Shown one piece after another: positions 1 to 64,000 of a stretch of 64,000 bases of DNA; within the stretch, counting starts at the first letter, position 1; each line of letters begins with the position of its first letter. This stretch comes from Thermoplasmata archaeon (GTDB lineage Archaea; Thermoplasmatota; Thermoplasmata; Lutacidiplasmatales; SKW197), in contig JAVZCK010000012.1 in NCBI GenBank assembly GCA_038874435.1, forward strand, positions 1 through 64,000, written 5' to 3'. Made by a program: the position numbers and the translations under genes. The notes below the pieces were generated by a model. That model worked only from the letters and a program-made list of their open reading frames with translations, did no database searches and had not been told where the DNA came from.

Positions 1-15
1 GAGATTGCCATGCAT
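1..15 (-). CDS. Possible start of a divergent gene running off the left edge
   Basis: On the minus strand an AGGAGG Shine-Dalgarno motif (22-27) is followed by ATG codons at 15-13 and 11-9, at spacings of about 6 and 10 bases. Only a few codons lie inside the window, so no product can be named. The motif is strong for this genome, but the call rests on it alone. Confidence 0.25.
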
Positions 16-233
16 CCCATCCTCCTTCGTTTTTATTCAGGGAATTCTTAGAAATAAATTAAGGTTTAGGAGTTGTGAATAGAACCATGCTGCTTTATAT
101 ACTAGCACCCCAAATCTTTATGACCCAGTCATCATGGTATCAGGCGTAAGTTTTACATCATTGCGGCATACCAGTAATAGATTTCCAATGATAAATAAGT
201 TGCGGCTCCTGATATACCAGAGGTGACATCCCT

Positions 234-250
234 CTTACATCATATAAAGC
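234..250 (+). promoter_or_regulatory. Probable TATA element of dnaJ
   Basis: An AT-rich CATATAAAG element at about 241-249 lies roughly 40 bases before the dnaJ ATG at 289. Archaeal start sites fall about 25 bases downstream of the TATA box, so the leader would be about 15-20 nt. This is inferred from spacing only. Confidence 0.35.
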
Positions 251-288
251 AAAAAACTTAATAATCTCCCATAGATTATAAAGAACAG

Positions 289-1434
289 ATGGCAAAGAAA
301 GATTACTATGAAGTTCTTGGTGTTCCTAGGAATGCTACTCTGGAGGAAATAAAAAAGGCCTACCGCAATCTCGCAAAAAAATATCATCCAGATATGAATA
401 GAGACAACCCAAAGGAGGCAGAGGAAAAATTCAAAGAAATCTCAGAAGCTTATGAAGTCCTCGCAGACCCTCAGAAAAGGGAAATGTACGACAGATATGG
501 TATGGATGGGGTAAAGGATACTTTTGGGCCTGACGGTTTCAAATGGGAAAATTTCACCCATGCAAGAGATTTTGAAGACATCTTCGACTCTGACTTTTTC
601 AAACGAGTATTTGGTGTCGACTTTTTTGGAGATTCATTATTCGATGCCTGGATGAGGGGGCGTGGCTCACCTGAACGGGGCAGAGACCTTGAAATTACGG
701 TTGAAATTTCACTCGAGGAAGCATACACTGGCAGTGTTAGGAAGGTGAATGTCCCACATGAGGTGAGGTGCGAAGAGTGCAAGGGCACAGGTGCAAAAAA
801 AGGCACCCAGCCGAGAGAATGCCCAAGTTGCCACGGTTCTGGCCATGTAAGATTTTCTCAAGTGCGAGGTTACACGCATTACATTTCGGTGAGCCAGTGC
901 CCAGAATGCAAAGGTAAAGGCAACATCGTAGATGTGCCGTGCCCTAGGTGCGGTGGAGAAGGCAAGGTGACAAAGACCCAGACCCTTGAAATTAAGGTTC
1001 CCAGAGGTGCATACACTGGTCTTGTGCTCCGTCTCACCGGAGAAGGTGACGCCGGAAACAAGGGTGGTCCCCCTGGCGACCTTTATGTGGTTGTTTCTGT
1101 GAAGCCCCATCCCTTCTTTCAGCGAAACGGAAACAATCTATACTATGAGCTTCCAATTTCAATTCCTCAGGCAGTGCTGGGCGCTACGGTCGAAGTACCA
1201 ACACTCTCTGGTAAAGCAAAGATTGACATTCCTCCAGGTACAGAACATGGGAGCGTCTTCAAAGTTGAGGGTGCAGGAATGCCTGATCTGAGAACAGGAC
1301 GCTTTGGTGACCTTTATGTGAAAACAACAATTTTTGTACCTAAAAAACTCACGTCAAGACAACGTGAACTTTTTATGGAGCTCGCAAAAACAATGGGAGA
1401 TACTGTATCTCAAAAGAAAGGGTTTTTCCGCTAA
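289..1434 (+). CDS. dnaJ: Chaperone DnaJ (Hsp40)
   Basis: Type I DnaJ, the co-chaperone that delivers unfolded clients to DnaK and stimulates its ATPase. The J domain covers residues 1-70 with the HPD motif at 33-35. A glycine- and phenylalanine-rich stretch with several DFF/FF pairs follows. Four CxxCxGxG zinc-finger repeats sit at about 158-230 ([32 protein letters not shown]), then the two C-terminal beta-sandwich client-binding domains. The length of 381 aa is normal for the family. No dnaK or grpE is visible beside it, although something may start divergently at the left edge. The stop overlaps a convergent small ORF by 4 bases. Confidence 0.97.
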
Positions 1435-1580
1435 TTTTTTGTCTCAAACATTCTTAAAATGTTTTCCTTTATTCGTATATGATACTCTTTCTGTGCATTC
1501 TCCTTTTTGACGACCTTTTCTCTTTTTGCGGAAACTTTCTCGAAATCTGTCTCCAAACTTACCTCTGGACCTGCAGGCAT
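1431..1580 (-). CDS. Small charged ORF, 49 aa, function unknown
   Basis: This reading frame looks coding. It starts [10 protein letters not shown] and continues in a lysine- and glutamate-rich, probably helical tail ending LRMFETKN. Its stop overlaps the dnaJ stop by 4 bases (CTAA), a tail-to-tail arrangement repeated elsewhere in this window. The same frame stays open upstream to about 1697, inside the neighbouring 73-aa gene, with a CxxC pair (CYIC), but no standard start codon occurs there except a GTG two codons before the chosen ATG. It could be a separate small gene or a frame-shifted extension of the neighbour. No family is recognised. Confidence 0.4.
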
Positions 1581-1615
1581 TTCCACTCTTTTCCCATAGA
1601 AATTAGGAGAAGGTT

Positions 1616-1837
1616 TTACTTCTGACGCATTATTTTCATCCAGGAACCGCTTGCATATATAGCAAGCTTGTTCTTTTCTAGTATCTTCTGGAATTCATCC
1701 CAACTTATTAGCTCTATGTTCTCACTAGCTGCTTTTGCAAACCTGAGAATCTCTGTCCCCTTCACCTTGCCTGGTTTTACATTCGCCTTGGCGGCGAGTT
1801 CCTTTGCCTTTTCTATTGTTATTTTTTCAAGGGCCAT
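1616..1837 (-). CDS. Conserved small archaeal protein, 73 aa
   Basis: The protein reads MALEKITIEKAKELAAKANV, then a VKPGKVKGTEILRF segment, and ends GSWMKIMRQK. From memory, short archaeal hypotheticals with a helix, a KPG.VKGT motif and an aromatic WMKIM tail exist, but their function is unknown. I chose the ATG at 1837 because GGGGTG lies about 6 bases upstream. The frame stays open 27 codons further, into the Sec61-beta promoter region. The gene is divergent from sec61-beta, sharing about 130 bp of upstream DNA. Confidence 0.7.
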   Translation of the reverse strand: MALEKITIEKAKELAAKANVKPGKVKGTEILRFAKAASENIELISWDEFQKILEKNKLAIYASGSWMKIMRQK

Positions 1838-1933
1838 ATCTTGCACCCCAAATTCCCTTATGCACAAGAGAGATATTAAGTTATCTAATTTTTCGCTACC
1901 TTCAACAGCACGAAACAATAAACAATCAGAAAT

Positions 1934-1943
1934 CTATATATAC
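1934..1943 (+). promoter_or_regulatory. TATA box of the Sec61-beta gene, leaderless
   Basis: CTATATATAC is centred about 26 bases before the ATG at 1965. This is the distance from an archaeal TATA box to the transcription start, so the mRNA probably begins at or next to the start codon. Confidence 0.6.
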
Positions 1944-1964
1944 CCAATTGGCTATTAAAACCCG

Positions 1965-2132
1965 ATGGCAAAGGAGAAAAAAGGCGAGGGATTCCATTCC
2001 GCTGCGGGCTTGATAAGATACTTTGATGCAGAGGAAGATGTGGCTATAAAAATTGACCCTCGAATAGTGCTTGGAATGTGCATTGGTGCAGTGGTAATTC
2101 TGGAAGTCCTCCGCTATGTCTACAAATTCTGA
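1965..2132 (+). CDS. secG: Preprotein translocase Sec61-beta subunit, 55 aa
   Basis: This is the small beta subunit of the archaeal SecYE-beta channel. The N-terminus MAKEKKGEGFHSAAGLIRYF matches the family pattern of a lysine-rich head, GxGF, and AGLxRYF. Then comes an acidic DAEEDVAIKIDP segment and one C-terminal membrane helix (about residues 34-52, RIVLGMCIGAVVILEVLRYV). Fifty-five residues is normal for the family. It appears to be leaderless. Its 3' end overlaps the convergent taw1 gene by 13 bp. Confidence 0.93.
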   Translation: MAKEKKGEGFHSAAGLIRYFDAEEDVAIKIDPRIVLGMCIGAVVILEVLRYVYKF

Positions 2133-3052
2133 ATTCTGGCTTCCACTTTTCCACTGCTGAGGAGCGCCACCCTGCTATCTCCTTTCTCTCCAATTAGTTT
2201 ATAGCTAGTTTCTTTTTCAAGTGCAGTGGCAAATTCCATTATCTCTTTGTGGGAAGGCATGCACTCAATTGTCAATCTCTGTCTGGAACCACCTACAAAT
2301 ACATAGGCCTTTGCCTCTATAAAATCTGGTTCTGCAATCATGTCTAGTTTTGCATAATCCTCTGGCCAACCTAAGTTCCAGTTCTTTACGAGTGTGTGCC
2401 TCACCACCTTCCTGCAATCAAGCGAGGGAAAAAGTTTCAGTGTTTCCTGAATCCTTGCCCAGTTCTCTTTTTTCAGCGGGAAACATGCTTTTCTGTACAC
2501 CTCCTCGTTTGGAGCGGCAACAGTGACATAAAGCTGGGTTGGAAGAGAATCAAGGGCGTCTAATGCATCTGGCATTGTCCCATTTGTAACAAGAAATGTT
2601 GTGAATCCTCGTCTCTTAAATCCCTCTATTAAATCACTTAGATATGGGTAGATTGTTGGCTCCCCAGCAAGCGAAATTGCTACCTGGTTTGGATGCTGTG
2701 CCTCCTTCCATAAATCAAGATTGCACCTTGCGTCTCCTTTGAAACCTGTCAACAGTTTTCGCTGGACTCTGATTGCTTCCTCTATGATTTTTTCTGGTTC
2801 TTCTGGTTTCTCAATTTCCTGCTTTGTGAACTGCTGATTCCGCCAGCAAAAAACACACATTTGAGTGCAGGAATAGACAGCTGGCGTCATCTGAAGACAT
2901 CTATGGGTGCTTATTCCATAAAATGCTTCCTTGTAGCACACCCTTCCGTAAAAAAGTTTCTGTCGCATCCAGTGGCACAGTTTCACTGCCGAGTGCTCTC
3001 CCACAAGCCCATATCCCTGCTTTTTCAGGAGTTGCGCATGCTCTAGTTCCAT
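2120..3052 (-). CDS. taw1: tRNA 4-demethylwyosine synthase Taw1 (TYW1), radical SAM
   Basis: This enzyme condenses N1-methylguanosine-37 of tRNA-Phe with pyruvate-derived carbons to form the tricyclic imG-14, using S-adenosylmethionine and two iron-sulfur clusters. The radical SAM motif CTQMCVFC is at about residues 62-69, followed by WRNQQ. Earlier cysteines at about 27, 39 and 52 fit the second cluster. The SLAGEPTIYP and FLVTNGTMPD segments are typical TYW1 signatures. At 310 aa with no flavodoxin domain it is the archaeal form. It lies 4 bases after the membrane hydrolase gene upstream, so the two are probably co-transcribed. Confidence 0.95.
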   Translation of the reverse strand: MELEHAQLLKKQGYGLVGEHSAVKLCHWMRQKLFYGRVCYKEAFYGISTHRCLQMTPAVYSCTQMCVFCWRNQQFTKQEIEKPEEPEKIIEEAIRVQRKLLTGFKGDARCNLDLWKEAQHPNQVAISLAGEPTIYPYLSDLIEGFKRRGFTTFLVTNGTMPDALDALDSLPTQLYVTVAAPNEEVYRKACFPLKKENWARIQETLKLFPSLDCRKVVRHTLVKNWNLGWPEDYAKLDMIAEPDFIEAKAYVFVGGSRQRLTIECMPSHKEIMEFATALEKETSYKLIGEKGDSRVALLSSGKVEARIQNL

Positions 3053-3056
3053 ATTT

Positions 3057-4169
3057 TCACATTTTGACTTCTTCGCTTATCTCGCTAGAAAGTTCCACGG
3101 CCCGCTCCCTGTCCTTTTCCTCTGGACTCTTCAGTTCCTCCTTGTACTTCCCTGTAAGGAAATAAACTGCAAGATAAATCAGGGTCAATGGAACTACGAT
3201 GAAGTAAACTACATAGTTTATTGTTCCAACCCAGTATGTCGCAGTTGGATTGCCCGCAGTTATGCCTGAAAACATATCCACCCATGGCATGTGAAGTTTC
3301 GGAGAAGGAGAGAACGCATCCAGGTTCCAGATAATTATCATGAGTAGCGAGTAGTTTGTGAAGAAGTTAGGAAGAGCATCTGAGGAACGGCAGAGTCCCA
3401 GACCTTTAATCCGCTTCTTTGTAAAAGGAGGGAACAGATTACTGCCCATCAGTCCGAAAAAGTCCACTATCACATGACCCCAGAATCCACCTGTAATAAT
3501 ACCGAATACTACTAACGACATCATTGAGAAACCATAGATTGCAGAAAAGATAATTGCACCTATTGCTCCAAAAAGCAGCCCGAGGGATAAACTGTGCGTC
3601 CAGCGTCTGTGCCAGGGAATGAATTCAAGCCGGACCTTGTCCCCATCTCTTCGCATCTCAAAGTCTGGGCCCGAAAGAATCGAAACCTTTGACTCCTCAT
3701 CGTAGAAGTAGTCAAGGTCTGGCTTGAAGCTTGCGGTGGCAATTCTTGGTGGGTCTGGCTCTGAGCCAGGCAGAGGGGGCTCATCAGCCCAGGTAATCAA
3801 GCCACCAATTCTTGCAGTAATTGTTTTGTTTTTCTTGTCAATTTTTATGAAGTACTGTCTCCAGTATGCTTGGTCATGCTTGATTGTATGAAATTTTACA
3901 TTTACTGGCTTCCCTGTCTCCCATGCTTCATCGATTGCTTTAGCCATTGTTTCTGCTATGGGCTTAGGGTCAAGGTCTGGGTAGGGATCGACCTCGTAGG
4001 TGTGTTTCTCCAGATACCTTGTCAGACGGAAATCCAGGGTGTCTGGAAGGATTCCAAAGATTCCACCCAGCAGAATTATGAGCGATTTCTCAAAAAGCGC
4101 AGCTTCAACCGCGGACGCAAAGCAGGTGGCAACAGCAATGCCAGTAAGGAAGTGTGTAATTCCCTTCAT
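3057..4169 (-). CDS. Membrane-bound metal-dependent hydrolase, DUF457/YdjM-like
   Basis: The protein starts MKGITHFLTG with a hydrophobic stretch and ILPDTLDFR, the pattern of the DUF457/YdjM membrane hydrolase family, whose conserved H and D residues are thought to bind metal. A soluble insert of about 130 residues (55-185) interrupts the usual fold. The core resumes with HRRWTHSLSLGLL and GFWGHVIVDFFG, which supply further family histidines and aspartates, and ends with two more membrane helices. At 370 aa it is longer than typical because of the insert. The substrate is unknown. Confidence 0.75.
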   Translation of the reverse strand: MKGITHFLTGIAVATCFASAVEAALFEKSLIILLGGIFGILPDTLDFRLTRYLEKHTYEVDPYPDLDPKPIAETMAKAIDEAWETGKPVNVKFHTIKHDQAYWRQYFIKIDKKNKTITARIGGLITWADEPPLPGSEPDPPRIATASFKPDLDYFYDEESKVSILSGPDFEMRRDGDKVRLEFIPWHRRWTHSLSLGLLFGAIGAIIFSAIYGFSMMSLVVFGIITGGFWGHVIVDFFGLMGSNLFPPFTKKRIKGLGLCRSSDALPNFFTNYSLLMIIIWNLDAFSPSPKLHMPWVDMFSGITAGNPTATYWVGTINYVVYFIVVPLTLIYLAVYFLTGKYKEELKSPEEKDRERAVELSSEISEEVKM

Positions 4170-4267
4170 AACCCCACATTGTCAAAGGAGGTATTAAATG
4201 TTATTCCCCTCCCATTACCATACTTTTATTTACTTCCATGTACTTCCCCAGTAATGAGGCGATTCCC

Positions 4268-5185
4268 ATGATGATGAAAAATAGGATTACTGCTCTGTTG
4301 CTGGTTGGAATGCTGTGCGTGATTGCGATTGCGAATATGGGTGTAAAAGCAGATGTAAAAACGCCAGTGCTAGAAAGCACCACAAGTAGAACTGTGCTTG
4401 CAGAATGCTTTACTTCCACCACGTGCACATACTGTCCCAGTGCCGAAGGTGCACTCAACAGACTCGCGAATGAGATGAACAGAACGCAACTGGCGATAAT
4501 TGAGTGGCATGTGGGTGATTCTTATGAAGCCACAGATGGCTCATGCTCGGCTAGAGCAAACTATTATGGTGTACCAGGTACTCCAACAACATTCTTTGAT
4601 GGTGTTAATGTTACTGTTGGAGGTTCTACAAACGCAAACGACGCTGCAACATACAACGACTACAAAAGCAAGATAAACTTCAGACTGGGTGTGGCATCAC
4701 CGATATCCATTTCCGTTTCCGGCTACCTCAATGGAAATTATGGCATTGTAAATGCTGAGGTAACTGTGCTTGACCCACTGCCTGCCTCCACAAATGGCAC
4801 CTATGTGCACTTCGTGCTCTGCGAGGACAAAAACAAAAGTGTGGTGAGTGGCGGGAAAACTTACTGGCTTAGATTTGATGCGGTTAAGAATCTTGGCGCT
4901 GATTTGCTTAATGTGGGTGTAGGCCAGACCCTTACATTACAGAAAAACTTTACAATTGATTCAACTTGGGAAGAAGACCGACTTTGGGTTGTAGTGTTTG
5001 TCCAGAACCATGACAGAACCTATCACAGCGGTACATACACATACTACCTTTCTGAAGTTTACCAGAGTTCAACCCTGAATCTCTCCGCACAGCCAGTTCC
5101 AGAACATAGCCCAGTATTCTTTGTTCCACTCTCAGCTGCAGGAATTCTAGCTGCAGCAGTCATAAGACGCAAATACTTTGAGTGA
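4268..5185 (+). CDS. Secreted thioredoxin-fold protein, Omp28-like, C-terminally anchored
   Basis: After MMMKNRITALLLVGMLCVIA, a signal peptide, comes AECFTSTTCTYCPSAEGAL. This TxxxCxxCP motif is that of Omp28-like and other extracytoplasmic thioredoxin-fold proteins. A cis-proline-like GVPGTPTTFF loop follows about 65 residues later. The C-terminal half is beta-rich, and the protein ends with a membrane helix and RRKYFE, like archaeal surface anchors. I took the ATG at 4268, the first of three in tandem, because the signal peptide starts there. It is translationally coupled to the next gene (TGATG). Its place in a redox cluster suggests a surface disulfide or metal-thiol role. Confidence 0.75.
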   Translation: MMMKNRITALLLVGMLCVIAIANMGVKADVKTPVLESTTSRTVLAECFTSTTCTYCPSAEGALNRLANEMNRTQLAIIEWHVGDSYEATDGSCSARANYYGVPGTPTTFFDGVNVTVGGSTNANDAATYNDYKSKINFRLGVASPISISVSGYLNGNYGIVNAEVTVLDPLPASTNGTYVHFVLCEDKNKSVVSGGKTYWLRFDAVKNLGADLLNVGVGQTLTLQKNFTIDSTWEEDRLWVVVFVQNHDRTYHSGTYTYYLSEVYQSSTLNLSAQPVPEHSPVFFVPLSAAGILAAAVIRRKYFE

Positions 5186-6825
5186 TGGGAAAGATGATTA
5201 GAAAGAACCTCTTACCCCCTTCATTATTTTGCTTTTTCCTCTTCTTTCTGCTGGTAGAGGTGAGTGGTGCCGGTGCAATACAACAGAACAACTCTCTTCA
5301 GGTAACAGTGTCATGGGAACCAGAAGTCCCATTACCTAATGCTACAATAAAGTTTACTGCAAACTGCGAAAATGTCACTATGCTTAAAATCCAATTCTGC
5401 CTGAACGGGTTATGTGGGCTCCCAGTTGAGATGCAGAAACAAGACAACAACACATTTGAGTATGTTTTTGTCCCAGGCAATGGCAATCCCCCAACGAGCG
5501 ATGGAGACAATCTCTCCTTTGAAATTCTGCTGGGCAGTGATGTGCTCTACTCAAATTGGATAATTATTAGGGAAAATGCCAAGCCAGTTATTCAAAACAT
5601 CTGGTTTGAACCTGAACATCCGAAACTCGGAGAGAATCTTACAATTTATGCAAATGTATCAGACGATTACGGAGTGAAAAATGTGGAGTGTAACATCTCG
5701 CATGAAAATTGGTTCGGGACACTGGAACTGACTGAACATGGAGGCAATTTCTCTGCAAATTTCATGCCACTTTATTCAGGCCAGCATCTAATTACAATTT
5801 TTGCTATCGACAACTCGAATCAAACGACATCAAAAACCTCTGCAGTTTTTGTGTTTCCACCAGAACAAACAGACAATATCTCTCCTCAGCTTGTGGATGC
5901 ATTTAGTGTGAGGACAAACGAGAGCACTATGACGCTCAAGGTCTATCTTACAGATAACTCCGGCATAGCTGAGGCAGGTGTGTTTATTAATCAAACCTTT
6001 TATCCACTTGAACGCACATCCCAGGGCTTTTTCACAGCTGAAGTCCCGCTCTCGGAAACAGTCCAAATTTATGCAAGAGACCCTTACAACAACACTCTCA
6101 ACATAACTCATCATCTGAAAGTGTATTCCGAATCTAATCTACCAGACCAAAATCAACCCTCTTCAGTCAACGGTATGGTTTTAGGTATGACCCTGTTCAT
6201 AGGAATTCTAGCAGGAGTTGCAATTGCCCTGTTCATAAAAAATCTGAAAGGACTTAACCTCCTTATTCTTTTCCTCCTTGTTTTTGCTATTGTTCTGGCA
6301 GCCCAGCAAGGTCTTGTGGAAAAAAGTGTGGATGCCGGTGGTAACATCTACAACGGAAATACCTGCTGGAGTTGTCTTGCCCTTCAGCCCAAATCGCTCA
6401 CAGTTTCATGGCTGGAAATCTACCCGAATGGTAGTGTAGTAAACCATCCCAATTGGATCCTGGACTTACTTGCAGAAGGAAAACCGCTTCTGATTTATGT
6501 GCATCAGGTTCCATGCACCGGCTGTGAGATACAGTGGAGAGACATGGTAAGCCATGGTATTATAACTCAAGATGGTAAAATTTCAGGCAAATTTGAAGGA
6601 AAGGTTTTATTCAAAGTGCTAGATGTGACTATGGGTTCTGAAACGAGAAATCAAGGGATGGAAGTGCTGAGAATCTACACGCTCGGTTCTGCCTTAGGGA
6701 CACCCACAACCGTGTGCCTTGTAAAAACAGGCGATAAGGTGCTTTGGTGGTCCAAGGCGGGCGTGGTTTATTCCCAGGAACTCAATACAGTGCTGGACGA
6801 AGCCATTCATATGAGCCATAGGTGA
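5185..6825 (+). CDS. Surface protein: Ig-like domains, TM pair, thioredoxin-like C-terminus
   Basis: A signal peptide (about residues 5-30) is followed by Ig-like or bacterial-Ig repeats rich in N-glycosylation sequons (about 35-325). Two membrane helices at about 330-370 (MVLGMTLFIGILAGVAIALF and LLILFLLVFAIVLAA) follow. The last 160 residues contain NTCWSCLAL and VPCTGCEIQW, CxxC motifs in a thioredoxin-like setting (PLLIYVHQVPCTGC), and a cis-proline-type LGTPTTVCLV loop. The topology places the thioredoxin domain outside the cell. The start ATG overlaps the upstream stop by one base (TGATG). A GTG one codon earlier is also possible. Confidence 0.7.
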   Translation: MGKMIRKNLLPPSLFCFFLFFLLVEVSGAGAIQQNNSLQVTVSWEPEVPLPNATIKFTANCENVTMLKIQFCLNGLCGLPVEMQKQDNNTFEYVFVPGNGNPPTSDGDNLSFEILLGSDVLYSNWIIIRENAKPVIQNIWFEPEHPKLGENLTIYANVSDDYGVKNVECNISHENWFGTLELTEHGGNFSANFMPLYSGQHLITIFAIDNSNQTTSKTSAVFVFPPEQTDNISPQLVDAFSVRTNESTMTLKVYLTDNSGIAEAGVFINQTFYPLERTSQGFFTAEVPLSETVQIYARDPYNNTLNITHHLKVYSESNLPDQNQPSSVNGMVLGMTLFIGILAGVAIALFIKNLKGLNLLILFLLVFAIVLAAQQGLVEKSVDAGGNIYNGNTCWSCLALQPKSLTVSWLEIYPNGSVVNHPNWILDLLAEGKPLLIYVHQVPCTGCEIQWRDMVSHGIITQDGKISGKFEGKVLFKVLDVTMGSETRNQGMEVLRIYTLGSALGTPTTVCLVKTGDKVLWWSKAGVVYSQELNTVLDEAIHMSHR

Positions 6826-6829
6826 GAGA

Positions 6830-7615
6830 TTGAAATTACGCACTTACAGAATCACCCTCCAGTTTCTGGTTTTTGTGGTGCTTAACCTTGGCTTGGTAAT
6901 TGGTTTTTATGGCTTTCCCCTACCATACTTCTACTGCCATGCCTGTCCCACCGCAGTGGGACTTTGCCCAGTGGGTGCTGAACAGTATGCTGTGATTGTG
7001 AATCCAATCCTACTCCTCTACTTTTTTGGTGCGGTCTTCCTGATTGCACTTATTTTCGGCAGAGCCACATGTGGATGGGGTTGTCCTGTTGGCACACTCC
7101 AGGACCTCTTTGCACTGAAAACCAGACATAGAGAATTGAGGGACAGTGTTCCAAGGTATGCGAAGTTTATTATTTTTGGTTTTACACTCCTTCTCTCTTA
7201 CATTTTCATGGAGAAGGTGTTTACAGATATTTGCCCAATCGGTTTCCTCACTGCAACAATCCCCACCCTTATCCTCATGCCAGGTTATGTGGAGCCGATG
7301 TCCCCATTCTTTGAAATGAAGATTGCACTCACCGTTGTCTTCTTTATTCTAATTTACTTTGTGGCAAGGGGCTGGTGCAGATACATCTGTCCTCTTGGTG
7401 CCCAGCTTTCACTATTCAACAGGTTTTCAATCATCAGTATCAAACTGAACAGGGAAAAATGTGTCAAGTGCAGCGCATGTCAAAAACGCTGTCCCATGGG
7501 TATTGACCCCCAGAGCCAGACAGATAGTTTTGAGTGCATCAGGTGTGGCAGGTGTATTGAAGCCTGTCAGAAAAAAGCACTCAGCTATTCATTGAGGTGG
7601 AGAAATGCTCATTGA
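6830..7615 (+). CDS. Membrane polyferredoxin, NapH/CcoG-like
   Basis: This is a four- to six-helix membrane protein with conserved cysteine motifs in the loops (CGWGCPVGTL at about 81-90 and CRYICPLGAQ at about 183-192), the NapH/NosR/CcoG signature. Two C-terminal [4Fe-4S] motifs follow (CVKCSACQKRCP and CIRCGRCIEACQKKA). Relatives pass electrons between a quinol or ferredoxin pool and extracytoplasmic reductases. The start is TTG at 6830, preceded by GGTGAGA. It lies 4 bases after the thioredoxin-like gene and overlaps the next gene by 11 bp. I infer that it feeds electrons across the membrane to its neighbours. Confidence 0.85.
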   Translation: MKLRTYRITLQFLVFVVLNLGLVIGFYGFPLPYFYCHACPTAVGLCPVGAEQYAVIVNPILLLYFFGAVFLIALIFGRATCGWGCPVGTLQDLFALKTRHRELRDSVPRYAKFIIFGFTLLLSYIFMEKVFTDICPIGFLTATIPTLILMPGYVEPMSPFFEMKIALTVVFFILIYFVARGWCRYICPLGAQLSLFNRFSIISIKLNREKCVKCSACQKRCPMGIDPQSQTDSFECIRCGRCIEACQKKALSYSLRWRNAH

Positions 7616-8132
7616 GTTCTATCTCTACGGACTCATTCTTGGCTTCTCAGTATGTTCAGCATGTACCCTGCCAGTGTTTCTACTTTCTGGAGGTGGAAGG
7701 AAAGCACTCGCATACATTTTTGGAACCAGATTTCTGCTTCTTTTGCTTGCCCTTCCTTTGATTGCCTTCCTGCCTTATCTCAGGATTGCTGGCAGCATTG
7801 TGATGCTCGGTGTTGGCATCTATACCTTCATGATGGCTCTGGAGGGAAACTGTTCTGTTTGTAGCAAAAGTGCCATTGCAGCCACATTTCTGTGTTTCAT
7901 TGAGGGCTCTCCTGCAGTATTTCTTGCTGGTGGCTACCTGACAGGGATTCTCAATGCTCTTCTTTTCACAATTGGAACTGTTACCCCACTCATATTAGTT
8001 TCAGCTGCAAAAATAAAGATTGGAAACAATTTCAAGCTCATAATGGCTGCCCTTGTGATTGTTATTGCGGTTTTTTACCTATACGAAAGCTTATTTGTTG
8101 TTTCTCACTCTCTGTATCTGCGAGATATCTAA
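7605..8132 (+). CDS. Small membrane protein with cysteine pairs, possibly CcdA/DsbD-like
   Basis: The protein has about five to six hydrophobic helices in 175 aa. A CSACTLPVFL motif lies in the first helix (residues 17-20) and a CSVC pair at about 83-86. The arrangement recalls the CcdA/DsbD membrane thiol carrier, whose first helix has a cysteine followed by proline, but it also resembles TauE-like exporters. No certain family call can be made. It overlaps the polyferredoxin gene and ends the cluster. Confidence 0.55.
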   Translation: MLIEFYLYGLILGFSVCSACTLPVFLLSGGGRKALAYIFGTRFLLLLLALPLIAFLPYLRIAGSIVMLGVGIYTFMMALEGNCSVCSKSAIAATFLCFIEGSPAVFLAGGYLTGILNALLFTIGTVTPLILVSAAKIKIGNNFKLIMAALVIVIAVFYLYESLFVVSHSLYLRDI

Positions 8133-8210
8133 AAACATCGCCTTCTTTTTCCATTTCCAAAAAGGTTAAGTAATAAATGCACCTTATGTCATCTAAATGG
8201 GGGCGAATTT

Positions 8211-8915
8211 ATGCAAACACCAAAAGGAATAAAGACATACATACGAGAACTTGATGAGAAGATGCCGTATGGAATACCTCGAAAGCACATCGTCCTACTC
8301 TCGGGATACGCTGGGACTATGAAATCGTCTATTGCATTTAATATTATTTATAATCACGCAAAAGAGACGCATGAAAAGGCCCTTTATCTTTCGCTAGAGC
8401 AAACGCGGGAAAGCCTATGTTTTCATCTCCAAGAGTTGGGACTGAACCCAGAGAATGTGAAGGACTTTGTTTCTATCATTGATATGGGATATCTACGAAA
8501 AATGCTAGAGGCTGAGGATAAAGAAATCGACTGGCTGAGTGTCATAGAAACCATTGTGAAAAATTTTGTTGAAAATGAAAACTGTAAGATTGTAGTTGTG
8601 GACTCAATCGATGCAATTTATGCTATGAGCGATATAAAGAACCCAAGAAGTTTTCTATTCTACTTTTTCCAGAAGTTGAGGGACTTTGGAATTACAACTT
8701 TTCTTATCACTGAAATGGATCCTGACTCGAACAAATTTGGAAAGTATGGCGTGGAAGATTACCTTGCAGATGGTGTGATTCACATTACTCTTGAGAGAAG
8801 TGGAAGGGTTGTGGGCAGATATATTAGCATCGTTAAAATGCGGGGTGTAAAACATCCTACTGACTATTTCCCACTAATTTTTGAGAATGGAATTTTCAGA
8901 GTTGTGACAAAGTAA
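8211..8915 (+). CDS. KaiC/RadA-type ATPase domain protein
   Basis: This is a single RecA-fold domain of 234 aa. The Walker A-like motif is SGYAGTMKSS (about residues 32-41), a KaiC-like variant with methionine before the lysine. Walker B is KIVVVDSIDAIY (about 125-136). Archaeal single-domain KaiC homologues are signalling or regulatory ATPases of mostly unknown role. No second KaiC domain and no zinc ribbon are present. It is monocistronic, with GGGGGCG about 8 bases upstream of the ATG. Confidence 0.8.
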   Translation: MQTPKGIKTYIRELDEKMPYGIPRKHIVLLSGYAGTMKSSIAFNIIYNHAKETHEKALYLSLEQTRESLCFHLQELGLNPENVKDFVSIIDMGYLRKMLEAEDKEIDWLSVIETIVKNFVENENCKIVVVDSIDAIYAMSDIKNPRSFLFYFFQKLRDFGITTFLITEMDPDSNKFGKYGVEDYLADGVIHITLERSGRVVGRYISIVKMRGVKHPTDYFPLIFENGIFRVVTK

Positions 8916-9009
8916 CAAGATTGAAGGCCGCCAACCCACACCCTATTTACAGTCCTCCGTGTGTTATCCGTAAATCTTTTTTGAGTGCTAGCGAGCAAAA
9001 GAGTTTCCT

Positions 9010-9093
9010 GCGGGGAGCCGGATTTGAACCGGCGAATGCCTACGCAACAGGATCTTAAGTCCTGCGCCGTTGTCCAAGCTTAGCTATCCCCGC
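9010..9093 (-). tRNA. tRNA-Leu (UAA anticodon)
   Basis: On the minus strand the 84 nt fold as a class II tRNA. The acceptor stem is GCGGGGA with TCCCCGC, and the anticodon stem CAGGA/TCCTG encloses loop CTTAAGA with anticodon TAA. A long variable arm follows (TGC/GCA stem), and the T arm is GCCGG-TTCAAAT-CCGGC. CCA is not encoded. The 5' end overlaps the upstream zinc-ribbon gene by 14 nt. Confidence 0.97.
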
Positions 9094-9289
9094 ATTTCTC
9101 CTTTCCCAATTCATCTAGGAATTTTCGGTATTGCTTCTCTGTGCGAAAGGAGATTGGCATGCCCTCCCATCCACACTGCTTGCATATGAAGATTTCGTAA
9201 CTTTCATGCACATATGTGATTGGACCCTCCACGAGATACTTCTTTATTAGGGTTCTTGAGCCGCAATGTGGACACGCATAAATTCTCAT
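9080..9289 (-). CDS. Zinc-ribbon protein, 69 aa
   Basis: Two CxxC knuckles (CPHCGS at residues 5-10 and CKQCGW at about 36-41) flank a beta hairpin, followed by a short helical tail. This is a stand-alone treble-clef or rubredoxin-like zinc ribbon. The start lies 9 bases after glnA, and AGAGG overlaps the glnA stop, so it is probably translated from the same mRNA. Its last codons lie inside the tRNA-Leu gene. The function is unknown. Position suggests a role in nitrogen regulation, but that is inference. Confidence 0.7.
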   Translation of the reverse strand: MRIYACPHCGSRTLIKKYLVEGPITYVHESYEIFICKQCGWEGMPISFRTEKQYRKFLDELGKEKCGDS

Positions 9290-9298
9290 TCCATGCCT

Positions 9299-10612
9299 CT
9301 AAATTTGCAGATATCTTTCCCGTTCCCAGTTAGTAACATATCTTGCATACTCTAGGGCTTCTGCCCGTTTCAATTCAATGAACCTTTTAAACAGAAACTC
9401 TGAAAGCACTTCCTTCAACATCTTGCTTTTCTCCATCTCGTCAAGGGCATCGGAAAGATTTGTGGGCAAGCATTCCACCTTCATCTTTCTTATCTCTGTC
9501 TCGGAAAGCTCATACATGTTTTTCTCAAGGGGCTCCGGTGGCTCTATCTTGTTTTTCACTCCGTCGAGGCCCGCAGCAATCATCACTGCAATCTGAAGGT
9601 AAATGTTGCCCGAGGGATCTGGACATCGCAGTTCCACTCTTGTGCTTTCTCCACGTCCACCTGGCACCCTTATCATGGAACTCCTGTTTTCATTAGCCCA
9701 GCAGATGTATACGGGTGCTTCATAGCCAGGAACAAGACGTTTGTAGGAGTTCACCGTTGGAGCCAGCACCGCACAAATCTCCTTTGCATGAGCAATCAAA
9801 CCGCCAATATAATGCAGTGCCACTTCGCTCAGCTCCCATTTCCCGTTCTTATCGTAAAATACATTCCCTTTTTCATTTTTCATATATTGATGAACATGCA
9901 AACCTGAACCAGCAAAATCCCTGAACGGCTTCGGCATGAATGAGACATAAGCACCATATTCCATCGCAATGCTTTTCAACACTCGCTTAGTTAACACTAC
10001 CCAGTCCGCTGATGTGAGTGCATTCACATAATACAGCTCAATCTCATGCTGTCCGCAAGCATTTTCATGATGCGTGACCTCATAGTCTATTCCGAGGCTC
10101 CAGAGTGTGTCCACCACTTTTCTCCTCAAAAACTCTCCTTTGTCCAGTGGAAATGTGTCTGTGTATCTCCCAATATCAAATAATTCAGATGTAGGCAGAC
10201 CATTCTCTGAGAGTTTGAAGAGGTAAAACTCTAGCTCTGGCTTCGTAAAAACATCGTAGCCAATTGTTTTTGCCTCCTTCATTACATTTTCCAAGATAAA
10301 TCGAGGGTCTCCACTGTGTCTTTTAAGCTTGCTATCGCATAAATTACAAACAAATGTAGCTGTCTTTATGCCCTCCCTGCTCGTGATTTTCAATGTTTCT
10401 ATGTCTGGTACCACCCTGAGGTCGGAGGCCTCTACAGGGGCAAGTCCGAGCGAACTGCCATCGACACCAGCACCTTTTTCAATTGTTTCTTCAAGCTTGG
10501 ATGCTGGCACTGTTAGACCCTTAACTTGGCCATAAATATCTGTAAACAGCAAATGCACATGTTTCACTTCTTCTTTCTTTACCCTGTTTATCACGTCTTC
10601 CTTTGCCACCAT
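9299..10612 (-). CDS. glnA: Glutamine synthetase type I
   Basis: This enzyme makes glutamine from glutamate, ammonia and ATP. The N-terminal beta-grasp domain includes FTDIYGQVKGL, and DGSSLG matches the family loop. The catalytic barrel shows the FLFKL.ELEFYLF-type metal-ligand region, NACGQHEIELYY, GSGLHVHQYM and NSYKRLVPGYEAP, all hallmark GS-I motifs. The adenylylation-loop tyrosine of bacterial GSI-beta is not evident, which fits the archaeal GSI-alpha form. The length is 437 aa. The ATG directly follows the DUF211 stop (TAGATG), so the two are coupled. Confidence 0.97.
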   Translation of the reverse strand: MVAKEDVINRVKKEEVKHVHLLFTDIYGQVKGLTVPASKLEETIEKGAGVDGSSLGLAPVEASDLRVVPDIETLKITSREGIKTATFVCNLCDSKLKRHSGDPRFILENVMKEAKTIGYDVFTKPELEFYLFKLSENGLPTSELFDIGRYTDTFPLDKGEFLRRKVVDTLWSLGIDYEVTHHENACGQHEIELYYVNALTSADWVVLTKRVLKSIAMEYGAYVSFMPKPFRDFAGSGLHVHQYMKNEKGNVFYDKNGKWELSEVALHYIGGLIAHAKEICAVLAPTVNSYKRLVPGYEAPVYICWANENRSSMIRVPGGRGESTRVELRCPDPSGNIYLQIAVMIAAGLDGVKNKIEPPEPLEKNMYELSETEIRKMKVECLPTNLSDALDEMEKSKMLKEVLSEFLFKRFIELKRAEALEYARYVTNWERERYLQI

Positions 10613-10897
10613 CTACTTCACCACCTGCTTTTCCTCATGATGTTTTTTCCCGATAGTCACGCTATCAATTGACCTTATCACAGACCCAGAGTCAACAATC
10701 GTTTTTTCTACAGAGGCGAAAACAATGTCATTTCCTTCAATAATCACCTTCACAGTTTCCGTCTCCCTATCCACTTCCTCAATTGTACAAGTTACCGCTG
10801 TAATTCCCTTTACATTTGTAAGGGTCTCAGCGAGCGATAGAATTGTCGGGTTCAACGGCTTCAGAACATCCAGCACAAGTCTCTTAATCTGCCCCAA
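10613..10897 (-). CDS. DUF211 ferredoxin-fold protein
   Basis: The 94-aa protein starts MGQIKRLVLDVLKPLNPTIL and has the VDRETETVKVIIEG and VEKTIVDSGSVIRSIDSV segments of the archaeal DUF211 family. Members have a ferredoxin-like fold, and structural members form rings that bind metal ions or small molecules. The molecular role is unknown. The gene is coupled to glnA and sits 4 bases downstream of the zinc-ribbon coiled-coil gene. Confidence 0.85.
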   Translation of the reverse strand: MGQIKRLVLDVLKPLNPTILSLAETLTNVKGITAVTCTIEEVDRETETVKVIIEGNDIVFASVEKTIVDSGSVIRSIDSVTIGKKHHEEKQVVK

Positions 10898-10901
10898 CCA
10901 A

Positions 10902-12389
10902 TCATGCCTCCTTTCTCTCGAGCTTATTTACCCACACAAGTGCCTGTGCATAATCTTTCTTCTTTATACACATGTTAGCTTCTTTAAGATATTCAATTTT
11001 ATCTTTCACTTCCAGTCCTAGTAGTTTTTCCTCCCTCAGTTTTGCTGCCTGCTCAGCAATCTTGCTCGAAACAAAATTAGGCAATGCCTCCTTCAGTTTT
11101 TCCCGCACCTGATTCAAGCATTTATCCCCTTCTGTAATCTCCATACTTGAGTAAAATGTCATTGCTTTTTCAAGGAGTGCCTTCAGGTCACTCACCCCTG
11201 GCACACCATATGATACATATTCTTCGATTGTGCGATTGAGATTATCAAACTCCTTTTTCCTGGTTTCAAAGGTATCCTTGATCTTTTTAGCAAAATCACT
11301 TGCTTGGGTATAAAGCTTTACTGCATTTTCAAAGTTCTCTGTTTCAACCGCAAAAATAGCCCGCTCACAGAGCCCAATCCCTTTCTTTACATCACAACCC
11401 ATCTTAGAGTACCCTCTGACCTCTGCTTCCAGTTCATATGAAAGAACTTCAATCTTTTCCAGCACAAGTTTTTTTCCGTTAGAAATCGCAGCATCCATAA
11501 TCGCAAGTGCCCTCTCATACTCCTTTTCCTTTCCTGCACTCAGTGCCAGGCTTATGTTCTCCTTCGTCTTCTTCTCTTCCACACCAAACTTTCTCATTGT
11601 CTCAAGGAGCACCTTTGCTTCGCTGACCTTAAGTGCGAGCTCCCTTGCCATATCCTCTGGCTTCTTCTCAATCTTCTTTTCTGGCTTCTTCTCTTCAATC
11701 ACCGGCATCTCTTCCTTTCCTTCTGCCTTGGGCAGCTCCGATTCCGGCTTTTCCCCAACATCTTCTTTCACCGCCTCAACTACCTCCCCAGGCACTGAGG
11801 ACATTTCTGAAATTGCCGCTTCCTCCTCGCTTACAAAGATTGCCCCACACTTTGGACAAGAATTGGCCTCTGCTGGAACTTCAGTTTTACACACAGGGCA
11901 GATAATGACCACGGCCTCCTCGAAAATTGCTCCACACTTTGGGCAAGAATTGGCATCAATCGGTATTTTCTCATTGCATACTGGACAGGAAAAAACCTCT
12001 TTTTTAGTATCTTCTGCCTCTTCTATCTTCTCCTTTGTCTCTTTCTCCCTTGCTGCCTCTTCCTTCAAAGCTACATCTTTTTTCTCAGGTTCTTCTTTCT
12101 TCCCATCTCTCTTTTCCTCTACCTTTGGTTCTGGCAATTTAGGTTCTGGTTTTCTTTCATCCTTCTTCTCAATTTTTTCCAATACCTTCTTTTCTTCCTC
12201 CTCCAGGAGAGATAAAATATCGTCTATCGCTTTGGTTTTATCTTTCAACATGGAAAGGTCCACATTTTCAAGAGCTTTTTCATCAATCACCGTGAGGTCT
12301 GTACCACAAATTGGACACTTGGTTACTTCTTTCGATAGTTTGGAATCGCACACTGGACATATTTTTTCGTCGGAGGACAACAGCGACAC
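10902..12389 (-). CDS. Zinc-ribbon, low-complexity and helical-repeat protein
   Basis: An N-terminal zinc ribbon (CPVCDSKL and CPICGTDL, residues 11-31) is followed by a short helical DDILSLLEEEEKK box. A long charged linker rich in KE, PE and EEK comes next. Two more zinc ribbons (CPVCNEKIP/CPKCGAIF and CPVCKTEVP/CPKCGAIF, about 133-185) and a helical TPR-like C-terminal half (about 240-495) complete it. A paralogous N-terminal arrangement occurs in the protein at 26041-28290. The GTG start has AGAGG too close, so the TTG three codons later may be the real start. It probably acts as a scaffold or sensor. The function is unknown. Confidence 0.7.
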   Translation of the reverse strand: MSLLSSDEKICPVCDSKLSKEVTKCPICGTDLTVIDEKALENVDLSMLKDKTKAIDDILSLLEEEEKKVLEKIEKKDERKPEPKLPEPKVEEKRDGKKEEPEKKDVALKEEAAREKETKEKIEEAEDTKKEVFSCPVCNEKIPIDANSCPKCGAIFEEAVVIICPVCKTEVPAEANSCPKCGAIFVSEEEAAISEMSSVPGEVVEAVKEDVGEKPESELPKAEGKEEMPVIEEKKPEKKIEKKPEDMARELALKVSEAKVLLETMRKFGVEEKKTKENISLALSAGKEKEYERALAIMDAAISNGKKLVLEKIEVLSYELEAEVRGYSKMGCDVKKGIGLCERAIFAVETENFENAVKLYTQASDFAKKIKDTFETRKKEFDNLNRTIEEYVSYGVPGVSDLKALLEKAMTFYSSMEITEGDKCLNQVREKLKEALPNFVSSKIAEQAAKLREEKLLGLEVKDKIEYLKEANMCIKKKDYAQALVWVNKLERKEA

Positions 12390-12451
12390 CTCTGCGTTTT
12401 GTTAGTTTTATGGTATATTACCACTCCAAATAAAAACCTATCGGAACTTAC

Positions 12452-12763
12452 TTATTTCTGAACTTTGTTGTTCCCACCACCCAGCTCGAGAATAAGATTT
12501 CCTATGCGTGCTGCCTCCGCCCTTGCCTCTTGCTCATCATTGCACTTTATAAGTAAACGTCCGGATGGAAAAATCGTGGTCTCAAAGTTTCGCTTCACAA
12601 TTAAGAGAGAACCATAGACCTCTGCGCTATACCCGTTTTCTCTGAGTTTTTCCGCAAGTGAATTAAACCGAAACCGCATACCCCTCTTTGGCAGTGCCTC
12701 AAATGCAGTTTTCCCACTGCACAGCTTTACTATGTAAAAATCTAAATCTCCCTTGCTTGACAT
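12452..12763 (-). CDS. Conserved 103-aa protein, possible single TBP-like repeat
   Basis: The protein has an alpha/beta layout with a curved-sheet-like centre. SLLIVKRNFETTIFPSGRLL, then ARAEAARIGNLILEL, resembles one half-repeat of TATA-binding protein (strand, FxSGxL hairpin, then long helix). This resemblance is my inference from pattern alone. The gene overlaps the ThiI-like gene by 22 bp and closes the gar1-tfb group. Confidence 0.6.
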   Translation of the reverse strand: MSSKGDLDFYIVKLCSGKTAFEALPKRGMRFRFNSLAEKLRENGYSAEVYGSLLIVKRNFETTIFPSGRLLIKCNDEQEARAEAARIGNLILELGGGNNKVQK

Positions 12764-13365
12764 ACTGCCTCGCTCACCATGGCTTTTATGTCCAGCTTCC
12801 TCTCCTCTTCCAGAATCGCTGAAATTCTCGCAGAAGTTGCTGGCTTATCTGGGACTATAGTGCAACACATTCCTGGCAAAGTGGAAATCTCAAATGTACC
12901 CGCCTCCCTCGCTATCTTCTCAATTTCTACCTTATCTAATCCTATAAGAGGTCTTAAAACATGGAATTTAGCACTTGTGTGTTCTGTAAAAATATTCTGG
13001 AGCGTTTGAGAAGCCACCTGGCCCAATGACTCACCAGTAACAATGAATTTAGCCCCTTCTCTCTCTGCAAAGGCACTTGCAACTCTAAACATCATCCTTC
13101 TGCATAGAACACATTGAAACCTGCGTGTACATCGTCTGGCGATCTCACCCTGATTCTTCCCATGAGGTACAATAAACGCAGGTAAACTGATATCCGCATT
13201 TCTACGCAACCTTTCAACAATTTTTACAAATTTTTCTACTGTATGCGAATCCGTAAACGGCTGATTATCCATATGAATTGCTACCATGTCCCAGTTCTTT
13301 TTCAGCATGAGGTAAAGAGCCGCAGGGGAGTCGATGCCCCCTGAGAGCAACGCAACCCCTTTCAT
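12742..13365 (-). CDS. ThiI-like PP-loop sulfurtransferase, catalytic domain only
   Basis: This is an adenylating PP-loop domain with SGGIDSP at residues 8-14. The [20 protein letters not shown] segment and [16 protein letters not shown] are hallmark ThiI motifs. ThiI makes 4-thiouridine in tRNA and can act in thiamine thiazole synthesis. The N-terminal ferredoxin-like and THUMP RNA-binding domains of full ThiI are missing: the protein is 207 aa against about 380 or more. It starts inside the tfb stop (ATGA overlap), so it is a designed short gene and not a 5' truncation. The tRNA-binding partner may be separate. Confidence 0.85.
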
Positions 13366-14306
13366 ACCTGCTCTTCAATGTTAATTCCAAGCTTTTCTGT
13401 CAGTTCCTTGTATCTGTTTCTGATAGTCACTTCCGTGACGCCTGCTACATCTGCAACCTCGCGCTGAGTTCGCCGCTCATTTGTAATTATAGAGGCAATA
13501 TAAATCGCAGCAGCAGCAACACCTGTCGGTCCTCTACCGGAGGTGAGTTCCTTCTCGGTTGCTTCTTGCAGAATTCTTAATGCTTCATTCTGGGTTTCAC
13601 CACTGAGCTTAAGCGCACAGATAAATCTGGGTATGTAGTCCTGGGGCTTTGTGGGCATCAACTTAAGCTTCAGTTCTCGTGTCATGAATCTGTATGTCCT
13701 TCCAATTTCTTTTCTGCCAACTCTGGAGCATGATGCTATCTCATCAAGGGTTCGCGGCACCTCACACTGTCGGCATGCCCCATAAAGAGCAGCAGCAACG
13801 ACACCCTCAATGCTCCTCCCTCGAATCAGATTCTTGTTTACTGCTTTTCTGTATATCATTGCTGCAGTCTCCCGCACATTCTTTGGAAGGTTGAGGGATG
13901 CAGACATTCTATCCAGTTCTTGGAGGGCAAATGAGAGGTTCCGCTCTGTCGCGTTAGAGACTCTGATGCGTCGTTGCCATTTTCTGAGGCGGTAAAGCTG
14001 CGCTCTGTTCTTTGTGGGAATGCTTTTGCCATACGAGTCCTTGTTCTTCCAGCCAATATCTGTGGAAAGACCCTTGTCGTGTAGCGTGTAGGTCATTGGT
14101 GCACCAGTTCTGGCGCGCTTTTCACCCTGTTCCATGTCAAAAGCTCTCCACTCTGGCCCCTGGTCAATAATTCTGTCTGAAAGGACTGAGCCGCATTCAT
14201 CACATACGAGTTCACCATGGTCATAGTCCTTAACTATGTGGGTGCTTCCGCAGTACGGGCACTTCCTTATTTCCTCTTCTTCTATTTTTTTCTTTTTGTC
14301 CACCAT
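13362..14306 (-). CDS. tfb: Transcription initiation factor IIB (TFB)
   Basis: TFB bridges TBP on the TATA box and RNA polymerase. An N-terminal zinc ribbon ([10 protein letters not shown] and [10 protein letters not shown]) is followed by the B-reader segment [10 protein letters not shown]. The two cyclin folds start near [14 protein letters not shown] and near [12 protein letters not shown], and [13 protein letters not shown] is the classic repeat signature. I place the start at the ATG at 14306, preceded by AGGTGATG. ATG and GTG codons two and three codons earlier are alternatives. The start overlaps the 3' end of gar1. Confidence 0.96.
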
Positions 14307-14523
14307 GTTCATCACCTACATAAACAAACTTCCCGATAAGGGTTTGATTGGCCAAAGTTTGTGCTCCCTTCTCAGGGTAAACTTTTACATATGGGTTGGA
14401 TACCGGCCCGAAAATTTTTGTAATTCTACCAAGTTTCCTGCCTCTTTCGTCAAAAACCGTATGAGCTTGAGGAACAGTGCTGCAGGAAATTATGAGTGCA
14501 CCATTTGCAGTAATTGTTTCCAC
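14230..14523 (-). CDS. gar1: H/ACA ribonucleoprotein protein Gar1
   Basis: This is the RNA-guided pseudouridylation complex subunit that binds Cbf5. The [20 protein letters not shown] segment, then NPYVKVYP, is the family core: a six-stranded beta-barrel with D..G..iG.v.eifGPV. The gar1-tfb pairing is common in euryarchaea. The first standard start is the GTG at 14523, but the frame is open for six more codons and begins LIKIGVVE, the expected first strand, from a CTG at 14541 with GGGGTGATG just upstream. A non-AUG start is therefore possible. The gene overlaps tfb by about 77 bp. Confidence 0.85.
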
Positions 14524-14794
14524 AACCCCAATTTTAATCAGTAGACATCACCCCTTCCAAAATCAAGAATTCTGGAGAGATGCGACATTGTAGAGTAAAG
14601 CCAATCCTGGCAATTAAAATTCTTTTTAACATATTGGTAGGTGAAATACAAAGTGGTATTTATAGTTTACCGTTATTTAAACTTATCTAAAATTTTTTAA
14701 ACCCTTTGCTTCTGGATGCAACTGTTCACTCGGCACTACCCGGGCTTATTTATAAAATTTTGCTCTACAACTTCACATTCTTGCAAAATAAATC

Positions 14795-14803
14795 TTTATA
14801 TAT
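14795..14803 (+). promoter_or_regulatory. TATA box of the first beta-helix gene, leaderless
   Basis: TTTATATAT is centred 25 bases before the ATG at 14824, which puts the transcription start at the start codon. This supports 14824 over the earlier in-frame ATG at 14716. Confidence 0.6.
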
Positions 14804-14823
14804 GCAAAAAAGAATATCTAATT

Positions 14824-16464
14824 ATGATCGGACAAAACGAACCCCAAAGTAGTGTGCCTTCCAATAACAGCCAGTTCAGCCAGCAACCAAATTATCCCCA
14901 GCAACCATACCCGCAGCCCGTGCAACCCTACCCATACCAAGGGTACACACAGCCACCGCCCCCGCCACCCCCACCGCCAAAGGATTCAAGTAAAATTTTG
15001 GTCATTGTTCTGGCTGTAGTGGTTGTAGTAATAATAATTGGCAGTGTGGTTGGTGCCATGGTTTTGATGAACATGATGAGAAACACAGTGAACAATATGA
15101 TCCCCGACAACGAGAACGATGGAAACAATATTCCAACGATTCTTTCACCACCAACAAATGTTCATGCTTTTGCAGGGGACAGATATGTGCGGCTGAGCTG
15201 GGACCCTGTACCTAATGCTTCTTCTTACAATATCTACTGGGGAGTAAATCCTAGTGTCTCCAAACAAACCGGGACAAAAATTCAGAATGTAAACAACCCA
15301 TACAATCACACAGGGCTCACAAATGACCAGACATACTATTATGTGGTTACTGCCGTGAACGGAACGCGAGAGAGTGCCGAATCAGATGTGGTTTCGGCTA
15401 CACCCACAGGCCAAACTTACGCTGGAGGTCCTATTATCATTCAGAGTGATGAGGAGTTTACACCTGCAAAAGGCGTTGTTAGAGGTTCTGGCACACAAGC
15501 AGACCCCTACATAATCGAGGGCTGGAACATAGATGCTTCGACTGCAAACACCAGTGAATATCCTTTTGTCAAAGTCGGCATCTCCATTAGCCAGACAACC
15601 GCTCATTTTGTCATTCGTTCCTGCTACATCCACAGTGCTGGTGCTTATGGTTTTGGAATCTCTCTCGGAAACCTCAAAAACGGAAAAATTGAGAACTGCA
15701 TGATAACAAACTGCTCATCTGGAATTTCAATAGAGCGATGTACAAACCTCACGATCAATGGAAATTCAATCAGCATGTGTGAGGAAGGGATTTCGCTGGG
15801 AGGCAGCGGTTATTCCTCTGAGAATGTGCACATCACCAACAACTCAATCCAAAGTTGTACATCCATGGGCATTTACTTTCATTATCTCTATGATTCCACA
15901 GCAGAACATAACCAGATCGTAAACACCGTAAAAGGGATTCATGTGAGCGATTGTAAGAATTGCACGATTGCTTACAATGAAATTACTGGGATGAGTTTTG
16001 CGGGAATTTCAGTTCAGGCCTCGCTTTATGGCTTCGGAAACAACACAATTACCCACAACAATGTCTGCCAGAACCAGGGAGATGGAATCGCAATTTACTG
16101 CGACAACAACACAATTGCTTACAACAACTGCAGCTTCAACACTGGGTGCGGAATTATCTTAGACTGGGTTAGTGGAGGATTGGAGGCAAGTTATAATATG
16201 GTTATTGGCAACGTTGTAAACAATAATATCCAGGATGGAATCCATGTGGGTGCATACTGCACAGCTAACACAATTAAGAACAATACCTGCATGGGAAACA
16301 ACGCAAACAATCAGCACTACGATGATGGAACTCCCTATTACTACGACATTTACATTGACGAACTTGGAAATGCAGTTGAGGGCAACAGCTATGGAACGAT
16401 ATACATCAAATCCAATCCGGCTTTGATGCTGTTTTTGAGAGAGGAAGAGACCCGCAAGTCCTGA
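14824..16464 (+). CDS. Membrane-anchored protein: Pro-rich head, FN3, right-handed beta-helix
   Basis: The cytoplasmic head is rich in Q, P and Y with a run of nine prolines (about residues 43-53), like archaeal zinc-ribbon/PQ-rich heads. One membrane helix (about 60-85, LVIVLAVVVVVIIIG) and a fibronectin type III domain (about 103-200) follow. The FTPAKGVVRGSGTQADPYII entry motif leads into a beta-helix of NosD/PbH1 type, with many repeated NCT, NNT and G-I motifs. The substrate is unknown. It is probably a surface carbohydrate-binding or -cleaving protein. It faces the related protein at 16406-18607 tail to tail with a 59-bp overlap. Confidence 0.8.
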   Translation: MIGQNEPQSSVPSNNSQFSQQPNYPQQPYPQPVQPYPYQGYTQPPPPPPPPPKDSSKILVIVLAVVVVVIIIGSVVGAMVLMNMMRNTVNNMIPDNENDGNNIPTILSPPTNVHAFAGDRYVRLSWDPVPNASSYNIYWGVNPSVSKQTGTKIQNVNNPYNHTGLTNDQTYYYVVTAVNGTRESAESDVVSATPTGQTYAGGPIIIQSDEEFTPAKGVVRGSGTQADPYIIEGWNIDASTANTSEYPFVKVGISISQTTAHFVIRSCYIHSAGAYGFGISLGNLKNGKIENCMITNCSSGISIERCTNLTINGNSISMCEEGISLGGSGYSSENVHITNNSIQSCTSMGIYFHYLYDSTAEHNQIVNTVKGIHVSDCKNCTIAYNEITGMSFAGISVQASLYGFGNNTITHNNVCQNQGDGIAIYCDNNTIAYNNCSFNTGCGIILDWVSGGLEASYNMVIGNVVNNNIQDGIHVGAYCTANTIKNNTCMGNNANNQHYDDGTPYYYDIYIDELGNAVEGNSYGTIYIKSNPALMLFLREEETRKS

Positions 16465-18607
16465 AAACTCTGTAAACAATGATAATAATTCCATGGAACA
16501 CGAGGAGGAAAGAACATGCTGGGAATTCATTCACAGGATTTCCAAGTGGATACCAGTCACTTGCTTTGCCTCCGTCTATCTGGTAGGCATCTGGTGTACC
16601 CCAGCCATTACCATCCCAGTTGCTCCAGTAGTTGCCCTCCTTTGTAGTGTTGTCATACCAGGTGTTCCATTCGCTATTATCATATGCCTGGCATTTACCA
16701 CTCACACCACGCAAGGTAGTAACAGAGGCAAGGGAAGATTCTCCATTGCCTACAAAGTAGTTGTGAAGGAGATAATTACTGCTAGAATAGTCCGTTAGGA
16801 ATACTCCATACTCTTTGTTGGCACAAAGCCAGTTATTCTTTATCTCGTTCTTACAGGAATTGTACAGATAGATTCCGTAAGTATTACCGGATACATTGTT
16901 GTCTATTATAGAATTGGAGTTTGCTGTACGGAAGTATATTCCTTGGTAGTTACCAGCTATACTGTTGTTAGTTATGTAATTGTGGTCTGAATACCAGAGG
17001 TAGAGTCCGTGGCAAGAATGCCCTGTAAGTGTATTTTCATTTATAATGTTGTAAGAAGAAAATCCAAGCTGAATTCCTGCAGAAGCATTTGAGAGTTCCA
17101 GCCCACTTGCAGTCATATTCGTGCAATTTGCAAGAATCAACTGCCCGATGTTCGACTGGATTGTGCCACCCTTCTGATTTTTATAATAACCCACGGGTTT
17201 ACCATTCACTGTGTTTGTAATGTCTATTTCATGTGTGTTCCAGTTTTCAAGCTCATATCCTGCCATTATAATGCCACAATTCCACATCTTGTTTCCAATC
17301 AACTGATTGTTGTTTGCGGATTGCATGAATACCCCCTCGTACTCATTATCACAGATAGTGTTGTTTCTCAAAGTATTATTATGTGAACTGAAATACAGAT
17401 ATATGCCATGGGTGTTGTTGAACACATTGTTTTCAGATATAGTGTTATTTTCTGAAACCCAAAATAAGAAACTATAGTTGTTACCAAAAGCGCTGTTGTT
17501 ATGGACAACATTGTTGTTGCTAATATATGAATAAATTCCACGATAATTATTTGAAATCTCATTGTTGGTAATTGTAGTATAGTTGCTCCCATACTCTAGC
17601 GAAATTCCATAACCATTACCTGTTATAGTATTGAAAGTTATGTTTGTGTGCTCTGAAAACATTGCAAGAATCCCAAATTGAGTTCCTGTAAAACTGCTGG
17701 CAGTTATTGTGTTGTATGCTGAGTAGGCAAGCTGAATTCCAGATGAAACATTTGAAAATGACAACCCAGACAAAACAAAATTTGTGCAATTGGCAAGAAT
17801 AACCTGACCCGCATCCGTGGGGACCGTTATTCCATTCTGGTTTTTGTAAAAATATATTGGCAGTCCATTCACTGTGTTCGTAATATCGACCTCATTTGTC
17901 GTCCAGTCCAAAATAGAGGTGCCCATAAGAATAACACCAGAGCTCAACATGGAATTGTTGCCCAAACTGTTGACTTGTGAGAGTATCAAAACAATTCCCA
18001 TAGGTGAAAAAGAAACATTGTTTGTTGATATGTTATTCATCGTTGAAGAATACAATACAATTCCAAATGGGAGGTTATTGAACACAGTGTTGTTAAGTAT
18101 AGAAATGTCGCTTGAACAATACAAAAAGATGCCATTCATATTCTCCTCTACAAGGTTGTCTTTGATAGTAGCATGCTGCACATTGCTCAGGAATATACCC
18201 GAGCTTGCTATGGATTGTTGAAATGTTGCGTTCTTTACAGTGCAATTCCGGATTACAAAATAAACATCCGTATTTTCAATAGATATGCAATAAGTTCCGC
18301 CGTTAGCATCAATCTCCCAATTTTCAATGATGTATGGATCTGAAGGTGTTCCTGAACCTCCAGATACTCCATTTGCTGCTGTGAATTCGCTGTTGTTAGT
18401 TATGTGGATTGGAGAATGTGAAACTTTAGCATCCACGCTCTGATTTGTATTAATACCTTGCGCCCTGGCAGAAATTATAAGTAAGCTTCCAATACTAACC
18501 ACAACGAGGACAACCAGGAAAAATGCCCGAAGTTTAGTGCGATCTAACTCCCCACAATTTCCTCCCAACCTTATTCTTTTTCTACCTCCATTCATTTTCC
18601 TCACCAT
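16406..18607 (-). CDS. Secreted right-handed beta-helix protein, NosD-like
   Basis: An N-terminal membrane or signal segment (about residues 27-49) is followed by SEFTAANGVSGGSGTPSDPY, the same entry motif as in the facing gene. NosD/PbH1 coils cover almost the rest, with many N-glycosylation sites. The protein contains an internal duplication: the EVDITNTVNGLPIYFYKNQNG block with its following coils is repeated about 230 residues later as EIDITNTVNGKPVGYYKNQK. Such coils bind or cleave polysaccharide, but no catalytic residue can be assigned. The last 40 residues, after DWYPLGNP, extend past the expected domain end into the facing gene and look like read-through. An ATG at 18595 is an alternative start. 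Confidence 0.8.
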   Translation of the reverse strand: MVRKMNGGRKRIRLGGNCGELDRTKLRAFFLVVLVVVSIGSLLIISARAQGINTNQSVDAKVSHSPIHITNNSEFTAANGVSGGSGTPSDPYIIENWEIDANGGTYCISIENTDVYFVIRNCTVKNATFQQSIASSGIFLSNVQHATIKDNLVEENMNGIFLYCSSDISILNNTVFNNLPFGIVLYSSTMNNISTNNVSFSPMGIVLILSQVNSLGNNSMLSSGVILMGTSILDWTTNEVDITNTVNGLPIYFYKNQNGITVPTDAGQVILANCTNFVLSGLSFSNVSSGIQLAYSAYNTITASSFTGTQFGILAMFSEHTNITFNTITGNGYGISLEYGSNYTTITNNEISNNYRGIYSYISNNNVVHNNSAFGNNYSFLFWVSENNTISENNVFNNTHGIYLYFSSHNNTLRNNTICDNEYEGVFMQSANNNQLIGNKMWNCGIIMAGYELENWNTHEIDITNTVNGKPVGYYKNQKGGTIQSNIGQLILANCTNMTASGLELSNASAGIQLGFSSYNIINENTLTGHSCHGLYLWYSDHNYITNNSIAGNYQGIYFRTANSNSIIDNNVSGNTYGIYLYNSCKNEIKNNWLCANKEYGVFLTDYSSSNYLLHNYFVGNGESSLASVTTLRGVSGKCQAYDNSEWNTWYDNTTKEGNYWSNWDGNGWGTPDAYQIDGGKASDWYPLGNPVNEFPACSFLLVFHGIIIIVYRVFRTCGSLPLSKTASKPDWI

Positions 18608-18669
18608 AGAATTTGTGGTTTCTATGTTAGAAGAGTTAATGGATACTTATTTAAATTTTTTACGCTTAT

Positions 18670-19272
18670 TTAAAATTGTTTATTGCTTTCTGTCATGCTA
18701 AACCCTCCCTCAAACGCCTTCCTGTTAACCTCTCTCACCTTCTCGGGTAGTTTTGAGAGCAGGGTTTCGAGCATTTCATCCTTTGAAATCGGGAAGCCAT
18801 GTAGTGCAGCAATAGCCCCGAGCATTACAGAATTCACAGCTAGCTTGGACCCTGCCTCAACTGCCAGCTTTTCTGCATCAAAATGGACTGCCTGACCAGC
18901 AATCCTTGCCAATTCAGCCACAACTTCCTCAACACCAGGATAGGGTTTTTTCTGCAAAGAAACACCGATTGGTGGAATTTTCGCCTCATTAACCAGAGCA
19001 ATTGTTTTCTTGCCGAGATAATCCAGATAACGCAAAAGCTCCACACGCTCAAAACTAACGGCAACATCGATACTTCCTGCTGGCGGAATTGGGGCGTCCC
19101 CCTCATCTATTCTCACAAAAGTGTAAACACTTCCACCACGCTGTGCCATACCATGAATTTCGCTGATTACCACATGCTTCCCTGCCTTGATACAACTTTC
19201 TCCAAGCACTTGAGAGGCAAGAATTATGCCCTGGCCACCGACACCACAGAGCAGAATGTTCATTTCAGTCAC
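18670..19272 (-). CDS. iorB: Indolepyruvate:ferredoxin oxidoreductase, beta subunit
   Basis: This is the gamma-like subunit of the enzyme that oxidatively decarboxylates aryl-pyruvates from aromatic amino acids to aryl-acetyl-CoA. It starts MTEMNILLCGVGGQGIILAS, the classic G.GGQG nucleotide-binding loop of the POR gamma fold, with EIHGMAQRGG following. The length of 200 aa is typical. It overlaps iorA by 8 bp and ends the por-ior run. Confidence 0.95.
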   Translation of the reverse strand: MTEMNILLCGVGGQGIILASQVLGESCIKAGKHVVISEIHGMAQRGGSVYTFVRIDEGDAPIPPAGSIDVAVSFERVELLRYLDYLGKKTIALVNEAKIPPIGVSLQKKPYPGVEEVVAELARIAGQAVHFDAEKLAVEAGSKLAVNSVMLGAIAALHGFPISKDEMLETLLSKLPEKVREVNRKAFEGGFSMTESNKQF

Positions 19273-21085
19273 CTCGCTTTATCGCCCCAAACGGACACAC
19301 GAAGGCACAGGCACCGCAGCCCAGGCAAAGCCCATCATTTATCTTTACCTCATCGCCTTCAAGGTAAAAAGCTGGGCAGGCAAATTGTGTGATACAAACA
19401 TGGCACTTTTTACAATCCTGGCTAACAAAATATCGCCCAATCTTTTCGCCCTTCCGCCGCTTCTCGCCAGCGAGAAGCAACGCACAGGGAGAGCGGGAAA
19501 TCACAACCCTGACTCCTTTAACATTCAATGCCTCCTTATAGACATCAACCGCCTTCGGGATGTCCAGAGCATCTACAACTTTCACATAATCCACTCCACA
19601 ACCCTTCACAACTGCCTCAATGCTCACTGCCTTTGCCTCTCTGCCTGCTGCGTCAACCGAAAGCCCTGGGTGGGGTTGGTGCCCTGTCATTGCAGTTGTG
19701 GAATTGTCCATAATTACTGCAATGAAAGAATGGCCGTTGTGGACAGCATTAAGTAAAGCTGGAATCCCAGCATGGAAAAATGTGGAATCTCCTATGAAAG
19801 CGAAAACTGGCTCTGAATTTACCTTGCTCAGCCCATTTGCATTTCCAATGCTTGCACCCATACAGGTGAGTAAGTCCGCCATCTCCAGTGGTGGCTGAAT
19901 CCCAAGGGTGTAGCAACCAATGTCTGAGGAGAAAATGGCCTTGCCCTTTGTGACCTTCTTTATTGCATAATATGTGGCTCTATGCGGACAGCCGGCACAG
20001 AGCACTGGAGGTCTTGCAGGAATCTCTATTGAAGCTGCAGCTTTCTTTGTCTCATACTGCCTTCCCATAATCTTTCCTATGCCCTTTGCAACTACCTCAT
20101 AGTTCCATTCATACTCAAACGGAAAATTACCATCCAGCTTGCCGTAAATTTTCTGGACTAAACCCTGCATCTGGGCAATTGCCCTCACCCTGGTCTCAAG
20201 CACAGGCTCAAGTTCCTCGCACACTATTATTTTGTCTTTATCGCTCATGAACTCCAGAATTTTTGTCTCAGGCAATGGATTTGTAAAACCAATTTTGAAA
20301 ATCCCACAATCTATTTTCTCCTTTTCCAGATATTCCTTCACATATGTGTAAGCCACACCACTGGTGATTATGCCAAGCTTCCCATTTCCATAAACTCTGT
20401 TAAAATTGCTTTCCTCACTAATTTTTCTGGCCTTTTTCATCTGCTCAAGCAACCAGAGCCGTCTTGCTCTCGCCACAGCAGGCACTGTAACGAACCTTGT
20501 TGGTTCCTTCACAAATTTTGCCTGGTGCCTTTGCCCAACTTCTCCGAGCACAACATCTGCACTCGTATGATTGACCCTTGTGGTTGTGCGTAAAATGACT
20601 GGAAGTTCGAGGGCATGTGAGAGTTCAAATGCATACTTTGTGAAATCCAGACATTCTTGAGGTGTTACTGGCTCAAGCACAGGCAGGTTAGCAAGCAATC
20701 CATAGTACCTGTTGTCCTGCTCATTCTGGCTTGAATGACATGAAGGGTCGTCAGCACTCACAATCACCATCGCACCTTTTACACCAGTGTAAGCAAGAGT
20801 TAGAAGAGTATCCGAAGCCACATTCAAGCCCACATGCTTCATCATCGTCATTGAATACAAGCCAGAAACCGCTGCAGCCAGTGCAACTTCCATTGCCACC
20901 TTCTCGTTGGCAGAATACTCAAAATAATATCCGAACTTTTCTGAGAATTTTGCGAGAGTGGTGCCTATTTCAGATGAGGGAGTTCCCGGATAAGAGGCAG
21001 CTAAATCCAGCCCTGCCTCAATCGCTCCCCTTGCAATTGCCTCATTTGCCATCAGAAGCACTTTCTCCCCGGGCTTGCCGAGCAT
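19265..21085 (-). CDS. iorA: Indolepyruvate:ferredoxin oxidoreductase, alpha subunit
   Basis: This catalytic subunit binds thiamine diphosphate. The N-terminal pyrimidine-binding domain includes GLDLAASYPGTPSSEIG, and ADDPSCHSSQNEQDNRYYG is a family signature. CAGCPHRATYYAIK and the TPP-Mg motif FIGDSTFFHAGIPALLNAVH, then MDNSTTAMTGHQPHPG, are characteristic of IorA. Two [4Fe-4S] clusters lie at the C-terminus (CKKCHVCITQFACP and CLGCGACAFVCP). The length is 606 aa. The start lies one base after the porB stop, so the Ior genes are an extension of the Por operon. Confidence 0.97.
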   Translation of the reverse strand: MLGKPGEKVLLMANEAIARGAIEAGLDLAASYPGTPSSEIGTTLAKFSEKFGYYFEYSANEKVAMEVALAAAVSGLYSMTMMKHVGLNVASDTLLTLAYTGVKGAMVIVSADDPSCHSSQNEQDNRYYGLLANLPVLEPVTPQECLDFTKYAFELSHALELPVILRTTTRVNHTSADVVLGEVGQRHQAKFVKEPTRFVTVPAVARARRLWLLEQMKKARKISEESNFNRVYGNGKLGIITSGVAYTYVKEYLEKEKIDCGIFKIGFTNPLPETKILEFMSDKDKIIVCEELEPVLETRVRAIAQMQGLVQKIYGKLDGNFPFEYEWNYEVVAKGIGKIMGRQYETKKAAASIEIPARPPVLCAGCPHRATYYAIKKVTKGKAIFSSDIGCYTLGIQPPLEMADLLTCMGASIGNANGLSKVNSEPVFAFIGDSTFFHAGIPALLNAVHNGHSFIAVIMDNSTTAMTGHQPHPGLSVDAAGREAKAVSIEAVVKGCGVDYVKVVDALDIPKAVDVYKEALNVKGVRVVISRSPCALLLAGEKRRKGEKIGRYFVSQDCKKCHVCITQFACPAFYLEGDEVKINDGLCLGCGACAFVCPFGAIKRGD

Positions 21086-21086
21086 C

Positions 21087-21986
21087 TCACCACTCCTTTG
21101 TGATCTCCTCCTTCTTCAACAATAACTCCCATTCTTTGTCCACATACTCCTGAATCTTTTTGAGTTCTTCCTCACCGAGATAACTAAAGCGCCCCTGCAT
21201 CTTAAGATACTCTGCCACTGGCTTCTTGTTCACAACCTTCCTTGTTATCTTGTATTTCCCATACTCAACCTCGTAGAGCGGGAAGATGCATGTGTCTGTA
21301 GCCAATCTTGCCACTTCTATCGTCTTCTCAGGTGGAACCCTCCAACCAGTTGGACAGGGTGCAAATGCATGGATGTATTTTGGCCCTTCAATACTTGCTG
21401 CCTTTTTCACTTTATTTATGAAATCCTCAGGATAAGCTACTGAAACCGTTGCAGCATAGGGAATTCTGTGTGCCACCATAATCTCTACCATGTTTTTCTT
21501 CTGCGTTTTCTGCCAGAACTTGGTTTTACCCACTGGTGTTGTGGTGGTCCAAGCGCCAAATGGAGTTAGAGAAGAACGCTGGATACCTGTGTTCATGTAG
21601 GCCTCGTTGTCATAGCACATGTAAATTACATTTTCTCCTCTTTCAACTGCCCCTGAAAGTGCCTGAATCCCTATGTCTGCAGTACCTCCATCTCCTGCAA
21701 ATCCCACCACATTCACATCCTTAATTCCCCTTGCATCCAGTGCTGCTCTTAAACCAGATATGCTTGCGCCCGTCACTTCAAAGGCGGTGTAAACTAGCGG
21801 GACCTTCAGATTCGTATAGGGAAAAACGCCGGGAATGACTGCCCAGCAGCATGCGGGAATGCTCACCACAGTTCTTTTACCCAATGCCTTCAGCAAATAC
21901 CTCATTGCAAGGGGTGCAGCACAGCCAAGGCATGCCATGTGCCCAGAAATCATATACTCTTCTGTTGGTATTGTTGGTTTCGCCAT
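21087..21986 (-). CDS. porB: 2-oxoacid (pyruvate-type):ferredoxin oxidoreductase, beta subunit
   Basis: This is the TPP-binding subunit that forms acetyl-CoA or branched acyl-CoA, CO2 and reduced ferredoxin. CLGCAAPLAMRYLLKALGK and the TPP motif GDGGTADIGIQALSGAVERG, then CYDNEAYMNTGIQRS, are diagnostic. The four cysteines that hold the proximal cluster in PorB are represented by CLGC near residue 20, CCW and the later C at about 212 (APCPTGW). The length of 299 aa is typical. Confidence 0.95.
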   Translation of the reverse strand: MAKPTIPTEEYMISGHMACLGCAAPLAMRYLLKALGKRTVVSIPACCWAVIPGVFPYTNLKVPLVYTAFEVTGASISGLRAALDARGIKDVNVVGFAGDGGTADIGIQALSGAVERGENVIYMCYDNEAYMNTGIQRSSLTPFGAWTTTTPVGKTKFWQKTQKKNMVEIMVAHRIPYAATVSVAYPEDFINKVKKAASIEGPKYIHAFAPCPTGWRVPPEKTIEVARLATDTCIFPLYEVEYGKYKITRKVVNKKPVAEYLKMQGRFSYLGEEELKKIQEYVDKEWELLLKKEEITKEW

Positions 21987-21992
21987 ATTTTC

Positions 21993-23168
21993 TCACCTCT
22001 TTAACTCCACCCAGGTTAGTTCTTCATCTATTCCATGCTCTTTTATATACGCCATGTTCCTGAATATGTTCTTGATTGTTGTAGTTGTTACATCCCTTCC
22101 GCCAATGCCCACTATGTAATTCTTTAGCACTTTTTTATCTCCTTTGCCATAAAGCGCACCTTTAACCTCTGTGAAAAACGGTCCCTGATTTCCGAATGAG
22201 ATTGAGCGGTCTGCCACACCAACAACCTTTGCATTCTGTGTTAAACGCAGAATTTCCTCATTCGGGAAGGGGCGGAACACACGCAACCTCAGCAACCCTG
22301 CTTTCACACCCTCATTTCTCAACTCATCCACAACATCTTTAGCCGTTGAAGCCATTGTACCTGCACAGATGAGCAAAAGTTCTGCATCCTCGCCTCTGTA
22401 ATTTTCAACAAGGCCAGAGTAACTCCTTCCGAAGATTTTCCCGAATTCTCTGTCAACTTCCACAATCTTTCGCTTTGCATTCTCCATTGATTCCGCAATT
22501 TTGTAGCGTAATTCCATGTACCACTGGTGTGGCATGCTGAGCGACCCTACAGAAACAGGGTTATCAAAATCAAGTTTGTAAGCGGGCTCAAATGGTGGTA
22601 GGAATTTATCCACTGCCTCCTGTTCCGGTATGTCCACAGGGAGAACTGTGTGCGAAAGATAGAAAGCGTCCTCACAAATCATGCCTGGGAGCATAACTTC
22701 CTTGCTCTCACAGATGCGGTAAAGCTGTATCATGGTATCAAGGACTTCCTGGTTGCTCTCACCATAGAACTGAATCCAGCCAGTGTCCCTTTGTGAGATG
22801 CTATCCGTCATTTCAGCCCAGATATTCCATGGAGGCCCCATAGCCCTATTGACATTCACCATGACCACTGGTGTTCTTGCACCCGCTGCCCAGTGCAACA
22901 TTTCATGCATCAAAGCCAGACCATGGGATGATGTTGCTGTAAAAGTTCTTGCACCGCCCAGCGACGCCGAAATCAGGGCAGCGAGGGCGCTGTGCTCCGA
23001 TTCCACATTCACAAATCTGGCATTCAACTCACCATTTGCGACAAAGTCAGCAAGTTTCTCAACGACTGTGGTCTGAGGAGTGATTGGGTATGCAGAAACC
23101 ACCTGGACTCTTGCAAGCTTAACACCATAGGCAGCTGCAGAATTGCCAGTAATCACCTTCTTCACCAT
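21993..23168 (-). CDS. porA: 2-oxoacid (pyruvate-type):ferredoxin oxidoreductase, alpha subunit
   Basis: The protein starts with TGNSAAAYGVKLARVQVVSA, then YPITPQTTVVEKLADF, the standard PorA N-terminus. ESEHSALAALISASLGGART, then TATSSHGLALM, is diagnostic. The length is 391 aa. It lies 4 bases after porD and 6 bases before porB. Whether pyruvate or branched 2-oxoacids are preferred cannot be read from sequence. Confidence 0.95.
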   Translation of the reverse strand: MVKKVITGNSAAAYGVKLARVQVVSAYPITPQTTVVEKLADFVANGELNARFVNVESEHSALAALISASLGGARTFTATSSHGLALMHEMLHWAAGARTPVVMVNVNRAMGPPWNIWAEMTDSISQRDTGWIQFYGESNQEVLDTMIQLYRICESKEVMLPGMICEDAFYLSHTVLPVDIPEQEAVDKFLPPFEPAYKLDFDNPVSVGSLSMPHQWYMELRYKIAESMENAKRKIVEVDREFGKIFGRSYSGLVENYRGEDAELLLICAGTMASTAKDVVDELRNEGVKAGLLRLRVFRPFPNEEILRLTQNAKVVGVADRSISFGNQGPFFTEVKGALYGKGDKKVLKNYIVGIGGRDVTTTTIKNIFRNMAYIKEHGIDEELTWVELKR

Positions 23169-23172
23169 ACTT

Positions 23173-23457
23173 TCATTCCTCCCTTACCATTGTGATTGCT
23201 TTCTTTGGACATTCGTTTGCACAAATTCCACAGCCCTTGCAGAATTCGTAGTCATGTTCTATATTCCCATCTGGTAAAATTTTAATTGCCACATCCGGAC
23301 AGAATTTCCAGCAGATGTAGCAGCGAATGCACTTGCTTCTATCCAGCACAGGTCGCATGTTCCGCCATTCTCCTGTCTTGTTTATAAGTGTGCTTTCAAG
23401 ATGGGAATAGGGTCCAACAGGTACATCCTTCACATTTTTGAACACCATTTCACTCAC
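23173..23457 (-). CDS. porD: 2-oxoacid:ferredoxin oxidoreductase, delta subunit (2x[4Fe-4S])
   Basis: This is a small ferredoxin-like subunit with two cluster motifs, [16 protein letters not shown] and [16 protein letters not shown]. It passes electrons from PorAB to external ferredoxin. At 94 aa it is of normal size. It overlaps porC by 8 bp. Confidence 0.95.
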
Positions 23458-24001
23458 CTACCGTGGAGTTGTAAGCTTCCTCAGCCGCTTTAGCATTTTC
23501 TTCGGGCTTTACAGGTGCGCCCTTTCTGATTGCTGCAAGCACTGAGTCAAGTTTCGGCATCTTAGCTGCAAACGCAAAGGCACCAAGAATGGCAGTATTC
23601 ACGATTGGTGCAACCCTCGAACCAAGTCTGTACTTCATTGCAATTCCACTTGCATCCACTGTGAAAACTCGCTCCTTGATTTTATCCTTGAAATCAGATG
23701 GTTTTTTTGTCGTGTTAATCAGGACAAAGCCACCCTGCTTCAACCCTGAGGTCACATCCGTCTTGAGCATCACACTTGGGTCGAGCACCACAACATAGTT
23801 TGGCTCGTAAATTTGCATCTTCACCCTAATTGGCTTCGTATCCGCTCTTGTGAATGCAGTCACTGGTGCACCTCGCCGCTCTACACCAAAGTAAGGAAAC
23901 GCCTGTACATCATAGCCCTCGATGAAGAACGCCTCAGCCAGCAAATTGGAGGCAATTACTGCCCCCTGTCCACCTCTGCCATGAAATCGTATCTCGTACA
24001 T
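23450..24001 (-). CDS. porC: 2-oxoacid:ferredoxin oxidoreductase, gamma subunit
   Basis: The protein starts [20 protein letters not shown], the GRGGQG loop of PorC, with [16 protein letters not shown] following. I chose the ATG at 24001 because the family begins M(Y/I)EIRFHG. An earlier start at 24010 is also open. It is the first gene of the por-ior run and is divergent from the PP-loop gene across about 140 bp. Confidence 0.94.
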
Positions 24002-24142
24002 AATTATCAAAAACGGGAATAGGTAAGAATATATGGTTTTTGTGGTATACTCACTGCTGAATTCTCTGCTCTCAAGTTTAGTGTTGTCCGCATAAGCACA
24101 CCATTCAATATCTTTTTATCCTCTCAGTCCTTCCATCTTCTC

Positions 24143-26035
24143 ATGGGTCTTGTAAGATTTGGGCCTCTTGTGCTAAGATGGTGTCTCTCCTGTAACATTC
24201 CTGTTGTCGAGCAGAAAAATTGCGGGATTTGCGGTTCCGCAACTGTGGAGGTTCCAGTTACACCACCTGGTGATGTAAAGCCTGGTTTCAATAAGGAAAT
24301 AAGAATCTTTCGCCGAATTTTGGATGACCAATTTGGGAAGGGCTGTGGCTCTGCCCTATTCCCCAAAAACAAAATTGTGGTGCTTAACCCAGTGCCCAGC
24401 ATTGACAAGATGTATGAAATCATAATGGACGGGCAGGTTGTGGGAGCTGCGCGTTATGACATAAAGAAGGGTTGGCAAATTCTTTTGAGAATGGAGGGGG
24501 CTTTCAGAATTGCAAAATTTCTCGCAAGGAGGTATGTGGTTGCAGATGAGGGGGCTGTTGAACCAATCCTAAATGGAAGCAATTTGATGGCTGCAGGGGT
24601 TGTGGATGCAGAGAAAAGCATAGAAGAAGGTGATGAAGTTATTGTCCTGGATAATTTGAAACGCCCATTAGCTGTGGGTGTTGCCAAAATGGATGCAATG
24701 GAGATGCTGAAGGAAGGAGAGCGAAAAGGTGTGGCTGTCAAGGTAAGATGGAAGGAGGGCTTTCGTGAACCGCGAGTGCTGGAAAACAAAATCACGGACT
24801 GGAAAAAAATCGCAGAGGGGAGCAAGGAAGCACTGGCAAAAAAGGAGGCAATGGCACTGAACTTTATTCAGAGCGTTGTGAATAAACATGGTAAGCCTGT
24901 GGCAGTTTCATTTAGTGGCGGAAAGGATAGCTTGGTCACTCTCCTCCTCGTCCTGAAAGCGGGTATAACCCCGAAAATTCTCTTTGTAGATACAGGGCTT
25001 GAGTTGCCTGAGACGGTTGAGTATGTGAAAAAAATTGCAGACAAATTCAAGCTGGAGCTGATTGAGGAGAAGGCAGGAAACGCGTTCTGGGATAATCTTG
25101 AACTTTTTGGACCACCTGGTAGGGATTTTCGCTGGTGCTGCAAGCTCTGCAAACTCGGGCCCACCTCCAGATTGATTGCAACCCATTTTCCAGATGGTGC
25201 TGTTGTGTTCATCGGGCAGAGAGTGTATGAGTCGGAGCAGAGGGCACAGAAAGGAAGCGTCTGGGAGAATCCATGGGTTCCAGGGCAAATAGGGGCTTCA
25301 CCAGTCCAATACTGGAATGCATTACACATCTGGCTCTACATCTTTGCTTCCGGCTGTGAAATTAATCCATGGTATAGAGAAGGAATGGAACGAATTGGAT
25401 GTTATCTTTGTCCCGCATCCAGCATGGGTGATTTCTACATTATTGGAAAGAAATTCAAGAATTTCAAGAAATGGGAGAACTATCTTAAGGAGCATGCTGC
25501 AAAGCATGGGCATCCAGATGAGTATGTGAAATTCGGGCTTTGGCGATGGCGGAAGCTCCCACCAGGAATAAAGGAATACATAGGGGGCATTGAGATTAAG
25601 CATGTTGAAAGAGGGATTGAGTTGAAGCTAGCTGATGGCTATGCCCCCTGTGTTGGCGGCTATAAAATTGAAGGGGTCTATACCACAAAATTTGAGCTTG
25701 CGAGAGTTGGCAATTTGCTGAACATCATTGGCGTTGTCAGATGCCAGGAAGAAATGTGCGAAATCGAGTTTGCCCAGGTGTTTGCAGAAGGCGCAATTGC
25801 TGTGAAAGGAAAGGACGAGCAGGAAATGCGTTCCAATCTGGAAAAAGTTCATGCTGTGATAATGAAAGCAGTGTCTTGTGTTAAATGCGGAATTTGCATT
25901 GGTAGATGTCCTCAAAAAGCAATCAGTTTTGATGAGAAGGGAATAAAAATAGATGCAGAAAAATGCCAGCACTGCGGCACTTGCCTCCAGCCATGCCCTG
26001 CAGTGGTGTATAGACAGGATGGAGAGTTGTGGTAA
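24143..26035 (+). CDS. Fusion: zinc ribbon, PUA, PAPS-reductase PP-loop, two [4Fe-4S]
   Basis: The domains are a zinc ribbon (C14, C17, C27, C30), a PUA-like RNA-binding domain (about 105-205), an adenosine phosphosulfate reductase-type PP-loop domain with SFSGGKDS at about 256-263 and WCCKLCKLGP at about 332, and a C-terminal dicluster ferredoxin (CVKCGICIGRCP and CQHCGTCLQPCP). Archaeal proteins with this order are annotated as PAPS reductase-like. The PUA domain points to an RNA substrate, such as tRNA thiolation, and not to sulfate assimilation, but this is inference. No other sulfate-reduction gene is nearby. Confidence 0.85.
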   Translation: MGLVRFGPLVLRWCLSCNIPVVEQKNCGICGSATVEVPVTPPGDVKPGFNKEIRIFRRILDDQFGKGCGSALFPKNKIVVLNPVPSIDKMYEIIMDGQVVGAARYDIKKGWQILLRMEGAFRIAKFLARRYVVADEGAVEPILNGSNLMAAGVVDAEKSIEEGDEVIVLDNLKRPLAVGVAKMDAMEMLKEGERKGVAVKVRWKEGFREPRVLENKITDWKKIAEGSKEALAKKEAMALNFIQSVVNKHGKPVAVSFSGGKDSLVTLLLVLKAGITPKILFVDTGLELPETVEYVKKIADKFKLELIEEKAGNAFWDNLELFGPPGRDFRWCCKLCKLGPTSRLIATHFPDGAVVFIGQRVYESEQRAQKGSVWENPWVPGQIGASPVQYWNALHIWLYIFASGCEINPWYREGMERIGCYLCPASSMGDFYIIGKKFKNFKKWENYLKEHAAKHGHPDEYVKFGLWRWRKLPPGIKEYIGGIEIKHVERGIELKLADGYAPCVGGYKIEGVYTTKFELARVGNLLNIIGVVRCQEEMCEIEFAQVFAEGAIAVKGKDEQEMRSNLEKVHAVIMKAVSCVKCGICIGRCPQKAISFDEKGIKIDAEKCQHCGTCLQPCPAVVYRQDGELW

Positions 26036-26040
26036 GCAAA

Positions 26041-28290
26041 TCAATACCTCAAAATTTCATCAAATCGTTGCTCAATAATCCTTGTTTTTTCCTTTTCAAT
26101 GCTCTCAGGTGCCATCTCAACAATCAAGGTGCTCCCTGAAATTGAGTTCTCATCATCAATTGCTTTCAGAAAATCCACCACGGCTTTGAAGTCATTTGAA
26201 AGTAGTGCATTTGAAAGTGCATCGAAGAACACAAGACCATGGGTTTCACGCATGAAATCCAGAATTGTTTTCAAGACCTCGAATTCCAGGCGGGAGGGGC
26301 GCAGCAGATTCTCATAGCCCTCTGATTCTGTAAACCAGTAGATTTCTGCATCCGTGAATCTCGGGTCCTCTTTGAGTTTTTTCGGAAAATTTTTGGTGAC
26401 CATCAGAGCTTTTCTTCCTCTAATTAAATTTCTTATAATTTCAATTGTAGTGGTGTTAGTTTCGACAAGGTAGGAGCGGCCCAGCACTGGTTGAAAGCCT
26501 ATGTTCATCTCTCTAACCGGTAAATCTTCTTGCTTGTCCACTATCTTGCTGAACAAGGTACGGAACATGGTTGCATCCTTTTTTGAGAATGTGTTCAGGT
26601 CTGCAGTCACCAGCAATGCCGTGTTGTTTTGCATCACCTTGTCTATCACCGCCTTGATGAAGTTCATCACTGCGTCCATTCCATTGTAAAGAGCCATTAG
26701 TTCAATGTCATCAATTACAATTAAACCCCCTTTTGCTTCTCCAAGAAAGTTAGAAATTTCATATGTGATTTCAAAGTCAAGGCGTCTGATGTCGCATCGC
26801 TCCTCCACTGAATAGCTATCTGTAAGATAAACAAATGCAGCTTTCTCAAGTCCCTGAGCTTTTTTCAGACGTTCTGGGTAGCTCGTGGTCATGATGAGAA
26901 CACGGTCTTTTTTCAGAAATTCAGCAGCTGCAGCATAAGCAAGCTTTACATTGTTCGTGTTAATGAAGCAAATGTCGCCCTGTGCAATTTTAATGGTTTC
27001 TGGAGGAGGCTTCGCTGTTTTCTCCCCTTCTGTTTTTCCTGGTTGGGATTTTGGCTTTGCCTGTTGTGTAAAAGTAGTGTAGCTCGCAATTTTTCTGAAG
27101 GACTCCAAATACTTCAGTGTTTCCACATACTGTTTTCGCTTGAATGCGATTGTCGCCTGCTTCAGGATTGCAGCCAGATTTTTGACATTTGCACCTGCAT
27201 ATTTTTTCTCAACAAGCACCCTCCCGAGCTCGGCAATCTCTCCGTAAATTCTGGCATTCATTTCCTCAAGCATTTCCGTTTTGAATTTTTCAAGTTCAGA
27301 AGGTGTAGCTGTGTATCTAAATCGCTCATAACGCTCCTTTTCTTCCCGCATATCCAGTCCGTATCTTTCCATTGCAGTCATCACACGGTCAAATTCATCT
27401 CCCACCTCTCTCTTTTCAGCGGGTTTCGCAGCAATTCCCAGCATTTCTCGCAGATTGTCGTAGAGGTTTACTGCATCTAATATCTCACGCCGTGCAATGC
27501 ACTCTTTTGCCTCTGTCAGCATCTTTCTTTCCCTGCTCATGTTGGTCCCGTGTTTCTCAAGCAATGCAATTTTTCTTTCAATGTTGCCTAGCAGTTCGTT
27601 TAACTTCTTCACATTCGTCTCTCTCAACAGAGCAATGGCATCATTTAGATATTTCAACGCCGTCTGAATATCTCCTTTTTTTGCAAATTGGACTCCCTGG
27701 GCTATGTAAGACCTTGGTGCCGAAAGTTCTGCTTCAAGCCGTGTGCCCGCAGTCATCAGGGCTTTTGCTTCCGCCGTCTTCAAACTCAGTTCCTTGTCGG
27801 GTGTCAGCGGTTCAGAAGCACGAGCAGGTTCTGGTATTCCTGCTGGTGGTGGGGATGGGGGCACTCTTGGCTTTGGCATCTCCTTTACATACTCGACTTT
27901 CTCAACAATCACCTTTGGTTCCTTTTTCTCACCTAGAACCTCGGATTTTTTATCTGGTGTAGCTACAATCTTTGTTTCCTCTTCAAGCGGTGTTGCTGGA
28001 GGTACAGGTGCCACTGGTTTTTCATCAATCTCAAGTTCAGATAGGTCAAAGACACTGGATTCTGACTGTTTGGTTGAAGATTGTATCTTTTGCTTTTGGT
28101 TTTCTTCCTCTTTTGCTGGTGTTTCAGTGCTTTCATCACCTATCACAGACGAAAGCAAATCATCTAACGCCTTCTTCTTGTCCTCGACAACTACTGCAAA
28201 AAACTCAAGGTCAACACCGCAGCTGGGACACACTGTATCATTTTCTCCTACTTCCGCATCGCAGGCCATACAAACCCGTTTCTTCGCCAT
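26041..28290 (-). CDS. Zinc-ribbon, helical, DUF835 tandem protein
   Basis: An N-terminal zinc ribbon (CMACDAEVGENDTVCPSCG) and a DDLLSSV helix box resemble the paralogue at 10902-12389. A low-complexity acidic/proline linker and a helical TPR-like middle (about 170-400) follow. Two DUF835 domains end the protein, one starting near GDICFINTNNVKLAYAAAAE and one near RSYLVETNTTTIEIIRNLIR. DUF835 is an archaeal RecA-like or receiver-like fold seen in signalling proteins. Its ligand is unknown. It faces the PP-loop fusion gene with 5 bp between the stops. Confidence 0.75.
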   Translation of the reverse strand: MAKKRVCMACDAEVGENDTVCPSCGVDLEFFAVVVEDKKKALDDLLSSVIGDESTETPAKEEENQKQKIQSSTKQSESSVFDLSELEIDEKPVAPVPPATPLEEETKIVATPDKKSEVLGEKKEPKVIVEKVEYVKEMPKPRVPPSPPPAGIPEPARASEPLTPDKELSLKTAEAKALMTAGTRLEAELSAPRSYIAQGVQFAKKGDIQTALKYLNDAIALLRETNVKKLNELLGNIERKIALLEKHGTNMSRERKMLTEAKECIARREILDAVNLYDNLREMLGIAAKPAEKREVGDEFDRVMTAMERYGLDMREEKERYERFRYTATPSELEKFKTEMLEEMNARIYGEIAELGRVLVEKKYAGANVKNLAAILKQATIAFKRKQYVETLKYLESFRKIASYTTFTQQAKPKSQPGKTEGEKTAKPPPETIKIAQGDICFINTNNVKLAYAAAAEFLKKDRVLIMTTSYPERLKKAQGLEKAAFVYLTDSYSVEERCDIRRLDFEITYEISNFLGEAKGGLIVIDDIELMALYNGMDAVMNFIKAVIDKVMQNNTALLVTADLNTFSKKDATMFRTLFSKIVDKQEDLPVREMNIGFQPVLGRSYLVETNTTTIEIIRNLIRGRKALMVTKNFPKKLKEDPRFTDAEIYWFTESEGYENLLRPSRLEFEVLKTILDFMRETHGLVFFDALSNALLSNDFKAVVDFLKAIDDENSISGSTLIVEMAPESIEKEKTRIIEQRFDEILRY

Positions 28291-28391
28291 GCCTTCTGCT
28301 GGTAGTAAGTAGAGAGAAGTATATAAAATATCTTATTCCTCATACTGGCCTTGTTGTAGGTGCAATTCTGCAGATTGATGCAATAGAAACA

Positions 28392-28400
28392 GTTATAAAT
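28392..28400 (+). promoter_or_regulatory. TATA box of the coiled-coil gene
   Basis: GTTATAAAT lies about 48 bases before the ATG at 28444, giving a predicted leader of about 22 nt, consistent with the GAAGAGG motif just before the start. This gene therefore has a leader, unlike several others in the window. Confidence 0.5.
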
Positions 28401-28443
28401 AAGTGTAGGTATTGGTTATTTAGTAGTTCTGAAGAGGAACAAC

Positions 28444-29304
28444 ATGCCTGACGAAGTGCTCTACGACCTGGAAAAGAAAATTCAAGAACTGAATGCTGAA
28501 GCGGAAAAATACAGGCAGTTGAGAGACAATCTAAATGCTGAAGCCAAGAAGTGGGTAGAAGAAAGAGATAGGTTAAACAACGAAGCCAAGAAACTGGCTG
28601 ATGCTGCTAATGAACATAAGAACAAGCGAGAAGAATACAACAATAAGGTGAAGGAAGAGAAGGTAGAGCGAGAAAAATGGAATAAGAAGACCTTTGAGAT
28701 TGCAGATAAAATCCGAATGGCAAAACGGAAAAAGATGCCTAAAAACGGCGACCCTATAGCTAAATTGAAGAAAGAATTGAAAGAACTTGAATTCAAACAA
28801 ATGACTTCAGTGCTTAGCAGAGAGAAGGAAGAGGAACTCATAAAATCAATAGCGAGATTGCAGGCAGAGATTAGAAAACGGGAGAAGGAGATAGAGGAAG
28901 ATGAGGAGATTAAAGCGCTCACGAAGGAGTATGAACATGCGAAGGAGGAGGCAGAACGGCATCACAAACTCGTGAACGAGTATGCTGAGATTGCCCAGAA
29001 AGAACACGAGAAAATGGTCGAACTCTTCTCCAGAGCAGATGATTTGAGAAGACAGGCAGATGAAGCCCAGGAGAAATTCGTGAAGGCAAAATTGGAAGCA
29101 GATGAGGCGCATAGAAAGCATGTGGACAAGATACGGGAAATTCATGACATTGAAAAAATGGTCCATGCATTGAGGCAGAAGACAAAGAAGGAAGCGAAGA
29201 GCGATGCAGATAAGCAAGCAGAAGAGATTTACCAGAAGTTGATGAGTGGTAAGAAAATCACCACTGAAGAGCTTATAATTCTCCAAAGAGCTGGAAAGGC
29301 GTAA
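28444..29304 (+). CDS. Archaeal coiled-coil protein (COG1340-like)
   Basis: Almost the entire 286 aa is one charged coiled coil. An N-terminal repeated pattern (LNAEAEKYRQLRDNLNAEAK, then AEAKKWVEERDRLNNEAKK) is followed by a lysine-rich hinge (about 90-105) and a return helix. The C-terminus ends with KITTEELIILQRAGKA, a small conserved cap. COG1340 proteins of archaea have this form. The role is unknown. Confidence 0.8.
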   Translation: MPDEVLYDLEKKIQELNAEAEKYRQLRDNLNAEAKKWVEERDRLNNEAKKLADAANEHKNKREEYNNKVKEEKVEREKWNKKTFEIADKIRMAKRKKMPKNGDPIAKLKKELKELEFKQMTSVLSREKEEELIKSIARLQAEIRKREKEIEEDEEIKALTKEYEHAKEEAERHHKLVNEYAEIAQKEHEKMVELFSRADDLRRQADEAQEKFVKAKLEADEAHRKHVDKIREIHDIEKMVHALRQKTKKEAKSDADKQAEEIYQKLMSGKKITTEELIILQRAGKA

Positions 29305-29310
29305 ATCGCT

Positions 29311-30045
29311 CTATTTTATCAATGCTTGAAATTTTTGAGCATCGTTGAGCATGTTAGTGTTGTTGAAAAAAACATATACCTTTTCGCCATCCAGGGCTTT
29401 TACTTCCGCAGCTAACTTCTCAAGTTCGCTTTGTGTGTAGGTGTGTCTGTATCTTTCACCGCCATGTAATCTGAAATAGTAGTATTTTCCAGAAATTGGC
29501 TTTTTCCTCATCGGGTCTGTGCAGTGGTAAATTTCAAATTCTTCGCAGAGGGCTTTCACGGTTTCCTCGTTCCATTTACCCCTGAATTCCCAAAAAATCA
29601 GAAATTCGTTTGTTTTTATCTTAGCCAGAAAATTTCTGAGGTTTACAGCAGTCTCTAGAGTTTCATTGAAAGAAGGAGGGGACTGAAGTAAGATTGCTTT
29701 TGCATGTAATTCCCTTGCGATCTTTACTGTGTGTTCCCAGGCCCCAAGCACCTCTTCTGTGAGCTTGAAATCGCCATAATTGCCTTTTTTTTCCTCCGGA
29801 ATCACAATTCCCGCCTTCGCGTAAGTGCTTCCGCCCGGTCTGTGGGTGATGAACTGGTGAGCTTTAACTGTGAACTGAAAGTTTGGTTTTGTAGAAGTGA
29901 CTTTCTGCCACCAGTTCTGGGCGGTTTTTTCTGGAATCAGGCGGTAGAAGGTCTGCTGGGTCTCAACTGCATCTAGTATCTCCGCATACTTTTCGATGCC
30001 CACTGGAAACCCACAGCATCCAATAATTATATCCTCAGGTCTCAT
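29311..30045 (-). CDS. DUF72 family TIM-barrel protein
   Basis: The protein starts with IIIGCCGFPVGIEKYAEILD and contains ETQQTFYRLIPEKTAQNWW, FQFTVKAHQFITH and KYYYFRLHGGERYRHTYTQS, the DUF72/YecE signature. YecE-like proteins have a TIM barrel of unknown activity. The length of 244 aa is normal. It is convergent with the coiled-coil gene, with 6 bp between the stops. Confidence 0.9.
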   Translation of the reverse strand: MRPEDIIIGCCGFPVGIEKYAEILDAVETQQTFYRLIPEKTAQNWWQKVTSTKPNFQFTVKAHQFITHRPGGSTYAKAGIVIPEEKKGNYGDFKLTEEVLGAWEHTVKIARELHAKAILLQSPPSFNETLETAVNLRNFLAKIKTNEFLIFWEFRGKWNEETVKALCEEFEIYHCTDPMRKKPISGKYYYFRLHGGERYRHTYTQSELEKLAAEVKALDGEKVYVFFNNTNMLNDAQKFQALIK

Positions 30046-30399
30046 ACTCAGTTTTCCTCAATACACTACCCTAACTTATTTTTTTCTCCCGCTGCAAAGC
30101 TTGAGGCTAGGCCGAACAGGTCTTTTATGTAAATACTGGTGATTTGCAGGATTGATGTGTCCGTTATTCTGATGTATCTGGCTATTGTGTTAATTGCGGC
30201 CCACTGCTGTGTATGTATGCTTCCCTGAGACTAGAAAGTTCAAAACCCTAGTTATGCTACATTCCAGTTCTTAGCAAACTAGAATTAGAGCATGTGGCTT
30301 CACACCCATATTTTAGCATGATTCGAAGAACTTTCGCCTCCTTCTGCACCTCGATTACCTCTGTTGGTTTTATATACAGGATTGTCATAACATTTACAC
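30046..30399. other. 354-bp intergenic region with an open frame fragment
   Basis: This stretch separates the divergent DUF72 and CBS genes. On the minus strand 30066-30230 is an open frame of 54 codons (reading QGSIHTQQWAAINTIARYIR onward to a TAG at 30066-30068). It has no usable start codon and is closed upstream by a TAG at 30231-30233. It looks more protein-like than random and could be a gene remnant. A promoter for the CBS gene probably lies near TTTATATACAGG at about 30368-30379. Nothing else is evident. Confidence 0.4.
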
Positions 30400-30879
30400 A
30401 TGAAAGTTTCTGAGTGTATGCGGAAGAGGGTGATTACGCTCCCTGCAAACGCAACCATAAAGGATGCGGTAGATACCCTCGCACGCCACAACATAAGTGG
30501 TGCTCCAGTGGTTGATGAAAAAGGGAATCTTGTGGGTATCATATCTGAAACAGATATTTTTGAAAAGTTAAGAACTGAATTCAGGGAGTTGCGACTTGTA
30601 TTCCCAAACCTGCCGCTCATCAGTGTGAGTTTTGTGGAGATTCCAAAGGAAAAGAAAGCGCGAGAGATTTACGAGGAACTTGTGAACACAAAGGTAAGCG
30701 AAATTATGACGAAAGATGTTGTCACAGCATCCCCTGATGATGATGTCGGGCAGGTTATCCAGCTAATGGTAAAGCACAAGGTGAACCGGATTCCAATAAT
30801 CACAGACCATAAAATAAAGGGCATTATCACTCGTGGCGACATTCTCAAAGCCCTTTCAAAGGGAAAAGATGAGCGCTGA
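30400..30879 (+). CDS. Tandem CBS-domain protein
   Basis: This is a pair of CBS motifs (starting MKVSECMRKRVITLPANATI and near VSEIMTKDVVTASPDDDVGQ) in 159 aa with an insert of about 35 residues between them. CBS pairs bind adenosine nucleotides and regulate partners. The stop overlaps the next start by 11 bp, so it is coupled to the ZPR1 gene. Confidence 0.93.
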   Translation: MKVSECMRKRVITLPANATIKDAVDTLARHNISGAPVVDEKGNLVGIISETDIFEKLRTEFRELRLVFPNLPLISVSFVEIPKEKKAREIYEELVNTKVSEIMTKDVVTASPDDDVGQVIQLMVKHKVNRIPIITDHKIKGIITRGDILKALSKGKDER

Positions 30880-31381
30880 TGGTATCTTTGTTGATATTCC
30901 GTGCCCTTCCTGCAGCCAGAAAGGCATTTATTTAAGTTCCAGTTTGATAGACATTCCTTACATAGGTACCTGTATCCAGACAACCATTTCCTGCCAGCTC
31001 TGTGGATATAAATCTGCTGAGGTCTCGCCGGTAGAGGAAAGAGCGCCAGTGCATATAGAGTTCGTTGTGGAGAAACCAGAGGACCTAGATGCGAGAGTTG
31101 TCAAATCATCGCATGCGAAAGTGATTTTCAAAGAATTAGGGGTTGAAATTACACCTGGACCTGTTTCGGAAACTTACATTTCAAATGTAGAGGGGTTGTT
31201 GCGAAGGTTTGAGGATGTGCTAGACAATCTAAAATCCAGTTTAAAGGGTGAGGAACTGAATAAGTGTGAGGAATTGAAACAGAGGATTGCGAACATCATT
31301 GAAGGAAAAGAGAAGCTTACGATTTTGATAGACGACCCGAAGGGAATAAGTGCAATATTGCCGACGCATGGGAAAAGCTAA
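30869..31381 (+). CDS. ZPR1 zinc-finger protein
   Basis: An N-terminal C4 zinc finger (CPSCSQKG and CQLCGYKS, about residues 12-49) is followed by the ZPR1 beta domain with VVKSSHAKVIFKELGVEITP and the conserved PGPVSETYISNVEGLL, then a helical hairpin and a DDPKGISAI tail. Eukaryotic ZPR1 is a chaperone for eEF1A. The archaeal single-domain form is assumed to be related. I chose the ATG at 30869 because the family starts just before the zinc finger. The 3' end overlaps iscU by 4 bases. Confidence 0.92.
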   Translation: MSADGIFVDIPCPSCSQKGIYLSSSLIDIPYIGTCIQTTISCQLCGYKSAEVSPVEERAPVHIEFVVEKPEDLDARVVKSSHAKVIFKELGVEITPGPVSETYISNVEGLLRRFEDVLDNLKSSLKGEELNKCEELKQRIANIIEGKEKLTILIDDPKGISAILPTHGKS

Positions 31382-31812
31382 TGCTCGTGCTCCTCTGGAT
31401 GCACTTCCACTTCAATATCTATTCCCTTCTTCCTTTTGTAATAGTCCTTAATTGCCAGATGGAGTGCATCTGCAGCTAGATTTGAACAATGCATCTTTAC
31501 TGGTGGGAGCCCACCCAAGTTATCTGCAACATTTTGGCGAGTGATTTTCAGGGCTTCGTCCACATGTTTTCCCTTTGCAAGTTCTGTTATCATGCTGCTT
31601 GTGGCAATTGCTGCAGCACAGCCAAAGGTCTGGAATTTCACATCCACAATTATGTCATTTTCAACTTTGATGTAGACCGTCATCAAATCGCCACAAACCG
31701 GATTTCCTACAGTGCCAACACCATCTGCATTCTCTATCACGCCCACATTCCTTGGGTTTTTGAAATGGTCCATCACAATAGGACTGTACATTTCTTCTAC
31801 CTCCTGTTCCAT
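31378..31812 (-). CDS. iscU: Iron-sulfur cluster scaffold IscU
   Basis: The protein has the three conserved cluster-binding cysteines (GNPVCGD, FGCAAAIATS and KMHCSNLA) and the DHFKNPRNVG start typical of IscU/NifU-N. The C-terminus is histidine- and glutamate-rich. It overlaps iscS by 16 bp and is co-transcribed with it. It accepts sulfur from IscS and builds [2Fe-2S] or [4Fe-4S] clusters for the many ferredoxin-type proteins encoded here. Confidence 0.95.
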   Translation of the reverse strand: MEQEVEEMYSPIVMDHFKNPRNVGVIENADGVGTVGNPVCGDLMTVYIKVENDIIVDVKFQTFGCAAAIATSSMITELAKGKHVDEALKITRQNVADNLGGLPPVKMHCSNLAADALHLAIKDYYKRKKGIDIEVEVHPEEHEH

Positions 31813-32966
31813 AACGGAGAGATTTTTCGCAGCTCTGCTACAACACCTGGAAGTTTCGCTAGGAAAAGGTCAACCTCTTCCTCAGTATTGTAGCGTGAGA
31901 AGGTAATTCTGAGTGAGCCATGGGCTTCTTCATGCTTCAAACCAATCGCCATGAGTACATGCGAAGGTTGGAGTTTATGACTCGAACAAGCAGATCCAGT
32001 TGAGGTGGCGAACCCCTCATCATCCAGCTTAAGAATCAAAGATTCGCCCTCTATACCTGTAAAACGAAAATGGGCATTGTTTGGGAGCCGTTGAGTCCTG
32101 TGTCCATTGAGGTAACATGCCTCAATACTTCCAAGGACACCCTCTATGGTCTTCTCTCTCAGCTTTTGCATGTGTTCTGCATTCTTTTCCAGATTTGCTT
32201 TTGCTATCTCGCAGGCCTTTGCAAATCCTACAATGCCAGGAACATTTTCAGTGCTGGAACGCAAGCCCTTTTCGTGGCCCCCACCGTGTATGATTGGCTG
32301 AAGTTGGATGCCCTTTTTAATGTAGAGCGCACCGACTCCTTTTGGACCATGAATTTTATGGGCAGTGAGTGTAAGAAGGTCAATCTGTTGAGTTTTCACA
32401 TCAATCTGAATCTTACCCGCGGATTGTACAGCATCTGTGTGAAATGGAATACCCTGCTCAGTTGCAATTTTCCCAACTTCCTTAACTGGCTGAATTGTAC
32501 CGATCTCGTTATTGGAATGCATGATTGTAATGAGAATTGTATCCTTTCTTATGCTCCTTTCAAGTTCACCCAAGTCCACAATTCCATTTGCATCTACCTT
32601 CAGATATGTGACTTCAAAACCCTCTTTTTCCAGTGCCTTGCAGGTCTCAAGCACTGCAGGATGTTCGATGCTGGATGTAATTATGTGCTTGCCTTTGGTC
32701 TTGTTTCTGTAGGCAATACCTTTGATCGCAATGTTATCACTCTCTGTCCCACCACCAGTGAAAATTATTTCTTCAGGATGGGCGTTGATAAGCGATGCTA
32801 TTTTAGCTCTAGAGTCCTCAAGGGCTCTCTTTGCCTCCTGTCCAAAGGAATGGAGTGAAGAGGCATTGCCATAAAAATCACGGAAGTAAGGCAACATTGC
32901 CTCTACGACCTCTGGCGCTACCATCGTTGTAGCACTGTTATCAAAATAAATTCTTGGCTTCACCAT
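31797..32966 (-). CDS. iscS: Cysteine desulfurase IscS/NifS
   Basis: This PLP enzyme converts cysteine to alanine and an enzyme persulfide. The PLP-lysine motif is LTAHKIHGPKGVGALYIKKG, and the substrate-sulfur cysteine lies in ATSTGSACSSH. IYFDNSATT is the usual N-terminal motif. The length of 389 aa is typical. It provides sulfur for IscU and possibly for the ThiI-like and PP-loop proteins in this window. Confidence 0.96.
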   Translation of the reverse strand: MVKPRIYFDNSATTMVAPEVVEAMLPYFRDFYGNASSLHSFGQEAKRALEDSRAKIASLINAHPEEIIFTGGGTESDNIAIKGIAYRNKTKGKHIITSSIEHPAVLETCKALEKEGFEVTYLKVDANGIVDLGELERSIRKDTILITIMHSNNEIGTIQPVKEVGKIATEQGIPFHTDAVQSAGKIQIDVKTQQIDLLTLTAHKIHGPKGVGALYIKKGIQLQPIIHGGGHEKGLRSSTENVPGIVGFAKACEIAKANLEKNAEHMQKLREKTIEGVLGSIEACYLNGHRTQRLPNNAHFRFTGIEGESLILKLDDEGFATSTGSACSSHKLQPSHVLMAIGLKHEEAHGSLRITFSRYNTEEEVDLFLAKLPGVVAELRKISPLWNRR

Positions 32967-33074
32967 TACCTTACCTCAATCCTACATTACAGCAGGGTAA
33001 TATATGAGTTTCTGTGGGTGCAAGGATGTTTGCTGAAAAACTTAATCTACTCGTGCAATTTTTAGTAGCACTAA

Positions 33075-34382
33075 ATGAATACCGAATACTTGATAGTTGG
33101 AATTTTTATCGTCACATATGTATTTATCTCGTTTAGACGTGTGAGCAAAATCAAGATTGAGCGTCCCGCAATTGCCCTGTTTGGGGGCATTGCAATGGTG
33201 TTTGCGGGTGCAATTTCAACACAGGAAGCTTTGAGTGCAATTGACCTCAACACGATAGCGTTGTTGCTGGGTATGATGTTAATTGTGAGTGCCCTTGAGA
33301 TATCTGGATTCTTTAACTGGGCTGCGGTCCGTGTCACAAAGTTCGCGAATACACAGTTCCAATTACTGAGCTTTATAGTCGTGCTCACCGCGGTGCTTTC
33401 AGCTCTCTTTCTGAACGATGCGGTTGTGCTCATGCTCACACCAGTTGTGCTAAAGGTAGCTAAAACGCTGAGAGTTGACCCAGTGCCTTACCTTGTTGGG
33501 GAAGCCATGGCCTCAAACATTGGAAGTGTGGCAACACCAATTGGTAATCCGCAGAATGCCTACATTGCAATGAGGTCTGGCATTCCCTTTGCCCAGTTTG
33601 TGGTATATCTTCTTCCGCTTACCATAGTATGCATTCTGATTGAAATTTTGGTGCTTAAGGTCGTGTTCAGAAAAGAGTTGAGCCATCCAATAATGAAAGT
33701 GATAACTGTGGAAATCGAGAAAATTCCGAAAATGCACATGGAAAAAGCGTTTCACATGATTTCTGTGGCAAAACTGCTCTATGCAAGCGAGATTAAAAAC
33801 AGAAGATTACTTGTGTTTTCGCTCGTGGTTTTTGGGTTCGTGTTTGTAGGTTTCTTAGTTTCTAGTTCGGCTCTACCCATTTCAATTATTGCAATTGCAG
33901 GCGGTGCAATGGTGTTTGCACTCGTGCAACCGCTTTGTAAAGTTCAATCAAAAGATGTGCTGAAAGGTGTTGACTGGGGCATCCTTATTTTTTTCGCAGG
34001 GCTTTTCATTCTTTTAAGAGCTGTGGAAAACACGGTGTTGATGGGTTTAATCGAAGCGTATTTCATCCAAAAGCCAAGTGTCTTCAATCTCTCGTTTGTT
34101 ACTGTAGTGCTTTCCAATCTGATAAGCAATGTGCCTGCAGTGATGCTGTTGGCTCCTGTAAGCCATGTGATGCCTATGGAACAATTCTATTTCACACTAG
34201 CCGCAATTTCAACACTGGCAGGAAATGCTACGCTTCTCGGCGCGGCTGCAAACATAATTGTGGCTGAATCAGCCTTGAGTCATGGATTTGAGTTGAAATT
34301 CAAGCAGTTCTTGATTGCAGGGCTTCCCACAACCGTGCTCACTGTGATCGTTGCCACCATCTATCTTTTCTTTGTTTTTTAG
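33075..34382 (+). CDS. ArsB/NhaD-type anion or sodium permease
   Basis: This integral membrane protein has about 11-12 helices in 435 aa. The LALNDAVVLMLTP-like motif (SALFLNDAVVLMLTPVVLKV) and ASNIGSVATPIGNPQNAYIA (about 142-162), with a second half repeat near SNLISNVPAVMLLAPVSHVM and GNATLLGAAANIIVAE, are the ion-transporter superfamily signatures. The substrate cannot be assigned. ArsB, NhaD and SLC13 members all share these motifs. It is convergent with pcm, overlapping by 4 bases. Confidence 0.85.
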   Translation: MNTEYLIVGIFIVTYVFISFRRVSKIKIERPAIALFGGIAMVFAGAISTQEALSAIDLNTIALLLGMMLIVSALEISGFFNWAAVRVTKFANTQFQLLSFIVVLTAVLSALFLNDAVVLMLTPVVLKVAKTLRVDPVPYLVGEAMASNIGSVATPIGNPQNAYIAMRSGIPFAQFVVYLLPLTIVCILIEILVLKVVFRKELSHPIMKVITVEIEKIPKMHMEKAFHMISVAKLLYASEIKNRRLLVFSLVVFGFVFVGFLVSSSALPISIIAIAGGAMVFALVQPLCKVQSKDVLKGVDWGILIFFAGLFILLRAVENTVLMGLIEAYFIQKPSVFNLSFVTVVLSNLISNVPAVMLLAPVSHVMPMEQFYFTLAAISTLAGNATLLGAAANIIVAESALSHGFELKFKQFLIAGLPTTVLTVIVATIYLFFVF

Positions 34383-35035
34383 TGCCTGAAGCCGTATTGC
34401 CCAGTTAGTGGGACAAAAATGCAGCCGCCAAAGTTCTCCTTTTCCAATTGGCTTCCCTTTTTAGTGTAACGGTAGAGTTCCTGATAAAACCGTCCACCAA
34501 CTGGAATCAAAAGGATGCCCTCCTCTTTGAGTTGTGAAAACAGCGGTGGAGGGGGCTTGGGTGCGGCACATGTGAGGAAGATGCGGTCATATGGTGCATG
34601 TTCTTTCAAGCCAACAGAGCCATCAGCATAAATTGCAGTTACTGTGTGGCTGTAGCCAGTTTTTTTAAGATTGTCCACTGCAAACTTATACATTCTTTCG
34701 TTGTTTTCTATGGTGTAGACATGGCCTTGCTCACCAACAAGTTCTGCAGCAAGGGCGGCGTGATAACCTGTGCCAGTGCCTACTTCCAATACTCTTTGTC
34801 CCTTTTCCAATTCTAGCAGTTCTAGCATCATCGCAACCATGTGGGGTGCCGAAATTGTTTGTCCCTCGTAGATGTGCAGAGGGGTGTCCTCGTAGGCGTA
34901 CTCCTGAAGTTCTGGTGGAACAAAAAGATGCCTTGGCACTTTCTTCATTGCTGCAATTACCTCTGGCTTCGTGAGATAGCCAGCTTTAGTCAAATATTCT
35001 ATCAGTTTTTCACGTCTGTTTTCCATGTCCCTCAT
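34379..35035 (-). CDS. pcm: Protein-L-isoaspartate O-methyltransferase
   Basis: This enzyme methylates isoaspartyl residues to start their repair. The SAM motif VLEVGTGTGYHAALAAEL and the QTISAPHMVAMMLELL segment are diagnostic, and LIPVGGRFYQELYRYTKKGS matches the C-terminal fold. The length of 218 aa is normal. The 5' end overlaps the mscS-like gene by 26 bp. Confidence 0.95.
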   Translation of the reverse strand: MRDMENRREKLIEYLTKAGYLTKPEVIAAMKKVPRHLFVPPELQEYAYEDTPLHIYEGQTISAPHMVAMMLELLELEKGQRVLEVGTGTGYHAALAAELVGEQGHVYTIENNERMYKFAVDNLKKTGYSHTVTAIYADGSVGLKEHAPYDRIFLTCAAPKPPPPLFSQLKEEGILLIPVGGRFYQELYRYTKKGSQLEKENFGGCIFVPLTGQYGFRH

Positions 35036-36332
35036 TTGTGTTCACCGCAAAACAAGCTTTGAGGTCTGAAGCGAGAATTGCCTCTTGAACTTTGTTTATT
35101 AGATCTGCCCTTATCATTTCTTCATCAGTGTTACCCTTCGTAAAGGCAACAAGTTCGTAGAGAATTTTCTTGCCGCGAATTTCTAGAGCGCGAACAAATG
35201 GTTCTGGGTCCTTGACTATGCCAAGTGTGTTTTTTGCAGCATCTATGAGAACTGACGCAACCTTCTGGTGTGGAACAGAGAAGTCAATCTCAAGTTTGAT
35301 TGAGATGCCGTATTTTTTCACTCTTGAAAAATTGTGAACGGTCTGGGCAATGAGCTGGGTATTGGGAATTGTGAGGATTTCTTCATGGACATCCTTCACC
35401 TTGGTCACGAAAAGGTTGGTTTCTACCACCTCACCTTCAACATCTCCTACTTTGATATTGTCTCCTTTTGAGAATGGATTGATTGCCATGAGCACGATGC
35501 CTGCTGAGGCATGACGGATTGTGGTTGCTATGAAAATTATGAGGATGAAGATGAGAATCACGAAATAAATTGTGATTACTATGGTGCCCAGCCCCTCCAT
35601 TTTTATCATCATGAGAAGAACATAGATTATGAGAAGCCAGGCGAGGGAATAGAGGCCGTACTGGAGGCCGCCTCTAAGGAGGGAGATTATCTGGGGTGTG
35701 AAGGTTTTAGTGTGGGTTTTGAGGTCCTCGAGAAACATTCCAAGGCCTTCATCAACGATGAAAACCACGATTACGATGACAATCATCATTGCAATGTAAA
35801 TTGCATTTAGCGTGAAAAATTCTGCAAAGGCAACAAAAACGCTCTCTCGCCTCCCAATTATTGTAAGAATGAGTATGAGAACGAAAGCCACGGCAATTAT
35901 GAGAATTGTATATTTCATCAAAAGGTTAAGCATGTACGCATTTTTCTGGCTTACAACTGTTTTCGGTTTGATGTGAAGGTTGCCTGTAATGTAGTCAGTG
36001 TATCGGTGGGTGATTTGAAGCAAGATTGTGGCTGTAGCTATCACTGTGAGAATAGCAATGGTTGATGGCCCATATTCTACCATGACAATCCAGAGCTCTC
36101 TAAAGGTCTCTGAGGGAATGGAGAGAATGTAAGTAGATGCAATAGCGACAAAAATGAATAGATAGAGCCGGATGTAGTCCCCAATTACAATTACTGTGTT
36201 CGGGTCAATGTACTTGCGTTCCTTGCCCGCAGCAAATCTGAAGTATCTGCGGATGTATGTCTGCGCCCAGAGCACCCCGACAGCAAGGAAGAGAACCCCG
36301 ATGAGGTAGGGAAGATAGGTCTGAATGTTCAT
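35010..36332 (-). CDS. MscS-family mechanosensitive channel
   Basis: Several N-terminal membrane helices (about residues 8-260) are followed by the MscS pore-lining helix and beta domain: AGIVLMAINPFSKGDNIKVG, VEGEVVETNLFVTKV and TIPNTQLIAQTVHNFSR are hallmark MscS segments. The alpha/beta C-terminal domain completes the cage. It opens when membrane tension rises. The length of 440 aa includes about two extra helices compared with the E. coli protein. Confidence 0.92.
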   Translation of the reverse strand: MNIQTYLPYLIGVLFLAVGVLWAQTYIRRYFRFAAGKERKYIDPNTVIVIGDYIRLYLFIFVAIASTYILSIPSETFRELWIVMVEYGPSTIAILTVIATATILLQITHRYTDYITGNLHIKPKTVVSQKNAYMLNLLMKYTILIIAVAFVLILILTIIGRRESVFVAFAEFFTLNAIYIAMMIVIVIVVFIVDEGLGMFLEDLKTHTKTFTPQIISLLRGGLQYGLYSLAWLLIIYVLLMMIKMEGLGTIVITIYFVILIFILIIFIATTIRHASAGIVLMAINPFSKGDNIKVGDVEGEVVETNLFVTKVKDVHEEILTIPNTQLIAQTVHNFSRVKKYGISIKLEIDFSVPHQKVASVLIDAAKNTLGIVKDPEPFVRALEIRGKKILYELVAFTKGNTDEEMIRADLINKVQEAILASDLKACFAVNTNEGHGKQT

Positions 36333-36487
36333 GCCATCTCAGATAATGCAGGAGGATATATAAAGTTCTTGGGGTGATAGTAGTCTGAAGTCCAGACGAA
36401 CCCAGAAAGAAAAATACCAAAAAACTTAAATACAATTTGCTAAATTGCCAGATAAAAATCAAAAAATCTGGATTTTCGGACAGAAAA

Positions 36488-36496
36488 CTATATATG
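36488..36496 (+). promoter_or_regulatory. TATA box of the MoxR operon, leaderless
   Basis: ACTATATAT is centred about 28 bases before the ATG at 36520, so this ATG is the probable transcription and translation start of the three-gene operon. The in-frame ATG at 36445 lies upstream of this promoter and is disfavoured. Confidence 0.5.
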
Positions 36497-36519
36497 CATT
36501 GTATGAACTGTCTAGTATC

Positions 36520-37824
36520 ATGAGCAAGAATTATTTAGAGAGATTGAAGGTTTACGGTTGTGATGAAATTGAGGATGTAGTGCTGGCAGGACTTGTGTCT
36601 GGTGATCCCGTACTCCTTGTTGGAACACATGGAAGCGCAAAAACGATGCTTTGTGAGAACATCGCTAAAGCATTAGGGTTGCGTTTCATAGCTTATGATG
36701 CATCCAAAGCCCTATTTGAAGATGTGCTTGGCTATCCGGACCCCTTCCACATAAAGGAGGGAAAAGTGAGGTATGTCCAAACCCCAATCTCAATCCAAAA
36801 CAGGGAGTTCGTACTCATTGACGAGATTTCCAGAGCTAGTTATCAGATGCAGAGCAAATGGCTTGAAGTTATTCGGTCCAGACGAATTATGGGTGAAAAC
36901 TTAGAAAATTTGAAATACGTATTTGCAGCTATGAATCCGCCCGGCTATCCTGGAACTAGACCGTTGGATAGTGCACTTTCTGGCAGGTTTGCATACATCG
37001 TCTGGATGCCAGAGTATGGAAACTTGAAAAAAGAACACAAGGAAATGGTGATGCGGAACATTTCGAAGGACGATGCATTGTTGCTGCACAAAAGTGTGGG
37101 CTTGGAGGAGGATGTAAAACTCGTAGAGTTTTTAGAGAAGGCAAGAGAGATCGCGCATGATGTTGAGAGTAACAACGGTGAACAAATCGAGAATTTTGTG
37201 AATATGCTGGAGAAACGCTTGAAAGAAAGAAACTATATGTTGGACGGAAGGAGGGCTGGAATGATTCGAAGAAGTCTTATCTGCATTGCAAGTGTGAAAA
37301 TCGCAAAAGGGAATGAAAAAGAAGAAGCAATTAGAGACGCAGTTCTCCTTACAAAATATTTGCTACCTTATCCAGTGGAGGATGAAATGGTATCTTTAGA
37401 CGATGTTGAAATCATAGTCCGAGAGACCGTTCTGGCTCTATATAGAAAACTGCCAAAGCGAGAGTTACTTGAAGATGTACAATTCTCAAAACTCGAGCAA
37501 GTAATTAAAATGGAGGGCTCGCTCGATAAAAAATATATCGCTCTTGAAAAGATATATGACCTCATGAGTAGCAATTCTCAACAAATAAACAAGAGGTTTT
37601 TGCAGCTCCATGCGAACTTATTTCCATCGGGTTTCCACCAGATCTGGGCTGCAATTACAACTGGAGAGAATACTAACATCATCTCGCCTGTTTTGGCAAA
37701 TGGATGGAGACTTGCAACTGGACTGCCGATAGATGATAGACATTACGGAAGGAACCCTGATTATATTGGAAAAATAGCAGAAGAAATCCAAATAATAGCA
37801 AATAGAAGAAAAGGAGGTGCATAA
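36520..37824 (+). CDS. MoxR-type AAA+ ATPase
   Basis: Walker A is GTHGSAKT (residues 35-42), Walker B is FVLIDEISRAS (about 93-103), and AAMNPPGYPGTRPLDSALSG is the MoxR sensor and helix-2-insert region. MoxR ATPases remodel partner proteins that carry VWA domains. The C-terminal 200 residues are helical and not recognised. The next gene begins 3 bases after it with a strong Shine-Dalgarno motif inside its 3' end, and the third gene encodes a VWA-like protein, so the three act together. Confidence 0.9.
   Translation: MSKNYLERLKVYGCDEIEDVVLAGLVSGDPVLLVGTHGSAKTMLCENIAKALGLRFIAYDASKALFEDVLGYPDPFHIKEGKVRYVQTPISIQNREFVLIDEISRASYQMQSKWLEVIRSRRIMGENLENLKYVFAAMNPPGYPGTRPLDSALSGRFAYIVWMPEYGNLKKEHKEMVMRNISKDDALLLHKSVGLEEDVKLVEFLEKAREIAHDVESNNGEQIENFVNMLEKRLKERNYMLDGRRAGMIRRSLICIASVKIAKGNEKEEAIRDAVLLTKYLLPYPVEDEMVSLDDVEIIVRETVLALYRKLPKRELLEDVQFSKLEQVIKMEGSLDKKYIALEKIYDLMSSNSQQINKRFLQLHANLFPSGFHQIWAAITTGENTNIISPVLANGWRLATGLPIDDRHYGRNPDYIGKIAEEIQIIANRRKGGA
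37813..37818 (+). promoter_or_regulatory. Shine-Dalgarno of the second MoxR-operon gene
   Basis: GGAGGT with 8 bases of spacing to ATG at 37827 is the strongest internal ribosome-binding site in this operon, and it fixes that start. Confidence 0.7.
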
Positions 37825-37826
37825 AA

Positions 37827-38828
37827 ATGGAGGCAATGAAGGTGGTGTTTTCAGATGGTAATGTAGACCTATGTGTGCCGGCAATTGTGGACGTCCCTGC
37901 AGATACTGTGTTAAGAAAAGGACTTTATCCGTTTTCAAATTCTATCACCCAGAGAATTTGTTCAATCGGAATATTTAAAATCAATGATAAAATAATTGAA
38001 GGATTTCCAGTAAGTTCTAGTGCTCGTGAACTATTTGACTTCTGGATTAAATATTCTGTAAATGGAAAAGCACCATCACAACTCTATCACTACCTTCATG
38101 ATGATGATTTGCTGGATAGCTACCCAATACCAAAAAGCATCGTTGATTGCGAACGGATTGTTGTTAAAGATGAGACTTACCTGTTTCTCCACGCTGGTAT
38201 CGGTGTTGTATATTCCTGGGAAGAGAAAAATGGCACTCTCCAACCTGTGATGTGTGGCATGGTGAATATCGATGAGGAAAAAATTTATTTCTATTACTCT
38301 GGATATACAAAAGAAAATGCAATTTTGAGAACAACAGACAAGGTCGAGAAAATACCTCGAGGCATTATGGAAAGTTTGAAGAAAAGATACGGGTATTGTG
38401 GAATTCAAAAAGGCGATGATTGCTCTAATTTTGAAACTCGAAGAAGGCGATATGGACTCCATATTATAAGAGAAAAATATGCCAGCATGCGACAAGGTGG
38501 AGATCTCGTAGATGTAAACCCATATCCGCCTTACCAGATTGTACATGCTATAAAACTTCTTCCACCAGAGGATGTCAACGAGGCAAGAAACCCTGTTGTC
38601 CCTCCTAACTTCACAGAAAATTATCTCGTTCGTACTTTTCTTTACACCGCAGATCCAATACCTTTCTCTGTACTTTCTGCAGATGAACTGCGCGGAATCG
38701 CAAAATATGTGCATTCAACATTCTACTTTTACGGTACCCAAACTGAAAATCCACTCGGAGAATACACAGAGATATGGGAAAATAGTTGTGGGTATCTTTT
38801 GTTCTGTAAACCTGCCTGGCCGTTTTGA
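37827..38828 (+). CDS. Unknown 333-aa partner in the MoxR operon
   Basis: I do not recognise a family. The protein is soluble, has no signal or membrane segments, is rich in aromatic residues, and has scattered cysteines (for example C17 in VDLCVPA, and CGIQKGDDC in the middle). It ends with the aromatic NSCGYLLFCKPAWPF. The stop overlaps the next gene's frame by a few bases. Its place between a MoxR ATPase and a metallopeptidase-VWA gene, all on one transcript, suggests a substrate, adaptor or effector for those two. The CRISPR array begins 1.5 kb downstream of its stop. Confidence 0.6.
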   Translation: MEAMKVVFSDGNVDLCVPAIVDVPADTVLRKGLYPFSNSITQRICSIGIFKINDKIIEGFPVSSSARELFDFWIKYSVNGKAPSQLYHYLHDDDLLDSYPIPKSIVDCERIVVKDETYLFLHAGIGVVYSWEEKNGTLQPVMCGMVNIDEEKIYFYYSGYTKENAILRTTDKVEKIPRGIMESLKKRYGYCGIQKGDDCSNFETRRRRYGLHIIREKYASMRQGGDLVDVNPYPPYQIVHAIKLLPPEDVNEARNPVVPPNFTENYLVRTFLYTADPIPFSVLSADELRGIAKYVHSTFYFYGTQTENPLGEYTEIWENSCGYLLFCKPAWPF

Positions 38829-38830
38829 TT

Positions 38831-40207
38831 ATGTTGCGAAAACTGACACCCGACGAGTTGAAAAAATTCGTTACTGCATTTCGAAAAGAAATGGTGGGAG
38901 ACCCGTTCTTTTCAACTATCTTTAATTTAATTGGAACAGAAGTAGAGATTGAACTGAATGATGAAATAAAAACAGCCAGAATTACCATGAAACCTTATTT
39001 TGGGCTGAAGATTGAAATTTCACCGATATTCTTTAGAAAATATGTGAAAAACGCATATGATGTTATGTTCTTACTTGCACATGAAATACTCCACCATATT
39101 CTAGGCCATCTTTCAGTGGAATATAATGATTTGAAGGGCTTGTATCCTCATAATTTGATCAATTTTGCGATGGATGTAATAATTAACCATAAGTTATACA
39201 TCAAATTTGGAAGGCATGTCAATGACCTGAAAATATTTGATTTCTACACAAATAAATACTGCCCTCATCAGTTACTGTTACCACCGCACCTGATGGAAAA
39301 CCGCGGTTTTAGATCTCAGGCGTGTAGAAAACTTCAGATGGATGTAACTAAAGATTCCGAAAGTGTTGATGTGCGGAGAATTTGCAAACATGTGGTGGAA
39401 CACCATAAAGGCGAGATTCCTTACCTGATAACAAAGATCGCTGAGCTCGTGATAAAGGATGATATTCCACCAGAGGAGATTGATAAAATATTAAAAGATT
39501 CAGGTTTGAAAAAAGATGAGGATATAGATTACATATCTTCTGGATTTAGTGAGGATGTCGAGAAAAGAGGGATTAAGAAGGCAGTATCAAAATTTAAAGG
39601 CGAGGTTTTGCAGGCAATCAAAGAGATGGTGAGTGAGGAGGAAGAAGGAGGGGTGTATGGTGGAAGTCGTGGTGCTGGAATGCTGCCGTATTTTTCAAGA
39701 CGAGATTTTATTTTTCTCGGAAATGATTTCGCTCCAATTATCTATCATGGAAATTATGTTGAGGAGGAATTGTATGGCGTGCATTTGTATGTCGATGTCT
39801 CAGATTCGTTCTTTGATTGGCTTCCACATATCTTTTCTGCGGTGGAAAGTATAAAGAATTGGATTTCATTCCCAATCTATGGTTTCAGTAATAAGGTGTT
39901 TCCAATTTCAAGGAGGGATTTGCTGGGAGGAAAATATAAAACGACTTCTGGAACGGATTTTAATTGCTTCGCAGAGCATGTTCTAAAACATCGGTTCACA
40001 AGATTGGTGCTTATAACAGATGGGTATGCGGAAATTACTAAAACAAATGAAAGACGACTAAAAACCAATACAAAGATTCTTGTGCTTCTCCCACCAAGCC
40101 CCAAATCAGAAAAAGAGTGTGTTAGAAGATTTGCATGGAAGGTTGTATCTTTAGATATTAAAAGTAGGATTGTACATAGGTACATTCCGCAGGGGATGTT
40201 TTTCTAG
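38831..40207 (+). CDS. Metallopeptidase-like (DUF2201-type) protein with VWA C-terminus
   Basis: An N-terminal zincin-type motif, HEILHHILGH (about residues 84-93 from this start), fits a zinc-binding HExxH with a third histidine. The C-terminal VWA-like domain has the MIDAS triad DVSDSF, TTSGTDF and LITDGYAE. This pairing is the DUF2201 architecture, often encoded beside MoxR ATPases. I took the ATG at 38831; a TTG two codons earlier overlaps the upstream stop. Peptidase activity is untested, and DUF2201 may be a structural zinc fold. Confidence 0.85.
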   Translation: MLRKLTPDELKKFVTAFRKEMVGDPFFSTIFNLIGTEVEIELNDEIKTARITMKPYFGLKIEISPIFFRKYVKNAYDVMFLLAHEILHHILGHLSVEYNDLKGLYPHNLINFAMDVIINHKLYIKFGRHVNDLKIFDFYTNKYCPHQLLLPPHLMENRGFRSQACRKLQMDVTKDSESVDVRRICKHVVEHHKGEIPYLITKIAELVIKDDIPPEEIDKILKDSGLKKDEDIDYISSGFSEDVEKRGIKKAVSKFKGEVLQAIKEMVSEEEEGGVYGGSRGAGMLPYFSRRDFIFLGNDFAPIIYHGNYVEEELYGVHLYVDVSDSFFDWLPHIFSAVESIKNWISFPIYGFSNKVFPISRRDLLGGKYKTTSGTDFNCFAEHVLKHRFTRLVLITDGYAEITKTNERRLKTNTKILVLLPPSPKSEKECVRRFAWKVVSLDIKSRIVHRYIPQGMFF

Positions 40208-40287
40208 CTAGATTATGAATTTCAAATTCTTGCCTCACGACTGCTGTAACTCCATTGGAACTATGTTTTAAGTCAAAACACGATATT
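40208..40287. other. Trailer end of the CRISPR array, short intergenic
   Basis: This 80-bp AT-rich gap lies between the VWA gene and the distal end of the array. It is on the trailer side, because the crRNA is inferred to be read leftward. No gene is seen. Confidence 0.5.
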
Positions 40288-43200
40288 TTTCAATCCTACC
40301 TTAGTCCAGTTTGAACAGACGAAGATGTTGCTGTTGGCAACAGAACAGTAACATTTCAATCCTACCTTAGTCCAGTTTGAACGCTATTGCGAAATTTACC
40401 CCCATTTTTGCATTTTGATTTCAATCCTACCTTAGTCCAGTTTGAACTGGAATTATTTTAACTCATGTTCAAATTATAGCAGTTATTTCAATCCTACCTT
40501 AGTCCAGTTTGAACGATATAATTTTAATAGAAACAAATAATGGTTATCATGATTTCAATCCTACCTTAGTCCAGTTTGAACTAGGGCTGGAAGATTTCTT
40601 AAAAGATTTAGATTAAAGGGATTTCAATCCTACCTTAGTCCAGTTTGAACTTAAGATAGAGCAGTTATATCCCAAATTTCTTTATTAATTTCAATCCTAC
40701 CTTAGTCCAGTTTGAACATGAAATCCTCTCTTGTCCAATAACTGTAAGTGTCATTTCAATCCTACCTTAGTCCAGTTTGAACCCATTCCTTCATAATTGT
40801 ATAATAGTGTCTTGAATAAATTTCAATCCTACCTTAGTCCAGTTTGAACATGAATATGGTTTAAATAAAATACCTAAACTAATATTATTTCAATCCTACC
40901 TTAGTCCAGTTTGAACTAGTGAAAATACAGCAGAAGCAACAACTTTATTAAAATTTCAATCCTACCTTAGTCCAGTTTGAACAAAAATGATGGAGAAAAA
41001 AGGATATAAAAAAGGAATATTTCAATCCTACCTTAGTCCAGTTTGAACCATATAACCTGCTTAAGGTATTTGAGGATGTTGATAGATTTCAATCCTACCT
41101 TAGTCCAGTTTGAACACAAAGGAGATTTAAAGGAAGGTGAATAAATGCCCGTATTTCAATCCTACCTTAGTCCAGTTTGAACATCTCACATCTCAATCCA
41201 TTATCAAATTTATCACTTCATTTCAATCCTACCTTAGTCCAGTTTGAACTAATCCGATAAAATGGGAACTATTAATGGACATATATAATTTCAATCCTAC
41301 CTTAGTCCAGTTTGAACACTTCAGAAAAAATATTGAATTTTCATATAATCCAAATTTCAATCCTACCTTAGTCCAGTTTGAACACAAATTGAAAATATTC
41401 CTACAGAAAGCGATATTATTATTTCAATCCTACCTTAGTCCAGTTTGAACTAAGTTTACTTCCAACATAAATAATTATTTCTTTTTATTTCAATCCTACC
41501 TTAGTCCAGTTTGAACTAATCCATAGTATTTTAAATTTGAATAGTTTTTATACATTTCAATCCTACCTTAGTCCAGTTTGAACAAAAAGAAGATTTGAAA
41601 AAAACGGAGAAGGAAATGGAATTTCAATCCTACCTTAGTCCAGTTTGAACCTGGCCTGGCAAGCATACCAGGCTGGGACTGATTTATTTCAATCCTACCT
41701 TAGTCCAGTTTGAACCATTCAGGTTTAAAAACAAATTGTTATTTGGTTATAGATTTCAATCCTACCTTAGTCCAGTTTGAACTATCTGCAACATCAAAGC
41801 GGGCGGTGTGGGCATAACATATTTCAATCCTACCTTAGTCCAGTTTGAACTGGGAGAGGCAACAAGTTATTTTTTCTGTTTTTGATAGATTTCAATCCTA
41901 CCTTAGTCCAGTTTGAACTGAGAAGAGCGAGAAATGCGGAAATGCTGGTTAAGATATTTCAATCCTACCTTAGTCCAGTTTGAACGCAGGCGATTTTGAA
42001 ATCACAGTTTAAGACACTTTAATTTCAATCCTACCTTAGTCCAGTTTGAACCATCGCCGTGTTTGCAGAACTGGGCTGGACGCCAAGATTTCAATCCTAC
42101 CTTAGTCCAGTTTGAACTCGCAAACCTGTCCCGCTCAGTTACTTCACACTCCCATTTCAATCCTACCTTAGTCCAGTTTGAACCACACGCATCTTCTGAT
42201 TCAGTTCTGTCAAATTGGCATTTCAATCCTACCTTAGTCCAGTTTGAACTCTCCATTTTTTCACCTCTCAATATGTCCACAGCTTCTATTTCAATCCTAC
42301 CTTAGTCCAGTTTGAACATGGCTGTGGTTGCAAAATCATAGCAAATTTCAGAAATTTCAATCCTACCTTAGTCCAGTTTGAACCAAGGATATAGATTTCA
42401 GGACAATCTATGAGGAAATATTTCAATCCTACCTTAGTCCAGTTTGAACAGAGAATCAGGTTACTACCGAACAAAAAGGTGCTGGTATTTCAATCCTACC
42501 TTAGTCCAGTTTGAACTGGATATTTGCGGAGGGAGAAGCAGGATGTGTTGAAATTTCAATCCTACCTTAGTCCAGTTTGAACAGGCAAGGTGGGCGTTTG
42601 AAAAACTCAAAGAATCTTTATTTCAATCCTACCTTAGTCCAGTTTGAACAACAGCTCCTGATTTCTTTCCAGTCAATCCGTGCTACATTTCAATCCTACC
42701 TTAGTCCAGTTTGAACGTAGATTGACTCTACAGGTATATCCACAGAAAATCTTATTTCAATCCTACCTTAGTCCAGTTTGAACTATTCACCAAAACTCAT
42801 TCTGTTTTTGTTAATATAATTTCAATCCTACCTTAGTCCAGTTTGAACACCACAATGGCTGCCAAAACCTGAAGGTTTTGTCTAATTTCAATCCTACCTT
42901 AGTCCAGTTTGAACGATTTTGCTCAAGAAAGTGCATATACGATTTTACAGGATTTCAATCCTACCTTAGTCCAGTTTGAACGGATTGAAGTAATACTCCA
43001 CAATCGCAACACATCCGCACTTATTTCAATCCTACCTTAGTCCAGTTTGAACTATGCTATTATTAGGGAGATGATAGAAAAAGGTATATTTCAATCCTAC
43101 CTTAGTCCAGTTTGAACGAGAGTTTTGCTTTTGGTGTTGTTTATGAGGGAGAAAAATTTCAATCCTACCTTAGTCCAGTTTGAACCAAAAGATAGATGCG

Positions 43201-45993
43201 AATTTTGATAAGGTAAGCGATATTTCAATCCTACCTTAGTCCAGTTTGAACTATAGTGAAGATGGTATCTGGGGATATTGGAATTTTAAATTTCAATCCT
43301 ACCTTAGTCCAGTTTGAACGATTTAATTCTTTATCGGGAGGAGATAGAACAGGATTATTTCAATCCTACCTTAGTCCAGTTTGAACGAGGTTGCTGAAGA
43401 AGATGTGAGAGTAATGGATTTGCTATTTCAATCCTACCTTAGTCCAGTTTGAACTTCTCAATTCGTGCAAACTAAATTTTTCCTCGTCTGATTTCAATCC
43501 TACCTTAGTCCAGTTTGAACTTTTGTTTGAATTTGCACAAACTCATTACCGCATAACTATTTCAATCCTACCTTAGTCCAGTTTGAACCCTGGGAGTGGC
43601 CTGGTGGACGCATACCTGTCCACCATTTCAATCCTACCTTAGTCCAGTTTGAACTTGAACGGGATTTCTTGCATTTTTTCTTGATTTACTATTTCAATCC
43701 TACCTTAGTCCAGTTTGAACCCTGTCCTATGGAATGGCCTCCGTAAAGCCCTACTGTTCTATTTCAATCCTACCTTAGTCCAGTTTGAACTTTGCAGATT
43801 TGTGGTTCAAATCTGACCCGAGATTTGTATTTCAATCCTACCTTAGTCCAGTTTGAACTTGAGATGAAATGGTATGAGTGGGATAAGAAAAACATATTTC
43901 AATCCTACCTTAGTCCAGTTTGAACATGCGGTTTATGTGTGGTGGAGGAGGGGCACGATTATATTTCAATCCTACCTTAGTCCAGTTTGAACGGTATTGA
44001 TGCGGCTATTGAGCATATCAGTCGTATCATTTCAATCCTACCTTAGTCCAGTTTGAACTATAAACAATAATATCATTAATCCCGTAAAAAATACATTTCA
44101 ATCCTACCTTAGTCCAGTTTGAACTATTGGTAATTCTTTTCCTCTCATTTCTATTTTTGTGTTATTTCAATCCTACCTTAGTCCAGTTTGAACTTTAAAT
44201 GGTGATGATAGGGTATTACCCCAAGCACATTTCAATCCTACCTTAGTCCAGTTTGAACACATTTTTGAGTATTTTTTTGCAAACAAAAATACTATATTTC
44301 AATCCTACCTTAGTCCAGTTTGAACTTGAAATCGTGGCTAATCCTCCTTGCAATGTAGTATTATTTCAATCCTACCTTAGTCCAGTTTGAACGCAAATCC
44401 TCATTTCAAAACATGCAGGGGGTTCACAAATTTCAATCCTACCTTAGTCCAGTTTGAACACGGTGCGGATTTAAGCCCAAACAAAACCATTTGCTCCAAT
44501 TTCAATCCTACCTTAGTCCAGTTTGAACCTTACAGACATGTTTTACTCCTTAATTTATTAGCATATTTCAATCCTACCTTAGTCCAGTTTGAACCATGCA
44601 TTACCAACACAGCATTGTAGCCAGTCGCACTATTTCAATCCTACCTTAGTCCAGTTTGAACTATGAAAAGGTATTTAATATATTCCAGTAAAATTTACAT
44701 TTCAATCCTACCTTAGTCCAGTTTGAACAAACACATCAGCACCAGATACAGCATTTTCCGATGCATTTCAATCCTACCTTAGTCCAGTTTGAACTAAAAA
44801 GTGCGGTAGTATGATGCATTTGGTTAACAGTATTTCAATCCTACCTTAGTCCAGTTTGAACATAGTTTGTAATGTTTAACATTTATGTTTAAGTTTGATT
44901 TCAATCCTACCTTAGTCCAGTTTGAACTTCTGCAATTCCACTATGCTTTTCACTATTTGCGTTCATTTCAATCCTACCTTAGTCCAGTTTGAACATGCTC
45001 CAGCATCAACAAACTATTGGATAAATGCATATTTCAATCCTACCTTAGTCCAGTTTGAACGTATTTCCGTGAGGGAACTGTCCCTTCCAGCACAAAATTT
45101 CAATCCTACCTTAGTCCAGTTTGAACGGCTAACATCAGATGCATAAGCATTCACAACACTGCTATTTCAATCCTACCTTAGTCCAGTTTGAACATGTAGT
45201 ATTAGAAGTTGAGTTGGTTGTTTGCCCAAATTTCAATCCTACCTTAGTCCAGTTTGAACATTAGCATCTCTGCTATCATGTCTAATTCCGCCTGTATTTC
45301 AATCCTACCTTAGTCCAGTTTGAACAATATGCGTTAATGTAATTGCGTTTGTGTATGATAGATTTCAATCCTACCTTAGTCCAGTTTGAACCAGGCGGAG
45401 GATAGGTTGCACAGGATTGGGCAAGCTCATTTCAATCCTACCTTAGTCCAGTTTGAACTACTGGGATAGTGAGTTAACGGATAGCGAGAATGACTATTTC
45501 AATCCTACCTTAGTCCAGTTTGAACTAATTTCATTTCAATCCACCCCCCTGGCAAAATCCACATTTCAATCCTACCTTAGTCCAGTTTGAACTGGCGAGC
45601 ATTACATTGTTTGATGACAAGGCGACATATTTCAATCCTACCTTAGTCCAGTTTGAACTCTTAGAAATCGCTAATCCAATACTTCCAAGTATCATATTTC
45701 AATCCTACCTTAGTCCAGTTTGAACAGAAATGAAAGAATACATTAGGGCAATGAGAAATGCGTATTTCAATCCTACCTTAGTCCAGTTTGAACCCGCATC
45801 GCATAATGGCGTATAACCCAGCAAAAAAAGATTTCAATCCTACCTTAGTCCAGTTTGAACCAGGACAATCTATGAGGAAATAGAGAGGTATTATAAATTT
45901 CAATCCTACCTTAGTCCAGTTTGAACGTTTGTATGATAGGTTTCAGCCAGTTAGTGTGTATATATTTCAATCCTACCTTAGTCCAGTTTGAAC
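40288..45993 (-). CRISPR. CRISPR array, 86 repeats of 30 bp and 85 spacers
   Basis: The repeat on the plus strand begins ATTTCAATCC and ends CAGTTTGAAC, 30 bp. I counted 86 copies by hand, with spacers of about 35-41 bp. Only the first copy (40288) differs, T for A at its first base. On the minus strand the repeat ends GATTGAAAT, the type I 3' end that leaves an 8-nt ATTGAAAT-like crRNA handle. The altered terminal repeat lies at the left end, as expected at the old, leader-distal end. Both facts put the leader on the right, and crRNA is transcribed leftward. The copies I read are otherwise uniform. Confidence 0.98.
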
Positions 45994-46047
45994 ACGGGCA
46001 AGTTTTTGAGATTTTGTGGGTTTAAACGCAAATTCATTACCTTAATT

Positions 46048-46101
46048 GTCGGGGATGTATAATAATGTATTCCTCACGCATGGATCCCCGACGAATACAT
46101 T
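46048..46101. repeat. Two interleaved 9-bp inverted repeats in the leader
   Basis: Arm A is GTCGGGGAT (46048-46056) with its complement ATCCCCGAC (46084-46092). Arm B is AATGTATTC (46064-46072) with its complement GAATACATT (46093-46101). The order is A, B, A', B', with A' and B' abutting exactly. Both pairs are perfect over 9 bp. They could be operator sites or alternative hairpins. Confidence 0.85.
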
Positions 46102-46315
46102 TCTTTCTCATCTACAAAATCCCCACAAAAGCGTAATCTCTATCAATCATCACATAATATTTCCCCATTGTCTAAGCGGTATGCTGTCACTGCACAAATG
46201 ATTCTCTACCCTATCCCTAAGAACAAAAAACTCTATTTTCTTATGCATGAGAACCGTAGTCAGCAAACTCAAGTCAATATGGAGATAAGAAATATTTGCA
46301 TCACTAACGCAAACT

Positions 46316-46326
46316 TCATATAAAAG
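46316..46326 (+). promoter_or_regulatory. TATA box of the AAA ATPase, leaderless
   Basis: CATATAAAAG lies about 26 bases before the ATG at 46347, giving a predicted transcript start at the start codon. Confidence 0.6.
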
Positions 46327-46346
46327 TTTGTATTACCAACTAACAT

Positions 46347-47621
46347 ATGGTTAGCACAGAAGCCATAAAATCCGCAATAGTGGATAAGGAAGAGGAATTG
46401 AAGAGTAAAGTGAGAACTGAGAAAATAGTAGAAAGGGAGCTAAAAGTGGAGAAAATAACTGAGGATGTAGCAAGCATAATTACAGGAGTGAGAAGATGCG
46501 GTAAATCTATGCTTGCGTTTATGTTAACTCAGCAGAAAAATGCTGCATATGTAAATTTCGAGGATGAAAGACTCCAGCTAAGACGGGAAGAACTGAATAC
46601 CCTCCTAGAAGCCATAGCCTCCTTAAAGGGGAGCGTGGAGTTTATAGTCTTCGACGAGATTCAGTATGTTGATGGCTGGGAGAGATTCATATCCAGGATA
46701 TTACCAACTAAAAAAGTGATAATCACGGGCAGCAATGCGAGGTTAATGAGCAAAGAATTTGCAACTTTTCTAACTGGGAGACACATTGACTTTGATCTTT
46801 TTCCTTTCAGTTTCAGGGAGTACTTGCTCTTAAACGACTTCAACCCAAACATGTACCTAACGGCGGATATAGCAAAGACAAAAAATTTGCTGGTTGAATA
46901 CTTGAAAACGGGCGGTTTCCCCCTAGCCCATAAGGTAGGAGGACGTTTCATCTCTGAAAACTATAGTGATATTGTTGAGAGAGATGTAATCCTAAGATAC
47001 AACATCAAATTTAAGAATGTGCTGAAGGAGTTGGCAAAATGCTATGTTTCAAACTGCGCACAGGAAGTGTCATTCAATAGACTGAAAAACATCTTAAACT
47101 TAAAAAGCGTCCACACAGTAAAAGATTACACTGGTTATCTCTCCAATGCATATTTAATTTTCTTATTAGAAAAATATTCTCCAAAACTTAAGGAGAGTAT
47201 TATTGCACCAAAGAAGATTTATTGCATAGACAACGGGATTGTAAATACAATCGGCTTTAAAATATCTGAAAATATTGGTAGCTTAATGGAAAATCTGGTT
47301 GCTGTAGAGTTGTTGAGAAGAAGAAGTTATTGGGCCAAAGAATCAGAGGTCTATTATTGGAAGGATGCTCAGCAACACGAAGTAGATTTCGTAATCAAGA
47401 ATGACAGGAGAGTAACTCTCTTAATTCAAGTCACATGCGCATCGGGAAAAGATGAAGTTGAAAGAAGAGAAATTAGGTCTTTAATTAAAGCTTCTGAGCA
47501 GCTAAATTGTAAAGAATTACTAACAATCACTTGGGACTATGAAGATAAACTGAAGATTGAAAACAAGACAATTAAATTCTTACCTATGTGGAAATGGCTT
47601 ATAACTTCTCACCCGCCCTAA
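46347..47621 (+). CDS. AAA ATPase with C-terminal DUF4143-like nuclease-fold domain
   Basis: Walker A is GVRRCGKS (residues 47-54) and Walker B is FIVFDEIQYVDGWE (about 100-113). GSNARLMSKEFATFLTGRHI and LFPFSFREYLLL are the AAA_14 signatures. The C-terminal domain has SLMENLVAVELLRRR, EVYYWKDAQQHEVDFVIKND and LLIQVTCA, the DUF4143 pattern with a PD-(D/E)xK-like fold. These ATPases are widespread and of uncertain role, often linked to mobile elements. It is divergent from the CRISPR array and convergent with cas2, so it is inserted between leader and cas genes. Confidence 0.9.
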   Translation: MVSTEAIKSAIVDKEEELKSKVRTEKIVERELKVEKITEDVASIITGVRRCGKSMLAFMLTQQKNAAYVNFEDERLQLRREELNTLLEAIASLKGSVEFIVFDEIQYVDGWERFISRILPTKKVIITGSNARLMSKEFATFLTGRHIDFDLFPFSFREYLLLNDFNPNMYLTADIAKTKNLLVEYLKTGGFPLAHKVGGRFISENYSDIVERDVILRYNIKFKNVLKELAKCYVSNCAQEVSFNRLKNILNLKSVHTVKDYTGYLSNAYLIFLLEKYSPKLKESIIAPKKIYCIDNGIVNTIGFKISENIGSLMENLVAVELLRRRSYWAKESEVYYWKDAQQHEVDFVIKNDRRVTLLIQVTCASGKDEVERREIRSLIKASEQLNCKELLTITWDYEDKLKIENKTIKFLPMWKWLITSHPP

Positions 47622-47640
47622 GCAAATACTACAATGACAT

Positions 47641-47904
47641 TTAAATAATCGTGCCTAACTGGGCTTTTTCAACACCAATCGTTTTAATTTTTACAGCATC
47701 AGATGTTCTCAGAATGTAAATCCTCACAGAATCTACATTCTCGTCTATAATCTCCTTCAAGCCACTTTCTACACGCAAGAATTGAGAGTCAGTTAATTCG
47801 CCTTCAAACACTGAATTCTGCACCCATGCCAGAAAACAACGCAAGAAGTTGCACACTTTGGAAACCCTTTCCACACTCACATCATACACAATTATCACAT
47901 ACAT
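47641..47904 (-). CDS. cas2: CRISPR-associated endoribonuclease-fold protein Cas2
   Basis: The protein begins MYVIIVYDVSVERVSKVCNF with the conserved Asp8 of Cas2, then WVQNSVFEGELT, and ends with a short C-terminal strand. The length of 87 aa is typical. With Cas1 it forms the spacer integration complex. It lies 3 bases after cas1 and is the last gene of the operon. Confidence 0.96.
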   Translation of the reverse strand: MYVIIVYDVSVERVSKVCNFLRCFLAWVQNSVFEGELTDSQFLRVESGLKEIIDENVDSVRIYILRTSDAVKIKTIGVEKAQLGTII

Positions 47905-47907
47905 ATT

Positions 47908-48987
47908 CTACCACCATATAACAAACGGTTCATACGGTTTCAAGCTCAAAAATTCCTTGCAAAGTTTCAGACACTCAAGGTATATCAAGCGTTCGTAAGA
48001 CACATTTCTTCCAAGCTCTCTATGTTTTATCGTTGTCTTAAGCCGTTCATCAAAATCTCTAACAAATTTTTCTTTACCAGATTTATTAAGCAGGCATCCA
48101 TTCAATTCTTTCACAAAATCGTTTTCTGTAATCACATCCTTGTTCACAAGCTTAAAAATTGTTCTATCTACCAGAAACGGTTTGAAAATCTCTGAGATAT
48201 CCAAAGAGAGAGAAAATCTTCGCTCTGAAGGTTCATGAAGAAAAGATATTGTTTGATCCAGTTGCGTATGGTATATTGCATTTATCGTCACTCCATACAA
48301 GAGGGAGTTGCCAAAACTGATCATTGCATTGATTGGATTCTCTGGTGGGTGTTTTGTTCTACCCTCAAACTGAAATGTCTCCTTCAGAATTTTAGAAAAT
48401 GTGCCATAATAGATGTTCCTGATTGTTCCCTCTATTGCCATCAATTCACTCACATCATTGTACTGGTCTAAATTCGCGATATGATTTTTTATCGTAATAA
48501 TCTCCTCGTTCAGATTCTTACCCTCGTTCTGGTAATACTCCAGATTTCGCAGAATGTTTTTTGCAGCACCTTCGACAAATTTTCTTGCGAGTTTTAAACG
48601 CTTCATTCTATCTAGATAGTATGCTGCCTGTCTTATGTGCATCTCGCCAGAAAGCAAACTTTCATGCGGGTACAGTGTAGATTCATAATGTCCGTAATAG
48701 CCAAAGAAATGCACTGGAATTTTCTGCTTTGCCAGAAATGAGATTACTCCAGATGTTATTGACACCCTGCCAATTCCAAAAATTGAGTTGATCTGTTCAA
48801 TTGGTAAAATTCTTCTCTCATACTCTGGCTTTTCAGACAAATTCTCGGTTTCTACCTCTACTTCCTCTCCATCCACTTCTGCAGAAAATGGCTGTGGCTG
48901 GCTTTCATCCTTTGCAAACACAAAGTACACTGTGTTCTCCTTCCGAAGCAGTTTTCCATTTCTCAAGATGTAATAGTTTACTTTCAT
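47908..48987 (-). CDS. cas1: CRISPR integrase Cas1
   Basis: This is the integration nuclease. The expected catalytic segments are visible: LMAIEGTIRNIYYGTF (first Glu), QLDQTISFLHEPSERRFSLS, then LDISEIFKPFLVDR (His and Asp/Glu). The N-terminal beta-sandwich and the DRMKRLKLARKFVEGAAKNI helical segment fit Cas1. I chose the ATG at 48987, which begins MKVNYYILRNGKLL, because the longer frame overlaps cas4. The resulting 359 aa is normal. Confidence 0.97.
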   Translation of the reverse strand: MKVNYYILRNGKLLRKENTVYFVFAKDESQPQPFSAEVDGEEVEVETENLSEKPEYERRILPIEQINSIFGIGRVSITSGVISFLAKQKIPVHFFGYYGHYESTLYPHESLLSGEMHIRQAAYYLDRMKRLKLARKFVEGAAKNILRNLEYYQNEGKNLNEEIITIKNHIANLDQYNDVSELMAIEGTIRNIYYGTFSKILKETFQFEGRTKHPPENPINAMISFGNSLLYGVTINAIYHTQLDQTISFLHEPSERRFSLSLDISEIFKPFLVDRTIFKLVNKDVITENDFVKELNGCLLNKSGKEKFVRDFDERLKTTIKHRELGRNVSYERLIYLECLKLCKEFLSLKPYEPFVIWW

Positions 48988-48991
48988 TTTC

Positions 48992-49558
48992 TCACACCCA
49001 GCAGAATTCGTAATAGGCACAGGACTTGCAATAGGGTTTGTAAACGGGCTTTGGAGATTCTGGTAAAGAGATTATCTTATTAATCTCTTCCAAAATTCTC
49101 AACATTTCAGATTCTTTCTCAGCAGTCAAATTTACTTCTGTCCTCTTCCGCTCACTTGGATACGCTACGATGCCCTTAACTTTCAAAACTTTCTTTATAT
49201 TTTTCAGATACCAGAGATAATACAGAACTTGATAGATGTGGGCTTCTTCAAACTTGCTTGATTTCTTTATATCTACCACAACCAAACCACCAGAACTTTT
49301 GACAAAATCTAACGAAATCTTATCATCTATAAGTAAATTTTTTGTTTTGATATTCTTGAAACTTTCTTTTTCAAGTATCTTACCAGCAATAACTAAATCA
49401 GATTCTTGTTCATATGTAATATAATGAGAAAAAAGCCAGAGCTGGGTTTTGCAATGAAAATAGTAGTTTACCTTTACTCCACCTACTAAAATCTCAGGGT
49501 CTATTTCTATGGTTTCGTCAGAGGATTCCGTAGAATTGCTTTGCCCCTGCAACACCAT
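48992..49558 (-). CDS. cas4: CRISPR-associated exonuclease Cas4
   Basis: This RecB-type nuclease with an iron-sulfur cluster trims pre-spacers and helps select the PAM. Cysteines C36 (YFHCKTQLW) and C177, C180, C186 (CKSCAYYEFC) are the cluster ligands. The VVVDIKKSSKFEEAHIYQVL segment has the nuclease motif II/III residues and QVLYYLWYL motif. The length of 188 aa is typical. The first 41 bp overlap the upstream gene. Confidence 0.95.
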   Translation of the reverse strand: MVLQGQSNSTESSDETIEIDPEILVGGVKVNYYFHCKTQLWLFSHYITYEQESDLVIAGKILEKESFKNIKTKNLLIDDKISLDFVKSSGGLVVVDIKKSSKFEEAHIYQVLYYLWYLKNIKKVLKVKGIVAYPSERKRTEVNLTAEKESEMLRILEEINKIISLPESPKPVYKPYCKSCAYYEFCWV

Positions 49559-50537
49559 AAATACCTCTATGCTTCTTCAGCTCTGTGTTGCACTTTATTT
49601 CTATAATCTGTGAAAGAAGCTCCCCATTAATACGGTGATATCTGAGGAGATAATACACCAACATCTCCCTTTTTTTGGTGGCCAATTCTCTGAGTTGTTG
49701 GTCAGAGATGTTTACAATTGAATTCAAAAATTCAACTGTAGTGTTTTCTGGATTTAACCACTTTTTAATTAGATTTATAGATTGAGGGAACACATGATAC
49801 ATCCCTTTTGTTTCTCTCCCAAATATTACTAATGTCGTATTTTCAGACCACCCAAAATCCGCTCCAAATTTTTCAGAAATTATTCTTTCCCATGGTTCAA
49901 CATTGGTTTCACCTTCATATTTACGCCAATCCTCCAATCCTTTAACTGCCCAGAACTGGAGAAGTACTAGTGTGCTGAAAAACGGCTGCGATGCAGGATT
50001 GAACCTGATTTTAAGTCTCTCCATTATTGGTTTGAAATCCAGGCCTTTCCTTCCCATTATCACCGTAGATGTTATTAGCGTATTCCGCAACCATTTTCTG
50101 CCAGAATCGCCGATATTATCCATATTAACGATATAGCTGCCGAATTTGACCCCCGTATATATTAAGTACAGAACTCGCCAGAGCTCCTCCTCTTCTTCAA
50201 CACCTTCTCCGATCATATTCAAATTTGACTCTTTAATCATAGTGGGCCAAATAAATGACTTGGCTTCTTCATTTATAGATTGTTCAACAATAACTTCCAG
50301 AAATTCCATAATTTTATTTCTAACCATTTCACTGTTGTTTTCTTGTTTATATTTATCAATATCGTTTTTTATTTTCCATCTCTGTCCCGCATACCCTCTA
50401 TCTGTCTCTTTAAAGGGCACAAGGTTAGGGAATATATCCCAAATTCCCATTATGTACTCTGTGTCCACATTGTAGTTTCCATCTACATCTTTCTCAAAAA
50501 TAAACTCTCTAAGTTTTTCTTTCCACATTTCTTTCAC
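49518..50537 (-). CDS. Candidate Cas8a-type large subunit, 339 aa
   Basis: I do not recognise a definite family. The protein is soluble, mainly helical, with a KKREMLVYYLLRYHRIN segment and a C-terminal HRGIYGVAGAKQFYGIL tail. By position it sits between cas3 and cas4 in a type I operon whose order (Csa5-like, cas7, cas5, cas3, this gene) matches type I-A, where Cas8a2/Csa4 of similar length follows cas3. The call is based on synteny and length. An alternative is an operon-specific accessory protein. It overlaps cas3 by 4 bp and cas4 by 41 bp. Confidence 0.5.
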   Translation of the reverse strand: MKEMWKEKLREFIFEKDVDGNYNVDTEYIMGIWDIFPNLVPFKETDRGYAGQRWKIKNDIDKYKQENNSEMVRNKIMEFLEVIVEQSINEEAKSFIWPTMIKESNLNMIGEGVEEEEELWRVLYLIYTGVKFGSYIVNMDNIGDSGRKWLRNTLITSTVIMGRKGLDFKPIMERLKIRFNPASQPFFSTLVLLQFWAVKGLEDWRKYEGETNVEPWERIISEKFGADFGWSENTTLVIFGRETKGMYHVFPQSINLIKKWLNPENTTVEFLNSIVNISDQQLRELATKKREMLVYYLLRYHRINGELLSQIIEIKCNTELKKHRGIYGVAGAKQFYGIL

Positions 50538-52675
50538 CCCAGGACTGTGTTTAGCTCTTCATTTCTTATAAAACCATACCTTTCGTGGTAAACAAAATTC
50601 CCTGCTTTATTAACGAGTGGCAAACCTCCGTATCTTCTATCTACACATCCTTTCACAGAATATATTGGCACCTGAACAGCATACCCCTTCAGTTGTGAGA
50701 CAACAGATAACTTTTCGTCTTCCTCTTCGTATCTTTTTATCAATCTTTCAATTCTACCCATCAAAGCTTCCCCTTCTTCGGTCTCAGAGAAAATGAGACC
50801 CGTGTATGGGATTATCAAAGTTGTGAAACTCTCTCGATAGGACAATAGTTTCATTGCCTCTTCCTCTGATATATCCAAGCTGAAAAAATATCCAGCCCTA
50901 TTTGTGTTTTCAAACCCAGTTTCAAGCTTCAATTCATCTCCTGCCTTATTGAGCTTTTCTAACATCTCCTCTTTTGAGTATACCTCATTCAGCTTATTAA
51001 ACAACTCAAGTTCAGTTTTTATCTCCCGCAATTCCTCTAAAAATTTTTTAGAAATTTCTAATTCATCTCGTTCGTAGGGATAATATTTTTCATTTTTTAC
51101 TTCGGGATTGTAAATAAACACATTCACTTCTCTTGTCGTTTTACCTCTCCTGTTGACTCGCCCGAATCTTTGAATAAGAGATGGCAACGGTGCCAGCTCT
51201 GTGAACATCACATCATATGAAATATCCAAAGATACTTCACAGACCTGTGTAGCGACCAATATATGTGGAGTTGTCGCTAACTCCTCAATTTTTTCCTCAA
51301 TTTCTCTTCTAGTGTTGTATATAAACCTCCCATGAAGGAGAAGAGAACATACTCCTTCGTATTTTTCTATTTCACGCTTAATTTTCACGGCACTTTCAAC
51401 TGTGTTGCAGATAACCAATACTTTCTTCTTTTTACCTGCTTCTACAACTTTGGCCACTTCCTCTGCAAGCATGCACTCCCTCACTTCAAATTTAACCCTA
51501 CATAGGTCAGCACACAAACTAATTCTATCTACAAAATCTTTCTCATTTGTTATTATGCCCATTTTTTCTCGAATTGCCTCTCTCAACCCGTCTGGAAAAG
51601 TGGCAGACATAAATAAAATATTAAGATTGTAAACATCGATGAATTTTTTAAAAATATGAAGTAATAAAAAGAGCATTTTATCATTTAGTAGATGCACTTC
51701 ATCTATAATAACTGCAGTATTCCTGAACATTACACGTTTCATATGATAACTACCTGTCTGAAGAAATGAAAGCAGAACTTGGTCAATAGAGGTTATCATA
51801 TAAGGTTGGAGAAAATGCTGGCTTTCAAAAATTCGCCAATCAACATAGCTCTTTTCTAGTCTTTCATCTGCAATCTCAACATCATAGAAGTAGAAATACT
51901 TCCCAACATCTGAATCAAATAAGTTGCTCAATTTATTATGAAAACTATTTATTGCAGTGATAGTTGGAAAAATAAAGAACACTTTTTTTATATCTTTATT
52001 AATAATATATAAAGGAGATGCACTAGTTTTTCCCCAACCAGTAGGTGCTCTCAGAAAACCGATTCTACCTATATTCTTGATATCCTCTTGCTCCGCCTTC
52101 CTATATGGGTCGTTAAGAAAACTATTCAAATTTGCTTCATTTAAATCGGGCTTTCTGGGTATATATCCAGATTTAGAAGATGCAGATAGACAATCTGCAA
52201 TCTTGAAGAGGCCATACGCATCAGCGAGTTCCACTCTTTTTTTGAAATCAAAAGTGTTAAAGAACCAACTCCTCAATTTTCCTTCTGGCCCCAACGACTC
52301 AATCAATTCTCGGTATCGCTCAAATCCTGTAGTTACTCTCAAGTTTCCATGGTGTTTTAGAATAAGGTATGCTACCAAGCAGTCATATTCACCAAGATCT
52401 TGTTTTTCTTCGGATTTCTTCTTGAGATAATATTGTACAGAAAAATCAGCATGCGTCGTCTCCCCGTTGAAATTCCAAGCTGGATTGAGCTTACCCCAAT
52501 CATGGTATTCTATTACTTCCGAAATCATCTCTTCTATCTTTTTGTCGTTCAATCCGTAAAAAGACGAGAATTTCCTGTATATTCGTCGTACTTCATCTAC
52601 ATGGCAAAAAAGACATTTGTTTGGATGACTTTCTTTCGCATAGGGAGATTCCCATTCTATCCTTATGTCCTCCAT
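50534..52675 (-). CDS. cas3: CRISPR helicase-nuclease Cas3 (HD plus helicase)
   Basis: The HD nuclease domain is at the N-terminus (EYHDWGKLNPAWN with H58-D59, and later KHHGN at about 107-111). The SF2 helicase has Walker A APTGWGKT (about 210-217), DEVH-type motif II (VIIDEVHLLND), MSATFPDGL (motif III) and QRFGRVNRRGKT (motif VI). This single chain unwinds and degrades target DNA after Cascade recruitment. A C21-C24 pair near the start is extra. Type I-A systems often split Cas3 into two genes. Here it is fused. Confidence 0.96.
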   Translation of the reverse strand: MEDIRIEWESPYAKESHPNKCLFCHVDEVRRIYRKFSSFYGLNDKKIEEMISEVIEYHDWGKLNPAWNFNGETTHADFSVQYYLKKKSEEKQDLGEYDCLVAYLILKHHGNLRVTTGFERYRELIESLGPEGKLRSWFFNTFDFKKRVELADAYGLFKIADCLSASSKSGYIPRKPDLNEANLNSFLNDPYRKAEQEDIKNIGRIGFLRAPTGWGKTSASPLYIINKDIKKVFFIFPTITAINSFHNKLSNLFDSDVGKYFYFYDVEIADERLEKSYVDWRIFESQHFLQPYMITSIDQVLLSFLQTGSYHMKRVMFRNTAVIIDEVHLLNDKMLFLLLHIFKKFIDVYNLNILFMSATFPDGLREAIREKMGIITNEKDFVDRISLCADLCRVKFEVRECMLAEEVAKVVEAGKKKKVLVICNTVESAVKIKREIEKYEGVCSLLLHGRFIYNTRREIEEKIEELATTPHILVATQVCEVSLDISYDVMFTELAPLPSLIQRFGRVNRRGKTTREVNVFIYNPEVKNEKYYPYERDELEISKKFLEELREIKTELELFNKLNEVYSKEEMLEKLNKAGDELKLETGFENTNRAGYFFSLDISEEEAMKLLSYRESFTTLIIPYTGLIFSETEEGEALMGRIERLIKRYEEEDEKLSVVSQLKGYAVQVPIYSVKGCVDRRYGGLPLVNKAGNFVYHERYGFIRNEELNTVLG

Positions 52676-53376
52676 TCCCCCACCAATACAAATTTATGGA
52701 GTGGATAGAGCGCAATGTACTTACCGCTTACTTCAACCGTATTTATTTCATTCATACGCTCCTTTTTCAGTTTGACACACCCATTAAGAATAAATGTGAA
52801 ATTTTTATCAATATCTGCCAAATTATGGTTTACGGGCAATATCTGGAAAGAGGTACCCGATGTTATCTCGCCAATCCACATGGTTGGGATATAATTTGAG
52901 ACGAACTCACTATTCTTAATTTCAAAATTGCCAACAATTTCCCAATCTTTTACGAAAAAGTCATTTTGACCACCAAATGGGAGATAACATATCGCTTTAC
53001 TGAGCTGATTGCCTATTTCCATAATCTTTGATTCATCACCCCCAATTGCTATTAAGTATGTGGGCTCGTTAAGAATTGAAATGGTTTCTACGCCCTTACC
53101 CCTATTCTGCTGTTTAAGTTTACTGAAGAGCATATAGGTAGCATTCTCCCTGTTTTCGGCAATTTTTTTAGAAGAATCTACACATGCACCGAAAACACAA
53201 TCTGTAAAGGTGCGAGCAGCATTTCTTCTTGAGAGCCCAAGCATACTTCCAAACATTCCAGCTACAGATGTTGGCAGCGGAATGGGATAGCTCAGCCTGG
53301 AAGTTTTAGTATAGTGCACTTTAAAGAACGCTTCGAAAAAGGTAATCCTAATTACCAGAGCTTTCATATTCTTCAT
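52663..53376 (-). CDS. cas5: CRISPR Cascade subunit Cas5
   Basis: The protein begins with KALVIRITFFEAFFKVHYTK, then SYPIPLPTSVAGMFGSMLGL, the Cas5 N-terminal RRM-like motif with the conserved proline/threonine and G loop. It caps the 5' handle of the crRNA in Cascade. The length of 237 aa is typical of Cas5a/Cas5t. It overlaps cas7 by 4 bp and cas3 by 13 bp. Confidence 0.92.
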   Translation of the reverse strand: MKNMKALVIRITFFEAFFKVHYTKTSRLSYPIPLPTSVAGMFGSMLGLSRRNAARTFTDCVFGACVDSSKKIAENRENATYMLFSKLKQQNRGKGVETISILNEPTYLIAIGGDESKIMEIGNQLSKAICYLPFGGQNDFFVKDWEIVGNFEIKNSEFVSNYIPTMWIGEITSGTSFQILPVNHNLADIDKNFTFILNGCVKLKKERMNEINTVEVSGKYIALYPLHKFVLVGEWRT

Positions 53377-54248
53377 AGAAATTTAGTGATTTCGTCAACT
53401 GCCTTGCCGACACTAGCTTTTTCTATTTTTTGTGGTAAATCACCTATGCTGCCCTTGTAATCAATAAACAGTATTTTACTGGCTTTATTTACAATCTCTT
53501 CTCTGTTCGTAATCATTTTTAGGTTTTCTAAAGATATTCTATTATTTTCAAAATCATAATCGAGGTGTTGATAGATAGGTAATGGCCCATTTTCTGAGAG
53601 CACCACTAGTGATGCTATGTACTCTGGGATATTCAATGAATTTGTACGTCGTGGGAGTACGTATGCTGGCGCAAGCAAGATCTCGGCAAAATTTTTTATT
53701 CTTTTTGCCCGCTCTCCACCATCCAACACCGAGCCATCTTCAAATTTGCCTATATAGTCATACATTATGCAATTCAATTTTCCAACAAACTCCGCAATTT
53801 CGACTTCGAAAGGAACTGGGTTATCATCTACTTTGCCTGCCCATTGTCTTGGAAACCTTGCACCAAATTCGGATTTTACTGGTGTGTCCTTTATTGCTTT
53901 GAAATAAGAAAGGGCAACTGGTGCCTGGCGTCTCTCTGCGGTTTTACCTCTACCCTTTGTTGACATGTATCCAAAAAGATCATTGTCAACATACTTCTTA
54001 GGGTCCCCTGTATCTGCTAAGCGAAGCGCCTCTGTCGCCTTCGGATCACTAATAAATGGATCTACTTCCAAACCTCGGTTTCGTAACGCATCCCGTATCG
54101 CATACTTCACGGCTCTAGCAGACACGAATGGTAGTACTTCCCCACTTGAAGAGTACATTTTCTTCAGCGTCACTCTCGTACCAATCACTTCATCGGCGTT
54201 CACATTGCCCGATATCTTTCCTAATATCGATACTTGTACGACTTTCAT
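53373..54248 (-). CDS. cas7: CRISPR Cascade backbone subunit Cas7 (DevR/Csa2/Cst2-like)
   Basis: The RRM-like start VVQVSILGKISGNVNADEVI, then GTRVTLKKMYSSSGEVLPFV, then SARAVKYAIRDALR, is the Cas7/DevR signature, with VDNDLFGYM, then a RQAPVALSYFKA segment. Multiple copies form the Cascade backbone along the crRNA. The length is 291 aa. Both Csa2 (I-A) and Cst2 (I-B) families share these segments, so subtype cannot be fixed from this gene alone. Confidence 0.94.
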   Translation of the reverse strand: MKVVQVSILGKISGNVNADEVIGTRVTLKKMYSSSGEVLPFVSARAVKYAIRDALRNRGLEVDPFISDPKATEALRLADTGDPKKYVDNDLFGYMSTKGRGKTAERRQAPVALSYFKAIKDTPVKSEFGARFPRQWAGKVDDNPVPFEVEIAEFVGKLNCIMYDYIGKFEDGSVLDGGERAKRIKNFAEILLAPAYVLPRRTNSLNIPEYIASLVVLSENGPLPIYQHLDYDFENNRISLENLKMITNREEIVNKASKILFIDYKGSIGDLPQKIEKASVGKAVDEITKFL

Positions 54249-54598
54249 TCTTCTTCGCCTCCTTTTTCTAATTCCTTACCTGACGAGGACAGTGCGTTCA
54301 GAAGACCAGTGAGTACTGCCGCTTTCATATAATAGAAACTATCTGCATGCCACTCTGTTCTCATTATTTCTGGATGTATCCATACATTTGCCTGGATATT
54401 TGTGTTCGTTTTATATTCCATCAACCTTTTAGACAACTTTTCTAAAAAGCGTCCTGGTGTTTCCTCAGCCCTTAAATCAAAGATCAAACGCCTGAGAAGA
54501 TCTCTCCCTGTATCTCTATCGTACATTTTTTCATTATTCACAATGTTAGCCCCAATACTATATGCCCAACCAAAGATTTGCTCATATGCCATGTTCAT
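54245..54598 (-). CDS. Candidate small Cascade subunit (Csa5-like), 117 aa
   Basis: This is a short, mainly helical protein (AYEQIFGWAYSIGANIVNNE, then DLLRRLIFDLRAEETPGRFL and YYMKAAVLTGLLNALSSS). It is the first gene of the cas operon and overlaps cas7 by 4 bp. Type I-A operons start with csa5, a small helical subunit of about this size. Sequence identity to Csa5 is not obvious by eye, so the call rests on position, size and helicity. Confidence 0.55.
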   Translation of the reverse strand: MNMAYEQIFGWAYSIGANIVNNEKMYDRDTGRDLLRRLIFDLRAEETPGRFLEKLSKRLMEYKTNTNIQANVWIHPEIMRTEWHADSFYYMKAAVLTGLLNALSSSGKELEKGGEEE

Positions 54599-55027
54599 GA
54601 TAATATATCCCCTATATTTATTCTTTTCTCGTCATTTTTGCTTTGAATAAGAAACCTTCGTGTAGTTTTGGATTTTTGGTATTAACTCTCTTGCTAGAAC
54701 TCAAATATGAGTTATCTATTGTATTCATTATTTCTTTTCTTCTTCAATTTACTCTTCTCTCTGTAACCAAAAGGTTATAACTTTTTAGTTATCTTATGGA
54801 GAAAGTCGATTAGTAGATATCAAAGTTAGAATTATATATTAAATATTTTAACAATAATGTAGCACTAATGCAAAAATCCTTTCTTCTCAGAATATAAAGA
54901 TTTGGATTTATGGTATAATCTACCATCTCCAAGTCTCAGTAATGGCTAATCTTTATCGCCCTTCTCGTGCGGGTTCTATACAAAAAAATTAAATACACCC
55001 ATAATAATACAACGCTGGTGGTTTTAT
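54599..55027. other. 429-bp regulatory region between cas operon and DGQHR gene
   Basis: This AT-rich, non-coding stretch holds the divergent promoters of the cas operon and the DGQHR gene. Two small adjacent hairpins are visible: TAACC-AAAA-GGTTA (54764-54777) and ATAACT-TTTT-AGTTAT (54777-54792). A TATA-like AAATATAG lies about 20 bases before the first cas start. No Csa3-type regulator gene is present in the window. Confidence 0.5.
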
Positions 55028-56158
55028 ATGCTCGCAATAAAAATCCAGCAGAAAGACGGTGTTTTTTATTTCGTAAATTATCGTGCAGAAGACATTCTGG
55101 AAAAAGTCAGGTTCATGACTAGGTAATATCTGGAAGGGGAAGAGTTGCCTATGGAGAGTCCTAGTAAGAAAGAAGAGAACGATGAGATTGTAGAATTTAT
55201 CTCAAAGATTGAAAAAACAGATAAGGCATTCCAGCGAATGTTAATTCGCAGAAAGGTCAGAGATATAAGAGATTTTTATAGAAATGCTAATGAGCAGCCG
55301 CTGATCCCAGGTGCAATTCTGTTGTACACTCCTGAAAAACTCGATTTCAAACCATTGGAAAACTATGATACTGTTGGCAACCTCACCGAGCCGAGAGAAA
55401 AATACTATATTATCGATGGACAGCATAGATTAGCTGGACTTTATTTTTATGCCAAAGAGAATTCTGAAAATATAAAAAACATATATGTGCCAGTAATGAT
55501 TTTTGATGGGCGTCAGGAAGATTTCGCCGCCGAAATGTTTGTAATCATAAATTCCACTCATACCAAAATAAACAAATCCCATTTAGTGGACTTAATGGAG
55601 AAAGTGACCTTTAGTACTAGCAAGGAGAAAAAACTCGCTGCTAAAGTTGTCATTGGTCTGTATGAGGATGCAAGGTCTCCATTGAGATACAAGATAAACA
55701 GATTGGGCGGAAGGAGCAGACAGGAAAAATGGATCTTACAATCGGAACTCTTCAATGAAATTTACAAACTTGTGAATGACGAAAAGATACGGAAAAAATT
55801 TGGTGATGTCTCTTGGTTTGATTCGAAAATCACCTGCACGGTGACAGAATTATTTATCGACTGGTTCAAAGCTGTATCCAATGTATTCTCCCCAGAATGG
55901 GGCGATAAAAAATACATGATTACTGAAAGCGTGACCCTAAAAGCTTTTGTCAGGGTATTAGGCGAACTTCTAAAAGACAACACTACCTTTGACGAATGGA
56001 TGCGTGATAAAGCACCCAGGGTTTTTGAGCAAAAAATTGCAAAGTGGTCTAATATCAAAAACAAATTCAGAAGAGATGGGTTTTATGAGAGATACCCTGC
56101 AAAAGGACAAGTGGAGAGAGTAAAAATAATAAAAGACGATTTGATTAGAAATATGTAA
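55028..56158 (+). pseudogene. DGQHR-domain (DndB-like) gene with an in-frame stop
   Basis: The frame starts at ATG 55028 (GGTGG 6 bases before) and reads MLAIKIQQKDGVFYFVNYRA onward. Codon 33 is TAA (55124-55126). The same frame then continues uninterrupted to 56158 through YLEGEELPMESPSKKEENDE, EFISKIEKTDKAFQRMLIRR, and the signature YYIIDGQHRLAGLYF. The part before the stop is the expected DGQHR N-terminus, so the gene is probably a nonsense-mutated copy. Translation could restart at TTG 55145 or ATG 55151. DGQHR proteins include DndB and DpdB, which act with DNA-modification defence systems. No dnd or dpd partner is in the window. Confidence 0.75.
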
Positions 56159-56277
56159 TGAATTAAAAATCATATGAAAAATCGTTACTTGTTTCTGGAG
56201 TGTACATTTTCCATTTTTAGAAAAAAATTGAAAATTTTTCCATTTTTGGAAAATGGGTCTAAGGTAGCCAGCACTGT
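56159..56277. terminator. T-rich region between convergent genes
   Basis: A small hairpin with TTTTCC arms and GGAAAA arms and several poly-T or poly-A runs (about 56205-56255) lies between the DGQHR and NfnB-type stops. Poly-T runs act as archaeal terminators, so this may serve both strands. Confidence 0.35.
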
Positions 56278-57672
56278 TTACCTTCCCCTCAGCCACGCAT
56301 CTATGTCCTTTGCAGCCCGCTTTCCAGCACCCATCGCACTGATTACCGTTGCAGAGCCAGTCACAGCATCTCCACCAGCCCAAACCCTATCCTTCTTTGT
56401 CTTTCCTGTCTTCTCATCCGTCACAAGGGTTCCATGCTTTGTAGTCTCAAGTCCAGGTGTCGTTGAAGAAACCAATGGATTGGGACTTGTCCCGAGAGCA
56501 ACAATCACCGCATCCACTTCCATTGTGAACTCACTGTTTGGCTTCGGAATCGGTTTTCTTCTTCCAGAAGCATCTGGCTCACCCAGCATCATTTCGTAGC
56601 ACTCCATTGCCTTAACCCAGCCCTTCTCATCTCCAATGAACCGCTTCGGATTTGTCAGGAACTTAAAGATAATGCCTTCCTCCTCTGCATTTTCTACTTC
56701 CTCAGCTCTTGCAGGCATCTCTGCTTTTCCCCGTCTATAAACCACATATACCTCCTCATAACCAATCCTTTTTGCACACCTCGCTGCATCCATTGCCACA
56801 TTTCCGCCACCAATCACCGCCACTCGCTTCCCCTTCTTCACTGGAGTATCATACTCAGGGAAAAGATACGCCTTCATCAAATTGATTCTTGTGAGAAACT
56901 CATTTGCAGAATAAATTCCATTCAGATTCTCGCCCGGAATATTCAAAAACATTGGAAGGCCAGCACCTGTGCCTAGAAACACTGCATCGTATTTCTGCAA
57001 AAGCTCATCCACTGTAACCATTCTTCCTATCACTGTATCCAGTCGGATTTCAACACCGAGCGAGGCCACATAATCCACCTCCTCCTGCACTATCTGTTTT
57101 GGCAATCTGAACTCTGGAATCCCGTACATCAACACGCCACCTGCATAATGCAACGCATCGAAAATTGTCACTCTATGCCCCATCTTTGCAAGGTCTGCAG
57201 CACAGGTAAGTCCGGCGGGCCCAGAACCCACAACCGCCACCTTTTTTCCAGTTGGCGGTGCAATCTCATCCTTTGGAACCATATCTGGATGTGCTCTTGC
57301 CCAGTCAGCCACAAACCTTTCCAGTGCTCCAATTGCAATTGGTGCATTTTTCTTTGCCAGCGTGCACACGGCCTCGCACTGCTTTTCCTGCGGACACACT
57401 CTACCACAGATTCCAGGTAGTGCATTCGTCTTCTTCAGAACTCTAACCGCCTCAACAAAATTTCTTTCCTTGATTGCCTTGATAAAGCCGGGAATGTCGT
57501 TATTCACTGGGCAGCCGTCAATGCAGGGATGCTTCGGACATTGCAGACACCGTTCCGCTTCCTTAACAGCCAGGTCCTCCGTGAAACCCAAAGCCACCTC
57601 ATTGAAGTTCTTTACTCTCTCCTCTGGCTTCTGCTTTGGTAGATGCGTTCTCTCAAGATTCAACTTTGCCAT
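56278..57672 (-). CDS. nfnB: NfnB / glutamate synthase small-chain-like FAD-NADPH subunit
   Basis: The N-terminus binds two [4Fe-4S] clusters (CLQCPKHPCIDGCPVNND, and GICGRVCPQEKQCEAVC). The FAD loop is GSGPAGLTCAADLAKMGHRV and the NADPH loop is GGGNVAMDAARCA. The length of 464 aa fits homotetrameric GltA, SudA and NfnB. The adjacent NfnA-like gene argues for a bifurcating ferredoxin:NAD(P) transhydrogenase (NfnAB/SudBA) over glutamate synthase, which would need a large subunit. The start lies directly after the partner's stop. Confidence 0.9.
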   Translation of the reverse strand: MAKLNLERTHLPKQKPEERVKNFNEVALGFTEDLAVKEAERCLQCPKHPCIDGCPVNNDIPGFIKAIKERNFVEAVRVLKKTNALPGICGRVCPQEKQCEAVCTLAKKNAPIAIGALERFVADWARAHPDMVPKDEIAPPTGKKVAVVGSGPAGLTCAADLAKMGHRVTIFDALHYAGGVLMYGIPEFRLPKQIVQEEVDYVASLGVEIRLDTVIGRMVTVDELLQKYDAVFLGTGAGLPMFLNIPGENLNGIYSANEFLTRINLMKAYLFPEYDTPVKKGKRVAVIGGGNVAMDAARCAKRIGYEEVYVVYRRGKAEMPARAEEVENAEEEGIIFKFLTNPKRFIGDEKGWVKAMECYEMMLGEPDASGRRKPIPKPNSEFTMEVDAVIVALGTSPNPLVSSTTPGLETTKHGTLVTDEKTGKTKKDRVWAGGDAVTGSATVISAMGAGKRAAKDIDAWLRGR

Positions 57673-58566
57673 TTACTGCACCCCCTTCATCTGGTTTTCC
57701 CACAGCTGGAGCGAGAGCTTCTCCTCTTCCAGATAAATTCTCTGTCTTGCCATAAACTCATTCCAATCCACAAGATGTCCATCAAAGTCAGGTCCATGGA
57801 CACACGCAAACTTTGTCTCTCCGCCCACTGTCACCCTACAGCAGCCGCACATTCCAGTTCCATCAACCATGATTGGATTCAAGCTCACAACCGTCTTTAC
57901 ATTGAATGGCTTTGTTGTAGCTGCACAGAACTTCATCATAATTGCTGGCCCAACAGCAAACACCAGGTTCACTTTTTCCCGCTCCAGCACTTCCTTCAGC
58001 GGCTCTGTGACAACCCCTTTTCTTCCGTAACTTCCATCATCTGTGGTAACAATCAACTCATCACTCACGCTTCGCATTTTATTCTCCCAGAAAAGCAAGT
58101 CCTTTGTTCTCGCACCCATTATATTAATCACCTTGTTACCTGCACTTTTCATTGCTCTGGCAACTGCAAAAGCAGGTGCGACACCAACACCGCCACCCAC
58201 GCAAACTACAGTACCAAACTTTTCCACATGTGTGGGAGCACCTAAAGGTCCAATCAAATCTGGGACGCAATCGCACTCCTTCAGCAACCCCATCTGCTTT
58301 GTTGTCTTCCCGATTTCCATGAACACGAGTGTAATTGTTCCTTTGCTCTTGTCCCAATCTGCTAGCGTCAATGGAATTCGCTCACCCTTTTCGTGAATTC
58401 GCACCATCACGAACTGCCCTGCTTGCGCCCTCTCTGCAATCAATGGAGCTGTAACTTCCCATAAATTTATATTCTGAGCTAACCTTTCCTTCCTCACAAT
58501 CTGAAACTTGCATTCAGGCCATATTGCTTCCCTGCTGCAACTGCAGCTTTTTTCATTTTGATGCAT
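57673..58566 (-). CDS. nfnA: NfnA / SudB-like FAD-NAD and [2Fe-2S] subunit
   Basis: This is a ferredoxin-NADP reductase-type protein of the PyrK family: FAD-binding barrel (AGQFVMVRIHEKGERIPLTL), nucleotide fold (VCVGGGVGVAPAFAVARAMK), and C-terminal [2Fe-2S] site with DGTGMCGCCRVTV and the fourth cysteine in KFACVHGP. With NfnB it would couple NADH, NADPH and ferredoxin pools. I chose the ATG at 58566 because GAGGTG lies about 7 bases upstream. The frame is open 6 codons earlier. Five extra N-terminal residues include a CSCS motif. Confidence 0.92.
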   Translation of the reverse strand: MHQNEKSCSCSREAIWPECKFQIVRKERLAQNINLWEVTAPLIAERAQAGQFVMVRIHEKGERIPLTLADWDKSKGTITLVFMEIGKTTKQMGLLKECDCVPDLIGPLGAPTHVEKFGTVVCVGGGVGVAPAFAVARAMKSAGNKVINIMGARTKDLLFWENKMRSVSDELIVTTDDGSYGRKGVVTEPLKEVLEREKVNLVFAVGPAIMMKFCAATTKPFNVKTVVSLNPIMVDGTGMCGCCRVTVGGETKFACVHGPDFDGHLVDWNEFMARQRIYLEEEKLSLQLWENQMKGVQ

Positions 58567-58694
58567 GGAAATCCACCTCTGCAATTTGGGTGAACTTCAT
58601 GGAAGATAAATATTTTTGGTTTACTTATAAAAAGAGGGAAAAAACACTGGCTATGGGGTCAGGTACCGAAAACCGATAACTCGAGTTTATTCTC

Positions 58695-58991
58695 CTACCA
58701 ATTACATTTGTTTATGAACATCATCATTTTCTGGAAATTTTCCTGAAACAACCTTGGATCTCGAGACCGCATACCCAAGGGTCTAAGGCGGTGCATGATC
58801 GTCATACTTTTCTCTCTATTCAAGGTCTCCTTATCCCAATCCACTCCAACATCTTTAGCTAGGGTTCTGATTGTATTTTCCGCCTGAGTTCTATCGCCAT
58901 TCATTACCGCAGTCAAACAAAGTGTCATCGCTTCCTTTAATTCCACTGGAGTTATCTTCTCCTTAGCCATCAGCTCTTCAATCGTGGTCAA
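58695..58991 (-). CDS. Hypothetical protein, 98 aa
   Basis: I do not recognise this family. The sequence is helical and charged (MTTIEELMAKEKITPVELKE, then AMTLCLTAVMNGDRTQAENT), and ends in a hydrophobic MMMFINKCNW. It stands alone on the minus strand between NfnA and the large regulator. The coding appearance is good, but the function is unknown. Confidence 0.55.
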   Translation of the reverse strand: MTTIEELMAKEKITPVELKEAMTLCLTAVMNGDRTQAENTIRTLAKDVGVDWDKETLNREKSMTIMHRLRPLGMRSRDPRLFQENFQKMMMFINKCNW

Positions 58992-59056
58992 ATTTATTCC
59001 TCCATTCTATAACATTCTGTTGAGCTTAGAAGAAGAACGCCATATATATTATTTTG

Positions 59057-61246
59057 CTATTTCTTGCTATTTGCACGGAGCAACGCGTACTTTTCCTCGC
59101 CCATAGCCACCTTTCGCTTCCCCTCTTCTTCCCTCCCGAGTGCAATTTCTGCCTTTCCAAGATTAATCAATGCAGGTGCTTCGAGCAACTCCAGATCTAG
59201 TTTCTCAGCAATCTTCAAAGCTTTCGATGCAAGCGTCTCTGCCTCCTCTGGCTTCTCCTCCAGCAAAACATGTGCAAGATTCACAGCTGCAAACCCATAA
59301 TTTATCAACTCTCCAGTATCCTCTGTTTCCTTCAAAACATTATGAAGCAATGCTGCTGCCTTTTCTCTCTTGCCTAAATTTACTTCTGAAATTGCTAAGT
59401 TTATCCTGATTTTGTTCTTAATTCCACCATCTGGTGTTGCCTCAATCGCCCGCTCAAAATATCCGACTGCTTGCTCATAGTCCCCCTTATCCATCAACAA
59501 ATTTCCAAGCTCTGCAAGGGCAATGCCCTGCTCTGCACCTGCAGCAAGTGCATCCAAGAATACTTCCATCGCTTTGTCCAACTCACCCATTCCCGCATAT
59601 GCCCTTCCTTTCACTAGCAGAAACTTCGGATGCTGGAACCTTCTATAACCTTTATCAGCAACCTCAATCGCTCTCGCAAAATCCATGCCTAAATTGTAAG
59701 CCCTTGCAAGAATGTAAGATTTTTCCATTTCCCAGAATTTAGGAAGCTTTTCCTTAATCCCAGAAAGAATTTCAATAGCATGCATCCATTCGCCCTTCCT
59801 CACTGCAAGTTCTGCCCGCATACACTCAATTTCCCCTCTCTCCAGTTTCCTCAGTTTCTCAACTACCGTCTCGAGAAAACCTGTCTCAAACATGCCTATT
59901 ATTTCACTGAAATGCTCTGCTAGAAATGCGGCCAAAACCTCATAATTTTCTGTTTCAACCAGCACACGCATACCCACTTTCAGAGCTGGAGCCTCACTTA
60001 ACTTACCAACAAGTTCCCAGATTTCCTTACCCAGTGCTTGTCGCTCCTGTGCGCCCATTGCCCCGACCACAAAATCTCTGAGCAGTGGATGCACATAGCA
60101 GGAATTTTCAACCCAGTAAACCAAGCCCTTTCTTTCAAGTCCCATCACCTCAGCAATTCCAAGTTGTTCCCACAACAATGGAACTTCACCTGCTAAAGCA
60201 AGGACCTGGAGGACATGTTTCTCACTTGCACTCAATTTTGAAAACACCTCGTCAAACAGATATTTCCAGTTTGCCACCGTGCCTCCTTTTGCAAGCAAGA
60301 GCATCATGAGTGGATGCCCACCTGCCTTCGCATAAATCTCGCTCCTCTGTTCTCGTTCATTAACTCCTTCTTTTGCCAGCAACAATACACTGGCGCTCTC
60401 ATCAAGTGCTGGAAGTTGAATCTCAACCATTTGACCAGAGGCAACATCCCTCTCGGTATAAAAGCTGGGTCTCTCCCTAGTCGCAACAATCAGCTTCACA
60501 TTCTCGGCGAGAAAATTTCGTAGTTCCTCCTGCATTGTCCATAGGTTCTGAATATTATCCATACAAACTGTAAGCCCGTTCATTTCCTCAATTGCAAGCG
60601 CTCTAACTTCTGGACTGTAACCATTTCGCTGAAGATTTTTCTTCAATCGGAACCTGCCCTTCTTCGCAAGCCCATTTGCTAGAGTAGTATAAAATTCACT
60701 AAGAGAGCTTACTGGCTGTGGAAAATCTATATAAGGCAATGCATGAAGTTGAGCGATGTAGAGCAGAAGATGGGTTTTTCCGATGCCTGGCAGTCCATAA
60801 ATCACAAGGATTCTCCCATTCCCAGTTGCCAGAAACTCATTCACCTTCTTTATCTCTAAATCTCTCCCGAACAATTCAATTGTTCTTTTTTCCAGAACTC
60901 GCTCTGATTTTCCAGCAATTCTTTGCATTAGCGTCTGGAGGTCATCAACTGCCTCAGGCATCTCTGCCTTAATCTTTGCTATCAATGGCTTCGCACTTTC
61001 CTTTCCCTTTTCAGTCAAAAAATACACATTTTTTCTGCGCAAGCCCCTGCTCACATGTGCAAGCTTCGAATAAACCACACCTGCCTCTCTCATTTCCTTC
61101 AGCACTGCGGAAACATGGGCTCTAGGTGCATAAACTGCCTCTGCAATTCCTTCCTGCGAGATAGCATCTGGTACCTCGAAATCGTTTTCGTATCTGGAAT
61201 ATAGAGAAAGATGAACCAGAATCCGCTCTCTTGTCACAAGATTCAT
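59057..61246 (-). CDS. STAND-type regulator: HTH, ATPase, TPR
   Basis: A winged-helix DNA-binding domain (about residues 1-90, with ISQEGIAEAVYAPRAHVSAV, then LKEMREAGVV) is followed by a P-loop ATPase with Walker A YGLPGIGKTHLLL (about 150-162) and a motif near KLIVATRERPSFY. A C-terminal array of TPR repeats (about 480-729, for example YEQAVGYFERAIEA and EKAAALLHNVLKE) completes it. This is a signal-transduction ATPase with a DNA-binding head, of the archaeal HTH-ATPase-TPR type. The target is unknown. It follows a 92-aa membrane gene with a 4-bp overlap and may sense or relay its signal. Confidence 0.85.
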   Translation of the reverse strand: MNLVTRERILVHLSLYSRYENDFEVPDAISQEGIAEAVYAPRAHVSAVLKEMREAGVVYSKLAHVSRGLRRKNVYFLTEKGKESAKPLIAKIKAEMPEAVDDLQTLMQRIAGKSERVLEKRTIELFGRDLEIKKVNEFLATGNGRILVIYGLPGIGKTHLLLYIAQLHALPYIDFPQPVSSLSEFYTTLANGLAKKGRFRLKKNLQRNGYSPEVRALAIEEMNGLTVCMDNIQNLWTMQEELRNFLAENVKLIVATRERPSFYTERDVASGQMVEIQLPALDESASVLLLAKEGVNEREQRSEIYAKAGGHPLMMLLLAKGGTVANWKYLFDEVFSKLSASEKHVLQVLALAGEVPLLWEQLGIAEVMGLERKGLVYWVENSCYVHPLLRDFVVGAMGAQERQALGKEIWELVGKLSEAPALKVGMRVLVETENYEVLAAFLAEHFSEIIGMFETGFLETVVEKLRKLERGEIECMRAELAVRKGEWMHAIEILSGIKEKLPKFWEMEKSYILARAYNLGMDFARAIEVADKGYRRFQHPKFLLVKGRAYAGMGELDKAMEVFLDALAAGAEQGIALAELGNLLMDKGDYEQAVGYFERAIEATPDGGIKNKIRINLAISEVNLGKREKAAALLHNVLKETEDTGELINYGFAAVNLAHVLLEEKPEEAETLASKALKIAEKLDLELLEAPALINLGKAEIALGREEEGKRKVAMGEEKYALLRANSKK

Positions 61247-61521
61247 TTTTTACCTCTTTGGCTGCTGTCAATGTGTTTCTCAACATAGTCATAGTATTCC
61301 TCGTCTTCCTCCTCTGCTCCATAAATCCCAAATACCATGCCTCTCCATTTCAACCCCCAGCCAGCATAATGGTAGATGACGAAAACAAGCAGGAACATCG
61401 TAAAGCCAGCGAGAAGGGCTGGCACTGGATGATACCAGAGAAAGTAGCCCCCAACTCCAGAAACAATACCAACTATCAAGGCAAACCAGAGCACCACTCT
61501 GTCTGTTCGTTTGTCCAGCAT
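61243..61521 (-). CDS. Small membrane protein, 92 aa
   Basis: Two or three membrane helices (about residues 10-30 and 34-55) are followed by a positive WGLKWRGMVFGIYG segment and an acidic cytoplasmic tail AEEEDEEYYDYVEK. It is coupled to the STAND regulator (4-bp overlap) and begins 8 bases after the 54-aa gene. The family is unknown. It is conceivably a membrane sensor for the regulator. Confidence 0.6.
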   Translation of the reverse strand: MLDKRTDRVVLWFALIVGIVSGVGGYFLWYHPVPALLAGFTMFLLVFVIYHYAGWGLKWRGMVFGIYGAEEEDEEYYDYVEKHIDSSQRGKK

Positions 61522-61529
61522 GATTCAAC

Positions 61530-61694
61530 CTACAGATTTGTGTCAAAGTATTCCTGGAGTTCTTCAACAACGAGGCCTAGCAATTCTTCCAGTGACTTAC
61601 TCTTCAGCGTAGAAACCTGTCCGTTGTTGTACTCTATTTTTGCCTTGAATTCCCGCTCTTTCGTAAACTCCACACTTACGATTACATCTTCCAA
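61530..61694 (-). CDS. Small acidic protein, 54 aa, with TTG start
   Basis: A frame beginning TTG GAA GAT, 8 bases after a clear GGAGGT (61703-61708), reads MEDVIVSVEFTKEREFKAKI, then EYNNGQVSTLKSKSLEELLG, then LVVEELQEYFDTNL. It is beta-strand and helix-like, with good codon use. A TATA-like GTTTTAAATA lies about 35-45 bases upstream. It forms a three-gene unit with the membrane protein and the STAND regulator. The function is unknown. Confidence 0.6.
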   Translation of the reverse strand: MEDVIVSVEFTKEREFKAKIEYNNGQVSTLKSKSLEELLGLVVEELQEYFDTNL

Positions 61695-61840
61695 TGTTCC
61701 AAACCTCCATATGGCAAGATAAAAAAACAGTATTTAAAACATGTGGGTTATGCGTGTTCCTTGTGGGGGATTCCATTGCGTTTTTCTCCTTGTGCAACAA
61801 TATTCCCCATTTCTGTCACTTCATACTTTTTCTGCAAATT

Positions 61841-61850
61841 GATAAATATT
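61841..61850 (+). promoter_or_regulatory. TATA box of the shortened ATPase gene
   Basis: GATAAATATT lies about 26 bases before the ATG at 61872, the leaderless spacing. The damaged-looking gene still has a plausible promoter. Confidence 0.5.
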
Positions 61851-61871
61851 CTTTTTCGTTTACATGCCTGA

Positions 61872-62480
61872 ATGTCAACTATTAGATTACCACCTGAGTT
61901 TGTTGCCAGAGAAAATGAGTTTGGGTTTCTAAAACGAAGGCTGGAGAATGCAATGCATGGTGCTGGCTCCACAATTTTTATTGGTGGGGAGAGTGGTGTG
62001 GGCAAGACACGACTTGTTGAGGAACTTATTGCAGTTGCAGAGCAAAATGGGTTTCAGGTCTTCAGAGGACAGTGTTTTCTCGAATCCCTAGCCCCCTATG
62101 CACCCATCTCCGCAATGTTAAAGGAGGCGGAACTGGAACATCTTCTGGCACTGAAAGATTTTGAAGGTTGCCGTGTGCATCTCAACGATGCGGGGGAAAT
62201 CGCTGGTGAGATTTCTGCAAAGGATGTTGAGGCACAATTTTTGTTAATTTCTGGTAGGCTTCTCAGTGCAGAGGGAAAAAGAGAGGAGGCAGAAGCGAAA
62301 TTAAAAAGAGCTGTTGAGATTTATGAAGCAATTGGAAAATCAGATGTGTATTACTACAAAGCTTTGTTTGAGCTCGGAATAGTTCGGAAAGACAGGGCTA
62401 TGCTGGAGAAAGTCCTGGCATTTTTCGAACACATAGGAAATAAGGTGTGGACGGAGAAGGTGAGGGAAACTCTGGGATAG
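61872..62480 (+). CDS. Shortened AAA_16-type ATPase with TPR tail, 202 aa
   Basis: The N-terminal 84 residues are a normal AAA_16/STAND start: Walker A GGESGVGKTRLVEEL (residues 38-52), then FRGQCFLESLAPYAPISAML. The rest (about 88-202) is TPR-like helical sequence (LLISGRLLSAEGKREEAEAK, then LKRAVEIYEAIGKS). Walker B, sensors and the whole ATPase core are absent, whereas family members exceed 900 aa. The frame is intact from start to stop, so an in-frame internal deletion near residue 84-90 is the best reading. It may be a remnant or a rare short form. Confidence 0.65.
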   Translation: MSTIRLPPEFVARENEFGFLKRRLENAMHGAGSTIFIGGESGVGKTRLVEELIAVAEQNGFQVFRGQCFLESLAPYAPISAMLKEAELEHLLALKDFEGCRVHLNDAGEIAGEISAKDVEAQFLLISGRLLSAEGKREEAEAKLKRAVEIYEAIGKSDVYYYKALFELGIVRKDRAMLEKVLAFFEHIGNKVWTEKVRETLG

Positions 62481-62535
62481 CTCTGTCTGAAAGATTGTGC
62501 AAAAAGCCAAATACCCTCTTTCCATTGAGTCAACA

Positions 62536-64000
62536 ATGAAGTCAGAAACAAAACGCCACATCATATTTCTCTGTGCTGCAATTGCCCTCGTTGGATTCTT
62601 CACCCAGCTTTTTCCCCACTCTTTTGATCATCCAGTTGTGCCTGACGAAAAAGCGTACTATCAGTGGGCTCTTCTTTACTCTGAAGGAAAGTTTGCGGTA
62701 CGATTGGAGGATTGGTATGATGCCTTTGCTGTGAAGGAAGTTTATTTCAACCAAACCTGCCTATGCTCGATTTCACTGAACTATTCCGTTCTGGAAGACC
62801 ATGGAATGTTTTTACTGGCTGGTAATGCTGTAATTGGTATTCCATCCTCCCTTCACATAAGGTTCTATCGCCTGGGAGAACCGCAGACACCACCCAAACT
62901 TCTTCTGGAGACAAACACAAGCGTAAATGGAGATTTTTCAATTCGTGAACTGCGGAGAGGTAATTATTTGCTGGGGGTAGCATATTTCAACGCTTCCTGG
63001 TTCCCTCCGATTAACCTCTTTCATAGGGAGATTGTGTCCCTTGGCACTCCCATGCCATACCACTTCTCACTTTCTGTGATTTCAAAAACCCAGCTGCAAA
63101 ACAGCGCGTCACTGGAACTAAAAAATTCTGACATGCTTGGAAACCCAGTTCAAAATGCAATTGTAAATGTGACGAGGAAACAAACCCATGGTTTAGTTCC
63201 CGTTGCCAATACCAGAACAGACACCAATGGCTGTGCTACTGTAGTTGTCGACCAGCCGGGAAGCTATGTGGTTATTGCAAACAAGAGCGGTGCTGGTAAA
63301 GGTGCAATGTGTTCTGTGGTTGAAAAAGAGGGGCATCTTTATGCCGTGAATCACTGGCCGCCTGGTTACTCTCTAATCCTTGCCGCCTTCCTTAAGCTAG
63401 GAATTGCAAATTGCATAGGAGTGTTTTTTATGGCTCTTTGTGCGTTTACAATCTACATTGCTGGCAGAAGGTTGTTTGGTGCAGAAGTTGGGTTTTACGG
63501 TGCTTTGCTCCAGGTATTCTGCGGAATTGGAATCATGCTCGTTTTTGAAAAAGGGATGGCCGACTATGCAACAACAGCTCTTGCATTTGCGGGTTTTGCA
63601 ATGCTGCTGGAGGCAATTCGAGGCCAGCACAGAACAATTGTTTCGGTTCTGCTTGCGTTCCTTGGTGGACTTGCAATGGGCTTCAGTGTTCTTGTGAGAT
63701 ATTCAAGCGTAGTTCTTTTCCTTGCCCCTCTTGCTCTCGCTCTTCATTTCCTCTACAAGCAATACAAGTGCGAGGCCTGTATTCGCAAAGGTATCCACAC
63801 TTTCCTCAAACCCTTTCTCCCCTTTGCCCTTGGTACAATGATTCTGGCACTCTGCATAGCAAACTACAATGCCACACACTTCGGCTCCCCTTTTAACTCT
63901 GGCTATCAATATCCTCCCGGATTTGTTGTGGTTCAAAGCACTGACGGGAATTACACACCTGGCGTTTCTGAACCCGATAGCTCAATATTTGAATCCTATT
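62536..64000 (+). CDS. GT-C (GT39/ArnT-like) membrane glycosyltransferase, N-terminal part
   Basis: This frame is open from ATG 62536 to the window end (488 codons). A first membrane helix (about residues 10-24) is followed by PVVPDEKAYYQWALLYSEGK, whose acidic pair matches the catalytic loop of GT-C enzymes. A beta-rich insert of about 200 residues with several NxT/S sites follows. VNHWPPGYSLILAAFLKLG, the H-PPGY motif, leads into multiple membrane helices. Such enzymes move sugars from polyprenyl-phosphate carriers to proteins, lipids or glycans on the outer face. The large insert is unusual for the family. The C-terminus lies outside the window. Confidence 0.75.
   Translation, partial: MKSETKRHIIFLCAAIALVGFFTQLFPHSFDHPVVPDEKAYYQWALLYSEGKFAVRLEDWYDAFAVKEVYFNQTCLCSISLNYSVLEDHGMFLLAGNAVIGIPSSLHIRFYRLGEPQTPPKLLLETNTSVNGDFSIRELRRGNYLLGVAYFNASWFPPINLFHREIVSLGTPMPYHFSLSVISKTQLQNSASLELKNSDMLGNPVQNAIVNVTRKQTHGLVPVANTRTDTNGCATVVVDQPGSYVVIANKSGAGKGAMCSVVEKEGHLYAVNHWPPGYSLILAAFLKLGIANCIGVFFMALCAFTIYIAGRRLFGAEVGFYGALLQVFCGIGIMLVFEKGMADYATTALAFAGFAMLLEAIRGQHRTIVSVLLAFLGGLAMGFSVLVRYSSVVLFLAPLALALHFLYKQYKCEACIRKGIHTFLKPFLPFALGTMILALCIANYNATHFGSPFNSGYQYPPGFVVVQSTDGNYTPGVSEPDSSIFESY

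Follow-up and report, generated by a model that had tools for sequence, protein, structure and literature searches.

Proteins of the DsbD/CcdA family are reductive and, together with thioredoxins of the TlpA or ResA type, form a transmembrane thiol relay to the outside of the cell. Ferredoxin:thioredoxin reductase, a soluble enzyme, joins iron-sulfur clusters with thioredoxin disulfides. NapH, one of the NapGH/MauMN ferredoxin-type proteins, has been described as quinol-linked (PMC9012536, PMC8238504), and in NapH-like systems of the PceC and NosR type the iron-sulfur membrane protein is paired or fused with a flavinylated outer domain (PMC8238504). The locus analysed here lies in a window of 64,000 nt (the whole stretch of DNA under study). 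As in the flavinylated systems a NapH-type protein is linked to an extracytoplasmic redox domain, however the place of the FMN domain is taken by a double-CxxC thioredoxin, the organism is an uncultured archaeon and the NapH-type protein carries outer cysteines. In a domain search none of the four encoded proteins, P1 to P4, showed an FMN-binding domain. With regard to DsbD/CcdA, P4 is similar to the DsbD_2 branch and P2 to the partners of archaeal CcdA, whereas the main link here is an iron-sulfur protein. The connection from an iron-sulfur cluster to a thioredoxin disulfide would be shared with ferredoxin:thioredoxin reductase, but the sequences are unrelated and the relay proposed here would cross the membrane.

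ORF analysis of the window places P1 to P4 on the same strand (Table 1). Genes P1 and P2 overlap by 4 nt, P2 and P3 are separated by 4 nt and P3 and P4 overlap by 11 nt, in agreement with the end-to-end arrangement with overlaps described in an earlier note on this DNA. An in-frame ATG at 4238 is an alternative start of P1; we prefer 4268 because it is favoured by the signal peptide. The sister species, the only other genome of the family, contains all four genes in the same order with 70–79% identity. Since this order is kept despite a different downstream flank, and since modules of the cluster recur in two classes of the phylum, the arrangement is not a matter of chance. Por and Ior genes are also located in the window, unlinked to the cluster, and an ordinary thioredoxin-TlpA-CcdA fusion is encoded elsewhere in the same genome. 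This separate fusion, the wide distribution of the cluster, the CcdA-like P4 and a second conserved CxxC in P2 go beyond the earlier note.

Table 1. Positions of the four genes and of their redox-relevant features in the window.
Feature	Position	Strand	Remarks
P1	4268..5185	+	Omp28-like protein of thioredoxin fold; carries a signal peptide and is anchored in the membrane at its C-terminus
P1 CTYC motif (C53, C56)	4424..4435	+	conserved in congener
P2	5182..6825	+	start GTG; has a signal peptide, an Ig-like (Big_7) region and two TM helices; thioredoxin domain at the C-terminus
P2 C-terminal double-CxxC thioredoxin domain	6307..6822	+	in relatives this module lies next to NapH or is fused to it
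P2 CWSC motif (C395, C398)	6364..6375	+	family motif C[LW][GS]CL
P2 CTGC motif (C445, C448)	6514..6525	+	thioredoxin active-site position
P3	6830..7615	+	start TTG; NapH/MauN-like iron-sulfur membrane protein
P3 outer-face cysteines C36, C39, C46	6935..6967	+	all 21 orthologues carry C36 and C46
P3 cytoplasmic ferredoxin domain, two 4Fe-4S motifs (C211-C246)	7460..7567	+	conserved
P4	7605..8132	+	175-residue divergent DsbD_2/CcdA-like membrane protein
P4 C17, TM1	7653..7655	+	aligns with TM1 cysteine of DsbD_2
P4 C97, TM4 (CFxE motif)	7893..7895	+	aligns with TM4 cysteine of DsbD_2

With their signal peptides and CxxC motifs, P1 and P2 correspond to the two extracytoplasmic thioredoxin-fold proteins that had been proposed. 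P1 matches the Omp28 families NF045500 (E 1.9e-24, 86.8 bits, below the cut-off of 200) and PF11551 (27.4 bits, below the cut-off of 34.9), and by these scores can be classed as a clear relative of the Omp28-related proteins beneath their curated cut-offs; it differs from them in being archaeal, membrane-anchored and linked with NapH. In P2 the CxxC and the cis-proline of the C-terminus fit the thioredoxin profile, as expected of a thioredoxin fold. P2 alone has no Pfam match, but its family does. A single-sequence AlphaFold model of the domain was of low confidence, and a search of solved structures with this domain alone gave no match.

P3 bears out the NapH-like membrane polyferredoxin of the earlier note: besides the two 4Fe-4S motifs it has two conserved CxxxCP motifs (C81/C85 and C183/C187), and the NapH core motifs are kept. 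Matches to TIGR02163 (E 1.8e-27, 96.5 bits, cut-off 213) and PRK09477 (101.7, cut-off 234) remain under the thresholds; P3 is a relative and not NapH proper. It is further set apart from NapGH/MauMN by extra outer cysteines, and no nap or mau genes were seen at the locus or in the listed neighbourhoods of relatives. The pair C36/C46, assigned to the outer face by charge distribution, is present in all 21 P3 orthologues, whereas 15 of the 17 other NapH-like proteins from the class lack it. Not all orthologues have C39 and C135, which are found in this genus.

P4 is hydrophobic over its full length, with six helices according to hydropathy and a low-confidence model. The two cysteine pairs noted earlier fared differently: CSAC (C17/C20) is conserved in the congener, whereas only half of the loop pair C83/C86 is kept there, and C17 has its conserved partner in C97 of TM4. 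An alignment with DsbD_2 relatives shows C17, P23, C97 and E100 to be invariant. With C17 and C97 aligned to the family cysteines, P4 has the arrangement of six TM helices and one redox cysteine each in TM1 and TM4 that characterizes DsbD_2/CcdA proteins. P4 itself matches neither PF13386 nor PF02683 in Pfam; five of the nine aligned relatives do. Using an enlarged set of DsbD_2 rows, hhalign scored P4 far above shuffles, whereas the four DsbD_2 sequences from the clusters alone gave 24.7, the signal being clear only with more rows. Against ordinary CcdA the score (28) was no better than that of the best shuffle (29), and we therefore did not file P4 under CcdA proper. Judged by these alignments P4 is a very short, divergent protein of the DsbD_2/CcdA type whose homology is remote and below Pfam detection. 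The AlphaFold model was of low confidence and too poor for comparison with the CcdA fold by Foldseek, and neither P4 nor the DsbD_2 set gave a match among solved structures. A weak match to a TauE-type permease (L015) was discarded; with C17 and C97 conserved, P4 is not the plain exporter lacking redox cysteines that had been considered. Other weak matches were dropped because of stop codons or absent gene context. Since P4 is itself CcdA-like, the cluster is not simply a replacement of CcdA.

P3 orthologues occur throughout the class Thermoplasmata and, within the same phylum, in a second class. In 6 of 19 testable genomes the orthologue is fused to a P2-type thioredoxin and in 11 it is adjacent to one, altogether accounting for 17 of 19 in two classes; in G336 and G004 a P3-type NapH occurs without an adjacent thioredoxin. 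The genes are thus largely not separate in relatives, and fusion, adjacency and the subfamily-specific outer cysteines make the linkage between a NapH-type protein and extracytoplasmic thioredoxins, as suggested before, well supported. P1-like (Omp28-type) thioredoxins lie beside the P3 orthologue in nine genomes, and five genomes have ordinary DsbD_2 genes within or next to the cluster. Co-occurrence of NapH and the DsbD_2 subfamily was counted 8 times, with 0.6 expected (4 against 0.29 when the profile-source genomes are left out). In one case (G318, L111) ferredoxin-domain ATPases had been mistaken for a NapH adjoining a DsbD_2 gene. In genomes of the second class the NapH-thioredoxin pair was seen with neither P1 nor DsbD_2 as a neighbour, the DsbD_2 genes being sited elsewhere in the genome. 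Fusion, gene order and the presence of a DsbD_2 member hence vary across relatives. In the open-licence literature searched we found no description of such a cluster, and the earlier note knew of none with this exact composition; it is recurrent and apparently undescribed.

We consider it probable that the locus encodes a membrane electron relay that provides extracellular thiol/disulfide proteins with reducing equivalents. The donor in the cytoplasm would have a low potential and is most likely reduced ferredoxin, which Por and Ior might furnish as the earlier note proposed; its electrons would enter the two cytoplasmic [4Fe-4S] clusters of P3 and pass via its CxxxCP motifs to the outer-face site C36/C46, in this genus together with C39 and C135. 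From there they would reach the membrane-tethered double-CxxC domain of P2, which in relatives is fused to NapH, with CWSC reduced first and CTGC second, and finally P1 and client disulfides. P4 may offer these thioredoxins another entry point, based on thiols, or may carry electrons between NapH and thioredoxin. Rather doubtful, in our estimate, is the further step that the NapH-type protein itself represents a new class of transmembrane thiol reductase, converting one-electron iron-sulfur chemistry to dithiol chemistry at C36/C46, so that ferredoxin could reduce an extracellular thioredoxin without cytoplasmic thioredoxin, quinone, heme or flavin and the double-CxxC domain would be its dedicated acceptor. 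We know of no precedent for two-electron dithiol chemistry at the outer site of a NapH protein, which counts against the relay.

The direction of flow is not fixed by the sequence, and fusion and outer cysteines would also fit an inward, oxidative flow: P1 and P2 would introduce disulfides into exported proteins and P3 would pass the electrons of P2 to a cytoplasmic or membrane acceptor, in the role of DsbA-DsbB/VKOR with an iron-sulfur protein replacing the quinone protein. A DsbA/DsbG-like CPYC in some P1 relatives agrees with this, however the DsbD_2/CcdA-type partner and the low potential usual for ferredoxin-type clusters make it unlikely. Outward reduction is favoured because DsbD/CcdA proteins are reductive and the Por/Ior ferredoxin enzymes are encoded.

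Electrons for the thioredoxins might also be drawn from membrane quinol instead of ferredoxin, for which there is the precedent of NapH, whose core motifs P3 retains. This source appears very improbable given that thioredoxin usually reduces more strongly than menaquinol and that MqnA/MqnD-type menaquinone genes (the only type searched) are absent from the ten P3-orthologue genomes examined. Bacterial maturation systems are accompanied by NapH-like and DsbD-type proteins; examples are oxidase assembly, with its genes for the NapH-like CcoG and for DsbD_2, and the mau accessory genes. Among relatives, large size and variability mark P1 and the Ig/CARDB proteins; the cluster might accordingly serve a single exported metalloprotein or cofactor, by insertion of copper or disulfides, and not general thiol reduction. 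We regard this as quite unlikely, as the listed neighbourhoods have no client gene in common, be it for an oxidase, a dehydrogenase or another protein.

How proteins outside the cell are supplied with electrons in anaerobic archaea with a ferredoxin-based metabolism is poorly known. The recurrent cluster and its natural fusions single out the proteins involved, the cysteines that probably transfer electrons and the domain that serves as partner, which makes the question directly testable. To the modular NapH family, whose earlier partners were cytochromes, quinol-linked reductases and flavin domains, it adds a thioredoxin-type outer partner, and to the DsbD_2-like proteins a minimal member that family libraries miss. 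The cluster thereby suggests a way in which such microbes could drive thiol reactions beyond the membrane.

The four-gene cluster described in the earlier note, on contig 12 of a Thermoplasmata assembly of 2.16 Mb, was confirmed: the genes lie end to end, with overlaps between P1 and P2 and between P3 and P4 and a gap of 4 nt between P2 and P3. A divergent YdjM-type gene is located upstream and a KaiC-type gene 78 nt downstream. The family comprises only the window genome and its sister species (G087), in which equivalents of all four genes are present in unchanged order with 70–79% identity. Since genes and order are kept and the upstream neighbor is shared while the downstream neighbor differs, this argues for one unit preserved as a whole. 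Elsewhere in the window we noticed a CRISPR array with dozens of 30-nt repeats (ATTTCAATCCTACCTTAGTCCAGTTTGAAC) at a spacing of about 67 nt. Adjacent ORFs include Cas1-, Cas4- and Cas3-like genes of type I appearance, as judged by eye.

Coordinates of the cluster genes and of further loci
Feature	Location	Position	Strand
P1, Omp28-like thioredoxin	window	4268-5185	same as P2-P4
P2, Ig-like/thioredoxin protein	window	5182-6825	same as P1, P3, P4
P3, NapH-like	window	6830-7615	same as P1, P2, P4
P4, remote DsbD_2-like	window	7605-8132	same as P1-P3
CRISPR array and adjoining type I Cas-like gene set	window	40287-45930 and 47908-54248	
Thioredoxin-TlpA-CcdA fusion region	L020 (own genome, contig 2)	3328-7855	
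Two DsbD_2-like genes and Fe-S gene run	L110 (G330)	1014-2150 and 3011-7264	
DsbD_2 gene, second class	L099	8543-9259	
DsbD_2 gene, second class (another genus)	L107	1393-2127	
Different NapH-like protein	L153 (G015)	7014-7913	
Different NapH-like protein	L154 (G026)	7055-7954	

P1 consists of a signal peptide, an Omp28-like thioredoxin fold with a CTYC motif and a C-terminal anchor. In P2 a signal peptide is followed by an Ig-like region, two helices and a C-terminal domain. The latter alone had no match in Pfam; its family profile, however, detects solved thioredoxins (E = 4.5e-9), and two CxxC motifs as well as the proline at the cis-Pro position are invariant. P3 is NapH/MauN-like, scoring under the curated cut-offs. 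Its charge distribution predicts an outer position for the loop carrying C36, C39 and C46, and an inner one for the ferredoxin domain, the N-terminus and the CxxxCP loops.

P3 orthologues were found in 11 further genomes of the class; of the 12 genomes from a second class of the phylum, 10 have one. NapH is fused to a P2-type domain (IPCLGCLALDP...CxxC) in six genomes (G023, G109, G011, G066, G074, G102) and encoded next to a P2-type thioredoxin in the window, the sister species, G063 and G086. In seven genomes of the second class (G317, G358, G325, G331, G346, G364, G307) the gene immediately after NapH is that of the thioredoxin. Thus the neighborhood search proposed earlier revealed linkage in 17 of 19 testable genomes across two classes, contig ends cutting the neighborhood in four others (G058, G022, G343, G349). 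The exceptions are G336, where NapH has no linked thioredoxin, and G004, where the two are on separate contigs. In nine genomes of the class the pair occurs together with P1-type proteins, an Ig-like/CARDB protein usually separating the two; the window P2 is a fusion of this Ig-like part with the thioredoxin. In G063 and G086 the cluster itself contains a DsbD_2 gene on its own strand; in G023, G066 and G011 such a gene runs convergently, either adjoining the cluster or close to it. As neither P1 nor DsbD_2 genes were seen beside the second-class pairs, the core is NapH plus the double-CxxC thioredoxin, with P1 and P4 accessory.

For comparison, 17 other NapH-like genes of the class had no partner genes within the flanks examined (about 1.5 kb per side; 3 to 8 kb for four of them). 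C36 and C46 are present in all 21 aligned P3 orthologues and absent from 15 of these 17 proteins. The remaining two (G015, G026) are different NapH-like proteins with a similar outer CQAC...C site and no thioredoxin neighbor within the stretch examined. In a sample of 250 genomes of the class, 8 carry both the NapH orthologue and a member of the DsbD_2 subfamily, where 0.6 would be expected (own genus excluded; p about 1e-9); excluding the profile-building genomes as well gives 4 versus 0.29 (p about 5e-5). These figures take no account of common descent, and several of the genomes are not complete.

P4 gave no match at any useful level in Pfam or NCBIfam. Profile-profile alignment yielded probabilities of 87% against the full archaeal DsbD_2 set, 75% against the DsbD_2 subfamily and 88.5% (153 columns) once cluster members were included. 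The subfamily score was 38.8, the best of 100 shuffles preserving local composition reaching at most 24.7. An ordinary CcdA was rejected, its alignment match being no better than shuffles. C17 (TM1), P23, C97 and E100 (TM4), G124 and P128 are invariant in the alignment of P4 with DsbD_2 proteins (A6). Because the profile matches exceed the shuffles, the cysteines are invariant and the CcdA match stays at shuffle level, we filed P4 as a remote DsbD_2-like protein. Of the cysteine pairs noted earlier C17/C20 is kept, with C97 as the likely partner of C17; C83 is missing from the sister-species protein.

Other redox genes were also recorded. The own genome encodes an ordinary thioredoxin-TlpA-CcdA fusion (734 residues); the genes directly after it are for a 4Fe-4S protein and an enzyme of the aldehyde ferredoxin oxidoreductase type. 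In relatives, the thioredoxin partners of TlpA-CcdA-type CcdA proteins are homologous to the P2 domain. ArsR-type regulators and/or ArsP-like permeases adjoin thioredoxin and TlpA-CcdA pairs in three genomes (L037 in G130, L038 in G091, L039 in G011), which suggests a metalloid-linked thiol system in Thermoplasmata. The two DsbD_2-like genes of G330 adjoin a series of genes for Fe-S, rubredoxin-like and HdrB-like proteins, possibly another Fe-S and DsbD_2 association. In two second-class genera a DsbD_2 gene with a C-x-x-E motif in TM4 is flanked by a prepilin-peptidase-like membrane gene and a KH/metallo-beta-lactamase gene.

The earlier note had proposed that a ferredoxin-type membrane protein supplies electrons to the thioredoxins. 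The coupling is backed by fusion or adjacency in 17 of 19 testable genomes; direction and donor are hypotheses. Because of the fusions, transfer from NapH to thioredoxin is the best supported of the proposed steps, and the subfamily-specific outer cysteines of P3 are the obvious candidate for the exit site. The reductive character of the DsbD/CcdA family and the ferredoxin-type clusters of NapH lead us to favour outward flow, in which electrons would pass from ferredoxin via P3 and P2 to P1. The Por and Ior genes were confirmed in the window; menaquinone genes of the MqnA/MqnD type were not found in ten genomes with the P3 family. P4 may carry electrons from cytoplasmic thioredoxin to the P1 and P2 thioredoxins, or alternatively may connect NapH and thioredoxin.

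The mau and cco accessory genes are a further point of comparison, on which the literature searched yielded nothing usable. Of the systems described so far, the closest are NapH-like ones whose outer domains are flavinylated (PMC8238504). NapH homologues of ANME archaea have been reported to be sporadic and mostly outside suggestive gene clusters (PMC9012536). In the open-licence literature searched, covering NapH together with thioredoxin, CcdA or DsbD and NapH in Thermoplasmatota, no account of this combination turned up; within this literature the NapH/thioredoxin cluster is undescribed, and it offers a testable mechanism.

Follow-up and report, generated by a model that had tools for sequence, protein, structure and literature searches.

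In this Thermoplasmata archaeon, the Cas1-Cas2-Cas4 module of a type I-B CRISPR system very probably writes spacers both into its own array (array 1) and into the array of a type III-A system (array 2) that has a different repeat. Array 1 lies in the window, i.e., the whole stretch of 64,000 nucleotides that was analysed, and array 2 was found by searching the same genome with array 1. Two protospacers are represented in both arrays, each time with the same leader-side end. The coordinates of the features are collected in Table 1.

Table 1. Features of the two CRISPR loci; positions refer to the window unless a contig is named.
Feature	Position	Strand	Details
CRISPR array 1 (assigned to type I-B)	40287..45993	(-)	86 repeats, 85 spacers
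Array 1 repeat			30 nt; crRNA strand GTTCAAACTGGACTAAGGTAGGATTGAAAT
Spacer 32	42384..42419	(-)	54th from leader, older; crRNA strand ATTTCCTCATAGATTGTCCTGAAATCTATATCCTTG
Spacer 62	44393..44429	(-)	37 nt; 24th from leader
Spacer 77	45392-45428		reads QAEDRLHRIGQA on the strand opposite the crRNA
Spacer 84	45861..45896	(-)	2nd from leader; 36/36 nt identical to array 2 spacer 3, both ends
Array 1 leader	45994..46100	(-)	~110 nt alignable with array 2 leader
cas2	47641..47904	(-)	PF09827, 1.2e-20
cas1, I-B type	47908..49020	(-)	sole Cas1 match in genome
cas4	48992..49558	(-)	
cas8b-like	49518..50537	(-)	PADLOC only
cas3	50534..52675	(-)	
cas5b	52663..53376	(-)	
cas7b	53373..54248	(-)	
117-aa gene, first of I-B cas operon	54245..54598	(-)	without family match
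Array 2	contig C13, 18913-23136		52 repeats, 50 normal spacers; repeat GTCAAAACCCGATGAAAAGGGGACTGGAAC, 30 nt

By its Cas1, Cas7, Cas5 and Cas8b matches, the system of array 1 is assigned to type I-B. Cas1, Cas2 and Cas4 are all encoded at the locus, and Cas1 matches TIGR03641 with 427 bits against a cut-off of 304. The effector proteins Cas3, Cas5b, Cas7b and Cas8b are likewise present, with a Cas3 core match of 215.6 bits, a Cst2/DevR match of Cas7b above the cut-off (127 bits), and PADLOC matches for Cas5 (1.5e-17) and Cas8b (9.4e-21), the latter having no match in Pfam or NCBIfam. For the first gene of the operon, Pfam, NCBIfam and PADLOC gave no match; it possibly encodes a small subunit. 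Among named genomes, the nearest Cas1 proteins are those of Methanoculleus, Methanolinea and Methanoregula (58-61%), and this relatedness suggests that array 1 is archaeal. No cas6 was recognisable within the I-B operon. A second Cas6 is encoded on contig C6 (11713-12330), distant from both arrays, and may serve array 1; the idea of one Cas6 common to both arrays was dropped in view of this gene. An AAA_14/DUF4143 ATPase gene (46347-47621) lies on the opposite strand between the array 1 leader and cas2, and a DGQHR/DndB-like gene of a DNA modification-associated family (55145-56158) is located immediately past the cas operon. Since the cas genes are found at the high-coordinate end of array 1 and its sole deviating repeat, a degenerate copy at 40287, is the last one, the leader was placed at the high-coordinate end. 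Spacer 84 is therefore the second newest and spacer 32 the 54th, and the initial annotation was correct in taking the latter for the older of the two.

Array 2 directly follows csm1 to csm5, two CARF-domain genes and cas6, and is therefore regarded as a type III-A array; Cas10/Csm1, Csm2, Csm3, Csm4 and Csm5 all score above their curated cut-offs (5/5). No cas1 was found beside array 2, and the I-B Cas1 is the only one found in the genome, a draft of 43 contigs that is 95% complete. The cas1-cas2 pair that III-A loci usually, if not obligatorily, carry is lacking, as judged by the genome-wide search for Cas1 alone. Strand bias in the array 2 spacers, sought as a sign of RNA targeting, was not seen, as capture of the DNA type predicts. 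Spacers 12 and 16 of this array lie on opposite strands and have 25 nt in common. The old part of array 2 contains an insert of 831 nt (contig C13, 22008-22838), which, read by eye, reads as a nucleotidyltransferase/HEPN (MNT-HEPN) type pair, and a similar HEPN and nucleotidyltransferase pair is located immediately before csm1.

The TPR gene following array 2 is 76% conserved in the sole congener, G087, and the comparison supports the placement of contig C13 in the lineage of the array 1 genome. G087 also has an array at the same place (contig C31, 1-840). Its newer part is built from another repeat, GTCGACAAAACTACCCGAAACAGAAGGGTGTGGCAAC, and the trailer end of that array holds two old degenerate copies resembling the repeat of array 2, as if the repeat had been swapped during the life of the array. 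What the comparison shows is apparent repeat turnover at the III-A array locus.

Two pairs of spacers carry the argument for shared acquisition. In the first pair, spacer 84 of array 1 and spacer 3 of array 2, the sequences are identical over their whole length and agree both in their ends and in the way they face the leader. In the second pair, spacer 62 and the 36-nt spacer 19 of array 2 start at the same base on the leader side, and spacer 19 is one base shorter at the distal end, the common prefix being 36 nt. Counted from the leader, the pairs hold ranks 2/3 and 24/19 (array 1/array 2), i.e., they occur in the same order. The leaders of the two arrays agree by 88% over the 73 nt adjoining the arrays, and a genome-wide search with the array 2 leader matched two places only, both of them array leaders. 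Aligned in register, the repeats have the same base at 17 of 30 positions, whereas shuffling gives 8.2 on average (P 0.0003), and spacer lengths are centred on 36-37 nt in both arrays (35-41 nt in array 1, n=85). The leader, more than the exact repeat, is the greatest likeness of arrays 1 and 2.

We propose that both arrays would be recognised through their nearly identical leaders and 30-nt repeats, with the I-B Cas1-Cas2-Cas4, as we infer, being the integrator in each case. Because the leader-side ends coincide and one distal end differs, prespacers would be cut precisely at the end that comes to lie next to the leader, presumably the PAM end, and loosely at the distal one. The site covered by spacers 32 and 84 would have been captured at least three times, long ago as spacer 32 and recently as spacer 84 and array 2 spacer 3, and the second site, that of spacer 62 and array 2 spacer 19, into each of the arrays. 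The outcome would be a double memory of one invader, presumably a virus or plasmid, with the array memories being read by DNA-cutting I-B and RNA-guided III-A effectors and interference probably exerted by both. Against shared acquisition it has to be said that no protospacer was found for its expected hallmark, a common PAM, and that no match to the leader was found in G087, whose III-A locus has another repeat.

The initial annotation had noticed that spacers 32 and 84 overlap and had concluded that one foreign element was met at two times. The overlap was confirmed, with 21 identical nucleotides on the same strand at an offset of 15 (42399-42419 and 45861-45881), 51 intervening spacers and a joined length of 51 nt as originally given, and the third capture of the same site in array 2 lends support to the repeated encounter. 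It is conceivable, if somewhat doubtful, that spacer 84 was acquired by priming, in which the crRNA of spacer 32 on a mutated target leads to capture nearby and the TCT flanking spacer 32 is a possible escape PAM. Priming by type I systems is established, the element was met again once spacer 32 was already present, and the seed of this spacer lies within the 21 identical bases, so that any change would fall into the PAM or the distal 15 nt. However, no target sequence was found in which a mutation could be seen, and random sampling of one element would also be expected to give this many overlaps. Priming is compatible with shared acquisition by the I-B module.

An unlikely alternative to shared acquisition is that the III-A system has, or recently had, acquisition genes of its own that are missing from the draft, and that both systems independently captured the same favoured sites. 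The incompleteness of the assembly, in which a second cas1 might be missing, is in line with this, but the leaders are nearly the same, the search for Cas1 gave the I-B protein only, and the leader-side ends are base-exact in both pairs, which would be rare with differing cutting rules. Copying of the common spacers between the arrays, by recombination or recapture of array DNA, could explain the one pair with identical 36-nt content, but we consider it very improbable: the repeats and the spacers to either side are different, so that conversion would have no homology to use, and array DNA is flanked by repeat rather than by the captured flank. Moreover, since the distal ends of the second pair differ by one base, this pair suggests separately trimmed molecules and not copying between arrays. 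That chance overlap of unrelated targets accounts for the 21 nt common to spacers 32 and 84 can practically be dismissed, as the next longest common run among all 85 array 1 spacers on either strand is 11 nt and 300 shuffles of every spacer never gave a run above 17 nt.

Given shared acquisition by the I-B module, the pairs could be simultaneous captures, i.e., one infection could have supplied the same prespacer pool to both arrays; we regard this as a real possibility, though as somewhat less likely than not. When two pairs are drawn at random, an equally small difference in relative rank with the order preserved is obtained in approximately 3% of draws (P about 0.03), and the equal order and similar ranks, being suggestive only, weakly favour simultaneous capture. 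We also simulated random capture from PAM-limited sites and asked how often at least two same-site pairs arise while other overlaps stay few. The joint probability reached up to 0.26 if the PAM has 3 nt and the element is limited, and at most about 0.04 if the PAM has 2 nt. Since the simulation reaches 0.26, the same-site pairs alone need no special simultaneous mechanism, and the argument that there are too many coincidences for random capture was abandoned, since it finds no support when the simulation combines a PAM of 3 nt with a limited element. If the captures were simultaneous, the common spacers would be usable as time marks synchronising both arrays, with one versus two new spacers (array 1 versus array 2) since the later mark and 21 versus 15 between the marks, and the cell would hold a paired memory of each site, one at the DNA level and one at the RNA level.

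The spacer boundary, and hence the position of the PAM, can be fixed by comparing the repeat ends of the two arrays. The base preceding the spacer is T in 85 of the 86 array 1 repeats and C in 50 of the 52 array 2 repeats, and the common spacers start at the same base behind both. The repeat-adjacent base is therefore not part of the protospacer, which eliminates the alternative PAM, CTC, that had been considered. This comparison is a simple way of defining spacer boundaries without a protospacer. The preferred triplet, TCT, was correctly read if the crRNA is on the minus strand, although it is the single flank of one site; since it stems from a later encounter with the element, when spacer 32 was already in place, it may represent a PAM that had escaped. 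The initial annotation had related it to TCN-type I-A/I-B PAMs known from Sulfolobus. The Sulfolobus systems using TCN are of type I-A, and the parallel is inapt for the I-B system found here. TCN is nevertheless among the PAMs listed for type I-B (Vink et al., 2021, PMC8482600). In the same study, A at repeat positions -3 and -2 is mostly accompanied by T or C in the PAM. Since TCN is listed for I-B and the last three bases of the array 1 repeat are AAT, TCT is plausible as a PAM. It also fits the rules of that study in that this single flank and AAC, the last three bases of the array 2 repeat, have different bases at 3/3 positions.

Matching the spacers and the joined 51-mer to viral and plasmid DNA, as had been suggested initially, found no target. 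The exact 21-mer of the overlap between spacers 32 and 84 had no target in viral contigs or genome contigs, and no convincing protospacer was obtained with codon-degenerate patterns (joined 51-mer and joined array 2 spacers 12 and 16), with exact 20-mers of spacers 62 and 77, or with both arrays against phage and plasmid records, the host genome and 400 genomes from its class; the leftover matches were at chance level. The codon-degenerate pattern of spacer 77 matched one viral contig with 30/37 identity, and this site was rejected as its target since the match lies in a conserved helicase motif and represents a homologue. The reading of spacer 77, QAEDRLHRIGQA, is what we take to be the conserved last motif of SNF2 helicases, which suggests that its target is a helicase gene, with the crRNA antisense to the mRNA. 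A coding protospacer had also been assumed for spacers 32 and 84, the joined 51-mer being described as open in one frame. In fact, two of the six frames are open (+2, KDIDFRTIYEEIERYY; -3, IIPLYFLIDCPEIYIL), and because shuffles are similarly open (mean 1.8 open frames versus 2; 92.5% with at least one), openness is no evidence of coding and the peptide is not usable as evidence for a coding protospacer.

The present case has precedents. Among type III repeat clusters without their own acquisition genes, 95% carry a type I PAM, while the PAM frequency of III-A, 16%, is the lowest among the type III subtypes (Vink et al., 2021, PMC8482600). As in that study, a type III system without acquisition genes is found here beside a co-occurring I-B system; unlike there, where PAMs came from matched protospacers, the evidence is target-free and consists of protospacers that recur in both arrays with an unchanged leader-side end. 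Flavobacterium columnare, in which the VI-B system uses the II-C Cas1 and 58% of new VI-B spacers occur in the II-C pool as well (Hoikkala et al., 2021, PMC8092290), resembles our archaeon in having identical spacers, different repeats and cas1 in only one locus. The types differ, however, and in F. columnare the leaders differ, whereas they are nearly the same here, and proof came from a cas1 deletion. Like Marinomonas mediterranea with its I-F and III-B systems (Silas et al., 2017, PMC5576922), the archaeon combines type I and type III effectors with distinct repeats in one cell, but in M. mediterranea both systems have their own acquisition genes and sharing takes place at the crRNA level. 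Acquisition in trans is thus already known, and arrays 1 and 2 are a clear new example of it, adding natural, target-free evidence that a single I-B acquisition module also supplies a III-A array whose repeat differs from that of its own array.
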